Positions 1 to 40,467 of a DNA stretch of 40,467 nucleotides are shown here, one piece after another. Each line of letters opens with the position of its first letter. Position 1 is the first letter of the stretch. Origin of the DNA: Halorubrum californiense DSM 19288 (GTDB taxonomy: Archaea > Halobacteriota > Halobacteria > Halobacteriales > Haloferacaceae). The notes under the pieces are model-generated. The model was not told the origin of the DNA, made no database searches, and saw only the letters and a list, made by a program, of their open reading frames with translations. The stretch lies in the NCBI RefSeq assembly GCF_000336875.1, contig NZ_AOJK01000063.1, forward strand, positions 137,833 to 178,299, read 5' to 3'. Made by a program: the position numbers and the translations under genes.

Positions 1-73
1 CGTCGGGCCCGCCGCCGCTTTCCTCGCCGTCGTCCGGTACGTCGTCGTCCGAAGTTGCGCTGTTAACCGACAT
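1..73 (-). CDS. 5' end of a second ABC-importer permease gene (partial)
   Basis: A reading frame starts at an ATG whose last base is 73 and runs off the left edge after 24 codons (begins MSVNSATSDDDVPDDGEESG). The ATG shares one base with the TAA stop of the upstream permease (TAATG), so the two should be translationally coupled. What is visible is an acidic, Ser/Gly-rich cytoplasmic tail, common at the N-terminus of haloarchaeal DppC-type permeases. Product assignment is by position only: in Dpp/Opp operons the DppB-type permease is usually followed by the DppC type. No membrane segment is visible yet. Confidence 0.6.
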   Translation of the reverse strand, partial: MSVNSATSDDDVPDDGEESGGGPD

Positions 74-1068
74 TACTCGTCACCGTAGGTGACCCGCGGG
101 TCGAGGTAGCTGTACGTGATGTCCGTGATGATCACGCCGATCACGTAGACGAACCCGAACACGAGCGTCGTCCCCATGATCAGCTCGTAGTCCTGATTTT
201 GGATCGCCGTGATGATCAGTCTCCCCATGCCCTGGATCCCGAAGACGGTCTCCGTGAGGACGGCGCCGCCGAGTGCGGTCGAGAGCCCGAGGCCGATGAT
301 GGTGATCACCGGAAGCTGTGCCACCTGGAACGCGTGCTTGCGGACGATGGTCGATTCGGGCACGCCGTACGCCCGAGCGAGCTTCACGTACTCGCCCTGA
401 AGCGAGTCGACCATCGACGAGCGCTCGATGCGGGTGATCTGCGCCATCTGAAGCGTTCCGAGCCCGATCATCGGGAGGAACAGGTGGTGCGCCGTCTGCC
501 GGATCACTTCCATCTGCGTCGCCGCCCCGCGGACGGTCGACGGGTCGGCCCACGGGAGGACGAGTCCTCGCGCTGGGAACCACCCGAGGTAGAACGCGAA
601 GACGATGATCAACACCAGCCCGATCCAGAACGACGGCGTCGAGACGCCGATGAGCGAGATGATCCGTGAGATGTGGTCGGCCGGCTCGTTCCGCCGCTTC
701 GCCGAGATGACGCCGAGCGGGATCGCGGTGATGACCGCGAACGCGAACGCCGACAGCATGAGCAGCAGCGTCACCGGCAGCCGAAGGATGATCATCTCGA
801 GGACGGGGCGGTCGTAGTAGATGCTCTGGCCGAGATCGCCCACCGCGACGCTACTGAGGTACGCGAAGTACCGCACGTGTATCGGGCGATCGAGGCCGTA
901 CCGCGCGCGGATCGCCTCGACCTGTTCCTGTGCCGGCGTCGGCCCCAGCATGATCTCGACCGGATCGCCGGGGATCTGGTTTGCTAGGAAGAACGTTATC
1001 GTCACGATACCTATCAGTACGGGTATCGCCTGTGCGAACCGCCGGAGTGTGTACCGAAGTAAACTCAC
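73..1068 (-). CDS. Dipeptide/oligopeptide-type ABC transporter permease (DppB-like)
   Basis: 331-residue integral membrane permease of the DppB/OppB family, forming one half of the membrane channel of a peptide- or nickel-type importer. The N-terminus (MSLLRYTLRRFAQAIPVLIG) is the family start. It is followed by the periplasmic-type segment GDPVEIMLGPTPAQEQVEAI, several hydrophobic helices and the EAA loop near residues 225-250 (EYVKLARAYGVPESTIVRKH), which contacts the ATPase. The start codon is GTG. It lies downstream of the substrate-binding lipoprotein on the same strand and overlaps the next permease by one base, so this is an importer operon continuing beyond the left edge. The substrate cannot be told from the sequence. 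Confidence 0.93.
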   Translation of the reverse strand: MSLLRYTLRRFAQAIPVLIGIVTITFFLANQIPGDPVEIMLGPTPAQEQVEAIRARYGLDRPIHVRYFAYLSSVAVGDLGQSIYYDRPVLEMIILRLPVTLLLMLSAFAFAVITAIPLGVISAKRRNEPADHISRIISLIGVSTPSFWIGLVLIIVFAFYLGWFPARGLVLPWADPSTVRGAATQMEVIRQTAHHLFLPMIGLGTLQMAQITRIERSSMVDSLQGEYVKLARAYGVPESTIVRKHAFQVAQLPVITIIGLGLSTALGGAVLTETVFGIQGMGRLIITAIQNQDYELIMGTTLVFGFVYVIGVIITDITYSYLDPRVTYGDE

Positions 1069-1252
1069 TGTCGTGGAATCCTCGTTGCTTCGATTCGGTT
1101 TTTGCTGTCGCTTATCCGTTTCGCTCCCGCCGACACACCAATACGGGCCGTAGGCAGCCGGTCAGGGTGACCGCGACCGCTTCGGAGGGGCCTTTCACGC
1201 TGATCCCGGTCGTCGGAGCGCGGGCGGCCCGGGCTCCGTCGAGGCGACCGAG

Positions 1253-2917
1253 TTACCGGGACACGGTGGCGCCGTCCAGCTGGATCTCCGTCGAGATCGG
1301 ATGCGAGCTGAAGCCCTCCACGACGTTGCGCACGCCGTAGGAGTTGTTCAGGTTGTACGCGGGGAGGTGGACGCGTCCCTCGAGCAGCGACGTCGTCGCG
1401 TCGACGTAGAGCTGGCGGCGCTCCTCGCGATCGGCGGACTCGCGAGCCTGCGTCAGCTTCTGCGAGGCCTCGTCGTAGCCGTGGAACGTCCCGTTCGTGA
1501 CGCCCTCCGTCTCCTGGCTCAGCAGGTTGTACGCGAACGTGTCCGGGTCCGGCGAGCCCGACCAACCGAGCGTGTACATGTTGTAGTCACTCTCGCTCCC
1601 GGTGTTGTACGTGTCGAGGAACGTGCCCCAGTCGAGACGCTGGACTTCGACGTTCTGGAAGCCAGCGTTCTGGAGCCCGTCACCGATGGAGATGCCGATC
1701 TGCTCGCGCTTGTTGTCCGGCGGCACGATGATCCGCCAGTTGTAGTCCATCGGCACGCCGGCCTCCTCGAACAGCGCCTGCGCCTCCTCGAGGTCCTGGT
1801 CGTGCTGAATGTCCGACCACTCGTCGGTCGGGAAGTCCCACTCCTCGGAGATCGAGGACGGGTAGGGACTGGACTGGCGGACGCCGGCCGGCTCGACGAA
1901 GTTCTCGACCGCCTGGTCCATCGAGACGCAGTAGTCGACCGCCTCGCGGACGAGGGGGTCGCTCGTCGGACCCTCGTTACAGTTGAACGCGAGGTAGAAG
2001 TACCCGATACCGGGTTCTTCGGTCAGCGTGGCGCTCTGGTTCGCCTCGACCGTCTCGTACAGCTGCGGCGGAATCGACTCGATGATGTCGACGTTTCCGG
2101 TCTCAAGTTCGGTGACCCGCGTCGTCTGCTCGACGATCGGCTCGAACTCGACCGTGCCGATCTCCGGGAGGTTGTCGCTGTCCCAGTAGTCGTCCCACCG
2201 CTCCAGCGTCGCGAAGCCCTCCGGCTCCCACTCGGCGAGCTGGTACGGCCCGGAGGTGACCGGCTCCGTGTTGTACGCCTCGGTGTCCTCCTGTCGGACA
2301 GAGGCGTTGACGACGTTCCGTGCCATGGCGATCGTGAACGCACCGTACGGGTACTTGAGGTCGAACTGCGCGGTGTGTTCGTCGATCGCTTCCCCGGTGT
2401 CGACCATGTCCACCTCGGAGGCGTTCTCGGTCTGCTCCTCGACCGGCGCCATAATCGTGTGGACGACGTCCTCCGCGGTGACGGGGTCACCGTTCTGGAA
2501 CTGGGCGTCCTCCCGGATCGGCACGATGAACCGCGTGCCCTCGCGTTCGACCGTCGGCATCTCCGCGGCGATCTTCGGCTCCAGGCTGACGCCGTCGCTG
2601 TACTCGTAGAGCCCGTCGAATATCTGTCCGGCGACCTGCGCGGACGGCACGTCGTTCATGACGACGGGGTCCATGTCGAGCGGTCCCTTCGCCTGCGCGA
2701 AGTACAGGCTCGACGCGCTCCCGCCGTCGGACCCGTCGGACCCGTCGGAGCCATCGCCGCCGTCGGACCCGTCGGAGCCATCGCCGCCGTCGGACCCGTC
2801 GGAGCCATCGCTGCCGTCTCCTCCGCCGGCACACCCGGCGAGCAGGAGGGAGGTGCCGGCTGCTCCGCCGGCGAGGACCTTCCGTCGCGAAATGCGTTGT
2901 GTGTGTTGTCGACGCAT
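1253..2917 (-). CDS. Peptide-type ABC transporter substrate-binding lipoprotein (SBP family 5)
   Basis: 554-residue extracellular binding protein that should deliver its ligand to the permeases encoded downstream. Residues 10-15 (SRRKVL) are a twin-arginine motif and LAGC, with Cys29 as lipidation site, is a lipobox, so this is a Tat-exported lipoprotein. Residues 30-70 are an Asp/Gly/Ser tether built from SDG repeats. The rest follows the family-5 order: PLDMDPV, the dimerising FDGLYEY segment, FQNGDPVTAEDVVHTI, then the second lobe with LDWGTFLDTYNTG and LGWSGSPDPDTF. A gap of 184 bases without a clear signal separates it from the permease. A TATA-like box sits about 27 bases upstream of the ATG. 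Confidence 0.95.
   Translation of the reverse strand: MRRQHTQRISRRKVLAGGAAGTSLLLAGCAGGGDGSDGSDGSDGGDGSDGSDGGDGSDGSDGSDGGSASSLYFAQAKGPLDMDPVVMNDVPSAQVAGQIFDGLYEYSDGVSLEPKIAAEMPTVEREGTRFIVPIREDAQFQNGDPVTAEDVVHTIMAPVEEQTENASEVDMVDTGEAIDEHTAQFDLKYPYGAFTIAMARNVVNASVRQEDTEAYNTEPVTSGPYQLAEWEPEGFATLERWDDYWDSDNLPEIGTVEFEPIVEQTTRVTELETGNVDIIESIPPQLYETVEANQSATLTEEPGIGYFYLAFNCNEGPTSDPLVREAVDYCVSMDQAVENFVEPAGVRQSSPYPSSISEEWDFPTDEWSDIQHDQDLEEAQALFEEAGVPMDYNWRIIVPPDNKREQIGISIGDGLQNAGFQNVEVQRLDWGTFLDTYNTGSESDYNMYTLGWSGSPDPDTFAYNLLSQETEGVTNGTFHGYDEASQKLTQARESADREERRQLYVDATTSLLEGRVHLPAYNLNNSYGVRNVVEGFSSHPISTEIQLDGATVSR
2721..2810 (-). repeat. In-gene tandem repeat encoding the SDG tether of the lipoprotein
   Basis: The tether of the binding protein is encoded by a 27-base unit (on the plus strand CCGCCGTCGGACCCGTCGG followed by AGCCATCG). 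It is repeated exactly at 2757-2783 and 2784-2810, preceded by a longer copy at 2721-2756 with an extra CCCGTCGGA. The near-identical DNA suggests slippage, so tether length may vary between strains. Confidence 0.85.
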
Positions 2918-2940
2918 ACAGGCGACCTCTTGTTTCTATC

Positions 2941-2953
2941 AAATAAGTATTTT
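2941..2953 (-). promoter_or_regulatory. TATA-box promoter of the binding-protein gene
   Basis: Read on the minus strand the sequence is AAAATACTTATTT, an A-rich BRE-like stretch followed by a TATA-like box in otherwise GC-rich DNA. It is centred about 27-30 bases before the ATG at 2917, giving a leaderless or nearly leaderless mRNA. Confidence 0.6.
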
Positions 2954-3203
2954 GGCTTACCCCGTCCGTACGGTCACTTCTGTTCGCTGCGCTGTCTTTT
3001 TGTACATCTCATCCCGCCGAACACCGTCCGAATCGGTGAGCCGTCCGCCGTTATCGGGGGTTTCCGACCGCCGCCCGTGAAATCTGGATCGATCATGTAG
3101 GACCGAACGCTCGCGCGCACCCGCCGTGAGAGTAGTCGGTCCCGCGATAACTCGGCCCGGGCACTCTCGGTTTCGGGGCCGGCGCCGGCCGACACCGTGT
3201 CGG

Positions 3204-4859
3204 TCAGCGGTCGTCGGCCGGCGTGTCGGCTTCCGTCCCCCCGGTACCCGTCACGGTCCCGACGCCCTTGCTCGATCCCTCGCGGAAGACGAACCGCTGT
3301 CCCGGCTCGATCAGGTACGGCCGGAACTTGAACCGGACGCGCGCGTTCCCCGTGTCGCCCGGGAGCAGCCGCCCCTCGTCCGGGAAGAACGCGGCCGCCT
3401 CGGAGAGCGTCTCCAAGTGGACCACCGGCTCGTACCCCTCCTGGATCCGGGTCGGGTGGTTCAAGACCATCACCTCGGCGTCGAACTCGCGGACCGGTTC
3501 GGGGTCGCTCCCGCGGGGCACCAGGGCCATCCCGCGCTCGATCTCCGCCTCGTCGACGCCCTTCAGCGCGATGCCGACGATCCGCCCGGCGGTCGCCTTG
3601 TCGACCCGGTGGTAGTGCATCTCGATCGACCGCGCCTCCACCTCGCGGAAGGACCCGTCGGGCATGGGGCCGAGCAGGAGTTCGTCGCCCGTCTCGACGG
3701 TCCCCGAGTTCACCGTGCCGGACGCCACCGCGCCCACGCCCGTGACCTTGTAGCTGCGGTCGACGTACATCCGGAACGTCTCGCGATCGGGCGTCGCGCG
3801 CTTCGGGAGCCGCTCGAACAGGCGGTCGAGCGTCTCGATTCCGTCCTTCGTCACCGCGCTGGTCCGCAGCAGGGGAACCACCCCGTCGCCGACCTCCGCG
3901 ACCGCGGTGTCGACCCCGTGACGGTCGATCAGAAGCGGCGTCTGTCCCGCGTCGCGCAGCATCGACTCGACCTCGCGCTCGACTTCGGCGAGCCGCTCGT
4001 CGCTCACGGCGTCCGCCTTCGTGATCGCGACGGTGGTCGGCAGCTCGGTCGCCAGGAGGATCCCGAGGTGTTCGCGGGTGGTCTTCGTCGGGCCGTCGTC
4101 GGCGGCGACGACGAGGAGCCCGTAGTCCAGCTTCTGCCCGACGATCCCGCGGATCGTCGTCCGGAGCCACGGCTCGTGGCCGACGGTGTCGACGAAGGAG
4201 ACAAGCCGGTCGGCGGCCTCGACGACCCCCGCGCGGTCGGACTTGCGGTGCGGGTTGTCCATCCTCACCGGCTCGTCCGCGCCGTCGGCGAAGCCGTACA
4301 CCGCGTACGAGAGGTCGGCCGAGAGGCCGCGCTCGACCTCGTGGGGCTGGACGTCGAGGAAGCCGCGCGTGCCCCCCTGTCCGTCGTCGGCGCGCCCGGT
4401 GACGAGCGTCCCGACGAGCGTCGACTTGCCGTGGTCGACGTGGCCCGCCGTGCCGACCACGAGGTGGTCCTCGTCGGCCTCGAACACGCCGCCGTCGCGG
4501 AGCGTGGCGAGCCCCACCAGCCCCGCCTCGTCGCCGTCGCCGCCGGAGCCGGCGCTCCACGTCTCCACGTCGGCGATGTGGGCCTCCGCCTCGTCGGCCA
4601 AAAGCGAGAGCACGTCCATCGTCTCGGAGAAGGCGTCGGGGGAGACGCCCGCCAGTCCCCCGTCGTCGGTCACGCCGAGGACGTAGGTGGCCTCGCCGTC
4701 GCCGGAGAGGACGCGGTGGCGGAGCTGGGCCACGAGCGACTCCATGCGCCCGTCGGCGAGGTGGACCTCGCGCGTCAGCCGCTCCTTGAACTCGATCGCG
4801 CCGCCGTCCCGCTCGCCGCGCTCGATGGCCCGCCTGAGGGCGGACCGGTCAGCGCTCAT
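3204..4859 (-). CDS. GTPBP1-like translational-type GTPase
   Basis: 551-residue GTP-binding protein of the GTPBP1/EF-Tu superfamily. An N-terminal domain (residues 1-130, IEFKERLTREVHLADGRMES) precedes the G domain. G1 is GTAGHVDHGKST (136-147), G3 is DTVGHEPW (from 224) and G4 is TKAD (280-283). EF-Tu-like beta-barrel domains follow (GVGAVASGTVNSGTV, then RFKFRPYLIEPGQRFVFREG). Eukaryotic GTPBP1 relatives act in ribosome-linked mRNA surveillance and as EF1A-like factors; the archaeal role is less certain. The ATG at 4859 was chosen over an ORF extension to 4913 because the extension covers a TATA-like box (4883-4890) and does not resemble the family. Confidence 0.9.
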   Translation of the reverse strand: MSADRSALRRAIERGERDGGAIEFKERLTREVHLADGRMESLVAQLRHRVLSGDGEATYVLGVTDDGGLAGVSPDAFSETMDVLSLLADEAEAHIADVETWSAGSGGDGDEAGLVGLATLRDGGVFEADEDHLVVGTAGHVDHGKSTLVGTLVTGRADDGQGGTRGFLDVQPHEVERGLSADLSYAVYGFADGADEPVRMDNPHRKSDRAGVVEAADRLVSFVDTVGHEPWLRTTIRGIVGQKLDYGLLVVAADDGPTKTTREHLGILLATELPTTVAITKADAVSDERLAEVEREVESMLRDAGQTPLLIDRHGVDTAVAEVGDGVVPLLRTSAVTKDGIETLDRLFERLPKRATPDRETFRMYVDRSYKVTGVGAVASGTVNSGTVETGDELLLGPMPDGSFREVEARSIEMHYHRVDKATAGRIVGIALKGVDEAEIERGMALVPRGSDPEPVREFDAEVMVLNHPTRIQEGYEPVVHLETLSEAAAFFPDEGRLLPGDTGNARVRFKFRPYLIEPGQRFVFREGSSKGVGTVTGTGGTEADTPADDR

Positions 4860-4882
4860 ACCGCTCCGTAGGCGACAGCCGG

Positions 4883-4890
4883 GCTTAACG
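4883..4890 (-). promoter_or_regulatory. TATA-like box of the GTPBP1-like gene
   Basis: On the minus strand the sequence is CGTTAAGC, preceded by AAAAC, centred about 27 bases before the ATG at 4859. This predicts a leaderless transcript and fixes the start codon. Confidence 0.55.
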
Positions 4891-4978
4891 GTTTTCGTGG
4901 TACGTGGCCCCACGACACGTGATCGGTACCGAGCGCTCCGGAGCCGCGCCGGAGCGCGCCCCGGTCGACCCGGGCGGG

Positions 4979-4988
4979 TGATTTAACC
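4979..4988 (+). promoter_or_regulatory. TATA-like box of the DUF6293 gene
   Basis: TGATTTAACC is centred about 27 bases before the ATG at 5011. It fits the leaderless promoter pattern seen throughout this window. Confidence 0.55.
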
Positions 4989-5010
4989 GACCGCCGCGGG
5001 GAAGGTCGGT

Positions 5011-5856
5011 ATGGACACCTCGGTCCCCAGCGTCGCCGAACGCCGCGTCCACGCCGTCCCGCTCGGGTACGAGCGCGACCGGATCGTCGAGCCCCTCCGC
5101 CGCCACGGCGCCGACGTCGCCTACCTCCTCGTCGACGCCCCCGACCGAGAGGGGGCCCGCGGCGACGTGGACTTCGGGGCGGCCGGCGCCGCCGACCCCG
5201 CGTCGACCCGCGTCGACCCCGACGACCTCACCGACTACCAGCGCGACGCGTGGACGGCCGTCGCCGAGTTCGCCGACGTCCGACCGATCCCCGTCGCGCT
5301 CGCGGACGTGTACGACGTGCTCGGCGTGACGACGACGGTCGCCGCCCGTCACCAAGCGAGCGCAGCGGACGGGGACCGCCTCTTCGGCAACGTCTCGACC
5401 GGCCCGCGGATCGCCGCGGTCGGCGTCGCCCTCGCCTGTATGATCGTCGGCGCGCGCCCCTACAGCGTCGAGCCTGAACGCCACCGCCACGACCGGCGCG
5501 AGGAGCCCCTCACCGAGGGCGTCGAGCGCACCGTCGACCTCCCGATCTACCCGATGGACGCACCGACGCGGGATCAGGTCGCCGTGCTCGGCCGGCTCCA
5601 CGAGCGCGCCGAGGGGAACGTGACCACGGACAAGTGGAACCTGATCGAGTGGGCGCGCGAGCGCGACCTCGCGTTCCTGCGCGGGGCCGGCGAGAGCCGG
5701 ACCGCGAAGTACCGCGCGCTGGAGACGCACGTCCTCTCGCCGCTGCGCGACCGCGGCTACGTCGAACTGGAGGACGTCGGCCGCTCCGACACCGTCCGGC
5801 TCACGGAGACCGGCCGCCGCGTCTTCTTCGCCTTCAAGCACAAGATAGACGAGTAG
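5011..5856 (+). CDS. DUF6293 (HFX_2341-like) winged-helix regulator
   Basis: 281-residue cytoplasmic protein of a family common in haloarchaea. The N-terminal half (RRVHAVPLGYERDRIVEPLR, then ADVAYLLVD) has the alternating hydrophobic pattern of a Rossmann-like, CARF-like ligand-binding domain. The C-terminal part (about 195-281: DQVAVLGRLHERAEGN, KYRALETHVLSPLRDRGYVE, VRLTETGRRVFFAFKHKIDE) looks like a winged helix, so a ligand-responsive DNA-binding regulator is likely. It is transcribed alone and its targets are unknown. The family name is recalled, not searched. Confidence 0.8.
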   Translation: MDTSVPSVAERRVHAVPLGYERDRIVEPLRRHGADVAYLLVDAPDREGARGDVDFGAAGAADPASTRVDPDDLTDYQRDAWTAVAEFADVRPIPVALADVYDVLGVTTTVAARHQASAADGDRLFGNVSTGPRIAAVGVALACMIVGARPYSVEPERHRHDRREEPLTEGVERTVDLPIYPMDAPTRDQVAVLGRLHERAEGNVTTDKWNLIEWARERDLAFLRGAGESRTAKYRALETHVLSPLRDRGYVELEDVGRSDTVRLTETGRRVFFAFKHKIDE

Positions 5857-5928
5857 CCGGAGTTCGCTCGGTCGACGTTCGGTGAGCGATCGACACGCGA
5901 GACGCGGTCCGTCCGATCCGAACCGATT

Positions 5929-5945
5929 GTACGGTCTGTCCGTAC
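5929..5945. terminator. Hairpin after the DUF6293 gene
   Basis: A perfect 6-bp stem GTACGG / CCGTAC closes a 5-base loop, about 70 bases after the stop codon. There is no strong T-tract, so termination is only suggested by position. Confidence 0.35.
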
Positions 5946-6066
5946 TGCCGACGGCTAACGTAGAATTATCCCCCGCACCTCGATTCAACTGCGTGACGCC
6001 CGCCGGGCGGTCGGGGCGCTCTCACTGCCCTCCCTGCCCTCCAGGCCGCCCGCCCGCTATCGGTTC

Positions 6067-6098
6067 CCGGTCGCCGCCGCTCCCTCCGCGGCGACCGG
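6067..6098. terminator. Strong GC hairpin between convergent genes
   Basis: A perfect 11-bp inverted repeat, CCGGTCGCCGC (6067-6077) with GCGGCGACCGG (6088-6098), encloses a 10-base loop in the gap between two converging genes. It could act as a bidirectional termination or processing element. Archaeal termination normally needs T-rich tracts, which are absent here. Confidence 0.35.
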
Positions 6099-6171
6099 TC
6101 CCCGCTGACGCCGCCGCGCCCGCCCGGCGGACCGTCACGGCCGACGGACCTCCCGTCGGTGTTTCTCCGAC

Positions 6172-7182
6172 TCACTCCTCGGTGAGGTCGACGTACGTCC
6201 GCCGGACGGTCACCGGCGTCACGTCGGCCACGTCGGCGGCCTCCTGCTGGGTACACTCGGCGTCGAGCTCGCGGGCCGCGGTGTAGAGGCAGGCGGCCGC
6301 GACGCCGACCGGGTTGCGGCCGTTGGCGATCCCCTCCTTGACGGCGCGGTCGGCCAGCTCCCCGGCGCGGCGCTCGACGGCCGGGTCACAGTCGAGGTCG
6401 CTGGCGAACCGCGGGAGGTACTCCGCGGGGCCGCTCGGCGCGATCGGGAGACCGAGCTCGCGGTTCATGGCGTCGAAGGCGGCCCGATGCTCGTCCTCGG
6501 TCGCCTTCGCCTCGGCGCACACCTCGCCGACCGTGCGGGCCACGTCGGCGGTGCGGCAGGCGACGTAGACGCAGGCGGCCGCGAACCCCTCCAGCGAGCG
6601 CCCGCGGAGCAGGCTCTCCTCCTGCGCGGAGTCGAACAGCGCGCAGGCGGCGTCGCGGACGCTGTCCGGCAGCCCCATGACGCCGGTGAGCCGCCGGATC
6701 TCGGTGTAGGCGTACACCTTGTTGCGGTCGCGCTTCGTCGAGATCTGCGCGCGGTTGTGCTGGGTCCGCATCCGGGCGAGCCGCCGGCGCTTGCGCCCCT
6801 TCACCTTCGTCGACCGCCCGATCTCCGTCGAGAGGCCGCGGTCGTGGCGGGAGCGCGTCAGCGGCGCGCCGGTGCGCTTCGGGTTCGTGTCGTCGTCGTC
6901 GAAGGACCGCCACTCGGGGCCGTGGTCGATCCGGTCGGCCTCGACGACGAGCCCGCAGTCGGTACAGACGCGCTCCGCGCCGTCGACGCGCGTTCGGCCG
7001 CCGCACTCGGGACAGGTCTCGCGGTCGCCGGTCTCGGCCGTGGCCGCAGTCTCGGATTCCTCGTGCGCCGCGGTACGTTTCGGGTCCGCGGCGCGGTCGG
7101 CGGTCGCGGCGCGGTCGGCGGTCGCGGCGTCGTCGGTCTCGGTCCGGGGCGAACGAACGCGGGTCGAGCGTGCGTCACTCAT
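6172..7182 (-). CDS. tfb: Transcription initiation factor B (TFIIB homologue)
   Basis: 336-residue general transcription factor that recruits RNA polymerase to TBP-bound promoters and reads the BRE. A low-complexity N-terminal tail (with a duplicated AATADRA) is followed by a zinc ribbon with Cys57, Cys60, Cys73 and Cys76 (CPECGG...CTDCGLV). Next come the B-reader/linker (GPEWRSFDDDD, RHDRGLSTEIG) and two cyclin repeats (about 150-235 and 245-336) ending in the HTH-like TPVTVRRTYVDL. Haloarchaea carry several TFB paralogs that specify promoter subsets; which one this is cannot be said. An ATG at 7182 is preferred to the adjacent GTG at 7185. A TATA box (7212-7217) lies about 30 bases upstream. 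Confidence 0.95.
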   Translation of the reverse strand: MSDARSTRVRSPRTETDDAATADRAATADRAADPKRTAAHEESETAATAETGDRETCPECGGRTRVDGAERVCTDCGLVVEADRIDHGPEWRSFDDDDTNPKRTGAPLTRSRHDRGLSTEIGRSTKVKGRKRRRLARMRTQHNRAQISTKRDRNKVYAYTEIRRLTGVMGLPDSVRDAACALFDSAQEESLLRGRSLEGFAAACVYVACRTADVARTVGEVCAEAKATEDEHRAAFDAMNRELGLPIAPSGPAEYLPRFASDLDCDPAVERRAGELADRAVKEGIANGRNPVGVAAACLYTAARELDAECTQQEAADVADVTPVTVRRTYVDLTEE

Positions 7183-7211
7183 CACACGTCGAACTCCGGC
7201 CCGATGCCTTA

Positions 7212-7217
7212 GTTAAA
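7212..7217 (-). promoter_or_regulatory. TATA box of the tfb gene
   Basis: TTTAAC on the minus strand within GGGTTTAACTAAGG, about 30 bases upstream of the ATG at 7182. It belongs to a divergent promoter region shared with the gene at 7346. Confidence 0.55.
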
Positions 7218-7313
7218 CCCGGGCGGATCGGCGGTCGATCGGCCGACTCGCGGCGCTCGAACCGACCGGTTATCGGTCGGTGATCGGACGGGTGAGGTCG
7301 GCGCAGTACGGTG

Positions 7314-7320
7314 GTTTTAA
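7314..7320 (+). promoter_or_regulatory. TATA box of the gene at 7346
   Basis: GTTTTAA is centred 29 bases before the ATG at 7346, predicting a leaderless mRNA. Confidence 0.55.
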
Positions 7321-7345
7321 CCCTCCGTGAGAGCCATCCCTTCGC

Positions 7346-7867
7346 ATGACGCTGTCGGAGATCGCGGCGGGGGTCGAGGTCACCTCGCGCCAGCGCGATC
7401 GCGGAGTCGCCCTCGCGGACGACACGGAGACGCCGCTCGTCGACCGCCTGTCGGCCCACGCCGAGTCGCTCCCGTGTACGCCCGAGGCGACCGCCACGCT
7501 CGTCGACGCCTACACCGCCGGGCGGAGCGTCGGCGACGCGGCCCGCGAGGCCGGGGTCTCTCCGATGACGGCCGCGAAGGCGCTCCACCGGTGCGGCGTC
7601 GCGGGTGTCTGTCCGCTCTCGCCCACCGGCCGCGACGTCGTCCGCGACTGGCTCGCCGGCCGGATCGCCCGCAGCGAGGCGGTCGAACTGGCCGGCGGCG
7701 ACGAGGCAGACTTCGCGCTGGCGACGTACGTCGAGACCCACGATCCGGTCGAGCCCGTGGCGGAGGCGGTCGACGCGCAGGTCGCCGGCTCCGCGCCGCT
7801 GGGCGACGGCCTCGGCGCCGACGACCCCCTCGGCGACGCGCTCGGCTCCACCGACGGGCTCCGCTGA
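7346..7867 (+). CDS. Conserved haloarchaeal HTH-like protein (DUF7858 type)
   Basis: 173-residue soluble protein recognised from memory as a haloarchaea-specific conserved family (DUF7858; number not checked). The segment about 45-90 (CTPEATATLVDAYTAGRSVG, then AAREAGVSPMTAAKALHRCG) has the helix spacing of a helix-turn-helix, which makes DNA binding plausible. The tail after residue 145 is Gly/Asp-rich and likely disordered. It is divergent from tfb and ends 25 bases before the converging ParA-like gene. No enzymatic motif is visible. Confidence 0.75.
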   Translation: MTLSEIAAGVEVTSRQRDRGVALADDTETPLVDRLSAHAESLPCTPEATATLVDAYTAGRSVGDAAREAGVSPMTAAKALHRCGVAGVCPLSPTGRDVVRDWLAGRIARSEAVELAGGDEADFALATYVETHDPVEPVAEAVDAQVAGSAPLGDGLGADDPLGDALGSTDGLR

Positions 7868-7892
7868 GCGTCGATCCTTCTCTGCGGCCGAT

Positions 7893-8720
7893 TCAGGGCG
7901 TCACCCGTTCGACGAGCCCCGGCTCCGGGAACTCCACGTCGAGTGAGGCGTCGAACGCGGTCTCGTAGGCGGTCGCGACCGCCCGCGCGTACGCGTCGGC
8001 TTCGGCGGCCGCGGTCGGCGCGGCCGCCACCTCGGGGTCGGTCGCCGGCATCCGGACGACGCCGGCGCCCTCCGTTTCACCTCCGTCGTCCGCGCCGGCC
8101 TCCGCTCGCTCGACCGCGAGCGTCGCGTCGAGGCTTCCGCCGACGTCGGCGATCCGCCCGCGGAGCCGCTGGGCCGCGTCGAGCCCGTGGGCGGTCGCCG
8201 GCCTGACCGCGACCGCGCGGTCGACGGTCGTCGCGGCCGCGACCGCCTCGTTCGATCCGACCGGCGCGGCGTCGACGACCACCGCGTCGTACGTCGTCGC
8301 CGCCTCGTCGATCCGCCGCTCCAGCTTCCGGGCGGCCTCCGCGGTCTTCGCCCGCGCGACGCGCTCGAAGGGCGCCTTCGCGGGTATCGCGTCGACGCGT
8401 CCCGGGAGGGCCGGCGCGTCGCGCTCGCTTCGGCCGCTCCCCTCGCCGCCGAACCCCGACCGCTCCGCGCCCGCGCCGGTCCCGACGACGGGGTACGCCG
8501 CCGCCGACAGCGCCGCGTCCGGATCGTCGGTGAGGAGCGCGGTGAGGTCGGGGTCGATCCGCCCGGCCACGTACTCGGAGAGCCCCTGCGTCGTGAACGC
8601 GGCGTCGACGACGGCCACGTCGTTCCCGTCGCGCGCGCCCATCGCCGCCAGTTCGACAGCGGTCCGCGTCGTCCCCGCGCCGCCGGTCGCCCCGACCAGC
8701 GCGAGCGTCGTCGCCTGCAT
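7893..8720 (-). CDS. ParA/MinD-like protein lacking the P-loop lysines
   Basis: 275-residue member of the MinD/ParA/Mrp P-loop fold. The N-terminal motif is GATGGAGTTRT (residues 10-20), matching deviant Walker A geometry xKGGxGKTT but with Thr at both the signature Lys and the P-loop Lys. The strand AVVDAAF (switch I region) and the Walker B-like YDAVVVDAAPVGSNEA are kept. The C-terminal part is Ala-rich and acidic. Loss of both lysines suggests a pseudo-ATPase or altered nucleotide use. It sits alone, 84 bases before the HIT gene on the same strand, with no partner ParB or centromere-like repeats. Confidence 0.75.
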   Translation of the reverse strand: MQATTLALVGATGGAGTTRTAVELAAMGARDGNDVAVVDAAFTTQGLSEYVAGRIDPDLTALLTDDPDAALSAAAYPVVGTGAGAERSGFGGEGSGRSERDAPALPGRVDAIPAKAPFERVARAKTAEAARKLERRIDEAATTYDAVVVDAAPVGSNEAVAAATTVDRAVAVRPATAHGLDAAQRLRGRIADVGGSLDATLAVERAEAGADDGGETEGAGVVRMPATDPEVAAAPTAAAEADAYARAVATAYETAFDASLDVEFPEPGLVERVTP

Positions 8721-8804
8721 GTCCCGGTCTCGTCGGAGCCAGTTTGTAAAAACCGCGAAGCCGAGCGGCGGCGCGGGCCGCGGTGCCGTCGCCGCCTCTT
8801 TGCC

Positions 8805-9236
8805 CTATCCGTCTATCGCGGCCACGACCTCGTCGGCGACGGCGTCGAGTTCGTCGTCCGAGAGGTCGGGCCGGGCGCCCGCAACCGCGTGGATCGGCGC
8901 GCCCCCGTCGCCCTCGAACCGCGGGACGACGTGGACGTGGACGTGCGGCACCTCCTGCCCGGCCGCCTCGCCGTTGTTGACGCCGACGTTTGCGCCGTCG
9001 GCGTCGACGGCCGCTTCGATCCGCGGCGTGAGCGCGGCGACGGCGTCGAACAGGTCGCTCGCGAGGGCGGCGTCGAGGTCGCCGACGTGCTGCGCGTGCG
9101 ACTTGGGGATCACGAGCGTGTGCCCGCGCGAGAGGGGGTTCGCGTCGAGGAACGCCAGCACGGAATCGGTCTCGTAGACGGTGCGCGCCGGGATGTCCCC
9201 GGCGACAATCGAACAGAAGATGCAGTCGTCGGACAT
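8805..9236 (-). CDS. HIT-family nucleotide hydrolase/transferase
   Basis: 143-residue histidine-triad protein of the HINT/Hit branch. CIFC (Cys5, Cys8) with downstream His residues forms the usual zinc site. NPLSRGHTLVIPKSH is the nucleotide pocket, and HVHVHVVPRF at 98-107 contains the triad, the middle His being the nucleophile. Members cleave AMP-lysine, AMP-amide or dinucleoside polyphosphate substrates in the cytoplasm. The ATG at 9236 was preferred to one ten codons upstream because MSDDCIFCSIVAGDIP is the family start. It is divergent from the gene at 9367. Confidence 0.92.
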   Translation of the reverse strand: MSDDCIFCSIVAGDIPARTVYETDSVLAFLDANPLSRGHTLVIPKSHAQHVGDLDAALASDLFDAVAALTPRIEAAVDADGANVGVNNGEAAGQEVPHVHVHVVPRFEGDGGAPIHAVAGARPDLSDDELDAVADEVVAAIDG

Positions 9237-9366
9237 ACCCGAGCGATCGCTCGGGCGTCTCATCAAGGTTTCCCGGGCCGCGGTTTCCCGGGGCCGACCG
9301 GCGTCGGGCGGTCCGCCGGCTCCCTTCCGCCAACGGACCTATATCCGCCGCGCCGAAACGGGCGGT

Positions 9367-9669
9367 ATGGACGACCGGCTCGAACGCGTCATCCGCCAGC
9401 AGCTCCGGAAGGCGGGCAAGCAGTTCGAGGAGGCCAGACGGGCCTACGCGGAGGGCCGCGACGACCCCGAGGGCGACGCGGCCGCGGCGGCCCGGTTCGA
9501 CCTCCCGACCGACGACGCCGGCGCGGCTCGCATCGTTTGCCGCCGCCACGCGGAGCGCCGGACCGTCCCGGTCGACGCCGAGGGGCGCCCCGCCTGCTTC
9601 GACTCCGGCCACCCCGACTGCGAGGGGTGCGCCGAGGACGTCCGCGACGGCGTCGTCGAGACGTGGTGA
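9367..9669 (+). CDS. Small conserved haloarchaeal Cys-containing protein (DUF7091 type)
   Basis: 100-residue acidic protein. The N-terminal half is a charged helix (ERVIRQQLRKAGKQFEEARR). The C-terminal half has conserved-looking Cys/His positions (IVCRRHAERR, then ACFDSGHPDCEGCAEDV) that could bind zinc. I recall this as a haloarchaeal family (DUF7091; number from memory) of unknown function. The internal ATG at 9367 was chosen over an ORF opening at 9181 because it has a TATA-like CCTATATCC about 25 bases upstream and the extension runs antisense through the HIT gene's start. Confidence 0.75.
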   Translation: MDDRLERVIRQQLRKAGKQFEEARRAYAEGRDDPEGDAAAAARFDLPTDDAGAARIVCRRHAERRTVPVDAEGRPACFDSGHPDCEGCAEDVRDGVVETW

Positions 9670-9755
9670 CCGTCGGGACCCGTCGCGACGCCCCTTCGCG
9701 GTAGCGCGGCGGGCCGACCCGAAGGCGTTTGTTTCCGGGTGTGCTGGTGAGGCGC

Positions 9756-10949
9756 ATGAAACGGGTCGCCGTCGTCGTCGCCCTCCTCGCCGTCGTCGGG
9801 GTCGGCCTCGTCCTCTCCGGGTTCTTCGCCGGTGTCGCCGAGGAGCCGACGGTCGACGATGTCGCGGACGACCGCCTCATCGCGGTCGACGGCGACTACC
9901 GGCTCTGGCCGTACACGAGCCGAAGCCGGAGCGTCGAGGGGCGAACGCTCGCGATCAACGTGGTGTTCCACGCCGACGCCGAGGCGACCCGGGCGGCGAT
10001 CGAGGGCGACGCGGCCGCGAACTGGGAGAAGACCGACCCCGACGAGGCGGCGGCGACGATCGACGACGGCGATCAGGTCGGGGAGTTCGTTGCCCGCGAC
10101 TGGCGCGACGCCCGCAGCTCGCTCCGCTACTCGTACGTCGAGGGGCCGAGCGGCGGCGTCTGGCTGACCGAGACGTTCGAGCTCCACGACGGGGCGTACC
10201 TCGGGGTGCGCGACCACCTCCGCGCGTACGAGTCGCCCGACGGCGCCTACACCGCGGTCCAGGCCCACGAGGAGTACTACGACTGGTTCCGGCTCCGCCA
10301 CACCGTTCCGGACATCGACGCCCCCGCGACCCGGCTGGAGGACGAGTTCATCGAGTCGGGCCGCGCGAGCGACGTCCGCCGCGAGTACCGCGGCATCGAC
10401 GGCGGCCGCAGCGACGGCTGGCTCTCGGTGATCGAGCTGGCAGCGACCGCGGCGCTCGCCGGGGCACTGCTCCGCCGGCGGACCCGGGAGGCGGCCGACG
10501 ACCTCCTCGGCCGGCTCCGGACGGACGCGGGGCGACACGCGGCGGCCGCGACGCTCGGACTCGCGCTCGGCACCGTCCTCGTCGGCGTCCGGTTCGCGGG
10601 CGTGGCGCTGGAGACGGTGCTCCCCGGGGTGTCGCCGAAGGCGATCGCGGCGCCGCTGTACCTCGTCCTCGCGGTCGGGCTGCCCGCGCTGGTCGTCCGG
10701 CGCGCGCCGCGGTCGGACCCGACGGCGGCCGCGCTGGCCGTCGTCGCCGGCCTCGGCGGCGGCTTCGTCGCCGACTTCGCGGCGCTCGGCGTGGCGGTTC
10801 CCGCCGACCTCATCGTCCACCGGGTGGCGCTCCTCGCCGCGCTCGGCGTCGTCGCCATCGGGCGGGCGGCCGCGGACCGACCGCTGGCGGTCCTCGGACT
10901 GCTGGCGTGGGCGGTCGGGCTGGCGCTTCCGCTGGCGGACGTGATCTGA
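9756..10949 (+). CDS. Conserved membrane protein with extracellular domain
   Basis: 397-residue membrane protein. A first hydrophobic segment (residues 3-27) is a signal anchor. Residues 28-215 form a mixed, soluble and probably external domain (DYRLWPYTSRSRSVEGRTLA, TAVQAHEEYYDWFRLRHTV). About five hydrophobic helices follow (228-245, 265-290, 300-325, 330-350, 360-390). The EEYYDWFRLRHTV stretch looks conserved, but I cannot assign a catalytic role. The start at 9756 (MKRVAVVVALLAV) is chosen over 9729 as it gives a clean signal segment. The TGA stop is the first three bases of a tandem 20-bp repeat. Confidence 0.75.
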   Translation: MKRVAVVVALLAVVGVGLVLSGFFAGVAEEPTVDDVADDRLIAVDGDYRLWPYTSRSRSVEGRTLAINVVFHADAEATRAAIEGDAAANWEKTDPDEAAATIDDGDQVGEFVARDWRDARSSLRYSYVEGPSGGVWLTETFELHDGAYLGVRDHLRAYESPDGAYTAVQAHEEYYDWFRLRHTVPDIDAPATRLEDEFIESGRASDVRREYRGIDGGRSDGWLSVIELAATAALAGALLRRRTREAADDLLGRLRTDAGRHAAAATLGLALGTVLVGVRFAGVALETVLPGVSPKAIAAPLYLVLAVGLPALVVRRAPRSDPTAAALAVVAGLGGGFVADFAALGVAVPADLIVHRVALLAALGVVAIGRAAADRPLAVLGLLAWAVGLALPLADVI

Positions 10950-11046
10950 TGCGATCAATTCGGCTCTGATGCGATCAATTCGGCTCTGATGCGATCAATT
11001 CGGCTCTGATGCGATCGTTCCGGCACTGGTGCGGTCGGTTCGGCCG
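10947..11046 (+). repeat. Tandem array of a 20-bp repeat
   Basis: Three perfect head-to-tail copies of TGATGCGATCAATTCGGCTC (10947-10966, 10967-10986, 10987-11006), one diverged copy (11007-11026, GATCGTTCCGGCAC at its end) and one more degenerate copy (11027-11046). The first copy contains the stop codon of the preceding membrane-protein gene. Each unit carries the palindrome CGATC-like core GATC and AATT. The array ends about 95 bases before the next ATG. Confidence 0.92.
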
Positions 11047-11141
11047 AGTGTGGGGGATCCGTCGCATCGGCGCGACCTTTCGGCGCGGCGACAGCACAGA
11101 AGAGATATACACGGTGACGGAAAACAGGGGGAGACGAACGG

Positions 11142-13034
11142 ATGACGCGACCGATCAGTCGACGGGCGGCGCTCGCTGGGCTCGGCCTCGCGGCCGCCAG
11201 CGCCGGCTGTCTCGGTCGGACGGAGAACATCGCCGGGAGGGACCCGCACGAGCAGCTGACGCTCGAGATCAACACCACGCCGGCCGACGGCGACCCGAAC
11301 GGGATCCGGATCGCGAGACAGTTCGAAGAGCACCTGACCGCGGTCGGCATCGACGTCCGCCTCAACACGGTCGGACAGACCGACCTGTGGCGGAAGGTAC
11401 TCGTCAACCAGAACTTCGACCTCTACGTCGGGCAGTTCGTGGAGACGGAGCCCTTCGATTCCGACGCGCTGTACGGGCTGACGCACTCGCAGTTCGTCGC
11501 GGAGCCGGGGTGGCAGAACCCCTTCGGGTTCACGGAGATCGCGGTCGACGACCTGCTGGAGCGACAGCGCCGGGCGACCGGGACCGACCGATCGGACGCC
11601 GTCGACGCGCTTCAGGAGACGGTGTGTGACCGCCAACCCTTCTCCGTCGTCGCGTTCCCCGACGCGCTCACCGCCGTCCGGGGCGACCGATTCGACGGGT
11701 GGACACAGGACCGCCAGCCGGTGTCGGTCACCGGACTCCTCGGCCTCGACGCCGTCCCCGACGCCGACGGGAGCGACGGATCGGGCGACGGCAACGCGAC
11801 GGACGGCAACGCCACGGTCGACGCGGCGGACGCGGACGAAGAGGGCGGAGCCGCCCTCCAGCTGGTGACGACCGACGCCCGAATCACGGAGAACTGGAAC
11901 CCGATCGCCGCGGAGTACCGGAAGTACGGCACGTTCACCGGCCTGTTGTACGACCCGCTCGTCCGCACGGACGACCGGTCGACCGTCCCGTGGCTGGCGG
12001 CCGACTGGGAGCGCCCCGGCGCGAACACCCTCGACGTCGCGCTCCGCGACGCCCGGTGGCACGACGGCGAGCCCGTGACGGCGAGCGACGTCGCGTTCAC
12101 CTACCGGTTCCTCCGGGACACCTCGCTGGGGAGCGTCGAGACGTCGGTGCCGACGCCGCGGTTCCGCGGGCGGAGCTCCCTCGTCGAGGACGAGCGGGTC
12201 CTCGACGACTCGACGGTCCGACTCACGGTGCCCGACGTCAACGAGACGGTCGCCGCGCGGGCGCTTCAGGTGCCGATCCTCCCGGAACACGTCTGGTCGG
12301 AGCGGACCGACGCGGCGACCATCGCGGGCTTCGAGCTCGACTTCGAGACCACGGAGGCGGTCGTCTCGAACAACGCCGACCCGGTCGGGAGCGGGCCGCT
12401 GCGCTTCGTCGAGGCGACCGCCGGGGAGTCGGTCGTCTTCGAGCGCAACCCCGACCACTTCCTCGTCCGCCCCGCGCCCGGCGCCGACTCGGACTCCTCG
12501 GGGGAGACGGCGGACCCGCGAGCGGGGATCCCGCCCCGGTACCACGGGAAGCCGGCCTTCGACCGGATCCGGGTCGAGGTGTTGCCCTCGGACATCTCGG
12601 CCGTGGAGTCGGTCGCCGGGGGGCTCGCGGACGCGACCGTCTCGAACCTCGGCCCCGAGTCGGTCCCGCGGATCGGCCGCTCGGACGACACGCGGCTCGT
12701 GAGCGGCCAGTCGGCGGCGTTCTACCACGTCGGCTACAACGCGCGGCGGAGCCCGCTGTCGAACCCCCGATTCCGGGCGGTGATCGCGCGGCTGATAGAC
12801 AAGTCCGCTATCGTCGACAACACCTTCGACGGCTACGCGCAGGCGGCGGCCTCCCCGCTCGCGGCCTCGCCGGACGCGGTCCCCGAGTCGCTGGCGTGGA
12901 CCGACGGGACCGACCCCGTTCACCCGTTCTTCGACGACGGGGGGTCGCTGGACGTCGAGGCCGCTCGCGAGGCGCTGCGGGACATCGGGTATCGCTTCGA
13001 CGACGAAGGACGGCTGCTCTCGCGGGGGCAATGA
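11142..13034 (+). CDS. Family-5 substrate-binding protein with circularly permuted order
   Basis: 630-residue lipoprotein: SRR twin-arginine motif at 6-8 and a lipobox with Cys23. The two halves of a peptide-type binding protein appear in swapped order. Residues 38-200 resemble the normally C-terminal part (FEEHLTAVGIDVRLNTVGQT, NFDLYVGQFVETEPFDSDAL, then a DLLERQRRA region). A linker with DGSDGSGDGNATDGNATVD (207-236) follows. Residues 237-630 resemble the normally N-terminal part (ENWNPIAAEY, GLLYDPLV, WHDGEPVTASDVAFTYRFL, RFRAVIARLIDKSAIV), ending at AREALRDIGYRFDDEGRLL, where an ordinary family member would enter its second half. No permease or ATPase gene is adjacent. The stop overlaps the PAP2 gene start (ATGA). 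Confidence 0.9.
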   Translation: MTRPISRRAALAGLGLAAASAGCLGRTENIAGRDPHEQLTLEINTTPADGDPNGIRIARQFEEHLTAVGIDVRLNTVGQTDLWRKVLVNQNFDLYVGQFVETEPFDSDALYGLTHSQFVAEPGWQNPFGFTEIAVDDLLERQRRATGTDRSDAVDALQETVCDRQPFSVVAFPDALTAVRGDRFDGWTQDRQPVSVTGLLGLDAVPDADGSDGSGDGNATDGNATVDAADADEEGGAALQLVTTDARITENWNPIAAEYRKYGTFTGLLYDPLVRTDDRSTVPWLAADWERPGANTLDVALRDARWHDGEPVTASDVAFTYRFLRDTSLGSVETSVPTPRFRGRSSLVEDERVLDDSTVRLTVPDVNETVAARALQVPILPEHVWSERTDAATIAGFELDFETTEAVVSNNADPVGSGPLRFVEATAGESVVFERNPDHFLVRPAPGADSDSSGETADPRAGIPPRYHGKPAFDRIRVEVLPSDISAVESVAGGLADATVSNLGPESVPRIGRSDDTRLVSGQSAAFYHVGYNARRSPLSNPRFRAVIARLIDKSAIVDNTFDGYAQAAASPLAASPDAVPESLAWTDGTDPVHPFFDDGGSLDVEAAREALRDIGYRFDDEGRLLSRGQ

Positions 13035-13897
13035 CGCCGTTCCTGTCCGTCCTCACGTCGGTCGTGGCGTGGGTCGGGGCGATGCTGGCCGTCGCGAGCC
13101 TCGCGGTGATCGGTCCCGCCCGGCTCCGCGAGACGTGGAGCGGGCTCCGCGACCGGATCTGGGACGCGCGTCGGGCCGTCGCGCTCGTCTGCGTGGTGCT
13201 TCTCGCTAGCGCGGTCGGCCGCCCGCCGCTGCTGGACGTCTCCAAGCTCTTCGGGATTCAGGCGACGGCGCTCATCTACGGGCTGGAGGGCGGCTTCGTC
13301 GCGTGGGTCCAGGCGACGTTCGCGTCGCCCGCGCTGACCGCGTACTTCTCGCGGGTGTACGTGTACGGCTACGCGTTCCTGCTCGCGTTCCCGCCGGTCG
13401 CGTACCTCACGTCGCCCCGCCCCGCGGATCTCAGGCGGCTGCTCGTCGCGTACGCGCTCAACTACGGGATCGGGCTGGTGCTGTACACGCTGGTGTTCGC
13501 ACACGGGCCGCGGAACGTGATGCCCGACATGGTGACGCCGCTGCTTTTCACCAACCAGCCGGACGTGATACTGCTCGCGAGCGAGGTGAACGAGAACTCG
13601 AACGTCTTCCCGTCGCTACACACCTCGCTGTCGGTCACCGTGGGGACGTTCGCGGTGCTGACCCGCGACGAGTACCCGCTGTGGACGCCGGTCGCGGTCC
13701 CGCTCTCGCTGTCCGTCGTCGTCGCGACGATGTACCTCGGCATCCACTGGCTCACGGACGTCGTCGCCGGGTTCGCGCTCGCGTTCGGCTGCGTCGCGCT
13801 CGCCTACCGGTTCGTGGATCCCCGCGACGACGCCGCCGAATCGGGCGACACCGGGGACGGCGGGCGTTCCGGATCCAAGATCGACGCGAGCGCCTGA
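13031..13897 (+). CDS. PAP2/AUR1-like membrane phosphatase or lipid transferase
   Basis: 288-residue polytopic membrane protein of the PAP2 superfamily, closest in pattern to inositol-phosphorylceramide synthase (AUR1)-like members. Six or so hydrophobic helices are visible. The catalytic blocks are FPSLHTS (about 197-203, the C2 His motif) and MYLGIHWLTDVVAG (about 235-248, the C3 His/Asp motif). The ATG overlaps the stop of the binding-protein gene by four bases, so the two are translationally coupled. This suggests a joint role at the cell surface, for example in phospho- or glycolipid metabolism, but the substrate is unknown. The last 35 residues are hydrophilic and acidic. Confidence 0.88.
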   Translation: MTPFLSVLTSVVAWVGAMLAVASLAVIGPARLRETWSGLRDRIWDARRAVALVCVVLLASAVGRPPLLDVSKLFGIQATALIYGLEGGFVAWVQATFASPALTAYFSRVYVYGYAFLLAFPPVAYLTSPRPADLRRLLVAYALNYGIGLVLYTLVFAHGPRNVMPDMVTPLLFTNQPDVILLASEVNENSNVFPSLHTSLSVTVGTFAVLTRDEYPLWTPVAVPLSLSVVVATMYLGIHWLTDVVAGFALAFGCVALAYRFVDPRDDAAESGDTGDGGRSGSKIDASA

Positions 13898-13952
13898 TCG
13901 GCGAATCAGAACCGACGGGAACGACTGATCCTCGCTCTCGGCTCCGTCGTGA

Positions 13953-14612
13953 TCAGACGCCCTCGACGAGCCGTTCCAGTTGCTCCGGCGGGACCGCGCC
14001 CCGGGCGGCGTGGCCGTCGTACGCGAACGTCGGGACGCCCGTGACGCCCTGCCGCCTCGCGGCGTCGAACATGTCGGTGACGCGCCCGCGGAGGTCGTCG
14101 TCGTCGAGCGCCGCGTCGACGACGGCGGCGTCGAGCCCGTCGACGTCGGCCGCGATGTCGGCGAGCACGTCGCGGTCGCCGATGTCGCGCCCCGCCAGCC
14201 AGAGCGCGTCGAAGGCGGCCTCGTCGAACGCGAGCCACGCGTCCGGGGCGGTCTCGCGCACGCGGACCGAGACGATCTGCGCGGGCAGCGAGTCCACGTC
14301 GCTCGCGAGTTCGAGCTCCATCTCGTCGGCGCCGTACTCCTCCTGAAGCCGCCGGACGTTCTCGCGGGCCTGCTCGTAGTACTCCTCGTCTTTCCCGGTG
14401 TCGGCGTCGTGGTCGATCTCGCCGTCGGGCCCGCGCTGGCCCGCGCGGAGGTCGAACGGGTGCCAGTCGATGTCGAGCGGCTCCTCGCGCGTCTCCTGAT
14501 AGTTCGCGAGCGACCGCCGCCCGAGGTAGCAGAACGGACAGACGTAGTCGGAGTAGACGGTGATCGCCTCGCTCCCGTCGGCGCCGGTCGCGGCGTCGGA
14601 GTCGGTTGCCAT
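13953..14612 (-). CDS. DsbA-family (FrnE-like) thioredoxin-fold oxidoreductase
   Basis: 219-residue cytoplasmic thiol oxidoreductase. The active site CPFC (Cys25-Cys28) sits in VYSDYVCPFCYLGRRSL, typical of FrnE/DsbA-like proteins with a helical insertion (about 70-180). The cis-Pro segment is GVTGVPTFAYDG near 190-201. There is no signal peptide, so it acts inside the cell, probably in disulfide isomerisation or a glutathione/coenzyme-like transfer. The start at 14612 (MATDSDAATGADGSEAITVY) matches the family; a much longer in-frame ORF upstream runs antisense to thiD. It is divergent from thiD with 114 bases between. Confidence 0.9.
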   Translation of the reverse strand: MATDSDAATGADGSEAITVYSDYVCPFCYLGRRSLANYQETREEPLDIDWHPFDLRAGQRGPDGEIDHDADTGKDEEYYEQARENVRRLQEEYGADEMELELASDVDSLPAQIVSVRVRETAPDAWLAFDEAAFDALWLAGRDIGDRDVLADIAADVDGLDAAVVDAALDDDDLRGRVTDMFDAARRQGVTGVPTFAYDGHAARGAVPPEQLERLVEGV

Positions 14613-14698
14613 GCCGCCCGCTACGCCGCGGAGCCGAAAAGGTCGTTCGGCGACGGCAGGCGGCGGTCGGGCGGGGGGCGCTACGAGACCACCACCAA

Positions 14699-14705
14699 TT
14701 AATAT
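14699..14705 (+). promoter_or_regulatory. TATA box of thiD
   Basis: TTAATAT in an AT-rich patch, centred 25 bases before the thiD ATG at 14727. The transcript would be leaderless, leaving no room for an upstream TPP riboswitch. Confidence 0.6.
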
Positions 14706-14726
14706 CACTAAGTTGTACCACCGCAC

Positions 14727-15584
14727 ATGCCCGAGTACGACCCGGTCGACCCCCCGGTCGCGCTGACGATCGCCGGCAGCGACAGCGGCGGCGGGGCGGG
14801 AGTTCAGGCGGACTTGGCCGCGATGCGCGCGCACGGCGTGTTCGGCACGTCGGTCGTGACCGCGACGACGGCCCAGCACACCCGCGGCGTCGAGGACGTG
14901 AACCCGCTCCCGGCCGACCACGTGGCGAGCCAGTACGCGGCGGTCGCCGACGACTTCGACGTCGGCGCGATCAAGACGGGAATGCTGGCGACCGCCGAAC
15001 TCGTCGCGCGCGTGACGGAGTCGGTCGCGGACGCCGACGCGCCCCTCGTCGTCGACCCCGTGATGGTCGCGGCGACCGGCGACCGACTGCTCTCGCCGGC
15101 CGCGGAGGACGCGTACGAGGCGCTGGTCGCGGCCGCGACGCTCGTCACGCCGAACGCCGACGAGGCCGCGGTGCTGACCGACGAGCCGGTCGAGACCCCG
15201 GCCGACGCCGAGGCGGCCGGGCGAGCGCTCATCGGATTCGGCGCTGACGCGGCGCTGGTGAAGGGCGGGCACCTCGACGGCGAGTCGGGCGATCGAGATG
15301 TCGTCGTCGACACGCTCGTTTGTGCCGGCGGCGCCGACGGGGCCGGCGGCGACGGGACCGACCCGACCGTCGATCGCTTCGAGACGCCGCGGATCGACAC
15401 CGACGCGACGCACGGCTCCGGCTGCGCGTTATCGAGCGCGATCGCGGCGCGGCTGGCGAAGGGAGAGCCGCTCCGCGAGGCGGTCGGCGCCGCGGTCGAG
15501 GAGATGACCGAGGCGGTCCGGCGCGGCTACGACGTGGGCGAGGGCCCGGGCGCGGTCAACCCGACGGCGTTGGGCGAAGAGTGA
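14727..15584 (+). CDS. thiD: Hydroxymethylpyrimidine/phosphomethylpyrimidine kinase ThiD
   Basis: 285-residue ribokinase-fold enzyme that phosphorylates 4-amino-5-hydroxymethyl-2-methylpyrimidine (phosphate) for thiamine synthesis. AGSDSGGGAGVQADLAAM near residues 16-33 is the family's substrate-binding start. GAIKTGMLA, VVDPVMVAATGDRLL and TPNADEA follow, and the anion hole THGSGCALSSAIAA contains the catalytic-site Cys. Many archaeal ThiD proteins carry a fused C-terminal ThiN domain; here the protein ends at the kinase (NPTALGEE), so ThiN or ThiE must be elsewhere. It is transcribed alone, divergent from the DsbA-like gene. Confidence 0.95.
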   Translation: MPEYDPVDPPVALTIAGSDSGGGAGVQADLAAMRAHGVFGTSVVTATTAQHTRGVEDVNPLPADHVASQYAAVADDFDVGAIKTGMLATAELVARVTESVADADAPLVVDPVMVAATGDRLLSPAAEDAYEALVAAATLVTPNADEAAVLTDEPVETPADAEAAGRALIGFGADAALVKGGHLDGESGDRDVVVDTLVCAGGADGAGGDGTDPTVDRFETPRIDTDATHGSGCALSSAIAARLAKGEPLREAVGAAVEEMTEAVRRGYDVGEGPGAVNPTALGEE

Positions 15585-16036
15585 ACCGAGATCGGCCGAG
15601 ACGGAGCTTCGTATTCGGTACGTCCCGAGTCGAACGTCGCCGCAGTCCCTGACGCTCGGTTACACATTGTTACTGCCGGATCGGCGACGAACGCCTCCAC
15701 AGCCCCAGTCGCGAGGGCGGCGCACGCTCGCCGCGCTCCTCGTCGCTCGTTTCACTCGCTCCTGCGGTGCTCGCGTCGCCTGCGCCGCCCTCGCGACTGC
15801 CCCTTCGAGTCCCACCCCGACCGCAACCGCACAGCACCTCACGCCTCCCCAGCCTCGTCGGGCGCGTCTTCGGGCTCCCGCCGGTCGCCCTCGTCGCGCC
15901 CGACTCCCTCGCGCGTGCTGACTCGCGGCCGCAAAAGGCGGCCGCTCGCAGGCACGCGCCACCGCATCGCCCAGTGATAAATCGCAGTCGCTGCCGGCCA
16001 CTCTCGGTTAAACACCTCGCCGTCGCTCTCGGTCGC
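15585..16036. other. Intergenic region with a large inverted repeat
   Basis: 452 bases without a credible gene between thiD and the converging ZIP gene. Most of it is CGCTCG/CTCGTCG-type low-complexity DNA around the 15706-15799 inverted repeat. A short ORF across the repeat on the minus strand is Arg/Ala-only and unlike a protein. Confidence 0.6.
15706..15799. repeat. Dispersed-type element with 19-bp perfect inverted repeat
   Basis: CAGTCGCGAGGGCGGCGCA (15706-15724) is exactly complementary to TGCGCCGCCCTCGCGACTG (15781-15799) across a 56-base loop rich in GCTCCTCGTCGCTCG-like words. The composition resembles short non-coding repeats scattered between genes in Halorubrum-like genomes; that comparison is from memory. 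It could be a non-autonomous mobile element or an RNA-level structure. Confidence 0.6.
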
Positions 16037-16834
16037 TTATAAGTACGCGAGCGGGACCATGAGCGCGCTGCCGAGCGCGCTGCCGCCGGCGAGGACGCGC
16101 TTGCCGCCGTGCGGGAGGTCGGCGCCCGTTTCGAGCGCCTCGGGGATGAACTCCGAGAGGACGAGGTAGATCATCGCGCCCGCCGCGAAGCCGAAGCCGT
16201 ACGGGAGGAACTCGCGGGCGTACCGCACGAACGCGAACGCGATCACGGCGCCGATCGGCTGCGGGAGGCTGGAGAACACCGACCACCACACCATCTTCCA
16301 CTTCGAGACGCCCATCGCGCGCAGCGGGATCGAGATAGCGGTTCCCTCGGGAATGTTGTGGATCGAGATGGCGACGGTCATGAACACGGCCAAGAGGGGG
16401 ACCGTGAAGCCGAACAGCGCCGTGCCGCCCTCGAGCCCGAGGTCCGCGAAGGAGACGCCGACCGCGATCCCCTCCGGAAAGCTGTGGACGGTCAACACGC
16501 CGAGGATCAGGACGAGCTTCCTGAAGTCCGCCTCCTCGTACTCCTTGGGGTCGATCTCGGCGTCCAGCAGCACCTCGTGGGCGACGATGACGAGGACGAC
16601 GCCCGCGAGCATGCCGATCCCGATCTCGGCGGGCGTCCCCTCCGCGAGCCCCTCCTGGACCAGTCCGAACAGCGACGCCGACAGCATGATCCCCGACGCG
16701 AACCCCCACAGCGCCACGTTCCCGCGGTCGCTGATCGTCTCGAAGAAGAAAAACGGAAGCGCGCCGATCCCGGTCGCCAGCGCCGTGACCAGTCCCGCGA
16801 CGAACACGAACGCGGAGGCGTCGAGGGAGATCAT
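16037..16834 (-). CDS. ZIP-family metal transporter
   Basis: 265-residue integral membrane transporter for divalent metals (Zn2+, Fe2+ or Mn2+), GufA/ZupT-like. About eight hydrophobic helices are visible. The metal-binding helices carry HSFPEGIAVG (about 142-151) and HNIPEGTAIS (about 183-192), and GIMLSASLFGLVQEG lies in the second/third helix. The loop between helices 3 and 4 is short (LLDAEIDPKEYEEADF) and lacks the His-rich stretch of many eukaryotic ZIPs. The start at 16834 (MISLDAS) was chosen because the upstream in-frame extension is Arg-rich and covers a TATA-like AAGTTATC about 30 bases upstream. Confidence 0.92.
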   Translation of the reverse strand: MISLDASAFVFVAGLVTALATGIGALPFFFFETISDRGNVALWGFASGIMLSASLFGLVQEGLAEGTPAEIGIGMLAGVVLVIVAHEVLLDAEIDPKEYEEADFRKLVLILGVLTVHSFPEGIAVGVSFADLGLEGGTALFGFTVPLLAVFMTVAISIHNIPEGTAISIPLRAMGVSKWKMVWWSVFSSLPQPIGAVIAFAFVRYAREFLPYGFGFAAGAMIYLVLSEFIPEALETGADLPHGGKRVLAGGSALGSALMVPLAYL

Positions 16835-16926
16835 CGCTCGCGTGGTACTACGCCGATCCGGGTGATAACTTCGGCGGCCGCCCCTACGTTCCGGGAATCG
16901 TCCGACGTCCCGTGCCGAACGCGACC

Positions 16927-17085
16927 TCAGCCGAGACCGCGAACCAGGCCGACGACGAACACGATCAGAAACAGCGTCGCGAGGAGCAGCAGCACGGTGA
17001 GCTTCGTCCCCGACGCGCGTCGGAGGCCGCGCGAGCCCCCGCAGCATTTCCCGTCGCCCCCCCCCGAACGGATCGGCGCGTTCAC
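16927..17085 (-). CDS. Small single-span membrane protein, last gene of the SipW-like operon
   Basis: A 52-codon ORF starting with GTG at 17085 that overlaps the TGA of the upstream stalk-protein gene by four bases (GTGA), the same coupling seen at the other junctions of this operon. Residues 1-20 are Gly-rich with a Cys-Cys pair (GGGDGKCCGGSRG). Residues 27-50 are a basic flank and one strong membrane helix (TKLTVLLLLATLFLIVFVVG), then VRGLG. It is too short for most gene finders. The function is unknown; a peptidase accessory subunit or small anchor is possible from context only. Confidence 0.7.
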   Translation of the reverse strand: MNAPIRSGGGDGKCCGGSRGLRRASGTKLTVLLLLATLFLIVFVVGLVRGLG

Positions 17086-17759
17086 GGCAGACCCCCCGCC
17101 CGCGAGCGCTCCGACGCGGACAGTCGATCGACCGCGGCCGGCCCGGGGCCTACCGCGGTCAGCGGGGCCGACAGATCGCTCGCGTTCTCCGCGGTCGCCG
17201 ACTCGTTCGCCGCCGGCTCGCTCGCGCTTGCCGGCTGATTCGGCGCCGACTCGGACGGACTCGACGCGTTTCCGGCGTCCGACCCCTTCGCCGGCGGCGC
17301 GGGCTCGGGCTCCGGGCTGTCGACCGCCGGCTCCGAGGCGTTGCCGGTGGGCGCAGATTCGTTGTCGTCGGTGGGCGCAGATTCGTTGTCGTCGGTGGGC
17401 GCAGATTCGTTGCCGCCCGTGGGTCCGGAGACGTTGCCGTCGGTGGGTGCCGATGCGTTACCGGTGGGATCGGAGGCGTTACCTCCAACGGGCGACGAGT
17501 CGTTCCGCTTCGGTTCGGACGCGTTCTCCGACGGTGCGGTCCCGTTCCCGCCGCCGGATTTCGTCTCGTTCCCGCCGCCGGCCGCGAATTCGGTGTCGGC
17601 CGACTCGTCGATCTGGCGCAGTTCGTCCGGTGTCTCGAACGTCGTCGTCACGTTGACGCCCGCCGTGAGGAGCGCGACGGTGGCCCCGCCGGCGAACGCG
17701 ACGCCCCACACCAGCACGGCCAGCGCGACGAGCGCGACGAGCCTGCGGTTCGCGGTCAT
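17082..17759 (-). CDS. Sequon-rich membrane-anchored stalk protein
   Basis: 225-residue protein with one N-terminal membrane helix (residues 7-32) and then a low-complexity Asn/Ser/Pro/Ala/Asp ectodomain. I count 15 N-X-S/T sequons (NVT, NET, NGT, NAS, NDS, NVS and NES types), so heavy N-glycosylation outside the cell is expected. Three 8-residue repeats containing NESAPT stand in tandem. The ATG overlaps the peptidase stop by one base (TGATG), and the stop overlaps the small membrane gene. Such a stalk could span the S-layer or act as glycosylated matrix. I recognise no family. Confidence 0.75.
   Translation of the reverse strand: MTANRRLVALVALAVLVWGVAFAGGATVALLTAGVNVTTTFETPDELRQIDESADTEFAAGGGNETKSGGGNGTAPSENASEPKRNDSSPVGGNASDPTGNASAPTDGNVSGPTGGNESAPTDDNESAPTDDNESAPTGNASEPAVDSPEPEPAPPAKGSDAGNASSPSESAPNQPASASEPAANESATAENASDLSAPLTAVGPGPAAVDRLSASERSRAGGLP
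17346..17417 (-). repeat. 24-bp in-gene tandem repeat (3 copies)
   Basis: The plus-strand unit is GGTGGGCGCAGATTCGTTGT followed by CGTC, at 17346-17369 and 17370-17393 (identical) and 17394-17417 (diverged at its end). It encodes the NESAPT repeats of the stalk protein. The identity points to recent duplication, so stalk length may vary between strains. Confidence 0.85.
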
Positions 17760-18877
17760 CAGTCACCCTCCCCCGCGGGCTCCGGGTGCGGCGGCGTCGT
17801 CGCGGACACGTGGCGACTCGACCCGTCGGGCTCCGCCTCCTCGATGATCCCCTCCGTGCCATCGCTGTCGGTGTCCGCATCGCTCTCGCTCGCTTTCGTC
17901 CCGCTCTCGCTCGCTTCCGTATCACTCTCGTCCGCTTCCTCACCGCCCTCGCCGGCGGGCAGCCCGGCCTCGGCATCCCCACCGTCGGCGGCCGCGGCCT
18001 GTTCCGCCGTCTCGGCCTCGGGGGCTGCCGTCGCGCCCCGACCGCTCCGGTCGAGGACCCCGCTCGCCGGCACCCACTCCGCGAGCGCGCCGAGCAGGAG
18101 CGTCGACGCGCCGATCGCGACCGATATCGCGGCAGCGGTCCGGAGTTCGAGCGCGACGGACACCGCGTACGGGGCGAACGCGGCGAGCACCGCAGCCGCG
18201 CCGCCGACCGCGTCGACCGAGACCCCGCCGGGCTCGTCCGCCGCGTCCGCCGTCCCCGTCGGTTCGGCCGCGACCGCGGAATCGCTCTCCGCCGCCGGAC
18301 CCTCACCGTCGCTCGGCTCGTCCACGGGATCGACGGTCCTCGCCGGTTGCGGCTCCGAGTCGCCGCGCCCGCCGACGATCGACCAGATCTCCGTGACCGC
18401 GAGGAGGCCGAATGGCAGTAGGACCAGCGTGACGAAGCCGATCCGGGTGCCCGCGAACTGGATCACGTAGCCGATGTACGGGATCGTCAGCGTCACGACG
18501 CCGACGAGGCTCCCGGCGACGACGAGCCCCGGATCCGGTCCCTCGTTGGCATCGCCCATCGTCTCGAACGCGAGCGTGCCGGCCTCGTCGACCACGCTTA
18601 TGACGCGATGGGTCACCGGCACCTCGCTCGTGCCCCGGACGAACGTGATCACGTCGCCCTCGGCGATCGCCGTCGGGTCGCGCTCGGCGACGATCACCAC
18701 GTCGCCCGGCGCGATGGCGGGCGTCATGCTCGCCGTGAGCACGACGAAGCTCTCGTCGGCGCCGACGACCTCGGGGGCCGCGTACACCGCGAACGGCGCG
18801 ACGAGCGCGATCAGCAGGACGATACCGAGTACGTTTGCCGCGCGTTTCGTCCGTGGTGATGTGAGTAGTTGGATCAT
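17759..18877 (-). CDS. SipW/ER-type signal peptidase I with extra C-terminal membrane domain
   Basis: 372-residue signal peptidase. After an N-terminal membrane helix (about 14-34) come box B SMTPAIAPGDVVIV with catalytic Ser50, box D VTHRVISV with His90 in place of the bacterial Lys, and box E GDAN (108-111). The Ser/His dyad is that of archaeal, eukaryotic ER and Bacillus SipW enzymes. A second helix lies at about 122-160. An acidic linker is followed by two more hydrophobic helices (about 222-268) and a long acidic Ser/Glu/Asp tail, which an ordinary SipW lacks. It sits between genes for camelysin-like proteins, its likely substrates. Both ends overlap neighbours by one base (TGATG). Confidence 0.9.
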   Translation of the reverse strand: MIQLLTSPRTKRAANVLGIVLLIALVAPFAVYAAPEVVGADESFVVLTASMTPAIAPGDVVIVAERDPTAIAEGDVITFVRGTSEVPVTHRVISVVDEAGTLAFETMGDANEGPDPGLVVAGSLVGVVTLTIPYIGYVIQFAGTRIGFVTLVLLPFGLLAVTEIWSIVGGRGDSEPQPARTVDPVDEPSDGEGPAAESDSAVAAEPTGTADAADEPGGVSVDAVGGAAAVLAAFAPYAVSVALELRTAAAISVAIGASTLLLGALAEWVPASGVLDRSGRGATAAPEAETAEQAAAADGGDAEAGLPAGEGGEEADESDTEASESGTKASESDADTDSDGTEGIIEEAEPDGSSRHVSATTPPHPEPAGEGD

Positions 18878-19986
18878 CAGTTCTCCTCCGTGCCGCACAG
18901 CGGCTCGCCGTCCGTGGTCGCGGCCGCAACGATCTCGTAGAGCCCGCCGTAGACGTCGCCGACCCGGAGCGGGACCGAACAGCTCGTGTGGATGTTGACG
19001 CCCGCCTGACTCCCGCCGCTGTTTCCGTTGCCATTGCCGCCGCCGTTGCCGTTCCCCCCGCCACCGCCGGTCTCCGGATCGGCGCTCGCCCCGTCATCGA
19101 GGTAGATGTTGGGGCCGATCCACCCCGGGTCACCGGTGGTCGGCGAGGCGGTCCCGTCGATCACGAACGTCTCGTCCGGGGCCACGTCGCCGTCGAACAC
19201 GGTCGTTCCGCCGGTGCCGTTGCCGCCCGCGCCGCCGCCGGTGGCGACGACGACCACGGTCGCCGGGTCGTCGCCCAGGTACCGGAGCGTGAGCGACCCG
19301 ACCGCGACGCCGTTCTCGTCCTCGCAGGGGACGCACGCGGAGGCGCACTCGGTCCCCGCGAAGGGGTTCGACCCCGCGGCGTCGGCCTCGGAGACGTGAC
19401 GACACTGCTCGGCGTACAGTCGGAAGGTCAGATCGGTCTCCGAGCCGGCGACCTCGTCGGGCGCGTCGGCCGGGAGATACGGGGACACCTCGACGAGGAT
19501 CGAACCGCCGTCCGGACCGGCTTCAAGACACCCGTCGTCGATCCGTCGCCCGCCCGCGAGCAGGCGTTCGACCTCGTCGAGGGGCCGGTGGCCGTCCGTC
19601 AGCGGCTCACCGTCGACGACGACCTCGACTTCGAGGGCGTCCCCGAGCGGGTCGTCCTCAGGACAGTCCGTCGCGAGCCACACCCGCACTGGGTTCGCCG
19701 ACGCCCCTATCTCGAACGTCCCGGGAACGGGGCGCTCGTCGAACGTCGTCCGGTTAACGGGGAACGGACCAACGGTGACGGTCCCGTCGGTGGGGTTCCC
19801 GTCGACCGTCAGTCCGACCTCGCCCGCGCCGAAGACGTTGTTCGGGAACGCCTCCCGGTCCGCGAGGTACGCGCCCGTTCCGAGTCCGCTCGCCATCCCG
19901 ACTGCGCCGACGCCGCCGATCCCGGCGAGCAGGCGGCGCCGGCTCAGTCCGCTCGGGCGCCGTCCGTCGTCGCTGTCGGGGTTCAT
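18877..19986 (-). CDS. SipW-signal camelysin-like surface protein with Gly-rich region
   Basis: 369-residue secreted protein. The signal region carries LSRRRLLAGIGGVGAVG followed by GLGTGAYLADREAF and NNVFGAGEVGLTVDG, the pattern recognised by SipW-type peptidases (GLGTxAYFxDxE, then a TAGxLDL-like strand). A beta-rich core follows, with Cys pairs (ASACVPCEDENG) and the family element YAEQCRH (about 200). The C-terminal part has a Gly/Asn-rich linker (GGGGGNGNGGGNGNG) and a final Cys-containing segment. It overlaps the upstream gene by four bases (ATGA). Likely a fibre or matrix subunit, or a cap. Confidence 0.8.
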   Translation of the reverse strand: MNPDSDDGRRPSGLSRRRLLAGIGGVGAVGMASGLGTGAYLADREAFPNNVFGAGEVGLTVDGNPTDGTVTVGPFPVNRTTFDERPVPGTFEIGASANPVRVWLATDCPEDDPLGDALEVEVVVDGEPLTDGHRPLDEVERLLAGGRRIDDGCLEAGPDGGSILVEVSPYLPADAPDEVAGSETDLTFRLYAEQCRHVSEADAAGSNPFAGTECASACVPCEDENGVAVGSLTLRYLGDDPATVVVVATGGGAGGNGTGGTTVFDGDVAPDETFVIDGTASPTTGDPGWIGPNIYLDDGASADPETGGGGGNGNGGGNGNGNSGGSQAGVNIHTSCSVPLRVGDVYGGLYEIVAAATTDGEPLCGTEEN

Positions 19987-20765
19987 GCGGCCCCTCCGTC
20001 GGCGTCGGTCGAACCGCTCGCGTCGGACCCGTCGTCCATCTCGAAGGGGTTCCCCTCGGCGTCGCACTCGTCCGCGATGAACTCCACGTCGAAGTCGACC
20101 GCGCCGCCCTGCCCCGCGTTGCCTCCCTCGCCGTCGAACTCCCAGGCGAAGGTCAGGCAGCGCTGTTCGCCGGGGCCGAGGCAGCCGTCGCCGAGGAGTC
20201 CCGGGCGCAGTTCGACCCCGTCCGCGAGCGCGGAGCCGTCGATGTCCGCGAGCGTCTCGTCGGTGATCAGTTCCCCGGCGCTCGCGAACTCGCCCTCGGC
20301 GCCGCCGCAGCTGCCGATGCCGAATATCCCGGTGTCCTGCCGGACGGTGAGCGTGACGCGCTCCGCGAGCGCGGCGCTCGCGGGGTCGAGGCCGTCGAGG
20401 TCGGGGTCGACCCGCAGCCACACGCGGGCGGTGTCCTCGGGGTCTTCGAGTCGGAGCCCGACGCTCGCGGTCCCGCGATCGTGCGGCAGCGCGTTCTCGA
20501 TGTCGACGAGCCGGATTCCGGCCGCGTCGACGTCGTCGATCGCGCCGACCGGACTCGAATCGACCGCGGTCCCGTTCTCCGTGCGGCGCCACCCGACGAG
20601 CAGATTAAACGGCGTGTCGGTCTGGGCGTACGTGTAGTCGGTGTACTCGTCCCAGTTGTCCGTTCCCGTCTGGCGTCCGGAGGCGGCCCCGACCGCCGCG
20701 AAGCCGATGGCTCCGGCGCCCGCGAGTGCCTCCCGCCGCGTGAGTCTCGATTCCTTCTGTGTCAT
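19983..20765 (-). CDS. Camelysin-like secreted protein, first gene of the peptidase operon
   Basis: 260-residue exported protein. The N-terminus MTQKESRLTRREALAGAGAI is a Tat-type signal; the precise SipW motif is weaker than in its neighbours (DTPFNLLVGWRR in place of TAGxLDL). The core resembles the neighbouring camelysin-like proteins: EDTARVWLRVDPDLDGLDPA, LTVRQDTG, CLGPGEQRCLTFAWEF and VDFDVEFIADEC. The start at 20765 follows a spacer with the 20-nt shared element at 20829-20848, so this is probably the first cistron of a five-gene transcript extending to 16927. No sign of truncation. Confidence 0.78.
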   Translation of the reverse strand: MTQKESRLTRREALAGAGAIGFAAVGAASGRQTGTDNWDEYTDYTYAQTDTPFNLLVGWRRTENGTAVDSSPVGAIDDVDAAGIRLVDIENALPHDRGTASVGLRLEDPEDTARVWLRVDPDLDGLDPASAALAERVTLTVRQDTGIFGIGSCGGAEGEFASAGELITDETLADIDGSALADGVELRPGLLGDGCLGPGEQRCLTFAWEFDGEGGNAGQGGAVDFDVEFIADECDAEGNPFEMDDGSDASGSTDADGGAA

Positions 20766-20828
20766 TGTGTGTCGTTCCGGCTCCGGACGGCCGTGTCGTC
20801 GATACCCTACGTACTCCAACCGCGCTCG

Positions 20829-20848
20829 TATGTATGCGCGTCCTACCC
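20829..20848 (-). promoter_or_regulatory. Shared 20-nt promoter element, copy 1 (peptidase operon)
   Basis: On the minus strand GGGTAGGACGCGCATACATA, ending 63 bases before the ATG at 20765. Two near-identical copies occur at 26060-26079 (plus) and 27650-27669 (minus). CATACATA could serve as the TATA box, with the upstream GGTAG part as a factor-binding site. Confidence 0.7.
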
Positions 20849-20942
20849 GCCCGGCCCGGTGGCCGTACCCGAGCGGTACGAGCCACATACCGATCCGTCG
20901 CAGCGAAGCGATCGGCGGGCGGCCGTCCCGGCCGTCGTCGGA

Positions 20943-22652
20943 TCAGGCCGGCTGTTCGGGGCCCGAGCCGTCGTTATGGCGCGCCTGCTCGGTGTAGAAG
21001 CCGAGGTCGAAGCCGAGCGTGTCGCCCTGGACCCCGTTACCCACGCCGATCGGGAGCTCCCATTCGAGCGCGACGCAGTGCATCACGCCGTCGCCCGCGA
21101 ACGGGTCGCGGTTCTCGTCGTCGGCCGGATCGGTCAGCTCGTCGTACGGCGTCGAGCGGTTCCCGTCGAGCGGGATCCCGTCGCCGCTCTCGAGCTCGTC
21201 GAGCACGTCCGCGAGCGAGCCATCGACGATGACCTTCTCCCGTCCGGTCTGTGCCGCGAGGTTCCCGAACACCGAGGGAATGACGAGCGGGTCGTCGACG
21301 TCGTTGAAGAACGCCGGATCGCCGCCCGACCCCCCCGCGGGGCCGGCCATCGACGACAGCACCGCATCGTCCGCGCTCCCGACCGAAATCGTGTACACGT
21401 TGGTCGCGGGGTTCGGCGACGCCGCGCGGGCGTCGTCGGCCGCGTCCACGGGGTCGGAGAACTGGGTGCTGCCGGTCCCGTTGAACGACTCCCCGTCCGA
21501 GAGGACGATGTTCCGGAACTCGACGCCGCCGCGGCCGTTCGCGTCGAGTTCGGCCTGTGCGTCGTCGACGCCCTCGCCGATGTACGTCCCCGTTGCGATG
21601 CCGCTCGCGTTCGAGAACGGGTCCGCGTCGCTGTCGTCGACGTCGGGGTCGTTGTTCGTCCCGCTGACGACGTTCGCGATCTTCTTCCGGAGCCCGTCGA
21701 GCGCGTCGTCGACGTCGTTGAGGTCGGCGGTCAGCGACTGGAGGATCCCGGTCCTGGGCTCGGTGTCGCCGCTCCCCTCGCCGTCGAAGTACGCGACGCC
21801 GACCTGGACGTCCGACCCCTGCGACCCGAGGTAGTCGACGAACCGGCGGGTACCGAGTTCGACGAGGTCGATCTTCGTCGTCTCGTCGTAGGTACTCCCG
21901 CCCACCGTGATCTCGTCTCCGCTCACCACGCCGCCGAACTCCTCGTACAGCATCGAGCCCGAGAAGTCGAGCGTCAGCATGATGTCGACCGGCTCCGCGC
22001 CGTCATACACGTTGTCGCAGTCCTCGTCGTACCAGAGCGTCGCCTCGATGGCGTCGCCGAGGTCGCCGAGGTTGTCGGGGTCGACCGCCAGCTCGGGCTC
22101 GGTGGCCGTCCCGCCGTCGCCGTCGACCATGTCCGCCTGCATCCAGATGTAGCCGGGGTTGTCACAGAGGTGAAGCGAGAAGGTGATCTCGCCGGAGTCG
22201 CCGGGCTTCACGTCGGTGAGCTGGACGAGCGTCTCCATCTCTTCGCCGGTGACGGGGTCCGTCCCGAAGTCGGCCTCCGACAGCGGGGGGATGTTCTCGC
22301 AGTCCAGTATCGGGAGGTTCGCGCCGTTGCTGTCCTCGTCGGTGTCGTCCGGGAAGTCGCTGTAGCTGAACTCCGTGCCGTCGATCTCGACCGACTGCTC
22401 GCCGTCGCGGTCGTGGTCGGGGTGCGCGCTGACGAACTGCCGGCCCTCGCCGAAGTCGTACGTCTGTTGCCAGTCGACGAGCAGGTCGAGCTGCCCGGCG
22501 GTGAGGGTGTTGCCCTCGAACGACTCGGTGTCGTTGAAGTACGCCGTCGTGCCGAGGCCCGCCCCCGCGGAGGCCACGCCGACCGCGCCGAGGCCCGCCA
22601 GCACGGTCCGCCGCGAGAGTCCGATGGTGTCCTTGTTGTCTCTGTCTGTCAT
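20943..22652 (-). CDS. SipW-signal camelysin-like protein with inserted von Willebrand A domain
   Basis: 569-residue secreted protein. Residues 9-45 hold the Tat-like and SipW-type signal (GLSRRTVLAGLGAVG, GLGTTAYFNDTESF), then TAGQLDLLV. The camelysin core runs to WYDEDCDNVYDG (about 208-218). A von Willebrand A domain (about 222-470) begins VDIMLTLDFSGSM with MIDAS residues Asp229, Ser231 and Ser233 and the later LSDG Asp386. The core then resumes (KVIVDGSLADVLDELESGDG) and ends with FYTEQARHND. A VWA with intact MIDAS binds a divalent metal and usually a protein or glycan ligand, so surface adhesion is plausible. Third in a row of three paralogs on this strand. Confidence 0.88.
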   Translation of the reverse strand: MTDRDNKDTIGLSRRTVLAGLGAVGVASAGAGLGTTAYFNDTESFEGNTLTAGQLDLLVDWQQTYDFGEGRQFVSAHPDHDRDGEQSVEIDGTEFSYSDFPDDTDEDSNGANLPILDCENIPPLSEADFGTDPVTGEEMETLVQLTDVKPGDSGEITFSLHLCDNPGYIWMQADMVDGDGGTATEPELAVDPDNLGDLGDAIEATLWYDEDCDNVYDGAEPVDIMLTLDFSGSMLYEEFGGVVSGDEITVGGSTYDETTKIDLVELGTRRFVDYLGSQGSDVQVGVAYFDGEGSGDTEPRTGILQSLTADLNDVDDALDGLRKKIANVVSGTNNDPDVDDSDADPFSNASGIATGTYIGEGVDDAQAELDANGRGGVEFRNIVLSDGESFNGTGSTQFSDPVDAADDARAASPNPATNVYTISVGSADDAVLSSMAGPAGGSGGDPAFFNDVDDPLVIPSVFGNLAAQTGREKVIVDGSLADVLDELESGDGIPLDGNRSTPYDELTDPADDENRDPFAGDGVMHCVALEWELPIGVGNGVQGDTLGFDLGFYTEQARHNDGSGPEQPA

Positions 22653-22661
22653 GATTGTGAT

Positions 22662-22699
22662 TCCCCGAAGGGAGTCCCACCGACGGAGTCGAACCGTCG
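22662..22699 (-). other. Hairpins in the spacer upstream of the VWA gene at 22652
   Basis: A short stem TCCC/GGGA (22662-22665 with 22670-22673) and a 6-bp stem CGACGG/CCGTCG (22681-22686 with 22694-22699) lie just upstream of the start codon. The next spacer upstream (24146-24190) has the same arrangement with different stem bases. Confidence 0.5.
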
Positions 22700-22771
22700 T
22701 CTCGGCCGCCCGCGCGGGTCCGGAATGGGAGATGCGGTCACGCCGCCCGACGCGGCGGCGTATTCAGCACG

Positions 22772-24136
22772 TCAGTCGCTGAACTCGACCGCGTCGCTGC
22801 TGTCGTAGAAGTCCGGCCCGACGGTAGGGTCGGCGTTGACCTTCGCGACGGGGCCTCCACCGCCCGTGCTCCCGTACCCGAGCAGGCGGAACGTCGACGA
22901 GATCTCGGCGTTCGGAACCCCGAACAGGATCGTGTTCCCGACCTTCGACGCGACGAAGCCCGCCGGGAGCTGTTCGGTCGCGCCGTAGCTCCCGCCGTTG
23001 TTCGGCTGGTACCCGAACGGGTCGTCGGGGAAGCCGGCGTTCGGCTGCCAGATGACCTGCCAGTCGTGCGTGCCGTCCGCGTCCGCGTCGACGATGACGG
23101 GGAGATTCGTGCTGGAGTAGTCCGCCGTGTCCAAGAAGTCCACGCCGTCGCCGTCGTCGACGAAGGTGAAGCTCAGAACGGTCTGGTTCTGGCCGAACGA
23201 GACGCTGGTGTAGACGTTCCCGTCGGTGGGGTTCGCGATCGACGAGCCCTTCCAGTCGTTGTCGTACGCGGTGACGACCGTCTCGTCGACGCAGGGGTTG
23301 TGTGTCCCGTCGTTGTGACGCGACTGGACGGCGTAGAACTCGAAGTCGAATTCGACGGAGTCCGTCTGGATTTCGTTTTCGACGCTCGTCGGCACCTCCC
23401 AGCTGAAGCAGACGCACTGTTCGTCGACGTTCGGCTCGCCCTCGACGAACGGCTCCGCGACGCCATCGAACGCGGGGCGGTCCGCGAGCGACGCGCCCGA
23501 GTCGCCGTCGGAGGAGAGCGCGACGCCTGCTTGGAGCGCCAGCATGACCTCCGCCAGCGATCCGGAGACGATCTCGTCGCCGATCACGTTTCCGCCCTCG
23601 CCATCGTCGGTACAGTACGAGACGGTTACCTGCATCGCGTCGGCGAGTTCGCCCTCGCCGGCGATCAGCCCGTCGCTGTCGTCGCCGAGCTGGTTGGTCT
23701 CTCCCTCCGCACTTGCCTCGGGCTCGGAGACCGTGTTCTCGTCGTTCGCGGTCAGCTCACCGCACATCCACATGTACGCGGGATTGTCGACGATCGAGAA
23801 GCAGAACTCGCCCTCGCCGGAGTCGCCGGGCTTCAGGTCGGAGACCTGAATGCTGAGCGGCTCGCCGTCGGTCTGTTGGCCGTCGATCCCGACGACGTTG
23901 CCGTCGACGAACGTACCCGGCTCCGTCGAGTAATCCCCGTAGCTGCCCTGGTCCTCGGAGTAGTCGACGTGGACGAACAGGTCGAGCGATCCCGCCGTCA
24001 GCGTGTTGTTCTCGAACGTCTCCGTGTCGTTGAAATACGCCGTCGTTCCCAGTCCTGCGCCCGCGGAGGCGACGCCGACCGCCCCGAGTCCGACCAGCAT
24101 CTTGCGCCGCGAGAGTCCGATTTTGTCGTCGTTCAT
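22772..24136 (-). CDS. SipW-signal camelysin-like protein with C-terminal beta domain
   Basis: 454-residue paralog of its two neighbours without a VWA domain. The signal IGLSRRKMLVGLGAVGVASA is followed by GLGTTAYFNDTETF and TAGSLDLFV. The camelysin core contains SDLKPGDSGEGEFCFSIVDN, VTVSYC, SGSLAEVMLALQAG (at the site where the others carry the VWA) and FDFEFYAVQSRHND (about 263-276). Residues 286-454 are an extra beta-rich domain with Asp-rich possible Ca2+ sites (VDDGDGVDFLD, VDADADGTHDW) and a Gly-rich stretch. Several Cys may form disulfides outside the cell. Likely a structural subunit of the same surface assembly; spacer hairpins and lack of a TATA box suggest co-transcription with the upstream paralog. 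Confidence 0.85.
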   Translation of the reverse strand: MNDDKIGLSRRKMLVGLGAVGVASAGAGLGTTAYFNDTETFENNTLTAGSLDLFVHVDYSEDQGSYGDYSTEPGTFVDGNVVGIDGQQTDGEPLSIQVSDLKPGDSGEGEFCFSIVDNPAYMWMCGELTANDENTVSEPEASAEGETNQLGDDSDGLIAGEGELADAMQVTVSYCTDDGEGGNVIGDEIVSGSLAEVMLALQAGVALSSDGDSGASLADRPAFDGVAEPFVEGEPNVDEQCVCFSWEVPTSVENEIQTDSVEFDFEFYAVQSRHNDGTHNPCVDETVVTAYDNDWKGSSIANPTDGNVYTSVSFGQNQTVLSFTFVDDGDGVDFLDTADYSSTNLPVIVDADADGTHDWQVIWQPNAGFPDDPFGYQPNNGGSYGATEQLPAGFVASKVGNTILFGVPNAEISSTFRLLGYGSTGGGGPVAKVNADPTVGPDFYDSSDAVEFSD

Positions 24137-24145
24137 GATGTGTTG

Positions 24146-24190
24146 TCCCCAATGGGGAACTCCCGACGGCGGTCGCGAACCGCCGCGTCG
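24146..24190 (-). other. Hairpins in the spacer upstream of the gene at 24136
   Basis: TCCCC/GGGGA (24146-24150 with 24154-24158) and GGCGGT/ACCGCC (24168-24173 with 24179-24184), the latter extended by CGAC/GTCG past a two-base bulge. The arrangement matches the hairpins at 22662-22699 with changed bases on both sides of the stem. Confidence 0.5.
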
Positions 24191-24269
24191 GCCGCCCGAA
24201 GGCGCCGAAGCGGGAACCGGGCGCGTCGCCCGGGCGTGAGCGGGGTCTCCCCGCCCGAAGTCTCCGCGT

Positions 24270-25766
24270 CTAATTCGACACGTTGCCGGTGCTGTTGCTG
24301 GTCACGTTCGTCCCGTTGACCGACACGTCCGGGTTGTCGTTGTGCCGCGACTGCTCGGCGTAGACGCCGATGTCGAAGCTCACGGAGTCGGTCTGGACCT
24401 CGTTGCCGACCTCCGCCGGGAGCGTCCACTCGAAGCCGATGCACTGCGTGGTCGCGCCGGGGTACGGCTGCCGCTCCTCCTCTTGGCGGTCGCCGTTGAG
24501 CGCGACGCCCTCGGCGAGCTGGGTGAAGACCTCGGTCATCGTCCCCTCGGCGATCTTCTGTTCGCCGGCGAGGACGATCTGTGCGATCTCGGCGTAGACG
24601 GTATCGAGGTCGGCCGGATCGGGAGCGACGAACGCGTCGCCGGGGGTGGACGCGATGTTGTTCTCGAGGTAGGTCGTCGCGGCACCCGAGCCGAGCGCGA
24701 TGGTGAAGACGCGGATACCCGCGTTCTTCGCCGTCGTCGCGGCGGTCGTGGCCGCGCTCTGGCTGGACGGCTGGCCGTCGGTGAGGACGATCATCACCTT
24801 CGACGCGCCGGCCGTCGCGTTCGTCCCGGTCAGGAGCTCGGTGGACCCGGTGGAGATACCCTGACCCATGTCCGTCCCGCCGCCCGCGGTGTACAGATCG
24901 ATGGCGTCCTTGACCGACTGGTAGTTGGTCGTCAGCTCTTGGTCGAGAGTGGCCCCGTCGGAGAACGAGATGGCCGCCGCCTCGTCGGGGCTGGAGAGGT
25001 TGTCGACGAAGTCCTTCGCGGCGGACTGTAGGTCACCGATCTCCTGGGACATCGAGCCCGAGACGTCGCTGACCAAGGCGACTTCCAGTTCGTTCTGCTC
25101 GCCCGTGCCCGTGGGCTCGTACACGTTGTCGCAGTCCTCGTCGTACCAGACGCAGACCTCGATCGCGTCGGCCAGTTCGCCGATCCCGTCGGTGTCTTCG
25201 CCCTCCTCGTCCAGTTCGGGCTCGGACTGCCCGTTCTCCAGGTTCTCTGTGATCTCGCCCGCGAGGTACACGTACGCGGGGTTGTCACAGATGTGGAGAC
25301 TGATCGTCACTTCACCGGAGTCGCCGGGCTTCACGTCGTCCAGCGTGAACACCGGGATCCCGTCGCCGTTGACGAGGTACTGGTCGGCTTCGTCCGAACA
25401 GAAGCTGAAGTCTTCCTCTTCCTGTATGTAATTTTCCCACTCCTGCATGTCACCGGGGCTTGGGGCCTGCCCGAGCAGGTATTGCCCGTCGCCGAGGTCC
25501 TGTGCTAGGAACTCCTCATTTCCGCCACCGTACCCCATCGCCTGAATGTCGTCGAGACGGCCGGGGCCGCCCAGGTACGTCGACTTGTAGTCCAGCTTCA
25601 GGTCCAGTTCGCCCGCGGTGAGCGTGTTGCCCTCGAACGTCTCCGTGTCGTTGAAGTACGCCGTGGTGCCGAGTCCCGCACCCGCGGACGCAACGCCGAC
25701 GGCCCCGAGGCCGGCGAGCAGCTTGCGTCGCGAGAGTCCGATCGTGTCGTTCGTGTCTTGGCTCAT
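24270..25766 (-). CDS. SipW-signal camelysin-like protein with inserted von Willebrand A domain
   Basis: 498-residue secreted protein, first of three paralogs. The signal IGLSRRKLLAGLGAVG leads to GLGTTAYFNDTETF and TAGELDLKLDY. Core segments VTISLHICDNPAYVYLAGEI and VCVWYDEDCDNVYEP (about 204-218) precede a VWA domain (about 226-400) with a full MIDAS: Asp234-x-Ser236-x-Ser238 (SDVSGSMS), Thr298 (GGGTDMG) and Asp330 (VLTDG). The core then continues (KIAEGTMTEVFTQLAEGVAL) to YAEQSRHND. The last 18 residues hold four sequons (NGT, NVT, NST, NVS), so a glycosylated tail is likely. The start at 25766 (MSQDTND) is preferred to one ten codons upstream because it aligns with the paralogs. Confidence 0.9.
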   Translation of the reverse strand: MSQDTNDTIGLSRRKLLAGLGAVGVASAGAGLGTTAYFNDTETFEGNTLTAGELDLKLDYKSTYLGGPGRLDDIQAMGYGGGNEEFLAQDLGDGQYLLGQAPSPGDMQEWENYIQEEEDFSFCSDEADQYLVNGDGIPVFTLDDVKPGDSGEVTISLHICDNPAYVYLAGEITENLENGQSEPELDEEGEDTDGIGELADAIEVCVWYDEDCDNVYEPTGTGEQNELEVALVSDVSGSMSQEIGDLQSAAKDFVDNLSSPDEAAAISFSDGATLDQELTTNYQSVKDAIDLYTAGGGTDMGQGISTGSTELLTGTNATAGASKVMIVLTDGQPSSQSAATTAATTAKNAGIRVFTIALGSGAATTYLENNIASTPGDAFVAPDPADLDTVYAEIAQIVLAGEQKIAEGTMTEVFTQLAEGVALNGDRQEEERQPYPGATTQCIGFEWTLPAEVGNEVQTDSVSFDIGVYAEQSRHNDNPDVSVNGTNVTSNSTGNVSN

Positions 25767-26149
25767 GGTTTCTCCCCGACCCGCCCCGACGGGCACCCGA
25801 ATCGGTTACTTCCCCCTCCGATGGATACCCACGTAGTTAGGAGCAACCACGTCACCGTCGAACGACCGATTCCAACCGATAGAAGGTCTCTCAGAACCGA
25901 TCGAACGTCACCTTCGACCGGCGGTCCGTCGCCCCTACCGCGGTGACCACCGACCGCATGCGGTTCGTACCCACACCCCCGGTCGCGGCACGGGGGCCGT
26001 ACTCGCTGGTCGAATCCGGCAGGCGTCCCGTACTTTTCGGCTTCGAACGGGGCCTTCCCGGGTAGCCGGCGCATACATATCCCCTCGTCTGACGCAGGAG
26101 ACGGCAGAACTCGGGCGCCGCCGAGCGCGGCCGCCTGGAGCCCATCTCC
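25767..26149. promoter_or_regulatory. Divergent promoter region between the VWA paralog and the regulator
   Basis: 383 bases without a gene. The right half holds the shared element (26060-26079) for the plus-strand regulator. The left half holds GATACCCACGTA (25824-25835), which nearly matches GATACCCTACGTA (20801-20813) before the peptidase operon. The GC hairpin CCCG/CGGG lies close to the start at 25766. No ORF here looks like a protein. Confidence 0.5.
26060..26079 (+). promoter_or_regulatory. Shared 20-nt promoter element, copy 2 (regulator gene)
   Basis: GGGTAGCCGGCGCATACATA, ending 70 bases before the ATG at 26150. It differs from the other two copies only in the three-base middle and first base. 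If CATACATA is the TATA box, the mRNA has a leader of about 45 bases. Confidence 0.7.
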
Positions 26150-26680
26150 ATGAAACTCCGAAACGACGTACTTCCGGCCGAACAGGTGTACGCCATCCTC
26201 GCGAACGAGCGCCGACGGTGCGCCATCGAACAGCTCGGCTCCGCCGGCGGGACGGTCTCGGTCAACGAGCTGTCGACGCTCGTCGCATGCCGCGAGACGG
26301 GGGAGACCCCGCCGCCGAAGCGTTCTCGCGAGAGCGTGTACACCTCGCTGGTCCAGACGCACCTGCCGAGGCTGGCCGACGCGGGCGTGATATCGTACGA
26401 CCGCGAGTCGCAGACCCTCGAACTCTCGCGGCGCGCTCGCGACGTGCGCTTGTACACGGAGATTCTCGCGCCCGGCGGCGCGACGTGGTCGGAGCTGTAC
26501 CGCGCGCTCGCGGTCGGATCGCTCCTCGTCGTGCTCGCCACGCTCCTCGACGTCCCGCTCGTGTCGGCGGTCGATCCGGTGTTGTGGACCAGCCTCGCGC
26601 TCGGCGCCTTCGCCGCCGCCAGCGCCGTCCAGCTGTGGGTCAACCGCTTCTCGGTGCTCCGACAGCTGCGGCTTCGGTGA
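26150..26680 (+). CDS. Membrane-anchored winged-helix regulator (DUF7344 type)
   Basis: 176-residue regulator. Residues 8-95 form a winged helix of the haloarchaeal DUF7344 type: EQVYAILANERRRCAIEQLG, VSVNELSTLVACRE, ESVYTSLVQTHLPRLADAGV. After a short linker come two membrane helices (about 122-140 and 145-165), placing the DNA-binding domain at the inner face of the membrane. It is paralogous to the protein at 27891. It carries the shared promoter element and is divergent from the VWA paralog cluster, so it is a strong candidate regulator of the fibre genes. The target site is not proven. Confidence 0.85.
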   Translation: MKLRNDVLPAEQVYAILANERRRCAIEQLGSAGGTVSVNELSTLVACRETGETPPPKRSRESVYTSLVQTHLPRLADAGVISYDRESQTLELSRRARDVRLYTEILAPGGATWSELYRALAVGSLLVVLATLLDVPLVSAVDPVLWTSLALGAFAAASAVQLWVNRFSVLRQLRLR

Positions 26681-26726
26681 ATCGTCTCGACCACTGAAAC
26701 TCGAAACATCGCTCTTCTCCGCCGGC

Positions 26727-27623
26727 CTACTCGCTTCCGGCCGCGAGCGACGCCGGCAGCCGTAGTTCGAACAGCCGCGCGTCACAGCCCGCACAGCGAC
26801 CGGCGACCACGTCGTAGCTGGAACAGCAGGACTCGACGACGCGCTCCTCAAGGGCCACGTCCCCGGCGCAGGTCGGGCACTCCTCGACGAACAGCCGAAG
26901 GGCGCCGAGGGCCGCGCTCCGCTCGTCGAGCGGCAGACCCGCCCAGTCGCGGTCGCCCTCCGTCAGCACGCGGTCGGCCGCGACGTCGGCCCGGAACGCC
27001 GGCCGCGACTCCCAGTGACCGATCCGCTCGTCGCCGGCGTACGCAAACCCCGCGCCGCCCCGCCAGTCGATCGAGAGTTCGTCCCGGTCGAGCCCGGTGA
27101 GCCCCGCGAGCGCCGCGAGGTCGTCGCGGCCGTCCCTCGCCCCCTCGCCGGGCGTCGCCCCCGCCTCGCCTTCGGCCGCCGCCCGCCACGCCGCGGCGAA
27201 GTCGGGGGCGAACGCGAAGTCGTCGCTCGCGGGCGTCTCGACGAGGACGCCCGCGTCGTGGAGGTACGCCTCGGGATCGATCGACGCGTCTCCGGACGCG
27301 CCGGCTTCGACGCCGCCGGGCGCCTTGCCGAACAGCGCGAGCGCCCGCTCGGGGAGGTAGCGCTTCGTGAGTTCGGGCGTCCCGGGAACGAGGTACCCGC
27401 GGAGCCAGATGACCGCGAGCGCGCCGCCGAACCCGACCGCGCCGAGCAGCGGCGCGCCGACCGCGGCCGCCGCTCCCGCCCCGGCCGCCGCGATCACGAC
27501 GTTGACGGCCGTACACGGGAGACAGCGATTCGATCCGGTGTACTCGGGCCGCCGGAGCCGACCGACGGCGGCGAGCGCTGACTGTCGGAGGCGGTCCGAG
27601 TCGGTGTCTCGTGACGCGTTCAT
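26727..27623 (-). CDS. Cys-rich membrane protein co-regulated with the fibre genes
   Basis: 298-residue protein of unrecognised family. A Cys pair (NRCLPCTAVN, about 34-38) precedes two adjacent membrane helices (about 39-75). A soluble region follows (YLPERALALFGKAPGG, YLHDAGVLVETP) with an acidic Gly/Ala stretch. The C-terminus has a zinc-ribbon-like set: CPTCAGD, then VESCCSSYDVVAGRCAGCDARLFEL. Converging with the regulator at 26150. The start at 27623 lies 26 bases after the shared element at 27650-27669, which fits a leaderless mRNA, so the shared element doubles as promoter here. Possibly an assembly, redox or sensing factor; function unknown. Confidence 0.72.
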   Translation of the reverse strand: MNASRDTDSDRLRQSALAAVGRLRRPEYTGSNRCLPCTAVNVVIAAAGAGAAAAVGAPLLGAVGFGGALAVIWLRGYLVPGTPELTKRYLPERALALFGKAPGGVEAGASGDASIDPEAYLHDAGVLVETPASDDFAFAPDFAAAWRAAAEGEAGATPGEGARDGRDDLAALAGLTGLDRDELSIDWRGGAGFAYAGDERIGHWESRPAFRADVAADRVLTEGDRDWAGLPLDERSAALGALRLFVEECPTCAGDVALEERVVESCCSSYDVVAGRCAGCDARLFELRLPASLAAGSE

Positions 27624-27649
27624 ACCGGTCCGGACGGGACACGCCGACC

Positions 27650-27669
27650 TATGTATGCGCCGCCTACCG
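27650..27669 (-). promoter_or_regulatory. Shared 20-nt promoter element, copy 3 (Cys-rich protein)
   Basis: On the minus strand CGGTAGGCGGCGCATACATA. TACATA stands at about -27 from the ATG at 27623, the distance of a TATA box in a leaderless haloarchaeal gene. This suggests that the right end of the element is the TATA box itself. Confidence 0.7.
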
Positions 27670-27760
27670 CCTCCGACGCGCCGCTCGCCGAGCCGAAGCT
27701 CGTTACAGCGTTCGGACAAAAGTCAGTGACAGAGTCGCTCCTCACGCGTCTCGAATGTCT

Positions 27761-27890
27761 AAAAGAGGGTTGTAGGACACAAATAGCCACATTTCAACCA
27801 TCTATATTTCATCTACAAACCTCTCAGACTATAATAAGAAGTGATATATCCTCCAGAACGGATCGTACTCACTATATCTATGCGTGAGTC
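27761..27890. other. AT-rich island before the second regulator
   Basis: About 130 bases with far more A and T than the rest of the window (for example TATATTTCATCTACAAACCT, ACTATAATAAGAAGTGATAT). It contains several TATA-like strings, the closest to the start being ACTATATCTATG just before the ATG at 27891. It probably includes the promoter of that gene and may be a binding region for nucleoid proteins or a trace of transferred DNA. Confidence 0.6.
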
Positions 27891-28445
27891 ATGACACCAC
27901 ATATCACCAAACAGGCGGAATCGTCGGAGTCCGAGAGCGACGGCCCCTCGCGCGACGAGGTGTTCACGGCGCTGAGCAACCGGCGGCGTCGCAACGTCAT
28001 CAAGTACCTGAAGATCAACGGCGCCGAGTCGCGCGTCAGGGACATCGCCGAGCAGCTGGCCGCGTGGGAGAACGATGTCGAGATTCCGGCGGTGACGTAC
28101 AAGCAGCGCAAGCGCGTGTACACCGCGCTCCACCAGTCGCACCTGCCGAAGCTGGCGGCGAGCGGGTTCATCGACTACGAGTCGGACCGAGGGCTGGTGT
28201 CGCTCACCGAGGAGAGCCGACAGCTGGAAGTGTATCTGGAGATCGTCTCCGAGAACGAGATCCTCTGGGCCGAGTACTACGCGGGGCTCGCGGTCGTCTG
28301 CGGACTGCTGGCGGCGGCGGGGTGGACCGGGACCGCCCCGTTCGGCGTGGTCTCCGGGTACGCGTACGCGGCGCTTTTCGCGCTCGTGTTCGGGGCGTCC
28401 GGGATCGCTCACCGGGCGTCGACGAAGCGGAACCGGCTGGGATGA
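27891..28445 (+). CDS. Second membrane-anchored winged-helix regulator (DUF7344 type)
   Basis: 184-residue paralog of the regulator at 26150. An acidic N-terminus is followed by the winged helix DEVFTALSNRRRRNVIKYLK, RVRDIAEQLAAWEN and KRVYTALHQSHLPKLAASGF, then LVSLTEESRQLEVYLEI. Two membrane helices follow (about 126-143 and 148-170) and a basic tail (HRASTKRNRLG). Same topology as its paralog: a cytoplasmic DNA-binding domain tethered by two C-terminal helices. It is preceded by an unusually AT-rich promoter region without the shared 20-nt element. It may be the input regulator of the neighbouring fibre genes; this is inference from position. Confidence 0.85.
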   Translation: MTPHITKQAESSESESDGPSRDEVFTALSNRRRRNVIKYLKINGAESRVRDIAEQLAAWENDVEIPAVTYKQRKRVYTALHQSHLPKLAASGFIDYESDRGLVSLTEESRQLEVYLEIVSENEILWAEYYAGLAVVCGLLAAAGWTGTAPFGVVSGYAYAALFALVFGASGIAHRASTKRNRLG

Positions 28446-28496
28446 CGGCGCGCCTCTCCCCGGAACCGGCCGCCCCGATCGGGCGGACACCCGCAG

Positions 28497-28505
28497 GGTT
28501 TTAGC
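28497..28505 (+). promoter_or_regulatory. TATA-like box of mutS
   Basis: GGTTTTAGC is centred about 29 bases before the mutS ATG at 28530, giving a probably leaderless mRNA. Confidence 0.5.
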
Positions 28506-28529
28506 CGCGCACGGCGGGAGTACGGACAT

Positions 28530-31301
28530 ATGGCAACGGGGATCGTCGGGGAGTTCCTCGACCTGAAGGCCGAGACGGACGCGGACGTCCTCGCGATGCA
28601 GTGCGGCGACTTCTACGAGTTCTTCGCGGACGACGCCGAGCTGGTCGCCGACGAGCTCGATCTGTCGATCTCCCAGAAGTCCTCTCACGGCTCGTCGTAC
28701 CCGATGGCGGGCGTGCCGCTCTCGGAGCTGACGCCGTACGTGAACGCCCTCGTCGAGCGCGGCTACCGGGTCGCGGTCGCCGACCAGTACGAGACCGAGG
28801 GCGGCGACCACGCCCGCGAGATCGTCCGCGTCGTCACGCCGGGCACGGTGCTGGAGACGAGCGACGACGACGCGCGCTACCTCGCGGCCGTGGTCCGGGA
28901 GGAAGGGAACGACTCCGAAGACGGCCCCTACGGACTCGCGCTCGCCGACGTGACCACCGGCCGGTTCCTCGCCACGACGGTCGACGACGGGGGCGACTTG
29001 CGCGCCGAACTCTACCGGTTCGACCCGGCCGAGGTGCTCCCGGGGCCGCGGGTCCGCAACGACGACGGCCTCCTCGGGGCGGTCCGCGAGGACCTCTCGG
29101 GGCGCGTCACCGCCTTCGACGCGGAGGCGTTCGCGACCGGCCGGGCGAGACACGCCGTCCGAGAGCAGTTCGGCCGCGAGACGACTGACAGCGTCGGCCT
29201 CGACTCGGATCTCGCGGTCCGGGCCGCGGGCGCGGTCCTCTCGTACGTCGAGGAGACGGGCGCTGGCGTGTTGGCCTCGATGACCCGGCTCACCGCGTAC
29301 GGCGCGGACGACCGCGTCGACGTCGACGCGACCACCCAGCGCAACCTCGAGATCACGGAGACGATGCGGGGCGACGCCGACGGCTCGCTGTTCGACACGG
29401 TGGACCACACCGTCACGGCCGCCGGCGGCCGGCTGCTCCGCGAGTGGCTCACCCGCCCGCGGCGCGACCGCGAGACGCTCGCGGCCCGGCTCGACGCGGT
29501 CGAGGCGCTGGCGTCCGCGGCGCTCGCGCGAGACCGGATCCGCGAGGTCCTCGGCGACGCGTACGACCTCGAACGGCTCGCGGCGCGCACGACGAGCGGG
29601 AGCGCTGGCGCGCGGGAACTGCTCTCGGTCCGCGACACGCTCGGGCTGCTCCCCGACCTCGCCGACGCGGTCGACGACACCGCGCTGGCCGACTCGCCCG
29701 CGGCCGCCGTCCTCGACCGGGTCGACCGCGAGCGCGCGGCCGGGCTCCGGGAAGAGCTCGCCGAGGCGCTCGCCGAGGACCCGCCGAAGGCGAAGACGGG
29801 CGGCGGGCTGCTGAAGGAGGGGTACGACGCCGAGCTTGACGAGCTGATCGAGCGCCACGAGTCGGTCAAGTCGTGGCTCGACGGGCTCGCGGAGCGCGAG
29901 AAGCGAACGCACGGGCTCAGCCACGTCACGGTCGACCGCAACAAGACGGACGGCTACTACGTTCAGGTCGGCAAGTCGGTCGCGGATCAGGTGCCCGAAC
30001 ATTACCGCGAGATCAAGACGCTGAAGAACTCGAAACGGTTCGTCACCGACGAGCTGGCCGAGAAGGAGCGGGCGGTCCTCCGCTTGGAAGAGGCCCGCGG
30101 CGAGCTGGAGTACGAGCTGTTCGAGGAGCTGCGCGAGCGCGTCGCCGAGCGCGCCGAACTGCTCCAGGACGCCGGGCGAGCGATCGCGGAACTCGACGCG
30201 CTCGCCTCGCTCGCGACCCACGCCGCCCGCCGCGACTGGACGCGGCCCGAGCTGACCGAGGAGCGGCAGCTCGACGTGGAGGCCGGCCGCCACCCCGTCG
30301 TCGAGGGGACGACCGACTTCGTCCCGAACGACCTGCGGCTCGACGCCGACCGCGGCTTCCTCATCGTCACCGGCCCGAACATGAGCGGGAAGTCGACGTA
30401 CATGCGACAGGCGGCGCTGATCCAGCTGCTCGCGCAGGCCGGCTCGTTCGTCCCCGCCCGCGCGGCCGAGGTCGGGCTCGTCGACGGCATCTACACGCGC
30501 GTCGGCGCGCTCGACGAGCTGGCGCAGGGGCGCTCGACGTTTATGATCGAGATGCAGGAGCTGTCGAACATCCTCCACTCCGCGACCGCGGACTCGCTGG
30601 TCATCCTCGACGAGGTCGGCCGCGGCACCGCCACCTACGACGGCATCTCCATCGCGTGGGCGGCGACCGAGTACCTCCACAACGAGGTGCGCGCGCGGAC
30701 GCTCTTCGCCACCCACTACCACGAGCTGACGACGCTCGCGGACCACCTCCCGCGCGTCGCGAACGTCCACGTCGCCGTCGATGAGCGCGACGGCGAGGTG
30801 ACGTTCCTCCGCACCGTCCGCGACGGCCCGACGAACCGGTCGTACGGCGTCCACGTGGCCGACCTCGCGGGCGTCCCCGACCCCGTCGTCTCCCGCGCGG
30901 ACGAGGTCCTCGACCGCCTCCGTGAGGAGAAGGCCATCGAGGCCCGCGGCTCGCGGAGCGGGGATAACGCGGGCGGCACGGGCGCCGGCGGCGAAGGCGA
31001 AGGCGGGACGCAGCAGGTCGTGTTCGACCTCTCGTCGGGGTCGTTCGCGGGCGACGGAGCGTCCGACTCCGACCGGGGATCGGACTCGGCCTCGCGGAAC
31101 GGGACCGCCGCGACCGACGCGGAATCGCCCGCCGCGGCCGAGTCGTCGTCGGCCGTCGCGGCGACCGACGCCGAGGCGGCGGAACGACTCGACCCCGAGA
31201 CCCGCGCCGTGATCGAGGAACTGAGCGACGTCGACGTCGCGGAGACGACCCCGGTGGAGCTGCTCTCGCGGGTCCAGGAGTGGCAAGAGCGGCTCGACTG
31301 A
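28530..31301 (+). CDS. mutS: DNA mismatch repair protein MutS
   Basis: 923-residue mismatch-recognition ATPase. Domain I carries MQCGDFYEFF with the Phe-x-Glu mismatch-reading motif, then YPMAGVPLSELTPYVNALVE. Connector, lever (RRDRETLAARLDAVEALASA) and clamp regions follow. The ATPase domain has Walker A GPNMSGKSTYMRQ (about 615-627), Walker B LVILDEVGRGTATYDG (about 689-705) and the signature FATHYHELTTL. An acidic Gly/Ser/Ala linker (about 805-885) precedes a short C-terminal helix (TTPVELLSRVQEWQERL). The linker is a halophilic insertion. No mutL is adjacent. Confidence 0.96.
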   Translation: MATGIVGEFLDLKAETDADVLAMQCGDFYEFFADDAELVADELDLSISQKSSHGSSYPMAGVPLSELTPYVNALVERGYRVAVADQYETEGGDHAREIVRVVTPGTVLETSDDDARYLAAVVREEGNDSEDGPYGLALADVTTGRFLATTVDDGGDLRAELYRFDPAEVLPGPRVRNDDGLLGAVREDLSGRVTAFDAEAFATGRARHAVREQFGRETTDSVGLDSDLAVRAAGAVLSYVEETGAGVLASMTRLTAYGADDRVDVDATTQRNLEITETMRGDADGSLFDTVDHTVTAAGGRLLREWLTRPRRDRETLAARLDAVEALASAALARDRIREVLGDAYDLERLAARTTSGSAGARELLSVRDTLGLLPDLADAVDDTALADSPAAAVLDRVDRERAAGLREELAEALAEDPPKAKTGGGLLKEGYDAELDELIERHESVKSWLDGLAEREKRTHGLSHVTVDRNKTDGYYVQVGKSVADQVPEHYREIKTLKNSKRFVTDELAEKERAVLRLEEARGELEYELFEELRERVAERAELLQDAGRAIAELDALASLATHAARRDWTRPELTEERQLDVEAGRHPVVEGTTDFVPNDLRLDADRGFLIVTGPNMSGKSTYMRQAALIQLLAQAGSFVPARAAEVGLVDGIYTRVGALDELAQGRSTFMIEMQELSNILHSATADSLVILDEVGRGTATYDGISIAWAATEYLHNEVRARTLFATHYHELTTLADHLPRVANVHVAVDERDGEVTFLRTVRDGPTNRSYGVHVADLAGVPDPVVSRADEVLDRLREEKAIEARGSRSGDNAGGTGAGGEGEGGTQQVVFDLSSGSFAGDGASDSDRGSDSASRNGTAATDAESPAAAESSSAVAATDAEAAERLDPETRAVIEELSDVDVAETTPVELLSRVQEWQERLD

Positions 31302-31370
31302 CCGCTCTTCGGGACGGACGCGGGTGCGTCTGACGTAAGAACTAATGTCTACCCTCTTTGTGTGGTGTGT

Positions 31371-31721
31371 ATGGGCATCATGAGCAAGATCCTCGGCGGG
31401 GGGGGGAGCCGCTCCGTCGACGACTACGTCGAACTCGATACGGACGACTTCGCCGACGCGCACGCGGAGACGGGCACGCAGGTACACTTCGCGGAGATCG
31501 GGGACCAGAGCGACATCATTCCGATCAAGGACGCGGTGTACGACGGCGACTTCGTCATCGCCGACATCACCCGCCACTCCACGTCGGACCGGACGATAGA
31601 ACACGTCTACGACGAACTCCGACAGGTGGTCGAGGAGGTCGACGGCGACATCGTCCAGAAGGGCGACGACCAGATCATCGTCACCCCGACCGGCGTCAAG
31701 GTCTCCCGACAGAAGCTGTAG
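31371..31721 (+). CDS. sepF: SepF-like cell division protein
   Basis: 116-residue archaeal SepF, which anchors FtsZ to the membrane at the division site. Residues 1-11 (MGIMSKILGGG) can form the membrane-binding amphipathic helix. The core (DYVELDTDDFADAHAETG, IIPIKDAVYDGDFVIADITR, VYDELRQVVEEVDGDIVQKG, ITPTGVKVSRQKL) is the SepF/DUF552 domain. Archaea with SepF usually use it with FtsZ1 and FtsZ2, which are not in this window. The ATG at 31371 is preferred to one three codons upstream; an ATG at 31380 would remove part of the helix. Confidence 0.9.
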   Translation: MGIMSKILGGGGSRSVDDYVELDTDDFADAHAETGTQVHFAEIGDQSDIIPIKDAVYDGDFVIADITRHSTSDRTIEHVYDELRQVVEEVDGDIVQKGDDQIIVTPTGVKVSRQKL

Positions 31722-31806
31722 GCGCCGCATTCCGGCGATCTCGTCGCAGTTCTTCTCCCGTCGTCCCGCTCTCCCGGTCCGTATTCGGCCGTACCGGTCG
31801 AACCGT

Positions 31807-31813
31807 GTCATAT
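31807..31813 (+). promoter_or_regulatory. TATA box of azf
   Basis: TCATATATG region, about 33 bases before the azf ATG at 31843, giving a very short leader. Confidence 0.45.
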
Positions 31814-31842
31814 ATGCCGTTCTCCCGCCCACGTAGAGTCGA

Positions 31843-32742
31843 ATGGACGAGCCGGTCCTGCTGACGGGCGCCGGCGGACGGGTGGGGCAGGCCATCCTCC
31901 GCGGTCTCGGCGACGACTACGACTGGCGGCTCCTCGACCGGGAGCCGCTCCCGGCCGCGAAGGTGCCCGACGGGGTCACCGACGCCGACCGGTACGTCGC
32001 CGACATCACCGACGAGCGCGCCGTCCGCGAGGCGGTCGCCGACGTCGGCGCCGTGATCCACCTCGCCGGCGACCCGCGGAAGACGGCCCCGTGGGACTCC
32101 GTCCTCCGGAACAACATCGACGGGACGCAGGTCGTGATGCGCGCCGCCGCCGAGGCCGGCGTCGAGAAGTTCGCGTTCGCCTCCTCGAATCACGCCGTCG
32201 GCGGCTACGAGACGGAAGACCGGACCCCGGACCTGTACCGCCCCGAGGACGACTACCGGCTCGACGGCGAGGAGCTCCCCCGCCCCGGCAACCTCTACGG
32301 CGTCTCGAAGGCCGCGGGCGAGTCGCTCGGACGCTTCTACCACGACGAGTTCGACATGAGCGTCGTCTGCGTCCGCATCGGCAACCTCACCAAGGACCAC
32401 CCGCCCCGCGAGTACGAGCGCGGGCAGGCGATGTGGCTCTCGCACCGCGACTGCGCGCACCTCTTCGACCGCTGTCTCCGCGCCGAGTACGGCTACGAGG
32501 TCGTGTACGGCATCTCGAACAACGACCGCCGTTACTACTCCATCGAGCGCGCCCGCGAGGCGCTCGGCTACGACCCGGCAGACAACTCCGCCGACTACAC
32601 CTTCGAGGGGAAACCCAAGGCCGACCGCGACACCGAGACGAACGGCGGTCGGGACGACGACTCGTTCGCGTCGGACGCCGATCGGCCCGCACCCGAGTCG
32701 CCCGCCGAACCCAACTTCCCGGCCGACCCCGACGACGCCTGA
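31843..32742 (+). CDS. azf: NAD-dependent glucose-6-phosphate dehydrogenase Azf
   Basis: 299-residue extended short-chain dehydrogenase. The Rossmann motif TGAGGRVG (8-15) and the catalytic Tyr152-x3-Lys156 (NLYGVSKAAGE) are present. Segments such as PWDSVLRNNIDGTQ, FASSNHAVGGYETEDRTPD and EYERGQAMWLSHRDC match, as I recall it, the Haloferax volcanii Azf enzyme (HVO_0511), which oxidises glucose 6-phosphate with NAD+ and opens the oxidative pentose phosphate pathway of haloarchaea. The last 40 residues are an acidic tail not part of the fold. It is transcribed alone from a TATA-like promoter. Confidence 0.88.
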   Translation: MDEPVLLTGAGGRVGQAILRGLGDDYDWRLLDREPLPAAKVPDGVTDADRYVADITDERAVREAVADVGAVIHLAGDPRKTAPWDSVLRNNIDGTQVVMRAAAEAGVEKFAFASSNHAVGGYETEDRTPDLYRPEDDYRLDGEELPRPGNLYGVSKAAGESLGRFYHDEFDMSVVCVRIGNLTKDHPPREYERGQAMWLSHRDCAHLFDRCLRAEYGYEVVYGISNNDRRYYSIERAREALGYDPADNSADYTFEGKPKADRDTETNGGRDDDSFASDADRPAPESPAEPNFPADPDDA

Positions 32743-32775
32743 GCGCCGCGCGAGGCCGCCGCCCGACGCGGGCCC

Positions 32776-33462
32776 TCAGAACAGTCCGTCGACGTCGCGC
32801 CGCTTCCGCGCCTCCCGATCGACGTGATCGCCCAGCCGAGCGGCCACCTGCGGCCGCGCGTCCGGCGTCCGGAGGTACGCGAACAGCAGTTCGGCGAACT
32901 CGGTCCGGCCCGTCCCGCGCTCCTCGCGGGCGAACTCCGCCGCGGTCGCGAGCGCATCCGGATCGCCCGGCTCGCCGGCCCTCGCGAGCGCCGGCGCCGC
33001 CACCCCGGCCGCGGCGAGCGACAGATCGTCAAACGCCGGCGTCGCGTCGTCGATCCGGATCCGCGGCGCCGTCGCCGCAGCCGCCTTCTTCGGGGCCGCA
33101 GCGAGCCGCTCCGCCCACTCTCGGACGGGGCCCAGCCCGACTCCACGCGAATCGGAGACGCTCGCCAGCGCCGCGACGGCGTCGGCCGCGCGCTCCGCCG
33201 CCCCGTCCGGGTCGCCGTCGGCCGCGCGGTGCGTCGCTGTCGCGACCGCGGCCAACCCCCGGAACAGTCGCTCGGCGTCTTCGTCGCCGGTGTCGCTCGA
33301 CGTCGCCAGCGCCGCTTCCCAGACGCTACGCGCCGCGAGGTGGTGTCCCTCGTTGAACAGCGCGGCACCGGCGACGACGCGATCGGTGCGGGCGGCGTCG
33401 TCGCGGTCGCTCCGGCTCTCGGAGTCGCGGCCGCCCCGGCTCTCGGTATCGCGGTCGCTCAC
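32776..33462 (-). CDS. DUF309 protein
   Basis: 228-residue soluble protein with an Asp/Arg/Ser-rich N-terminal tail (1-25) followed by a DUF309 helical domain: GAALFNEGHHLAARSVWEAA (about 33-52) and LFRGLAAVATATHRAADGD. The rest is Ala-rich and helical (GDPDALATAAEFAREERGTG, ELLFAYLRTPDARPQVAARL). DUF309 proteins have a conserved FNxGxHxxAHExWE-type core of unknown function; here His and Glu are kept in part. The start is GTG at 33462, with a TATA-like TATTTATTA about 27 bases upstream on the minus strand. It faces azf's tail with 33 bases between. Confidence 0.85.
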   Translation of the reverse strand: MSDRDTESRGGRDSESRSDRDDAARTDRVVAGAALFNEGHHLAARSVWEAALATSSDTGDEDAERLFRGLAAVATATHRAADGDPDGAAERAADAVAALASVSDSRGVGLGPVREWAERLAAAPKKAAAATAPRIRIDDATPAFDDLSLAAAGVAAPALARAGEPGDPDALATAAEFAREERGTGRTEFAELLFAYLRTPDARPQVAARLGDHVDREARKRRDVDGLF

Positions 33463-33483
33463 GCGTCGCGGTCGGCGGCGGCG

Positions 33484-33494
33484 AGTAATAAATA
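33484..33494 (-). promoter_or_regulatory. TATA box of the DUF309 gene
   Basis: GTATTTATTAC on the minus strand, centred 27 bases before the GTG at 33462, supporting the GTG as start. Confidence 0.6.
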
Positions 33495-33539
33495 CCGAGT
33501 TCCGCGAACGGCGCGGCGGAGGGGCGGAGCGTCAGCGGG

Positions 33540-33818
33540 TCAGCTCTCTCGGGCGCTCGCGTCGCCGTCCGGCAGGCGGAACGTCCGGTCGACCGCGCTC
33601 GGATACCGGCGATGGAGCGTCGCGCCGACGACCGCGCCGGCGAGGGCCGCGAGCGCGACCGCGGCGGCGGTCGGGAACGACAGGACCACGACCGTCGTCA
33701 CCGGGAACGCCGCGAAGGCGATCATCGCGCCGGGCGACGGAAGGGGCTCGGACGGATGCGGACCCGCGTACGGGTCGGGGTGGTCGGTGCGTCTGGAGGG
33801 GGATCGGTCTGCTGTCAT
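33540..33818 (-). CDS. Small membrane protein with two helices
   Basis: 92-residue protein with a proline-rich hydrophilic N-terminus (RTDHPDPYAGPHPSEPLPSP), two adjacent hydrophobic helices (about 33-50 and 52-70) and a short basic then acidic tail. I do not recognise a family. The ORF is the best-supported frame here because the hydrophobic pair is clear. No TATA box stands out upstream. Confidence 0.55.
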   Translation of the reverse strand: MTADRSPSRRTDHPDPYAGPHPSEPLPSPGAMIAFAAFPVTTVVVLSFPTAAAVALAALAGAVVGATLHRRYPSAVDRTFRLPDGDASARES

Positions 33819-34259
33819 CGTCGGATTGGAGTGGTGGTGCGAGGCGTGCGCCTCGCGGGTGGCATCAATTCGGCCGCCGCCGACCGTACCGCGCGGTCAG
33901 GGGACGGCGAACCGGTGTCGAGAGCGGTCCGGGGGAGACCGTCACTCGCGTCGGTCGCGAGCGAGCCGTCTCCGCGTCGGGGTCACGCGGCGACGGCACC
34001 GAGGAGAGCGGTGACCGGTCCGCGGCCCCGTTTCCGGACGCTCCAGCGGGGGGCGAACGTGGGAGTGGGGTCGCGGACGGTCATGGATTCGACCCGGCGG
34101 CGGGGGACCGACCGGGCGTGTCACCACCGAGTGACGGAACCGAATTAATAGTTGCTTGCGTGTGAGACTCAATGGCGCGGTCGTTTCGCCGCGCCGATCC
34201 GGCCGACCGGCGCGCCCACCAGTACACTAAGGGAGGCGGGGCGCGTATCGCCGATAGAC
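33819..34259. other. Intergenic region before the antiporter gene
   Basis: 441 bases between divergent genes, with no believable protein. Near the right end the sequence GAATTAATAG (34143-34152) is a TATA-like box, about 110 bases before the GTG start chosen for the antiporter, so that gene may have a leader of about 85 bases. The rest is GC-rich and shows short palindromes only. Confidence 0.5.
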
Positions 34260-36116
34260 GTGTCCAGTAGCCTGCTACCGGTGATCGCGGTGATACTCGT
34301 GTCGGGGCTCGCGGTCCAGCTCCTCGCTCACCGGCTGCGCGTGCCGAGCGTCATCTTCTACCTCGCGATCGGCGTGGTGCTGGGGCCCGAACTGCTCGGG
34401 CTGGTCACGCTGGAGACGTTCGGCGAGGGGCTTGAGATCATCGTCGGCCTCAGCGTCGCGATCATCGTCTTCGAGGGGGCGTTCGCGCTCCGGATCGACC
34501 GGATCCGACGCGCGTCGACGGTGTCGCTCCGGCTGGTGACCGTCAGCGCGGTCGTGATGTTCCTCGGCACGGCGGCGGCGGTCCGCGCGTTCACGGACGG
34601 GACGTGGGAGATCGCGCTGCTTATCGGCGCGCTGCTGGTGGCGACCGGCCCGACCGTCATCACGCCGATCCTCAACGTGGTCCGGGTGCGAGACCACGTC
34701 GCGACCGCGCTGGAGACGGAGGGGATCGTCAACGACGTGACGGCCGCGATCGTCGCGGTCGTGATCTTCGAGACGCTGCTGCTCGACGACCTCGGCGTCC
34801 CCGCGACGGTGCTCTCGTTCGTCCAGCGGTTCGGCGTCGGCGTCGCGGCGGGACTGCTCGCGACGGTGACCATCTACCTGCTGCTGGACAGCGATTTCGT
34901 TCCCGAACGCGACGTACAGGCGTCGCAGTTCCTCGTCTTGGCGGCCGCGATCGGCTCGTTCGCCGCCGCCGAGGCCGTCGCCGCGGAGGCCGGCATCGCG
35001 GCGGCGGCGACGAGCGGGATCCTCCTCGGCAACCTCGACCTGGATAACCGCGAGGAGATCGAGCGGTTCGCCCAGAACACGACGCTCATCGTCCTCTCGT
35101 TCGTGTTCATCTCGCTCGCCGCGCTGATCGACGTGGAGGCCATCGCCGGGCTCGGCGTCGGCGTGATCGCGCTCGTCCTCGTCATCATGTTCGTCTTGCG
35201 GCCGCTGGGCGCGTTCATCGCGACCCTCGGCGTCGAGCGGTTCACCCGCCCGGAGCGGCTGTTCATCGCGAGCGTCGGTCCGCGGGGGATCATCCCGGCG
35301 AGCGTGGCGACGCTGTTCGCCATCGAACTGGAGCTCGCGGGGAGCATCGCCGCCGGCGAACTGCTCGTCGGCACGGTGTTCGCGGTCATCTTCGCGACGG
35401 TCATCGTCGAGGCGGGGTTCGCGCGACAGATCGGAGAGTTCCTCGGAGTGTCACCAATGCGCACGATAATCATCGGCGGGGGTCGGGTCGGCCAGGCGCT
35501 CGCCACGCGACTGGAGAACAGGGGCGAGTACGTCGTCGTCGTCGAGACGGACCCGGACGTCGCCGAGCGGGCGCGCGCGGAGGGATTCACCGTCTACGAG
35601 GGGGACGGCAGCGACACGGAGACGCTGCGCGCCGCCGACATCGGCGACGCGAAGCGGTTCATCACCACGACGGCGGACGACGACATCAACCTCCTCGCGT
35701 GTCAGCTCGCGCTCACCAAGTTCGACGTCGCGTCGGTGTACTCGCGGGTGAACGACCCGGACAACGTCGACGCCTTCGACAGCATCGGCGTCACCGGCAT
35801 CGACGCCACGACGGCGACCGCGGTCGCCATCGACGACGAGATAGAGCGCCCCGCGCTCACCCACTGGATGAACGAGCTCGGCGACAGCCACGACGTTCAG
35901 GAGGTGGAGGTGACCTCCCGGGAGTTCGCGGGCAAGACGATCCGGGACCTCAACGCCCAGATCCCGGACGGAACCTTCGTCGCCGTCGTCAGCCGCGACG
36001 GCGAGAACCGCGTCCCGTCGGCGGACACTGTCCTCGAAATCGGCGACCACGTGACGTTTATCGGCGACACGGGGGCGGTCCGTCAGGCGATGGACCGGTT
36101 CCACCCGCACGATTAA
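34260..36116 (+). CDS. Cation/proton antiporter fused to an RCK (TrkA) regulatory module
   Basis: 618-residue fusion. Residues 1-395 are a CPA-type antiporter (NhaP/KefC-like) with about 12 membrane helices. RVPSVIFYLAIGVVLGPELL is typical of helix 2-3 and VATGPTVITPIL holds the ion-binding region. Residues 400-520 form TrkA-N (MRTIIIGGGRVGQALATRLE with the nucleotide-binding GxGxxG-like core, then VVVETDPD and EGDGSDTETL). Residues about 540-618 are TrkA-C. Such proteins exchange K+ or Na+ for H+ and are gated by nucleotide or ions. Start: a GTG at 34260 begins VSSSLLPVIAVIL, the natural first helix; in-frame TTG upstream at 34152 is an alternative. Confidence 0.9.
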   Translation: MSSSLLPVIAVILVSGLAVQLLAHRLRVPSVIFYLAIGVVLGPELLGLVTLETFGEGLEIIVGLSVAIIVFEGAFALRIDRIRRASTVSLRLVTVSAVVMFLGTAAAVRAFTDGTWEIALLIGALLVATGPTVITPILNVVRVRDHVATALETEGIVNDVTAAIVAVVIFETLLLDDLGVPATVLSFVQRFGVGVAAGLLATVTIYLLLDSDFVPERDVQASQFLVLAAAIGSFAAAEAVAAEAGIAAAATSGILLGNLDLDNREEIERFAQNTTLIVLSFVFISLAALIDVEAIAGLGVGVIALVLVIMFVLRPLGAFIATLGVERFTRPERLFIASVGPRGIIPASVATLFAIELELAGSIAAGELLVGTVFAVIFATVIVEAGFARQIGEFLGVSPMRTIIIGGGRVGQALATRLENRGEYVVVVETDPDVAERARAEGFTVYEGDGSDTETLRAADIGDAKRFITTTADDDINLLACQLALTKFDVASVYSRVNDPDNVDAFDSIGVTGIDATTATAVAIDDEIERPALTHWMNELGDSHDVQEVEVTSREFAGKTIRDLNAQIPDGTFVAVVSRDGENRVPSADTVLEIGDHVTFIGDTGAVRQAMDRFHPHD

Positions 36117-36367
36117 CAGGTCGGTCAGATCGTCCGTGGGGTGGGGATGACAGGCCCTAAACCCAGTCCTGAGGGCGACATACGGCCCACTACGCTCGCC
36201 GTTTGGTGTCTCTGAAAAGTCCTGACGGAGTCCCACGCGAGCGGTGCGAGGGCGACCGAAGAGAGCCCTCGACAGTGAGCGGCGAAGCCGCGAACGAGCG
36301 AGCGTGGGGCAAGTCAGAACGTGAACGCAGCGGCTATCGAACGAAGTGAGACAGCCGCAAGGTGAAC
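36117..36367. other. Structured spacer bounded by tRNA-Arg 3'-end repeats
   Basis: 251 bases between the antiporter gene and tRNA-Arg, without an ORF. It includes a 12-base copy of the tRNA 3' end (36219-36230) and three stem-loops: CGAGGGC/GCCCTCG (36247-36253 with 36265-36271), GCGGC/GCCGC (36279-36283 with 36287-36291) and GCGGCT/AGCCGC (36330-36335 with 36353-36358). CCCACGC/GCGTGGG also pair across the left half. Confidence 0.6.
36219..36230 (-). repeat. Partial copy of the tRNA-Arg 3' end
   Basis: GTCCTGACGGAG matches exactly the first 12 plus-strand bases of the tRNA gene (36368-36379), i.e. the tRNA's 3' acceptor end. The two copies are 149 bases apart. A third, weaker match (AGTCCTGAGGGCG) lies near 36161. 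Confidence 0.7.
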
Positions 36368-36439
36368 GTCCTGACGGAGATTTGAACTCCGGTCCCTGGC
36401 TCCGCAAGCCAAGAGGATAGTCCACTACCCTACCAGGAC
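36368..36439 (-). tRNA. tRNA-Arg (anticodon GCG)
   Basis: 72-base tRNA on the minus strand. Acceptor GTCCTGG pairs with TCAGGAC (one G-T). The D arm is GGGT...ATCC, the anticodon arm is TTGGC-TTGCGGA-GCCAG giving anticodon GCG (reads CGC and CGU), and the T arm is CGGAG-TTCAAAT-CTCCG. CCA is not encoded. A CTTATGTTC box lies 22 bases upstream. Confidence 0.93.
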
Positions 36440-36460
36440 TCATCTTCACGTACCGCGGTA

Positions 36461-36469
36461 GAACATAAG
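36461..36469 (-). promoter_or_regulatory. Promoter of tRNA-Arg
   Basis: CTTATGTTC on the minus strand, 22 bases upstream of the tRNA 5' end, a typical haloarchaeal stable-RNA TATA box. Confidence 0.55.
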
Positions 36470-36686
36470 ACGGTTACGGTCCGGCGGCCGCGTGCCTGCC
36501 GTCCGCACGCACTCCCGCGTCGGATGAACACCTTTTGTATCGACGGGCCCCATGTACCGCTATGAGACGCCTTCGAGCCGCGAGCGCGACCCGAGCCGGT
36601 CGCCCCGCCGACCGGCCGGGTTCCGGCGCGAACCCCGGACGACGGCAACGTGTATCGCCGAACGCACGGACCACGGAGGGACGCGT

Positions 36687-38180
36687 ATGGGAGCCATAGA
36701 GGAGGTGTACGAGGAGCTCGACACCGACGTCGAGTTCGAGAAGTTCGAGGCCGCCGTCGAGGACAAGGTCGAGCAGATGGGCGGGCTGGCGGACGAGGAG
36801 ACCGCCGCGATGCTCATCGCGCACGAACTGCGCGACGAGGAAGCGGACACCATCGCCGACATCGAGCCGGGGATGAACGAGGTGAAGTTCCTCGGGAAGG
36901 TGACCGCAATCGGCGAGATACGGACCTTCGAGCGCGACGACGAGGAGGCCGACGAGGGCCGCGTGTGTAACGTCGACGTCGCCGACGCCTCCGGCTCCGT
37001 CCGGGTCGCGCTGTGGGACGACATGGCCGCGGCGGCCGAGGAGGAGCTCGAAGTCGGGCAGGTCATCCGCGTCATGGGCCGCCCCAAAGAGGGGTACAGC
37101 GGCCTCGAAGTGAGCGCGGACAAGGTCGAGCCGGACGAGGACGCCGAGGTCGACGTTCAGGTGCTCGACACCTACCGCGTCGAGGACCTCGCGCTCGGCG
37201 CGTCCGACGTCGACCTCGTCGGGCAGGTGCTCGACACCGACTCGATCCGGACGTTCGACCGCGACGACGGCAGCGAGGGGCGCGTCGCCAACCTCACCGT
37301 CGGCGACGAGACGGGCCGCGTGCGCGTCACGCTGTGGGACGATAAGGCCGACCTCGCCGAGGAGTTCGACCCCGGCGAGGTCGTCGAGGTCGGCGACGGC
37401 TACGTCCGCGAGCGCGACGGCGACCTGGAGCTCCACGTCGGCGACCGCGGCACCGTCGAGCGCGTCGACGAGGACGTGGAGTACGTCCCGGAGACGACCG
37501 ACATCGCCGACCTCGAGATCGACCAGACGGTCGACATCGGCGGCGGCGTCATCGAGACCGACCCCAAGCGGACGTTCGACCGCGACGACGGCAGCGAGGG
37601 GCAGGTCCGCAACGTCCGGATCAAAGACGAGACCGGCGAGATCCGCGTCGCGCTGTGGGGCGACAAGGCCGACCGCGAGATCGACTTGGCCGACCGCGTC
37701 GTCTTCACCGACGTCGAGATCCAGGACGGCTGGCAGGACGACCTGGAGGCGTCCGCGAACTGGCGGTCGACCGTTTCGGTCCTCGACGAGGGGAGCGACG
37801 CGGCGGTCGGCGCCGCGAGCGGGGCGTCCGGATCCGCCGCCGGAAGCGGTGGCGAGGCGGACGACCGCGGCTCGAACGAAACCGGTCTCGGCGCGTTCGC
37901 CGAGGACGGACAGAAGGCGGCCGCGGAGGCCGTCGCGGGCGAGAGCGGCGAGGACGAGGGAGCGGGCGCGAGCGGCGGCGCCGCGGCCGCGACGGCGGAG
38001 CGGTCGAGCGAGGACGTGGAGTTCACCGGGACGGTCGTCCAGACCGGCGACCCGGTGGTCCTCGACGACGGACAGCGGACGAAGACGGTCGAGACCGACG
38101 CGAGCCTCCGGCTCGGCGAGGAGATAACGGTCCGCGGGTCGGAGCGCGACGGGACCATCGACGCGGACGACGTCTTCTGA
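36687..38180 (+). CDS. rpa2: Single-stranded DNA-binding protein Rpa2 (replication protein A-like)
   Basis: 497-residue ssDNA-binding protein for replication, repair and recombination. After a helical N-terminus (MGAIEEVYEELDTDVEFEKF) come three OB folds: about 65-145 (VKFLGKVTAIGEIRTFERDD), 165-245 (VDLVGQVLDTDSIRTFDRDD) and 275-350 (VDIGGGVIETDPKRTFDRDD). The last two share the RTFDRDDGSEG motif, a sign of internal duplication. A Ser/Gly/Ala-rich acidic linker (about 372-442) leads to a short C-terminal OB-like piece (FTGTVVQTGDPVVLDDGQRT). Start chosen by GGAGGG (36675-36680) just upstream; an earlier ATG at 36552 would add an unrelated Arg-rich stretch. It precedes the histone gene, as in Haloferax volcanii from memory. 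Confidence 0.92.
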   Translation: MGAIEEVYEELDTDVEFEKFEAAVEDKVEQMGGLADEETAAMLIAHELRDEEADTIADIEPGMNEVKFLGKVTAIGEIRTFERDDEEADEGRVCNVDVADASGSVRVALWDDMAAAAEEELEVGQVIRVMGRPKEGYSGLEVSADKVEPDEDAEVDVQVLDTYRVEDLALGASDVDLVGQVLDTDSIRTFDRDDGSEGRVANLTVGDETGRVRVTLWDDKADLAEEFDPGEVVEVGDGYVRERDGDLELHVGDRGTVERVDEDVEYVPETTDIADLEIDQTVDIGGGVIETDPKRTFDRDDGSEGQVRNVRIKDETGEIRVALWGDKADREIDLADRVVFTDVEIQDGWQDDLEASANWRSTVSVLDEGSDAAVGAASGASGSAAGSGGEADDRGSNETGLGAFAEDGQKAAAEAVAGESGEDEGAGASGGAAAATAERSSEDVEFTGTVVQTGDPVVLDDGQRTKTVETDASLRLGEEITVRGSERDGTIDADDVF

Positions 38181-38239
38181 CGCGGCGGGCCGCCGCGACG
38201 CCCGTCCGATTCCGGCGGCGATGCGGCTAACGGAAAGCG

Positions 38240-38245
38240 TTATAC
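38240..38245 (+). promoter_or_regulatory. TATA box of the histone gene
   Basis: TTATAC is centred about 26 bases before the ATG at 38269, preceded by the purine-rich CGGAAAG as BRE. It predicts a leaderless histone/deacetylase mRNA. Confidence 0.65.
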
Positions 38246-38268
38246 GATACACGGACGCGACTGTGTGT

Positions 38269-38700
38269 ATGAGTGTCGAGTTGCCGTTCGCGCCGGTCGA
38301 CGGGATCATCCGGCGGAACGCGGGGGAACTCCGCGTCAGCGCGGACGCCGCCGAGGAGCTCGCGCGACGGATCCAGTCGCACGGCGCGGACCTCGCCGTC
38401 GACGCGGCCGAGAAGGCGACCGCGGACGGCCGGAAGACGCTGATGGCCGCGGACTTCGGCGTCGAGCAGGTCGTCAGCCGGGAGGATCTCACGCTTCCGG
38501 TCGCGCCCATCGACCGGATCGCGCGGCTCCGGATCGACGACCGATACCGGGTCGGCGTCGACGCGCGGGTCGCGCTGGCCGACATCCTGGAGGACTACGC
38601 CAACAACGTCGCGAGCGCCGCCGCAACGCTCGCCCGCCACGCGGACCGACGAACGGTACAGGCCGAGGACATCGAGACGTACTTCGCGTTGTTCGAGTAG
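38269..38700 (+). CDS. hstA: Archaeal doublet histone
   Basis: 143-residue protein with two histone folds in one chain, the haloarchaeal form. The first fold is SVELPFAPVDGIIRRNAGELRV (split here as visible segments FAPVDGIIRRNAG, VSADAAEELARRIQSHGADL, LMAADFGVEQVV). The second is LPVAPIDRIARLRIDDRYRV (segments APIDRIARL, DARVALADILEDYANNVASA, RTVQAEDIETYFALF). It binds DNA as a pseudo-dimer and may be more a transcription factor than a bulk packager in haloarchaea. The TAG stop directly abuts the ATG of the deacetylase gene. Confidence 0.93.
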   Translation: MSVELPFAPVDGIIRRNAGELRVSADAAEELARRIQSHGADLAVDAAEKATADGRKTLMAADFGVEQVVSREDLTLPVAPIDRIARLRIDDRYRVGVDARVALADILEDYANNVASAAATLARHADRRTVQAEDIETYFALFE

Positions 38701-39705
38701 ATGCGGTTCGGCTACAGCGACCGGTGTCTCGACCACGACACCGGCGAACGACACCCGGAGAACCCGGATCGGCTCCGCGCGATCCGCCGCGGGCTCACCA
38801 AGCGCCACGGCGTCGAGTACGTCGAGGCCGACCCCGCGGAGAAGGCGGCGATCACCGCGGTCCACGACGACGAGTACGTCGACGAACTGGAGTCGTTCGT
38901 CGCCGACGGCGGCGGGAGCTGGGACCCCGACACCGTCGCCAGCGACGGGACGTGGGACGCGGCGCTCACCGCCGCCGGCCTCGCCCAGTGGGCGGCCCGC
39001 GAGGCGCTCGACGGGGCTACTGGCCGACAGACGCCGTTCGCGATCGGCCGCCCGCCGGGTCACCACGCCGTCACCGACGACGCGATGGGGTTCTGCTTCT
39101 TCAACAACGCCGCCGTCGCCGCACAGACGGCGATCGACGAGGGCCTCGCGGACCGGGTCGCCATCTTCGACTGGGACGTCCACCACGGCAACGGGACGCA
39201 GGACATCTTCTACGACAGCGAGGACGTCTTCTACGCGTCGATCCACGAGGACGGACTCTACCCCGACACGGGCGCGCTCGACGAGACCGGCGAGGGAGAC
39301 GGCGAGGGGACCACCGCGAACCTCCCGCTGGCGGCCGGGGCCGGCGACGCCGACTACCTGTACGCGGTCGACGAGGGGATCACGCCTGCCGTCGACCGGT
39401 TCGACCCGGACCTGTTCATCGTCTCGGCCGGATTCGACGCGCACCGCCACGACCCCATCTCGCGGATGCGCGTCTCCTCCGAGGGGTACGCGCTGTTGAC
39501 CGACCGGATCCGGACGCTCGCCGCCGACGTCGGCGCGGCCGACGCGTACGTCTTGGAGGGCGGTTACGGGCTCGACACGCTCGCCGAGGGCGTCTCGATG
39601 GTCCATGAGACGTACGACGGGCGGACCCCGGTCGATACCGACGAGGAACCGGACCAGAAGACTGAGGCGCTCGTCGACGACCTCCGGGCGGAACTGGACC
39701 TGTAA
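38701..39705 (+). CDS. Histone deacetylase-family amidohydrolase
   Basis: 334-residue zinc-dependent deacetylase of the class I/II/AcuC fold. RPPGHHAVTDDAMGFCFFNN (117-136) has the catalytic His121-His122 pair. FDWDVHHGNGTQD (156-168) gives zinc ligands Asp159 and His161, and SAGFDAHRHDP the third Asp ligand. VLEGGYGLDTL is the C-terminal glycine-rich signature. The ATG follows the histone stop with no gap, so the two are co-translated. Substrates in haloarchaea are uncertain; acetylated proteins such as the histone or other lysines are candidates. A T-rich stretch (TCTCGTTTTTCTCTC, 39731-39745) after the stop may end the transcript. Confidence 0.94.
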   Translation: MRFGYSDRCLDHDTGERHPENPDRLRAIRRGLTKRHGVEYVEADPAEKAAITAVHDDEYVDELESFVADGGGSWDPDTVASDGTWDAALTAAGLAQWAAREALDGATGRQTPFAIGRPPGHHAVTDDAMGFCFFNNAAVAAQTAIDEGLADRVAIFDWDVHHGNGTQDIFYDSEDVFYASIHEDGLYPDTGALDETGEGDGEGTTANLPLAAGAGDADYLYAVDEGITPAVDRFDPDLFIVSAGFDAHRHDPISRMRVSSEGYALLTDRIRTLAADVGAADAYVLEGGYGLDTLAEGVSMVHETYDGRTPVDTDEEPDQKTEALVDDLRAELDL

Positions 39706-39822
39706 CGCGCGGCTTCGCCGGTCGCTCCGTTCTCGTTTTTCTCTCAGATTTGGATTCATCGCCGCCGCAGCACTCACTTGTCGTTGTCGCTCCTCGTTCG
39801 TTGTTGCGGCGTCGATAGAAAC

Positions 39823-39845
39823 GCCCGGAGCGGGATTTGAACCCG
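39823..39845 (-). repeat. tRNA-Asp 3'-end fragment, copy 1
   Basis: 23 bases identical to the plus-strand start of the two tRNA-Asp genes, i.e. the tRNA acceptor strand and the T-arm 3' half, then the match stops abruptly. Likely an attachment-site remnant. Confidence 0.8.
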
Positions 39846-39947
39846 GAGGACTTCGCTCACTCCGTTCGCTCGCCCTCAGATTCAAACCCTTCTGCTCGCG
39901 TTTTCGACGAACGGCTCGCTCCGTTCGCCGTGTTGTTCGTCGAAAAC

Positions 39948-39968
39948 GCCCGGAGCGGGATTTGAACC
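39948..39968 (-). repeat. tRNA-Asp 3'-end fragment, copy 2
   Basis: 21 bases identical to the tRNA-Asp 3' end, ending at GGGATTTGAACC. Same orientation as copy 1 and the intact genes. Confidence 0.8.
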
Positions 39969-40100
39969 GAAATCAGACGTGTTCGCTCACTCCGTTCGCT
40001 GCGCGCGACTGATAGGGTTCAAATCCCCACGTCTGCGTTCGTCGACGCCGGACTCGCTCGTCGCTGTCGCTCCTCGCTCGTAGTCGGCGCCGACAGAAGC

Positions 40101-40172
40101 GCCCGGAGCGGGATTTGAACCCGCGTCACGACCGTGACAGGGTCGTATGATGGGCCACTACACCATCCGGGC
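40101..40172 (-). tRNA. tRNA-Asp (anticodon GTC), downstream copy
   Basis: 72-base tRNA on the minus strand. Acceptor GCCCGGA pairs with TCCGGGC. The anticodon arm CGACC-CTGTCAC-GGTCG gives GTC, and the T arm GCGGG-TTCAAAT-CCCGC is perfect. Identical to the copy at 40204-40275, 31 bases away; the two are probably one transcript. Confidence 0.96.
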
Positions 40173-40203
40173 AAACAAGCGACAGCGCCCCGAAACCGGG
40201 GAC

Positions 40204-40275
40204 GCCCGGAGCGGGATTTGAACCCGCGTCACGACCGTGACAGGGTCGTATGATGGGCCACTACACCATCCGGGC
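40204..40275 (-). tRNA. tRNA-Asp (anticodon GTC), upstream copy
   Basis: Same 72-base sequence as 40101-40172, with anticodon GTC reading GAC and GAU. First in the transcript, with a CCTTATTTG box about 30 bases upstream on the minus strand. Confidence 0.96.
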
Positions 40276-40304
40276 TTGTCGCATCACTTCGTACCCCTGT
40301 CTGG

Positions 40305-40313
40305 CAAATAAGG
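40305..40313 (-). promoter_or_regulatory. Promoter of the tRNA-Asp pair
   Basis: CCTTATTTG on the minus strand, 30 bases upstream of the first tRNA-Asp, a standard haloarchaeal TATA box position. Confidence 0.6.
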
Positions 40314-40379
40314 CTTGTCATCGGCGACGAGAATGGGGTCCGGTGACAGGGGTCGTGTCCGGTAGCCTTTTGTGTCGAC

Positions 40380-40395
40380 CTCCCGTGTGTGGGAG
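40380..40395. other. Short hairpin in the right-end intergenic DNA
   Basis: CTCCC (40380-40384) pairs with GGGAG (40391-40395) across GTGTGT. It lies between the tRNA-Asp promoter and the plus-strand TATA-like box near the right edge. No gene is visible in 40276-40467. Confidence 0.4.
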
Positions 40396-40443
40396 TGTCG
40401 AACGCCCCGCGACTCGTGAGCCGCGCGCGGCGACGCTTGGTAA

Positions 40444-40451
40444 GTCTTATG
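40444..40451 (+). promoter_or_regulatory. TATA-like box at the right edge
   Basis: GTCTTATG, resembling the stable-RNA promoters of this window, faces right. Its gene lies beyond the window. Confidence 0.4.
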
Positions 40452-40467
40452 CCGCTGGCGTATGTAC

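Follow-up and report, generated by a model that had tools for sequence, protein, structure and literature searches.

Fibres of the TasA/camelysin kind with a SipW-like peptidase have precedents in Bacillus and, for the fibre itself, in Pyrobaculum. In the matrix operon of Bacillus subtilis (tapA-sipW-tasA) the mature N-terminus of TasA, AFNDI, is the donor strand, and F29 and Q232 are among the most conserved residues of the protomer interface (PMC10151520). Bacillus cereus (sipW-tasA/calY/capP) carries several camelysin-type proteins beside one SipW, and these form mixed filaments (PMC13082335). The AbpA bundling pili of Pyrobaculum calidifontis are an archaeal, TasA-related donor-strand fibre (PMC9674648, PMC10151520). 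In Halorubrum ezzemoulense, islands 4 and 5 carry a peptidase and VWA proteins and are found as alternatives to one another between conserved core genes; a pan-genome study described them as homeocassettes of unknown function and listed them under 'adhesion/signaling' (PMC11078007).

The locus described here is from Halorubrum californiense DSM 19288 and lies in a window of 40,467 nucleotides, by which the whole stretch of DNA analysed is meant (contig NZ_AOJK01000063.1, nt 137,833–178,299). In common with the B. subtilis operon it has predicted TasA-like beta-sandwich subunits, the x-F-(S/N)-D mature N-terminus, a SipW-like peptidase within the operon, the LKPGD and N..QG...F.A.Q motifs, and counterparts of interface residues F29/Q232. 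Found only on the haloarchaeal side are Tat (RR) signals, multiple paralogues at a single locus, VWA inserts, a DUF7467 protein, a long peptidase extension and putative DUF7344 regulators, whereas a TapA counterpart was not identified here and the peptidase falls below the Bacillus SipW cut-off. The locus resembles that of B. cereus in combining several camelysin-type proteins with one peptidase and differs from it in export signal and regulators; the B. cereus paper mentions neither VWA domains nor an archaeal homologue (PMC13082335). AbpA, compared by description only, is alike in being an archaeal TasA-related fibre, and the profile match to AbpX was weak (E 0.13). The H. ezzemoulense islands share the genus, the peptidase with VWA proteins, a proposed surface-type function and the divergent cassettes between conserved core genes; although PMC11078007 gives no TasA, SipW or fibre reading, islands 4 and 5 are, judged by description, probably this locus. 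The first-pass annotation, which knew of no described system with this VWA combination, had thus overstated its novelty. A search of the open-licence literature found no paper describing the locus as a system and no mention of DUF7344, and no VWA protein or signal peptidase is named in the main text of a paper on the biofilm proteome of Halorubrum lacusprofundi. What sets the present locus apart is the predicted Tat export, the VWA inserts, the set of D, E and DUF7467, the neighbouring DUF7344 genes and a spread across the haloarchaeal class. We put at roughly three in four the probability that the locus specifies a TasA/camelysin-type fibre on the cell surface, Tat-exported, triggered by its peptidase and assembled by donor strands, with variable and VWA-bearing subunits.

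Eight packed genes (A–H) form a minus-strand operon (nt 25766–16927), bordered on one side by the divergent DUF7344 gene R1 and on the other by a ZIP transporter gene (16834–16037, −) (Table 1). The D/E, E/F, F/G and G/H pairs overlap or abut by 1–4 bases. Upstream of the operon are the gene for a Cys-rich membrane protein, which matched no Pfam family, and the second DUF7344 gene (R2), followed by mutS. Secreted proteins, a Ser/His peptidase, overlapping genes, a sequon-rich stalk, tiny and Cys-rich membrane proteins and two DUF7344 genes had been reported as contiguous by the first-pass annotation, and all lie where it had placed them or close by. Weak HTH matches suggest that R1 and R2 are of the winged-helix type. 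The locus has no protein annotated as a type IV pilus assembly ATPase, platform protein or prepilin peptidase. Gene G encodes 15 Asn sequons (3.0 in shuffles), with 24-bp tandem repeats (17345–17463) specifying sequon units, and by these features its product looks like a glycosylated stalk; the repeat number may vary from strain to strain. Elsewhere in the window are a Na+/H+ exchanger fused to TrkA_N/TrkA_C domains (34152–36116, +), a histone-deacetylase-like protein (38701–39705, +), a pair of equally scoring tRNA genes separated by about 30 bases (40100–40275, −), and a third tRNA at 36367–36439.

Table 1. Genes of the locus and its upstream neighbours, numbered by position in the window.
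Feature	Position	Strand	Length	Description	Evidence
A	24270–25766	−	498 aa	VWA subunit	PF00092 6.7e-21, TIGR04088 6.9e-8
B	22772–24136	−	454 aa	TasA-like core, no VWA; C-terminal beta domain variable between species	PF12389 above cut-off, TIGR04088
C	20943–22652	−	569 aa	TasA-like core with larger VWA-like insert	TIGR04088 5e-7, PF00092 2.3e-4 (just below cut-off)
D	19983–20765	−	260 aa	TasA-like core, Tat signal, no SipW-type donor-strand site	core HMM E 1.4e-18
E	18877–19986	−	369 aa	Short TasA-like core with C-terminal DUF7467	PF24269 8.8e-9
F	17759–18877	−	372 aa	SipW-like archaeal/ER-type signal peptidase I	TIGR02228 4.5e-28, SEC11A/C 8e-18
G	17082–17759	−	225 aa	N-terminal membrane segment and Asn-sequon-rich low-complexity stalk	sequon count, tandem repeats
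H	16927–17085	−	52 aa	Tiny membrane protein, start overlapping end of G; weakly conserved	ORF, hydropathy 24–52
R1	26150–26680	+		DUF7344, putative winged-helix protein; C-terminal membrane segments; divergent from A	PF24035 3.1e-25
Cys-rich membrane protein	26727–27623	−		CPTC and CAGC motifs	conserved neighbour
R2	27891–28445	+		Second DUF7344 protein; membrane segments	PF24035 9.6e-29

The N-termini of A, B and C (RRKxLxGLGAxGxASAGAGLGTTA/YFNDTExFxxNxLTAGELDL) join a Tat twin-arginine motif to a SipW-type cleavage region, with cleavage of A expected at GTTA/YFNDTE and Phe at P2'. TIGR04088 scored above cut-off in A, B and C (hmmscan), and was borderline in E (13.7 alone; 18, or 19 with its neighbours). 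All four credible TIGR04088 matches of the genome fall within this locus. The earlier proposal of five secreted proteins with SipW/Tat-type signals stands for A, B, C and E, which carry the combined signal, and not for D, which has a Tat signal only. Among the core proteins of named haloarchaeal loci, the site G-T-x-A-x-F-(S/N)-D is present in 168 of 173 and the twin arginine in 171 of 173; 34 of 50 E proteins have the site, whereas 48 of the 49 D orthologues are without it (present in one). The haloarchaeal site corresponds to the mature N-terminus of TasA, which is the donor strand there (PMC10151520).

Alignments were built from unchanged haloarchaeal sequences and the structure of mature B was predicted from them (AlphaFold/AF2) as a monomer, a form in which strand exchange cannot appear. 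The model (pLDDT 80.6, pTM 0.83; residues 1–9 disordered) returned a single PDB match with E<0.001 in Foldseek, the cryo-EM TasA fibre 8aur (E 7.7e-6, probability 1.00). The model of E (pLDDT 78, pTM 0.57) also gave 8aur first (E 4.1e-3, probability 0.99), with the donor-strand pilins CfaB, PapG and FimG among the matches that followed. Profile–profile alignment (hhalign) between the mature core and TasA proteins from Bacillota gave 97.0%, or 93.9% once signal and donor strand were removed and 99.0% with the signal still included; 20 column shuffles reached at most 1.4%. The E core aligned with that of B at 99.6%, and with TasA at only 2.5% by sequence alone, so its TasA-likeness, weak at the sequence level, rests on the link to B and the modest Foldseek match (4e-3). 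TasA residues F29 and Q232 have near-invariant counterparts in F2 (mature numbering) and Q238 (A2 numbering), the latter aligned with Q232 and forming the Q of F-x-A-E-Q-x-R-H-N-D. Comparison of predicted folds with TasA had been named at the outset as a test of the idea, and for B the TasA-type beta-sandwich holds as the predicted fold, with E leaning likewise. The C-terminal beta domain of B is only 13–29% identical between species outside close relatives; a further match of the B model, to CBM9 (1i82, E 3.9e-3), is taken to be this domain.

The core HMM built on B aligns to A and C on either side of the VWA domain, which places that domain within a hairpin, between two strands of the core, and not at an end. 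The VWA domain of A (residues ~226–404, 75.7 bits) has a complete MIDAS motif (DVSGS, T, D). In C, where core segments 2–103, 83–185 and 186–278 of the HMM surround the insert, the MIDAS motifs (DFSGS, T, D) are present but PF00092 scores 21.9 bits against a cut-off of 23.8. To our knowledge, no VWA or Tat version of AbpA-type bundling pili has been reported.

The peptidase F scored 98.1 bits with TIGR02228 (cut-off 51.85), has an active site of invariant Ser50 and His90, and has predicted membrane segments as well as a long, acidic extension at its C-terminus. Against the Bacillus SipW equivalog NF046067 it reached 93.9 bits, short of the curated cut-off of 190, and by these profiles it classes as SipW-like yet outside the Bacillus SipW limit. 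A tree of signal peptidases separated the haloarchaeal enzymes from bacterial SipW (98/94), but the long branches L099, L166 and L179 make it unsafe and no claim of transfer is drawn from it. Of 292 Halobacteria genomes, 141 encode an F-like peptidase and 134 have SipW-type signals; both are present in 133, the peptidase alone in 8 and the signal alone in one (Fisher p 3e-72, a value that ignores shared ancestry). This near-total co-occurrence supports a dedicated peptidase–substrate pair, as had been proposed from the linkage of the genes. Absence from half of the Halobacteria genomes means that the peptidase is not essential, and in the same genus seven genomes are without both peptidase and SipW-type signals. 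One genome (G194, contig C19, 4807–5220) retains a peptidase fragment with an internal stop and no SipW-type substrate was found in it, an apparent joint decay.

The prediction that gene order would be conserved in other haloarchaea was borne out, the gene set being syntenic across Halobacteria in most of more than 110 loci; this recurrence, together with the excess of sequons in G over shuffles, argues that the locus is not a chance assemblage. In two locus sets with enough upstream DNA, whose shares are biased because the sets partly overlap and were chosen by peptidase similarity, core subunits were present in 54/58 and 53/53 loci, VWA subunits in 35/58 and 41/53, D in 44/58 and 46/53, E adjoining F in 38/58 and 34/53, a divergently oriented upstream DUF7344 gene in 50/58 and 47/53, and the Cys-rich membrane protein in 36/58 and 28/53. 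The module varies: subunit number ranges from 0 to 6 per locus, some loci lack D or E, and eight genomes have the peptidase without a substrate match. Simple core proteins of ~200–260 aa are also found in other groups of the phylum. Some Halorubrum genomes hold a second, diverged peptidase–camelysin cluster elsewhere (L166, L085, L149; for example, H. coriense contig 58). A search for R2 in five genomes of the same genus without the locus returned only paralogues of 32–40% identity. Across 18 Halorubrum loci the flanking genes are conserved (median identities of 92% for mutS and 89% for ZIP) while medians for the locus genes are 68–81% with a wide spread, and only 47% for G, a divergence that fits exposed, diversifying proteins and agrees, too, with the alternating islands of the H. 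ezzemoulense pan-genome (PMC11078007). Between Halorubrum species, A, B and C (20943–25766; relatives L036–L053) show mosaic identity, as if swapped singly.

The divergence of the locus genes would also be expected if the TasA-like proteins were surface adhesins or receptors, trimmed by F and acting as monomers or small complexes, in which the core merely displays the VWA, CBM-like and DUF7467 domains. These additional domains vary and resemble display modules, the subunits (medians of 68–77%) diverge far beyond the flanks (89–92%), and such islands were classed under adhesion/signalling in PMC11078007. However, the conserved residues F2 and Q238 belong to the fibre interface, and the presence at one locus of several paralogues that share a donor motif suits co-polymerisation, so this explanation is considered unlikely. 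Chance placement of one more general signal peptidase beside genes for secreted proteins would account for the match of F to TIGR02228, a general archaeal model, and the genome does hold three further genes of signal-peptidase type; it is a very improbable account given that 133 of the 141 genomes with the enzyme also have SipW-type substrates and that in G194, where no substrates were found, the enzyme is interrupted by a stop.

A protease function was suggested by PF12389 (Camelysin metallo-endopeptidase), whose gathering score of 22.5 bits is exceeded by B (26.2) and not by A (19.4) or C (20.6), and which matches 48 of 57 homologues at E 0.01. At E 0.001 the family had no match over the whole genome, though single proteins score near the cut-off. 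Most of the match falls on the signal and donor strand, the nearest relative among solved structures is a structural protein of a fibre, and HExxH is absent from A–E and from 272 related proteins. A camelysin protease role was rejected on this last ground, and camelysin-type metalloproteases are an exceedingly improbable reading of the secreted proteins.

The Tat pathway transports folded proteins. On the preferred reading of a donor-strand fibre, A, B, C and E would be exported by Tat (RR motif) already folded, their signal peptide and donor strand still connected; the locus was first described as self-contained, which claims too much, as Tat translocation is needed. F, as a membrane Ser/His peptidase, would cut just before the x-F-(S/N)-D segment and free the donor strand, which outside the cell would complete the beta-sandwich of the next subunit. 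Cleavage would then be the polymerisation switch. The product may be a mixed fibre of B-type subunits with exchangeable C-terminal domains and of VWA-bearing subunits, whose MIDAS motifs could allow metal-dependent adhesion. D, having the core but no donor site, is a candidate cap or anchor. G, as a glycosylatable stalk, and H are putative surface accessories, and the divergent DUF7344 membrane proteins may control expression.

A wider form of this proposal is held more tentatively, with the odds leaning slightly against it: a class-wide archaeal fibre whose subunits fold inside the cell and leave by Tat, the signal peptide holding back the donor strand until a dedicated peptidase acts, and whose mixed filaments combine MIDAS-VWA domains inserted in the TasA core with interchangeable side domains and differ among strains. 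Such divergence between strains suggests involvement in virus attachment or in contact between cells. If the proposal is true, TasA-type biofilm fibres would extend to a large, culturable group of archaea, the placing of VWA domains inside the fold of TasA would represent a novel route to an adhesive fibre, and the haloarchaea would offer a clean test of whether subunits that fold before Tat export can build donor-strand fibres, assembly being switched on by signal cleavage.
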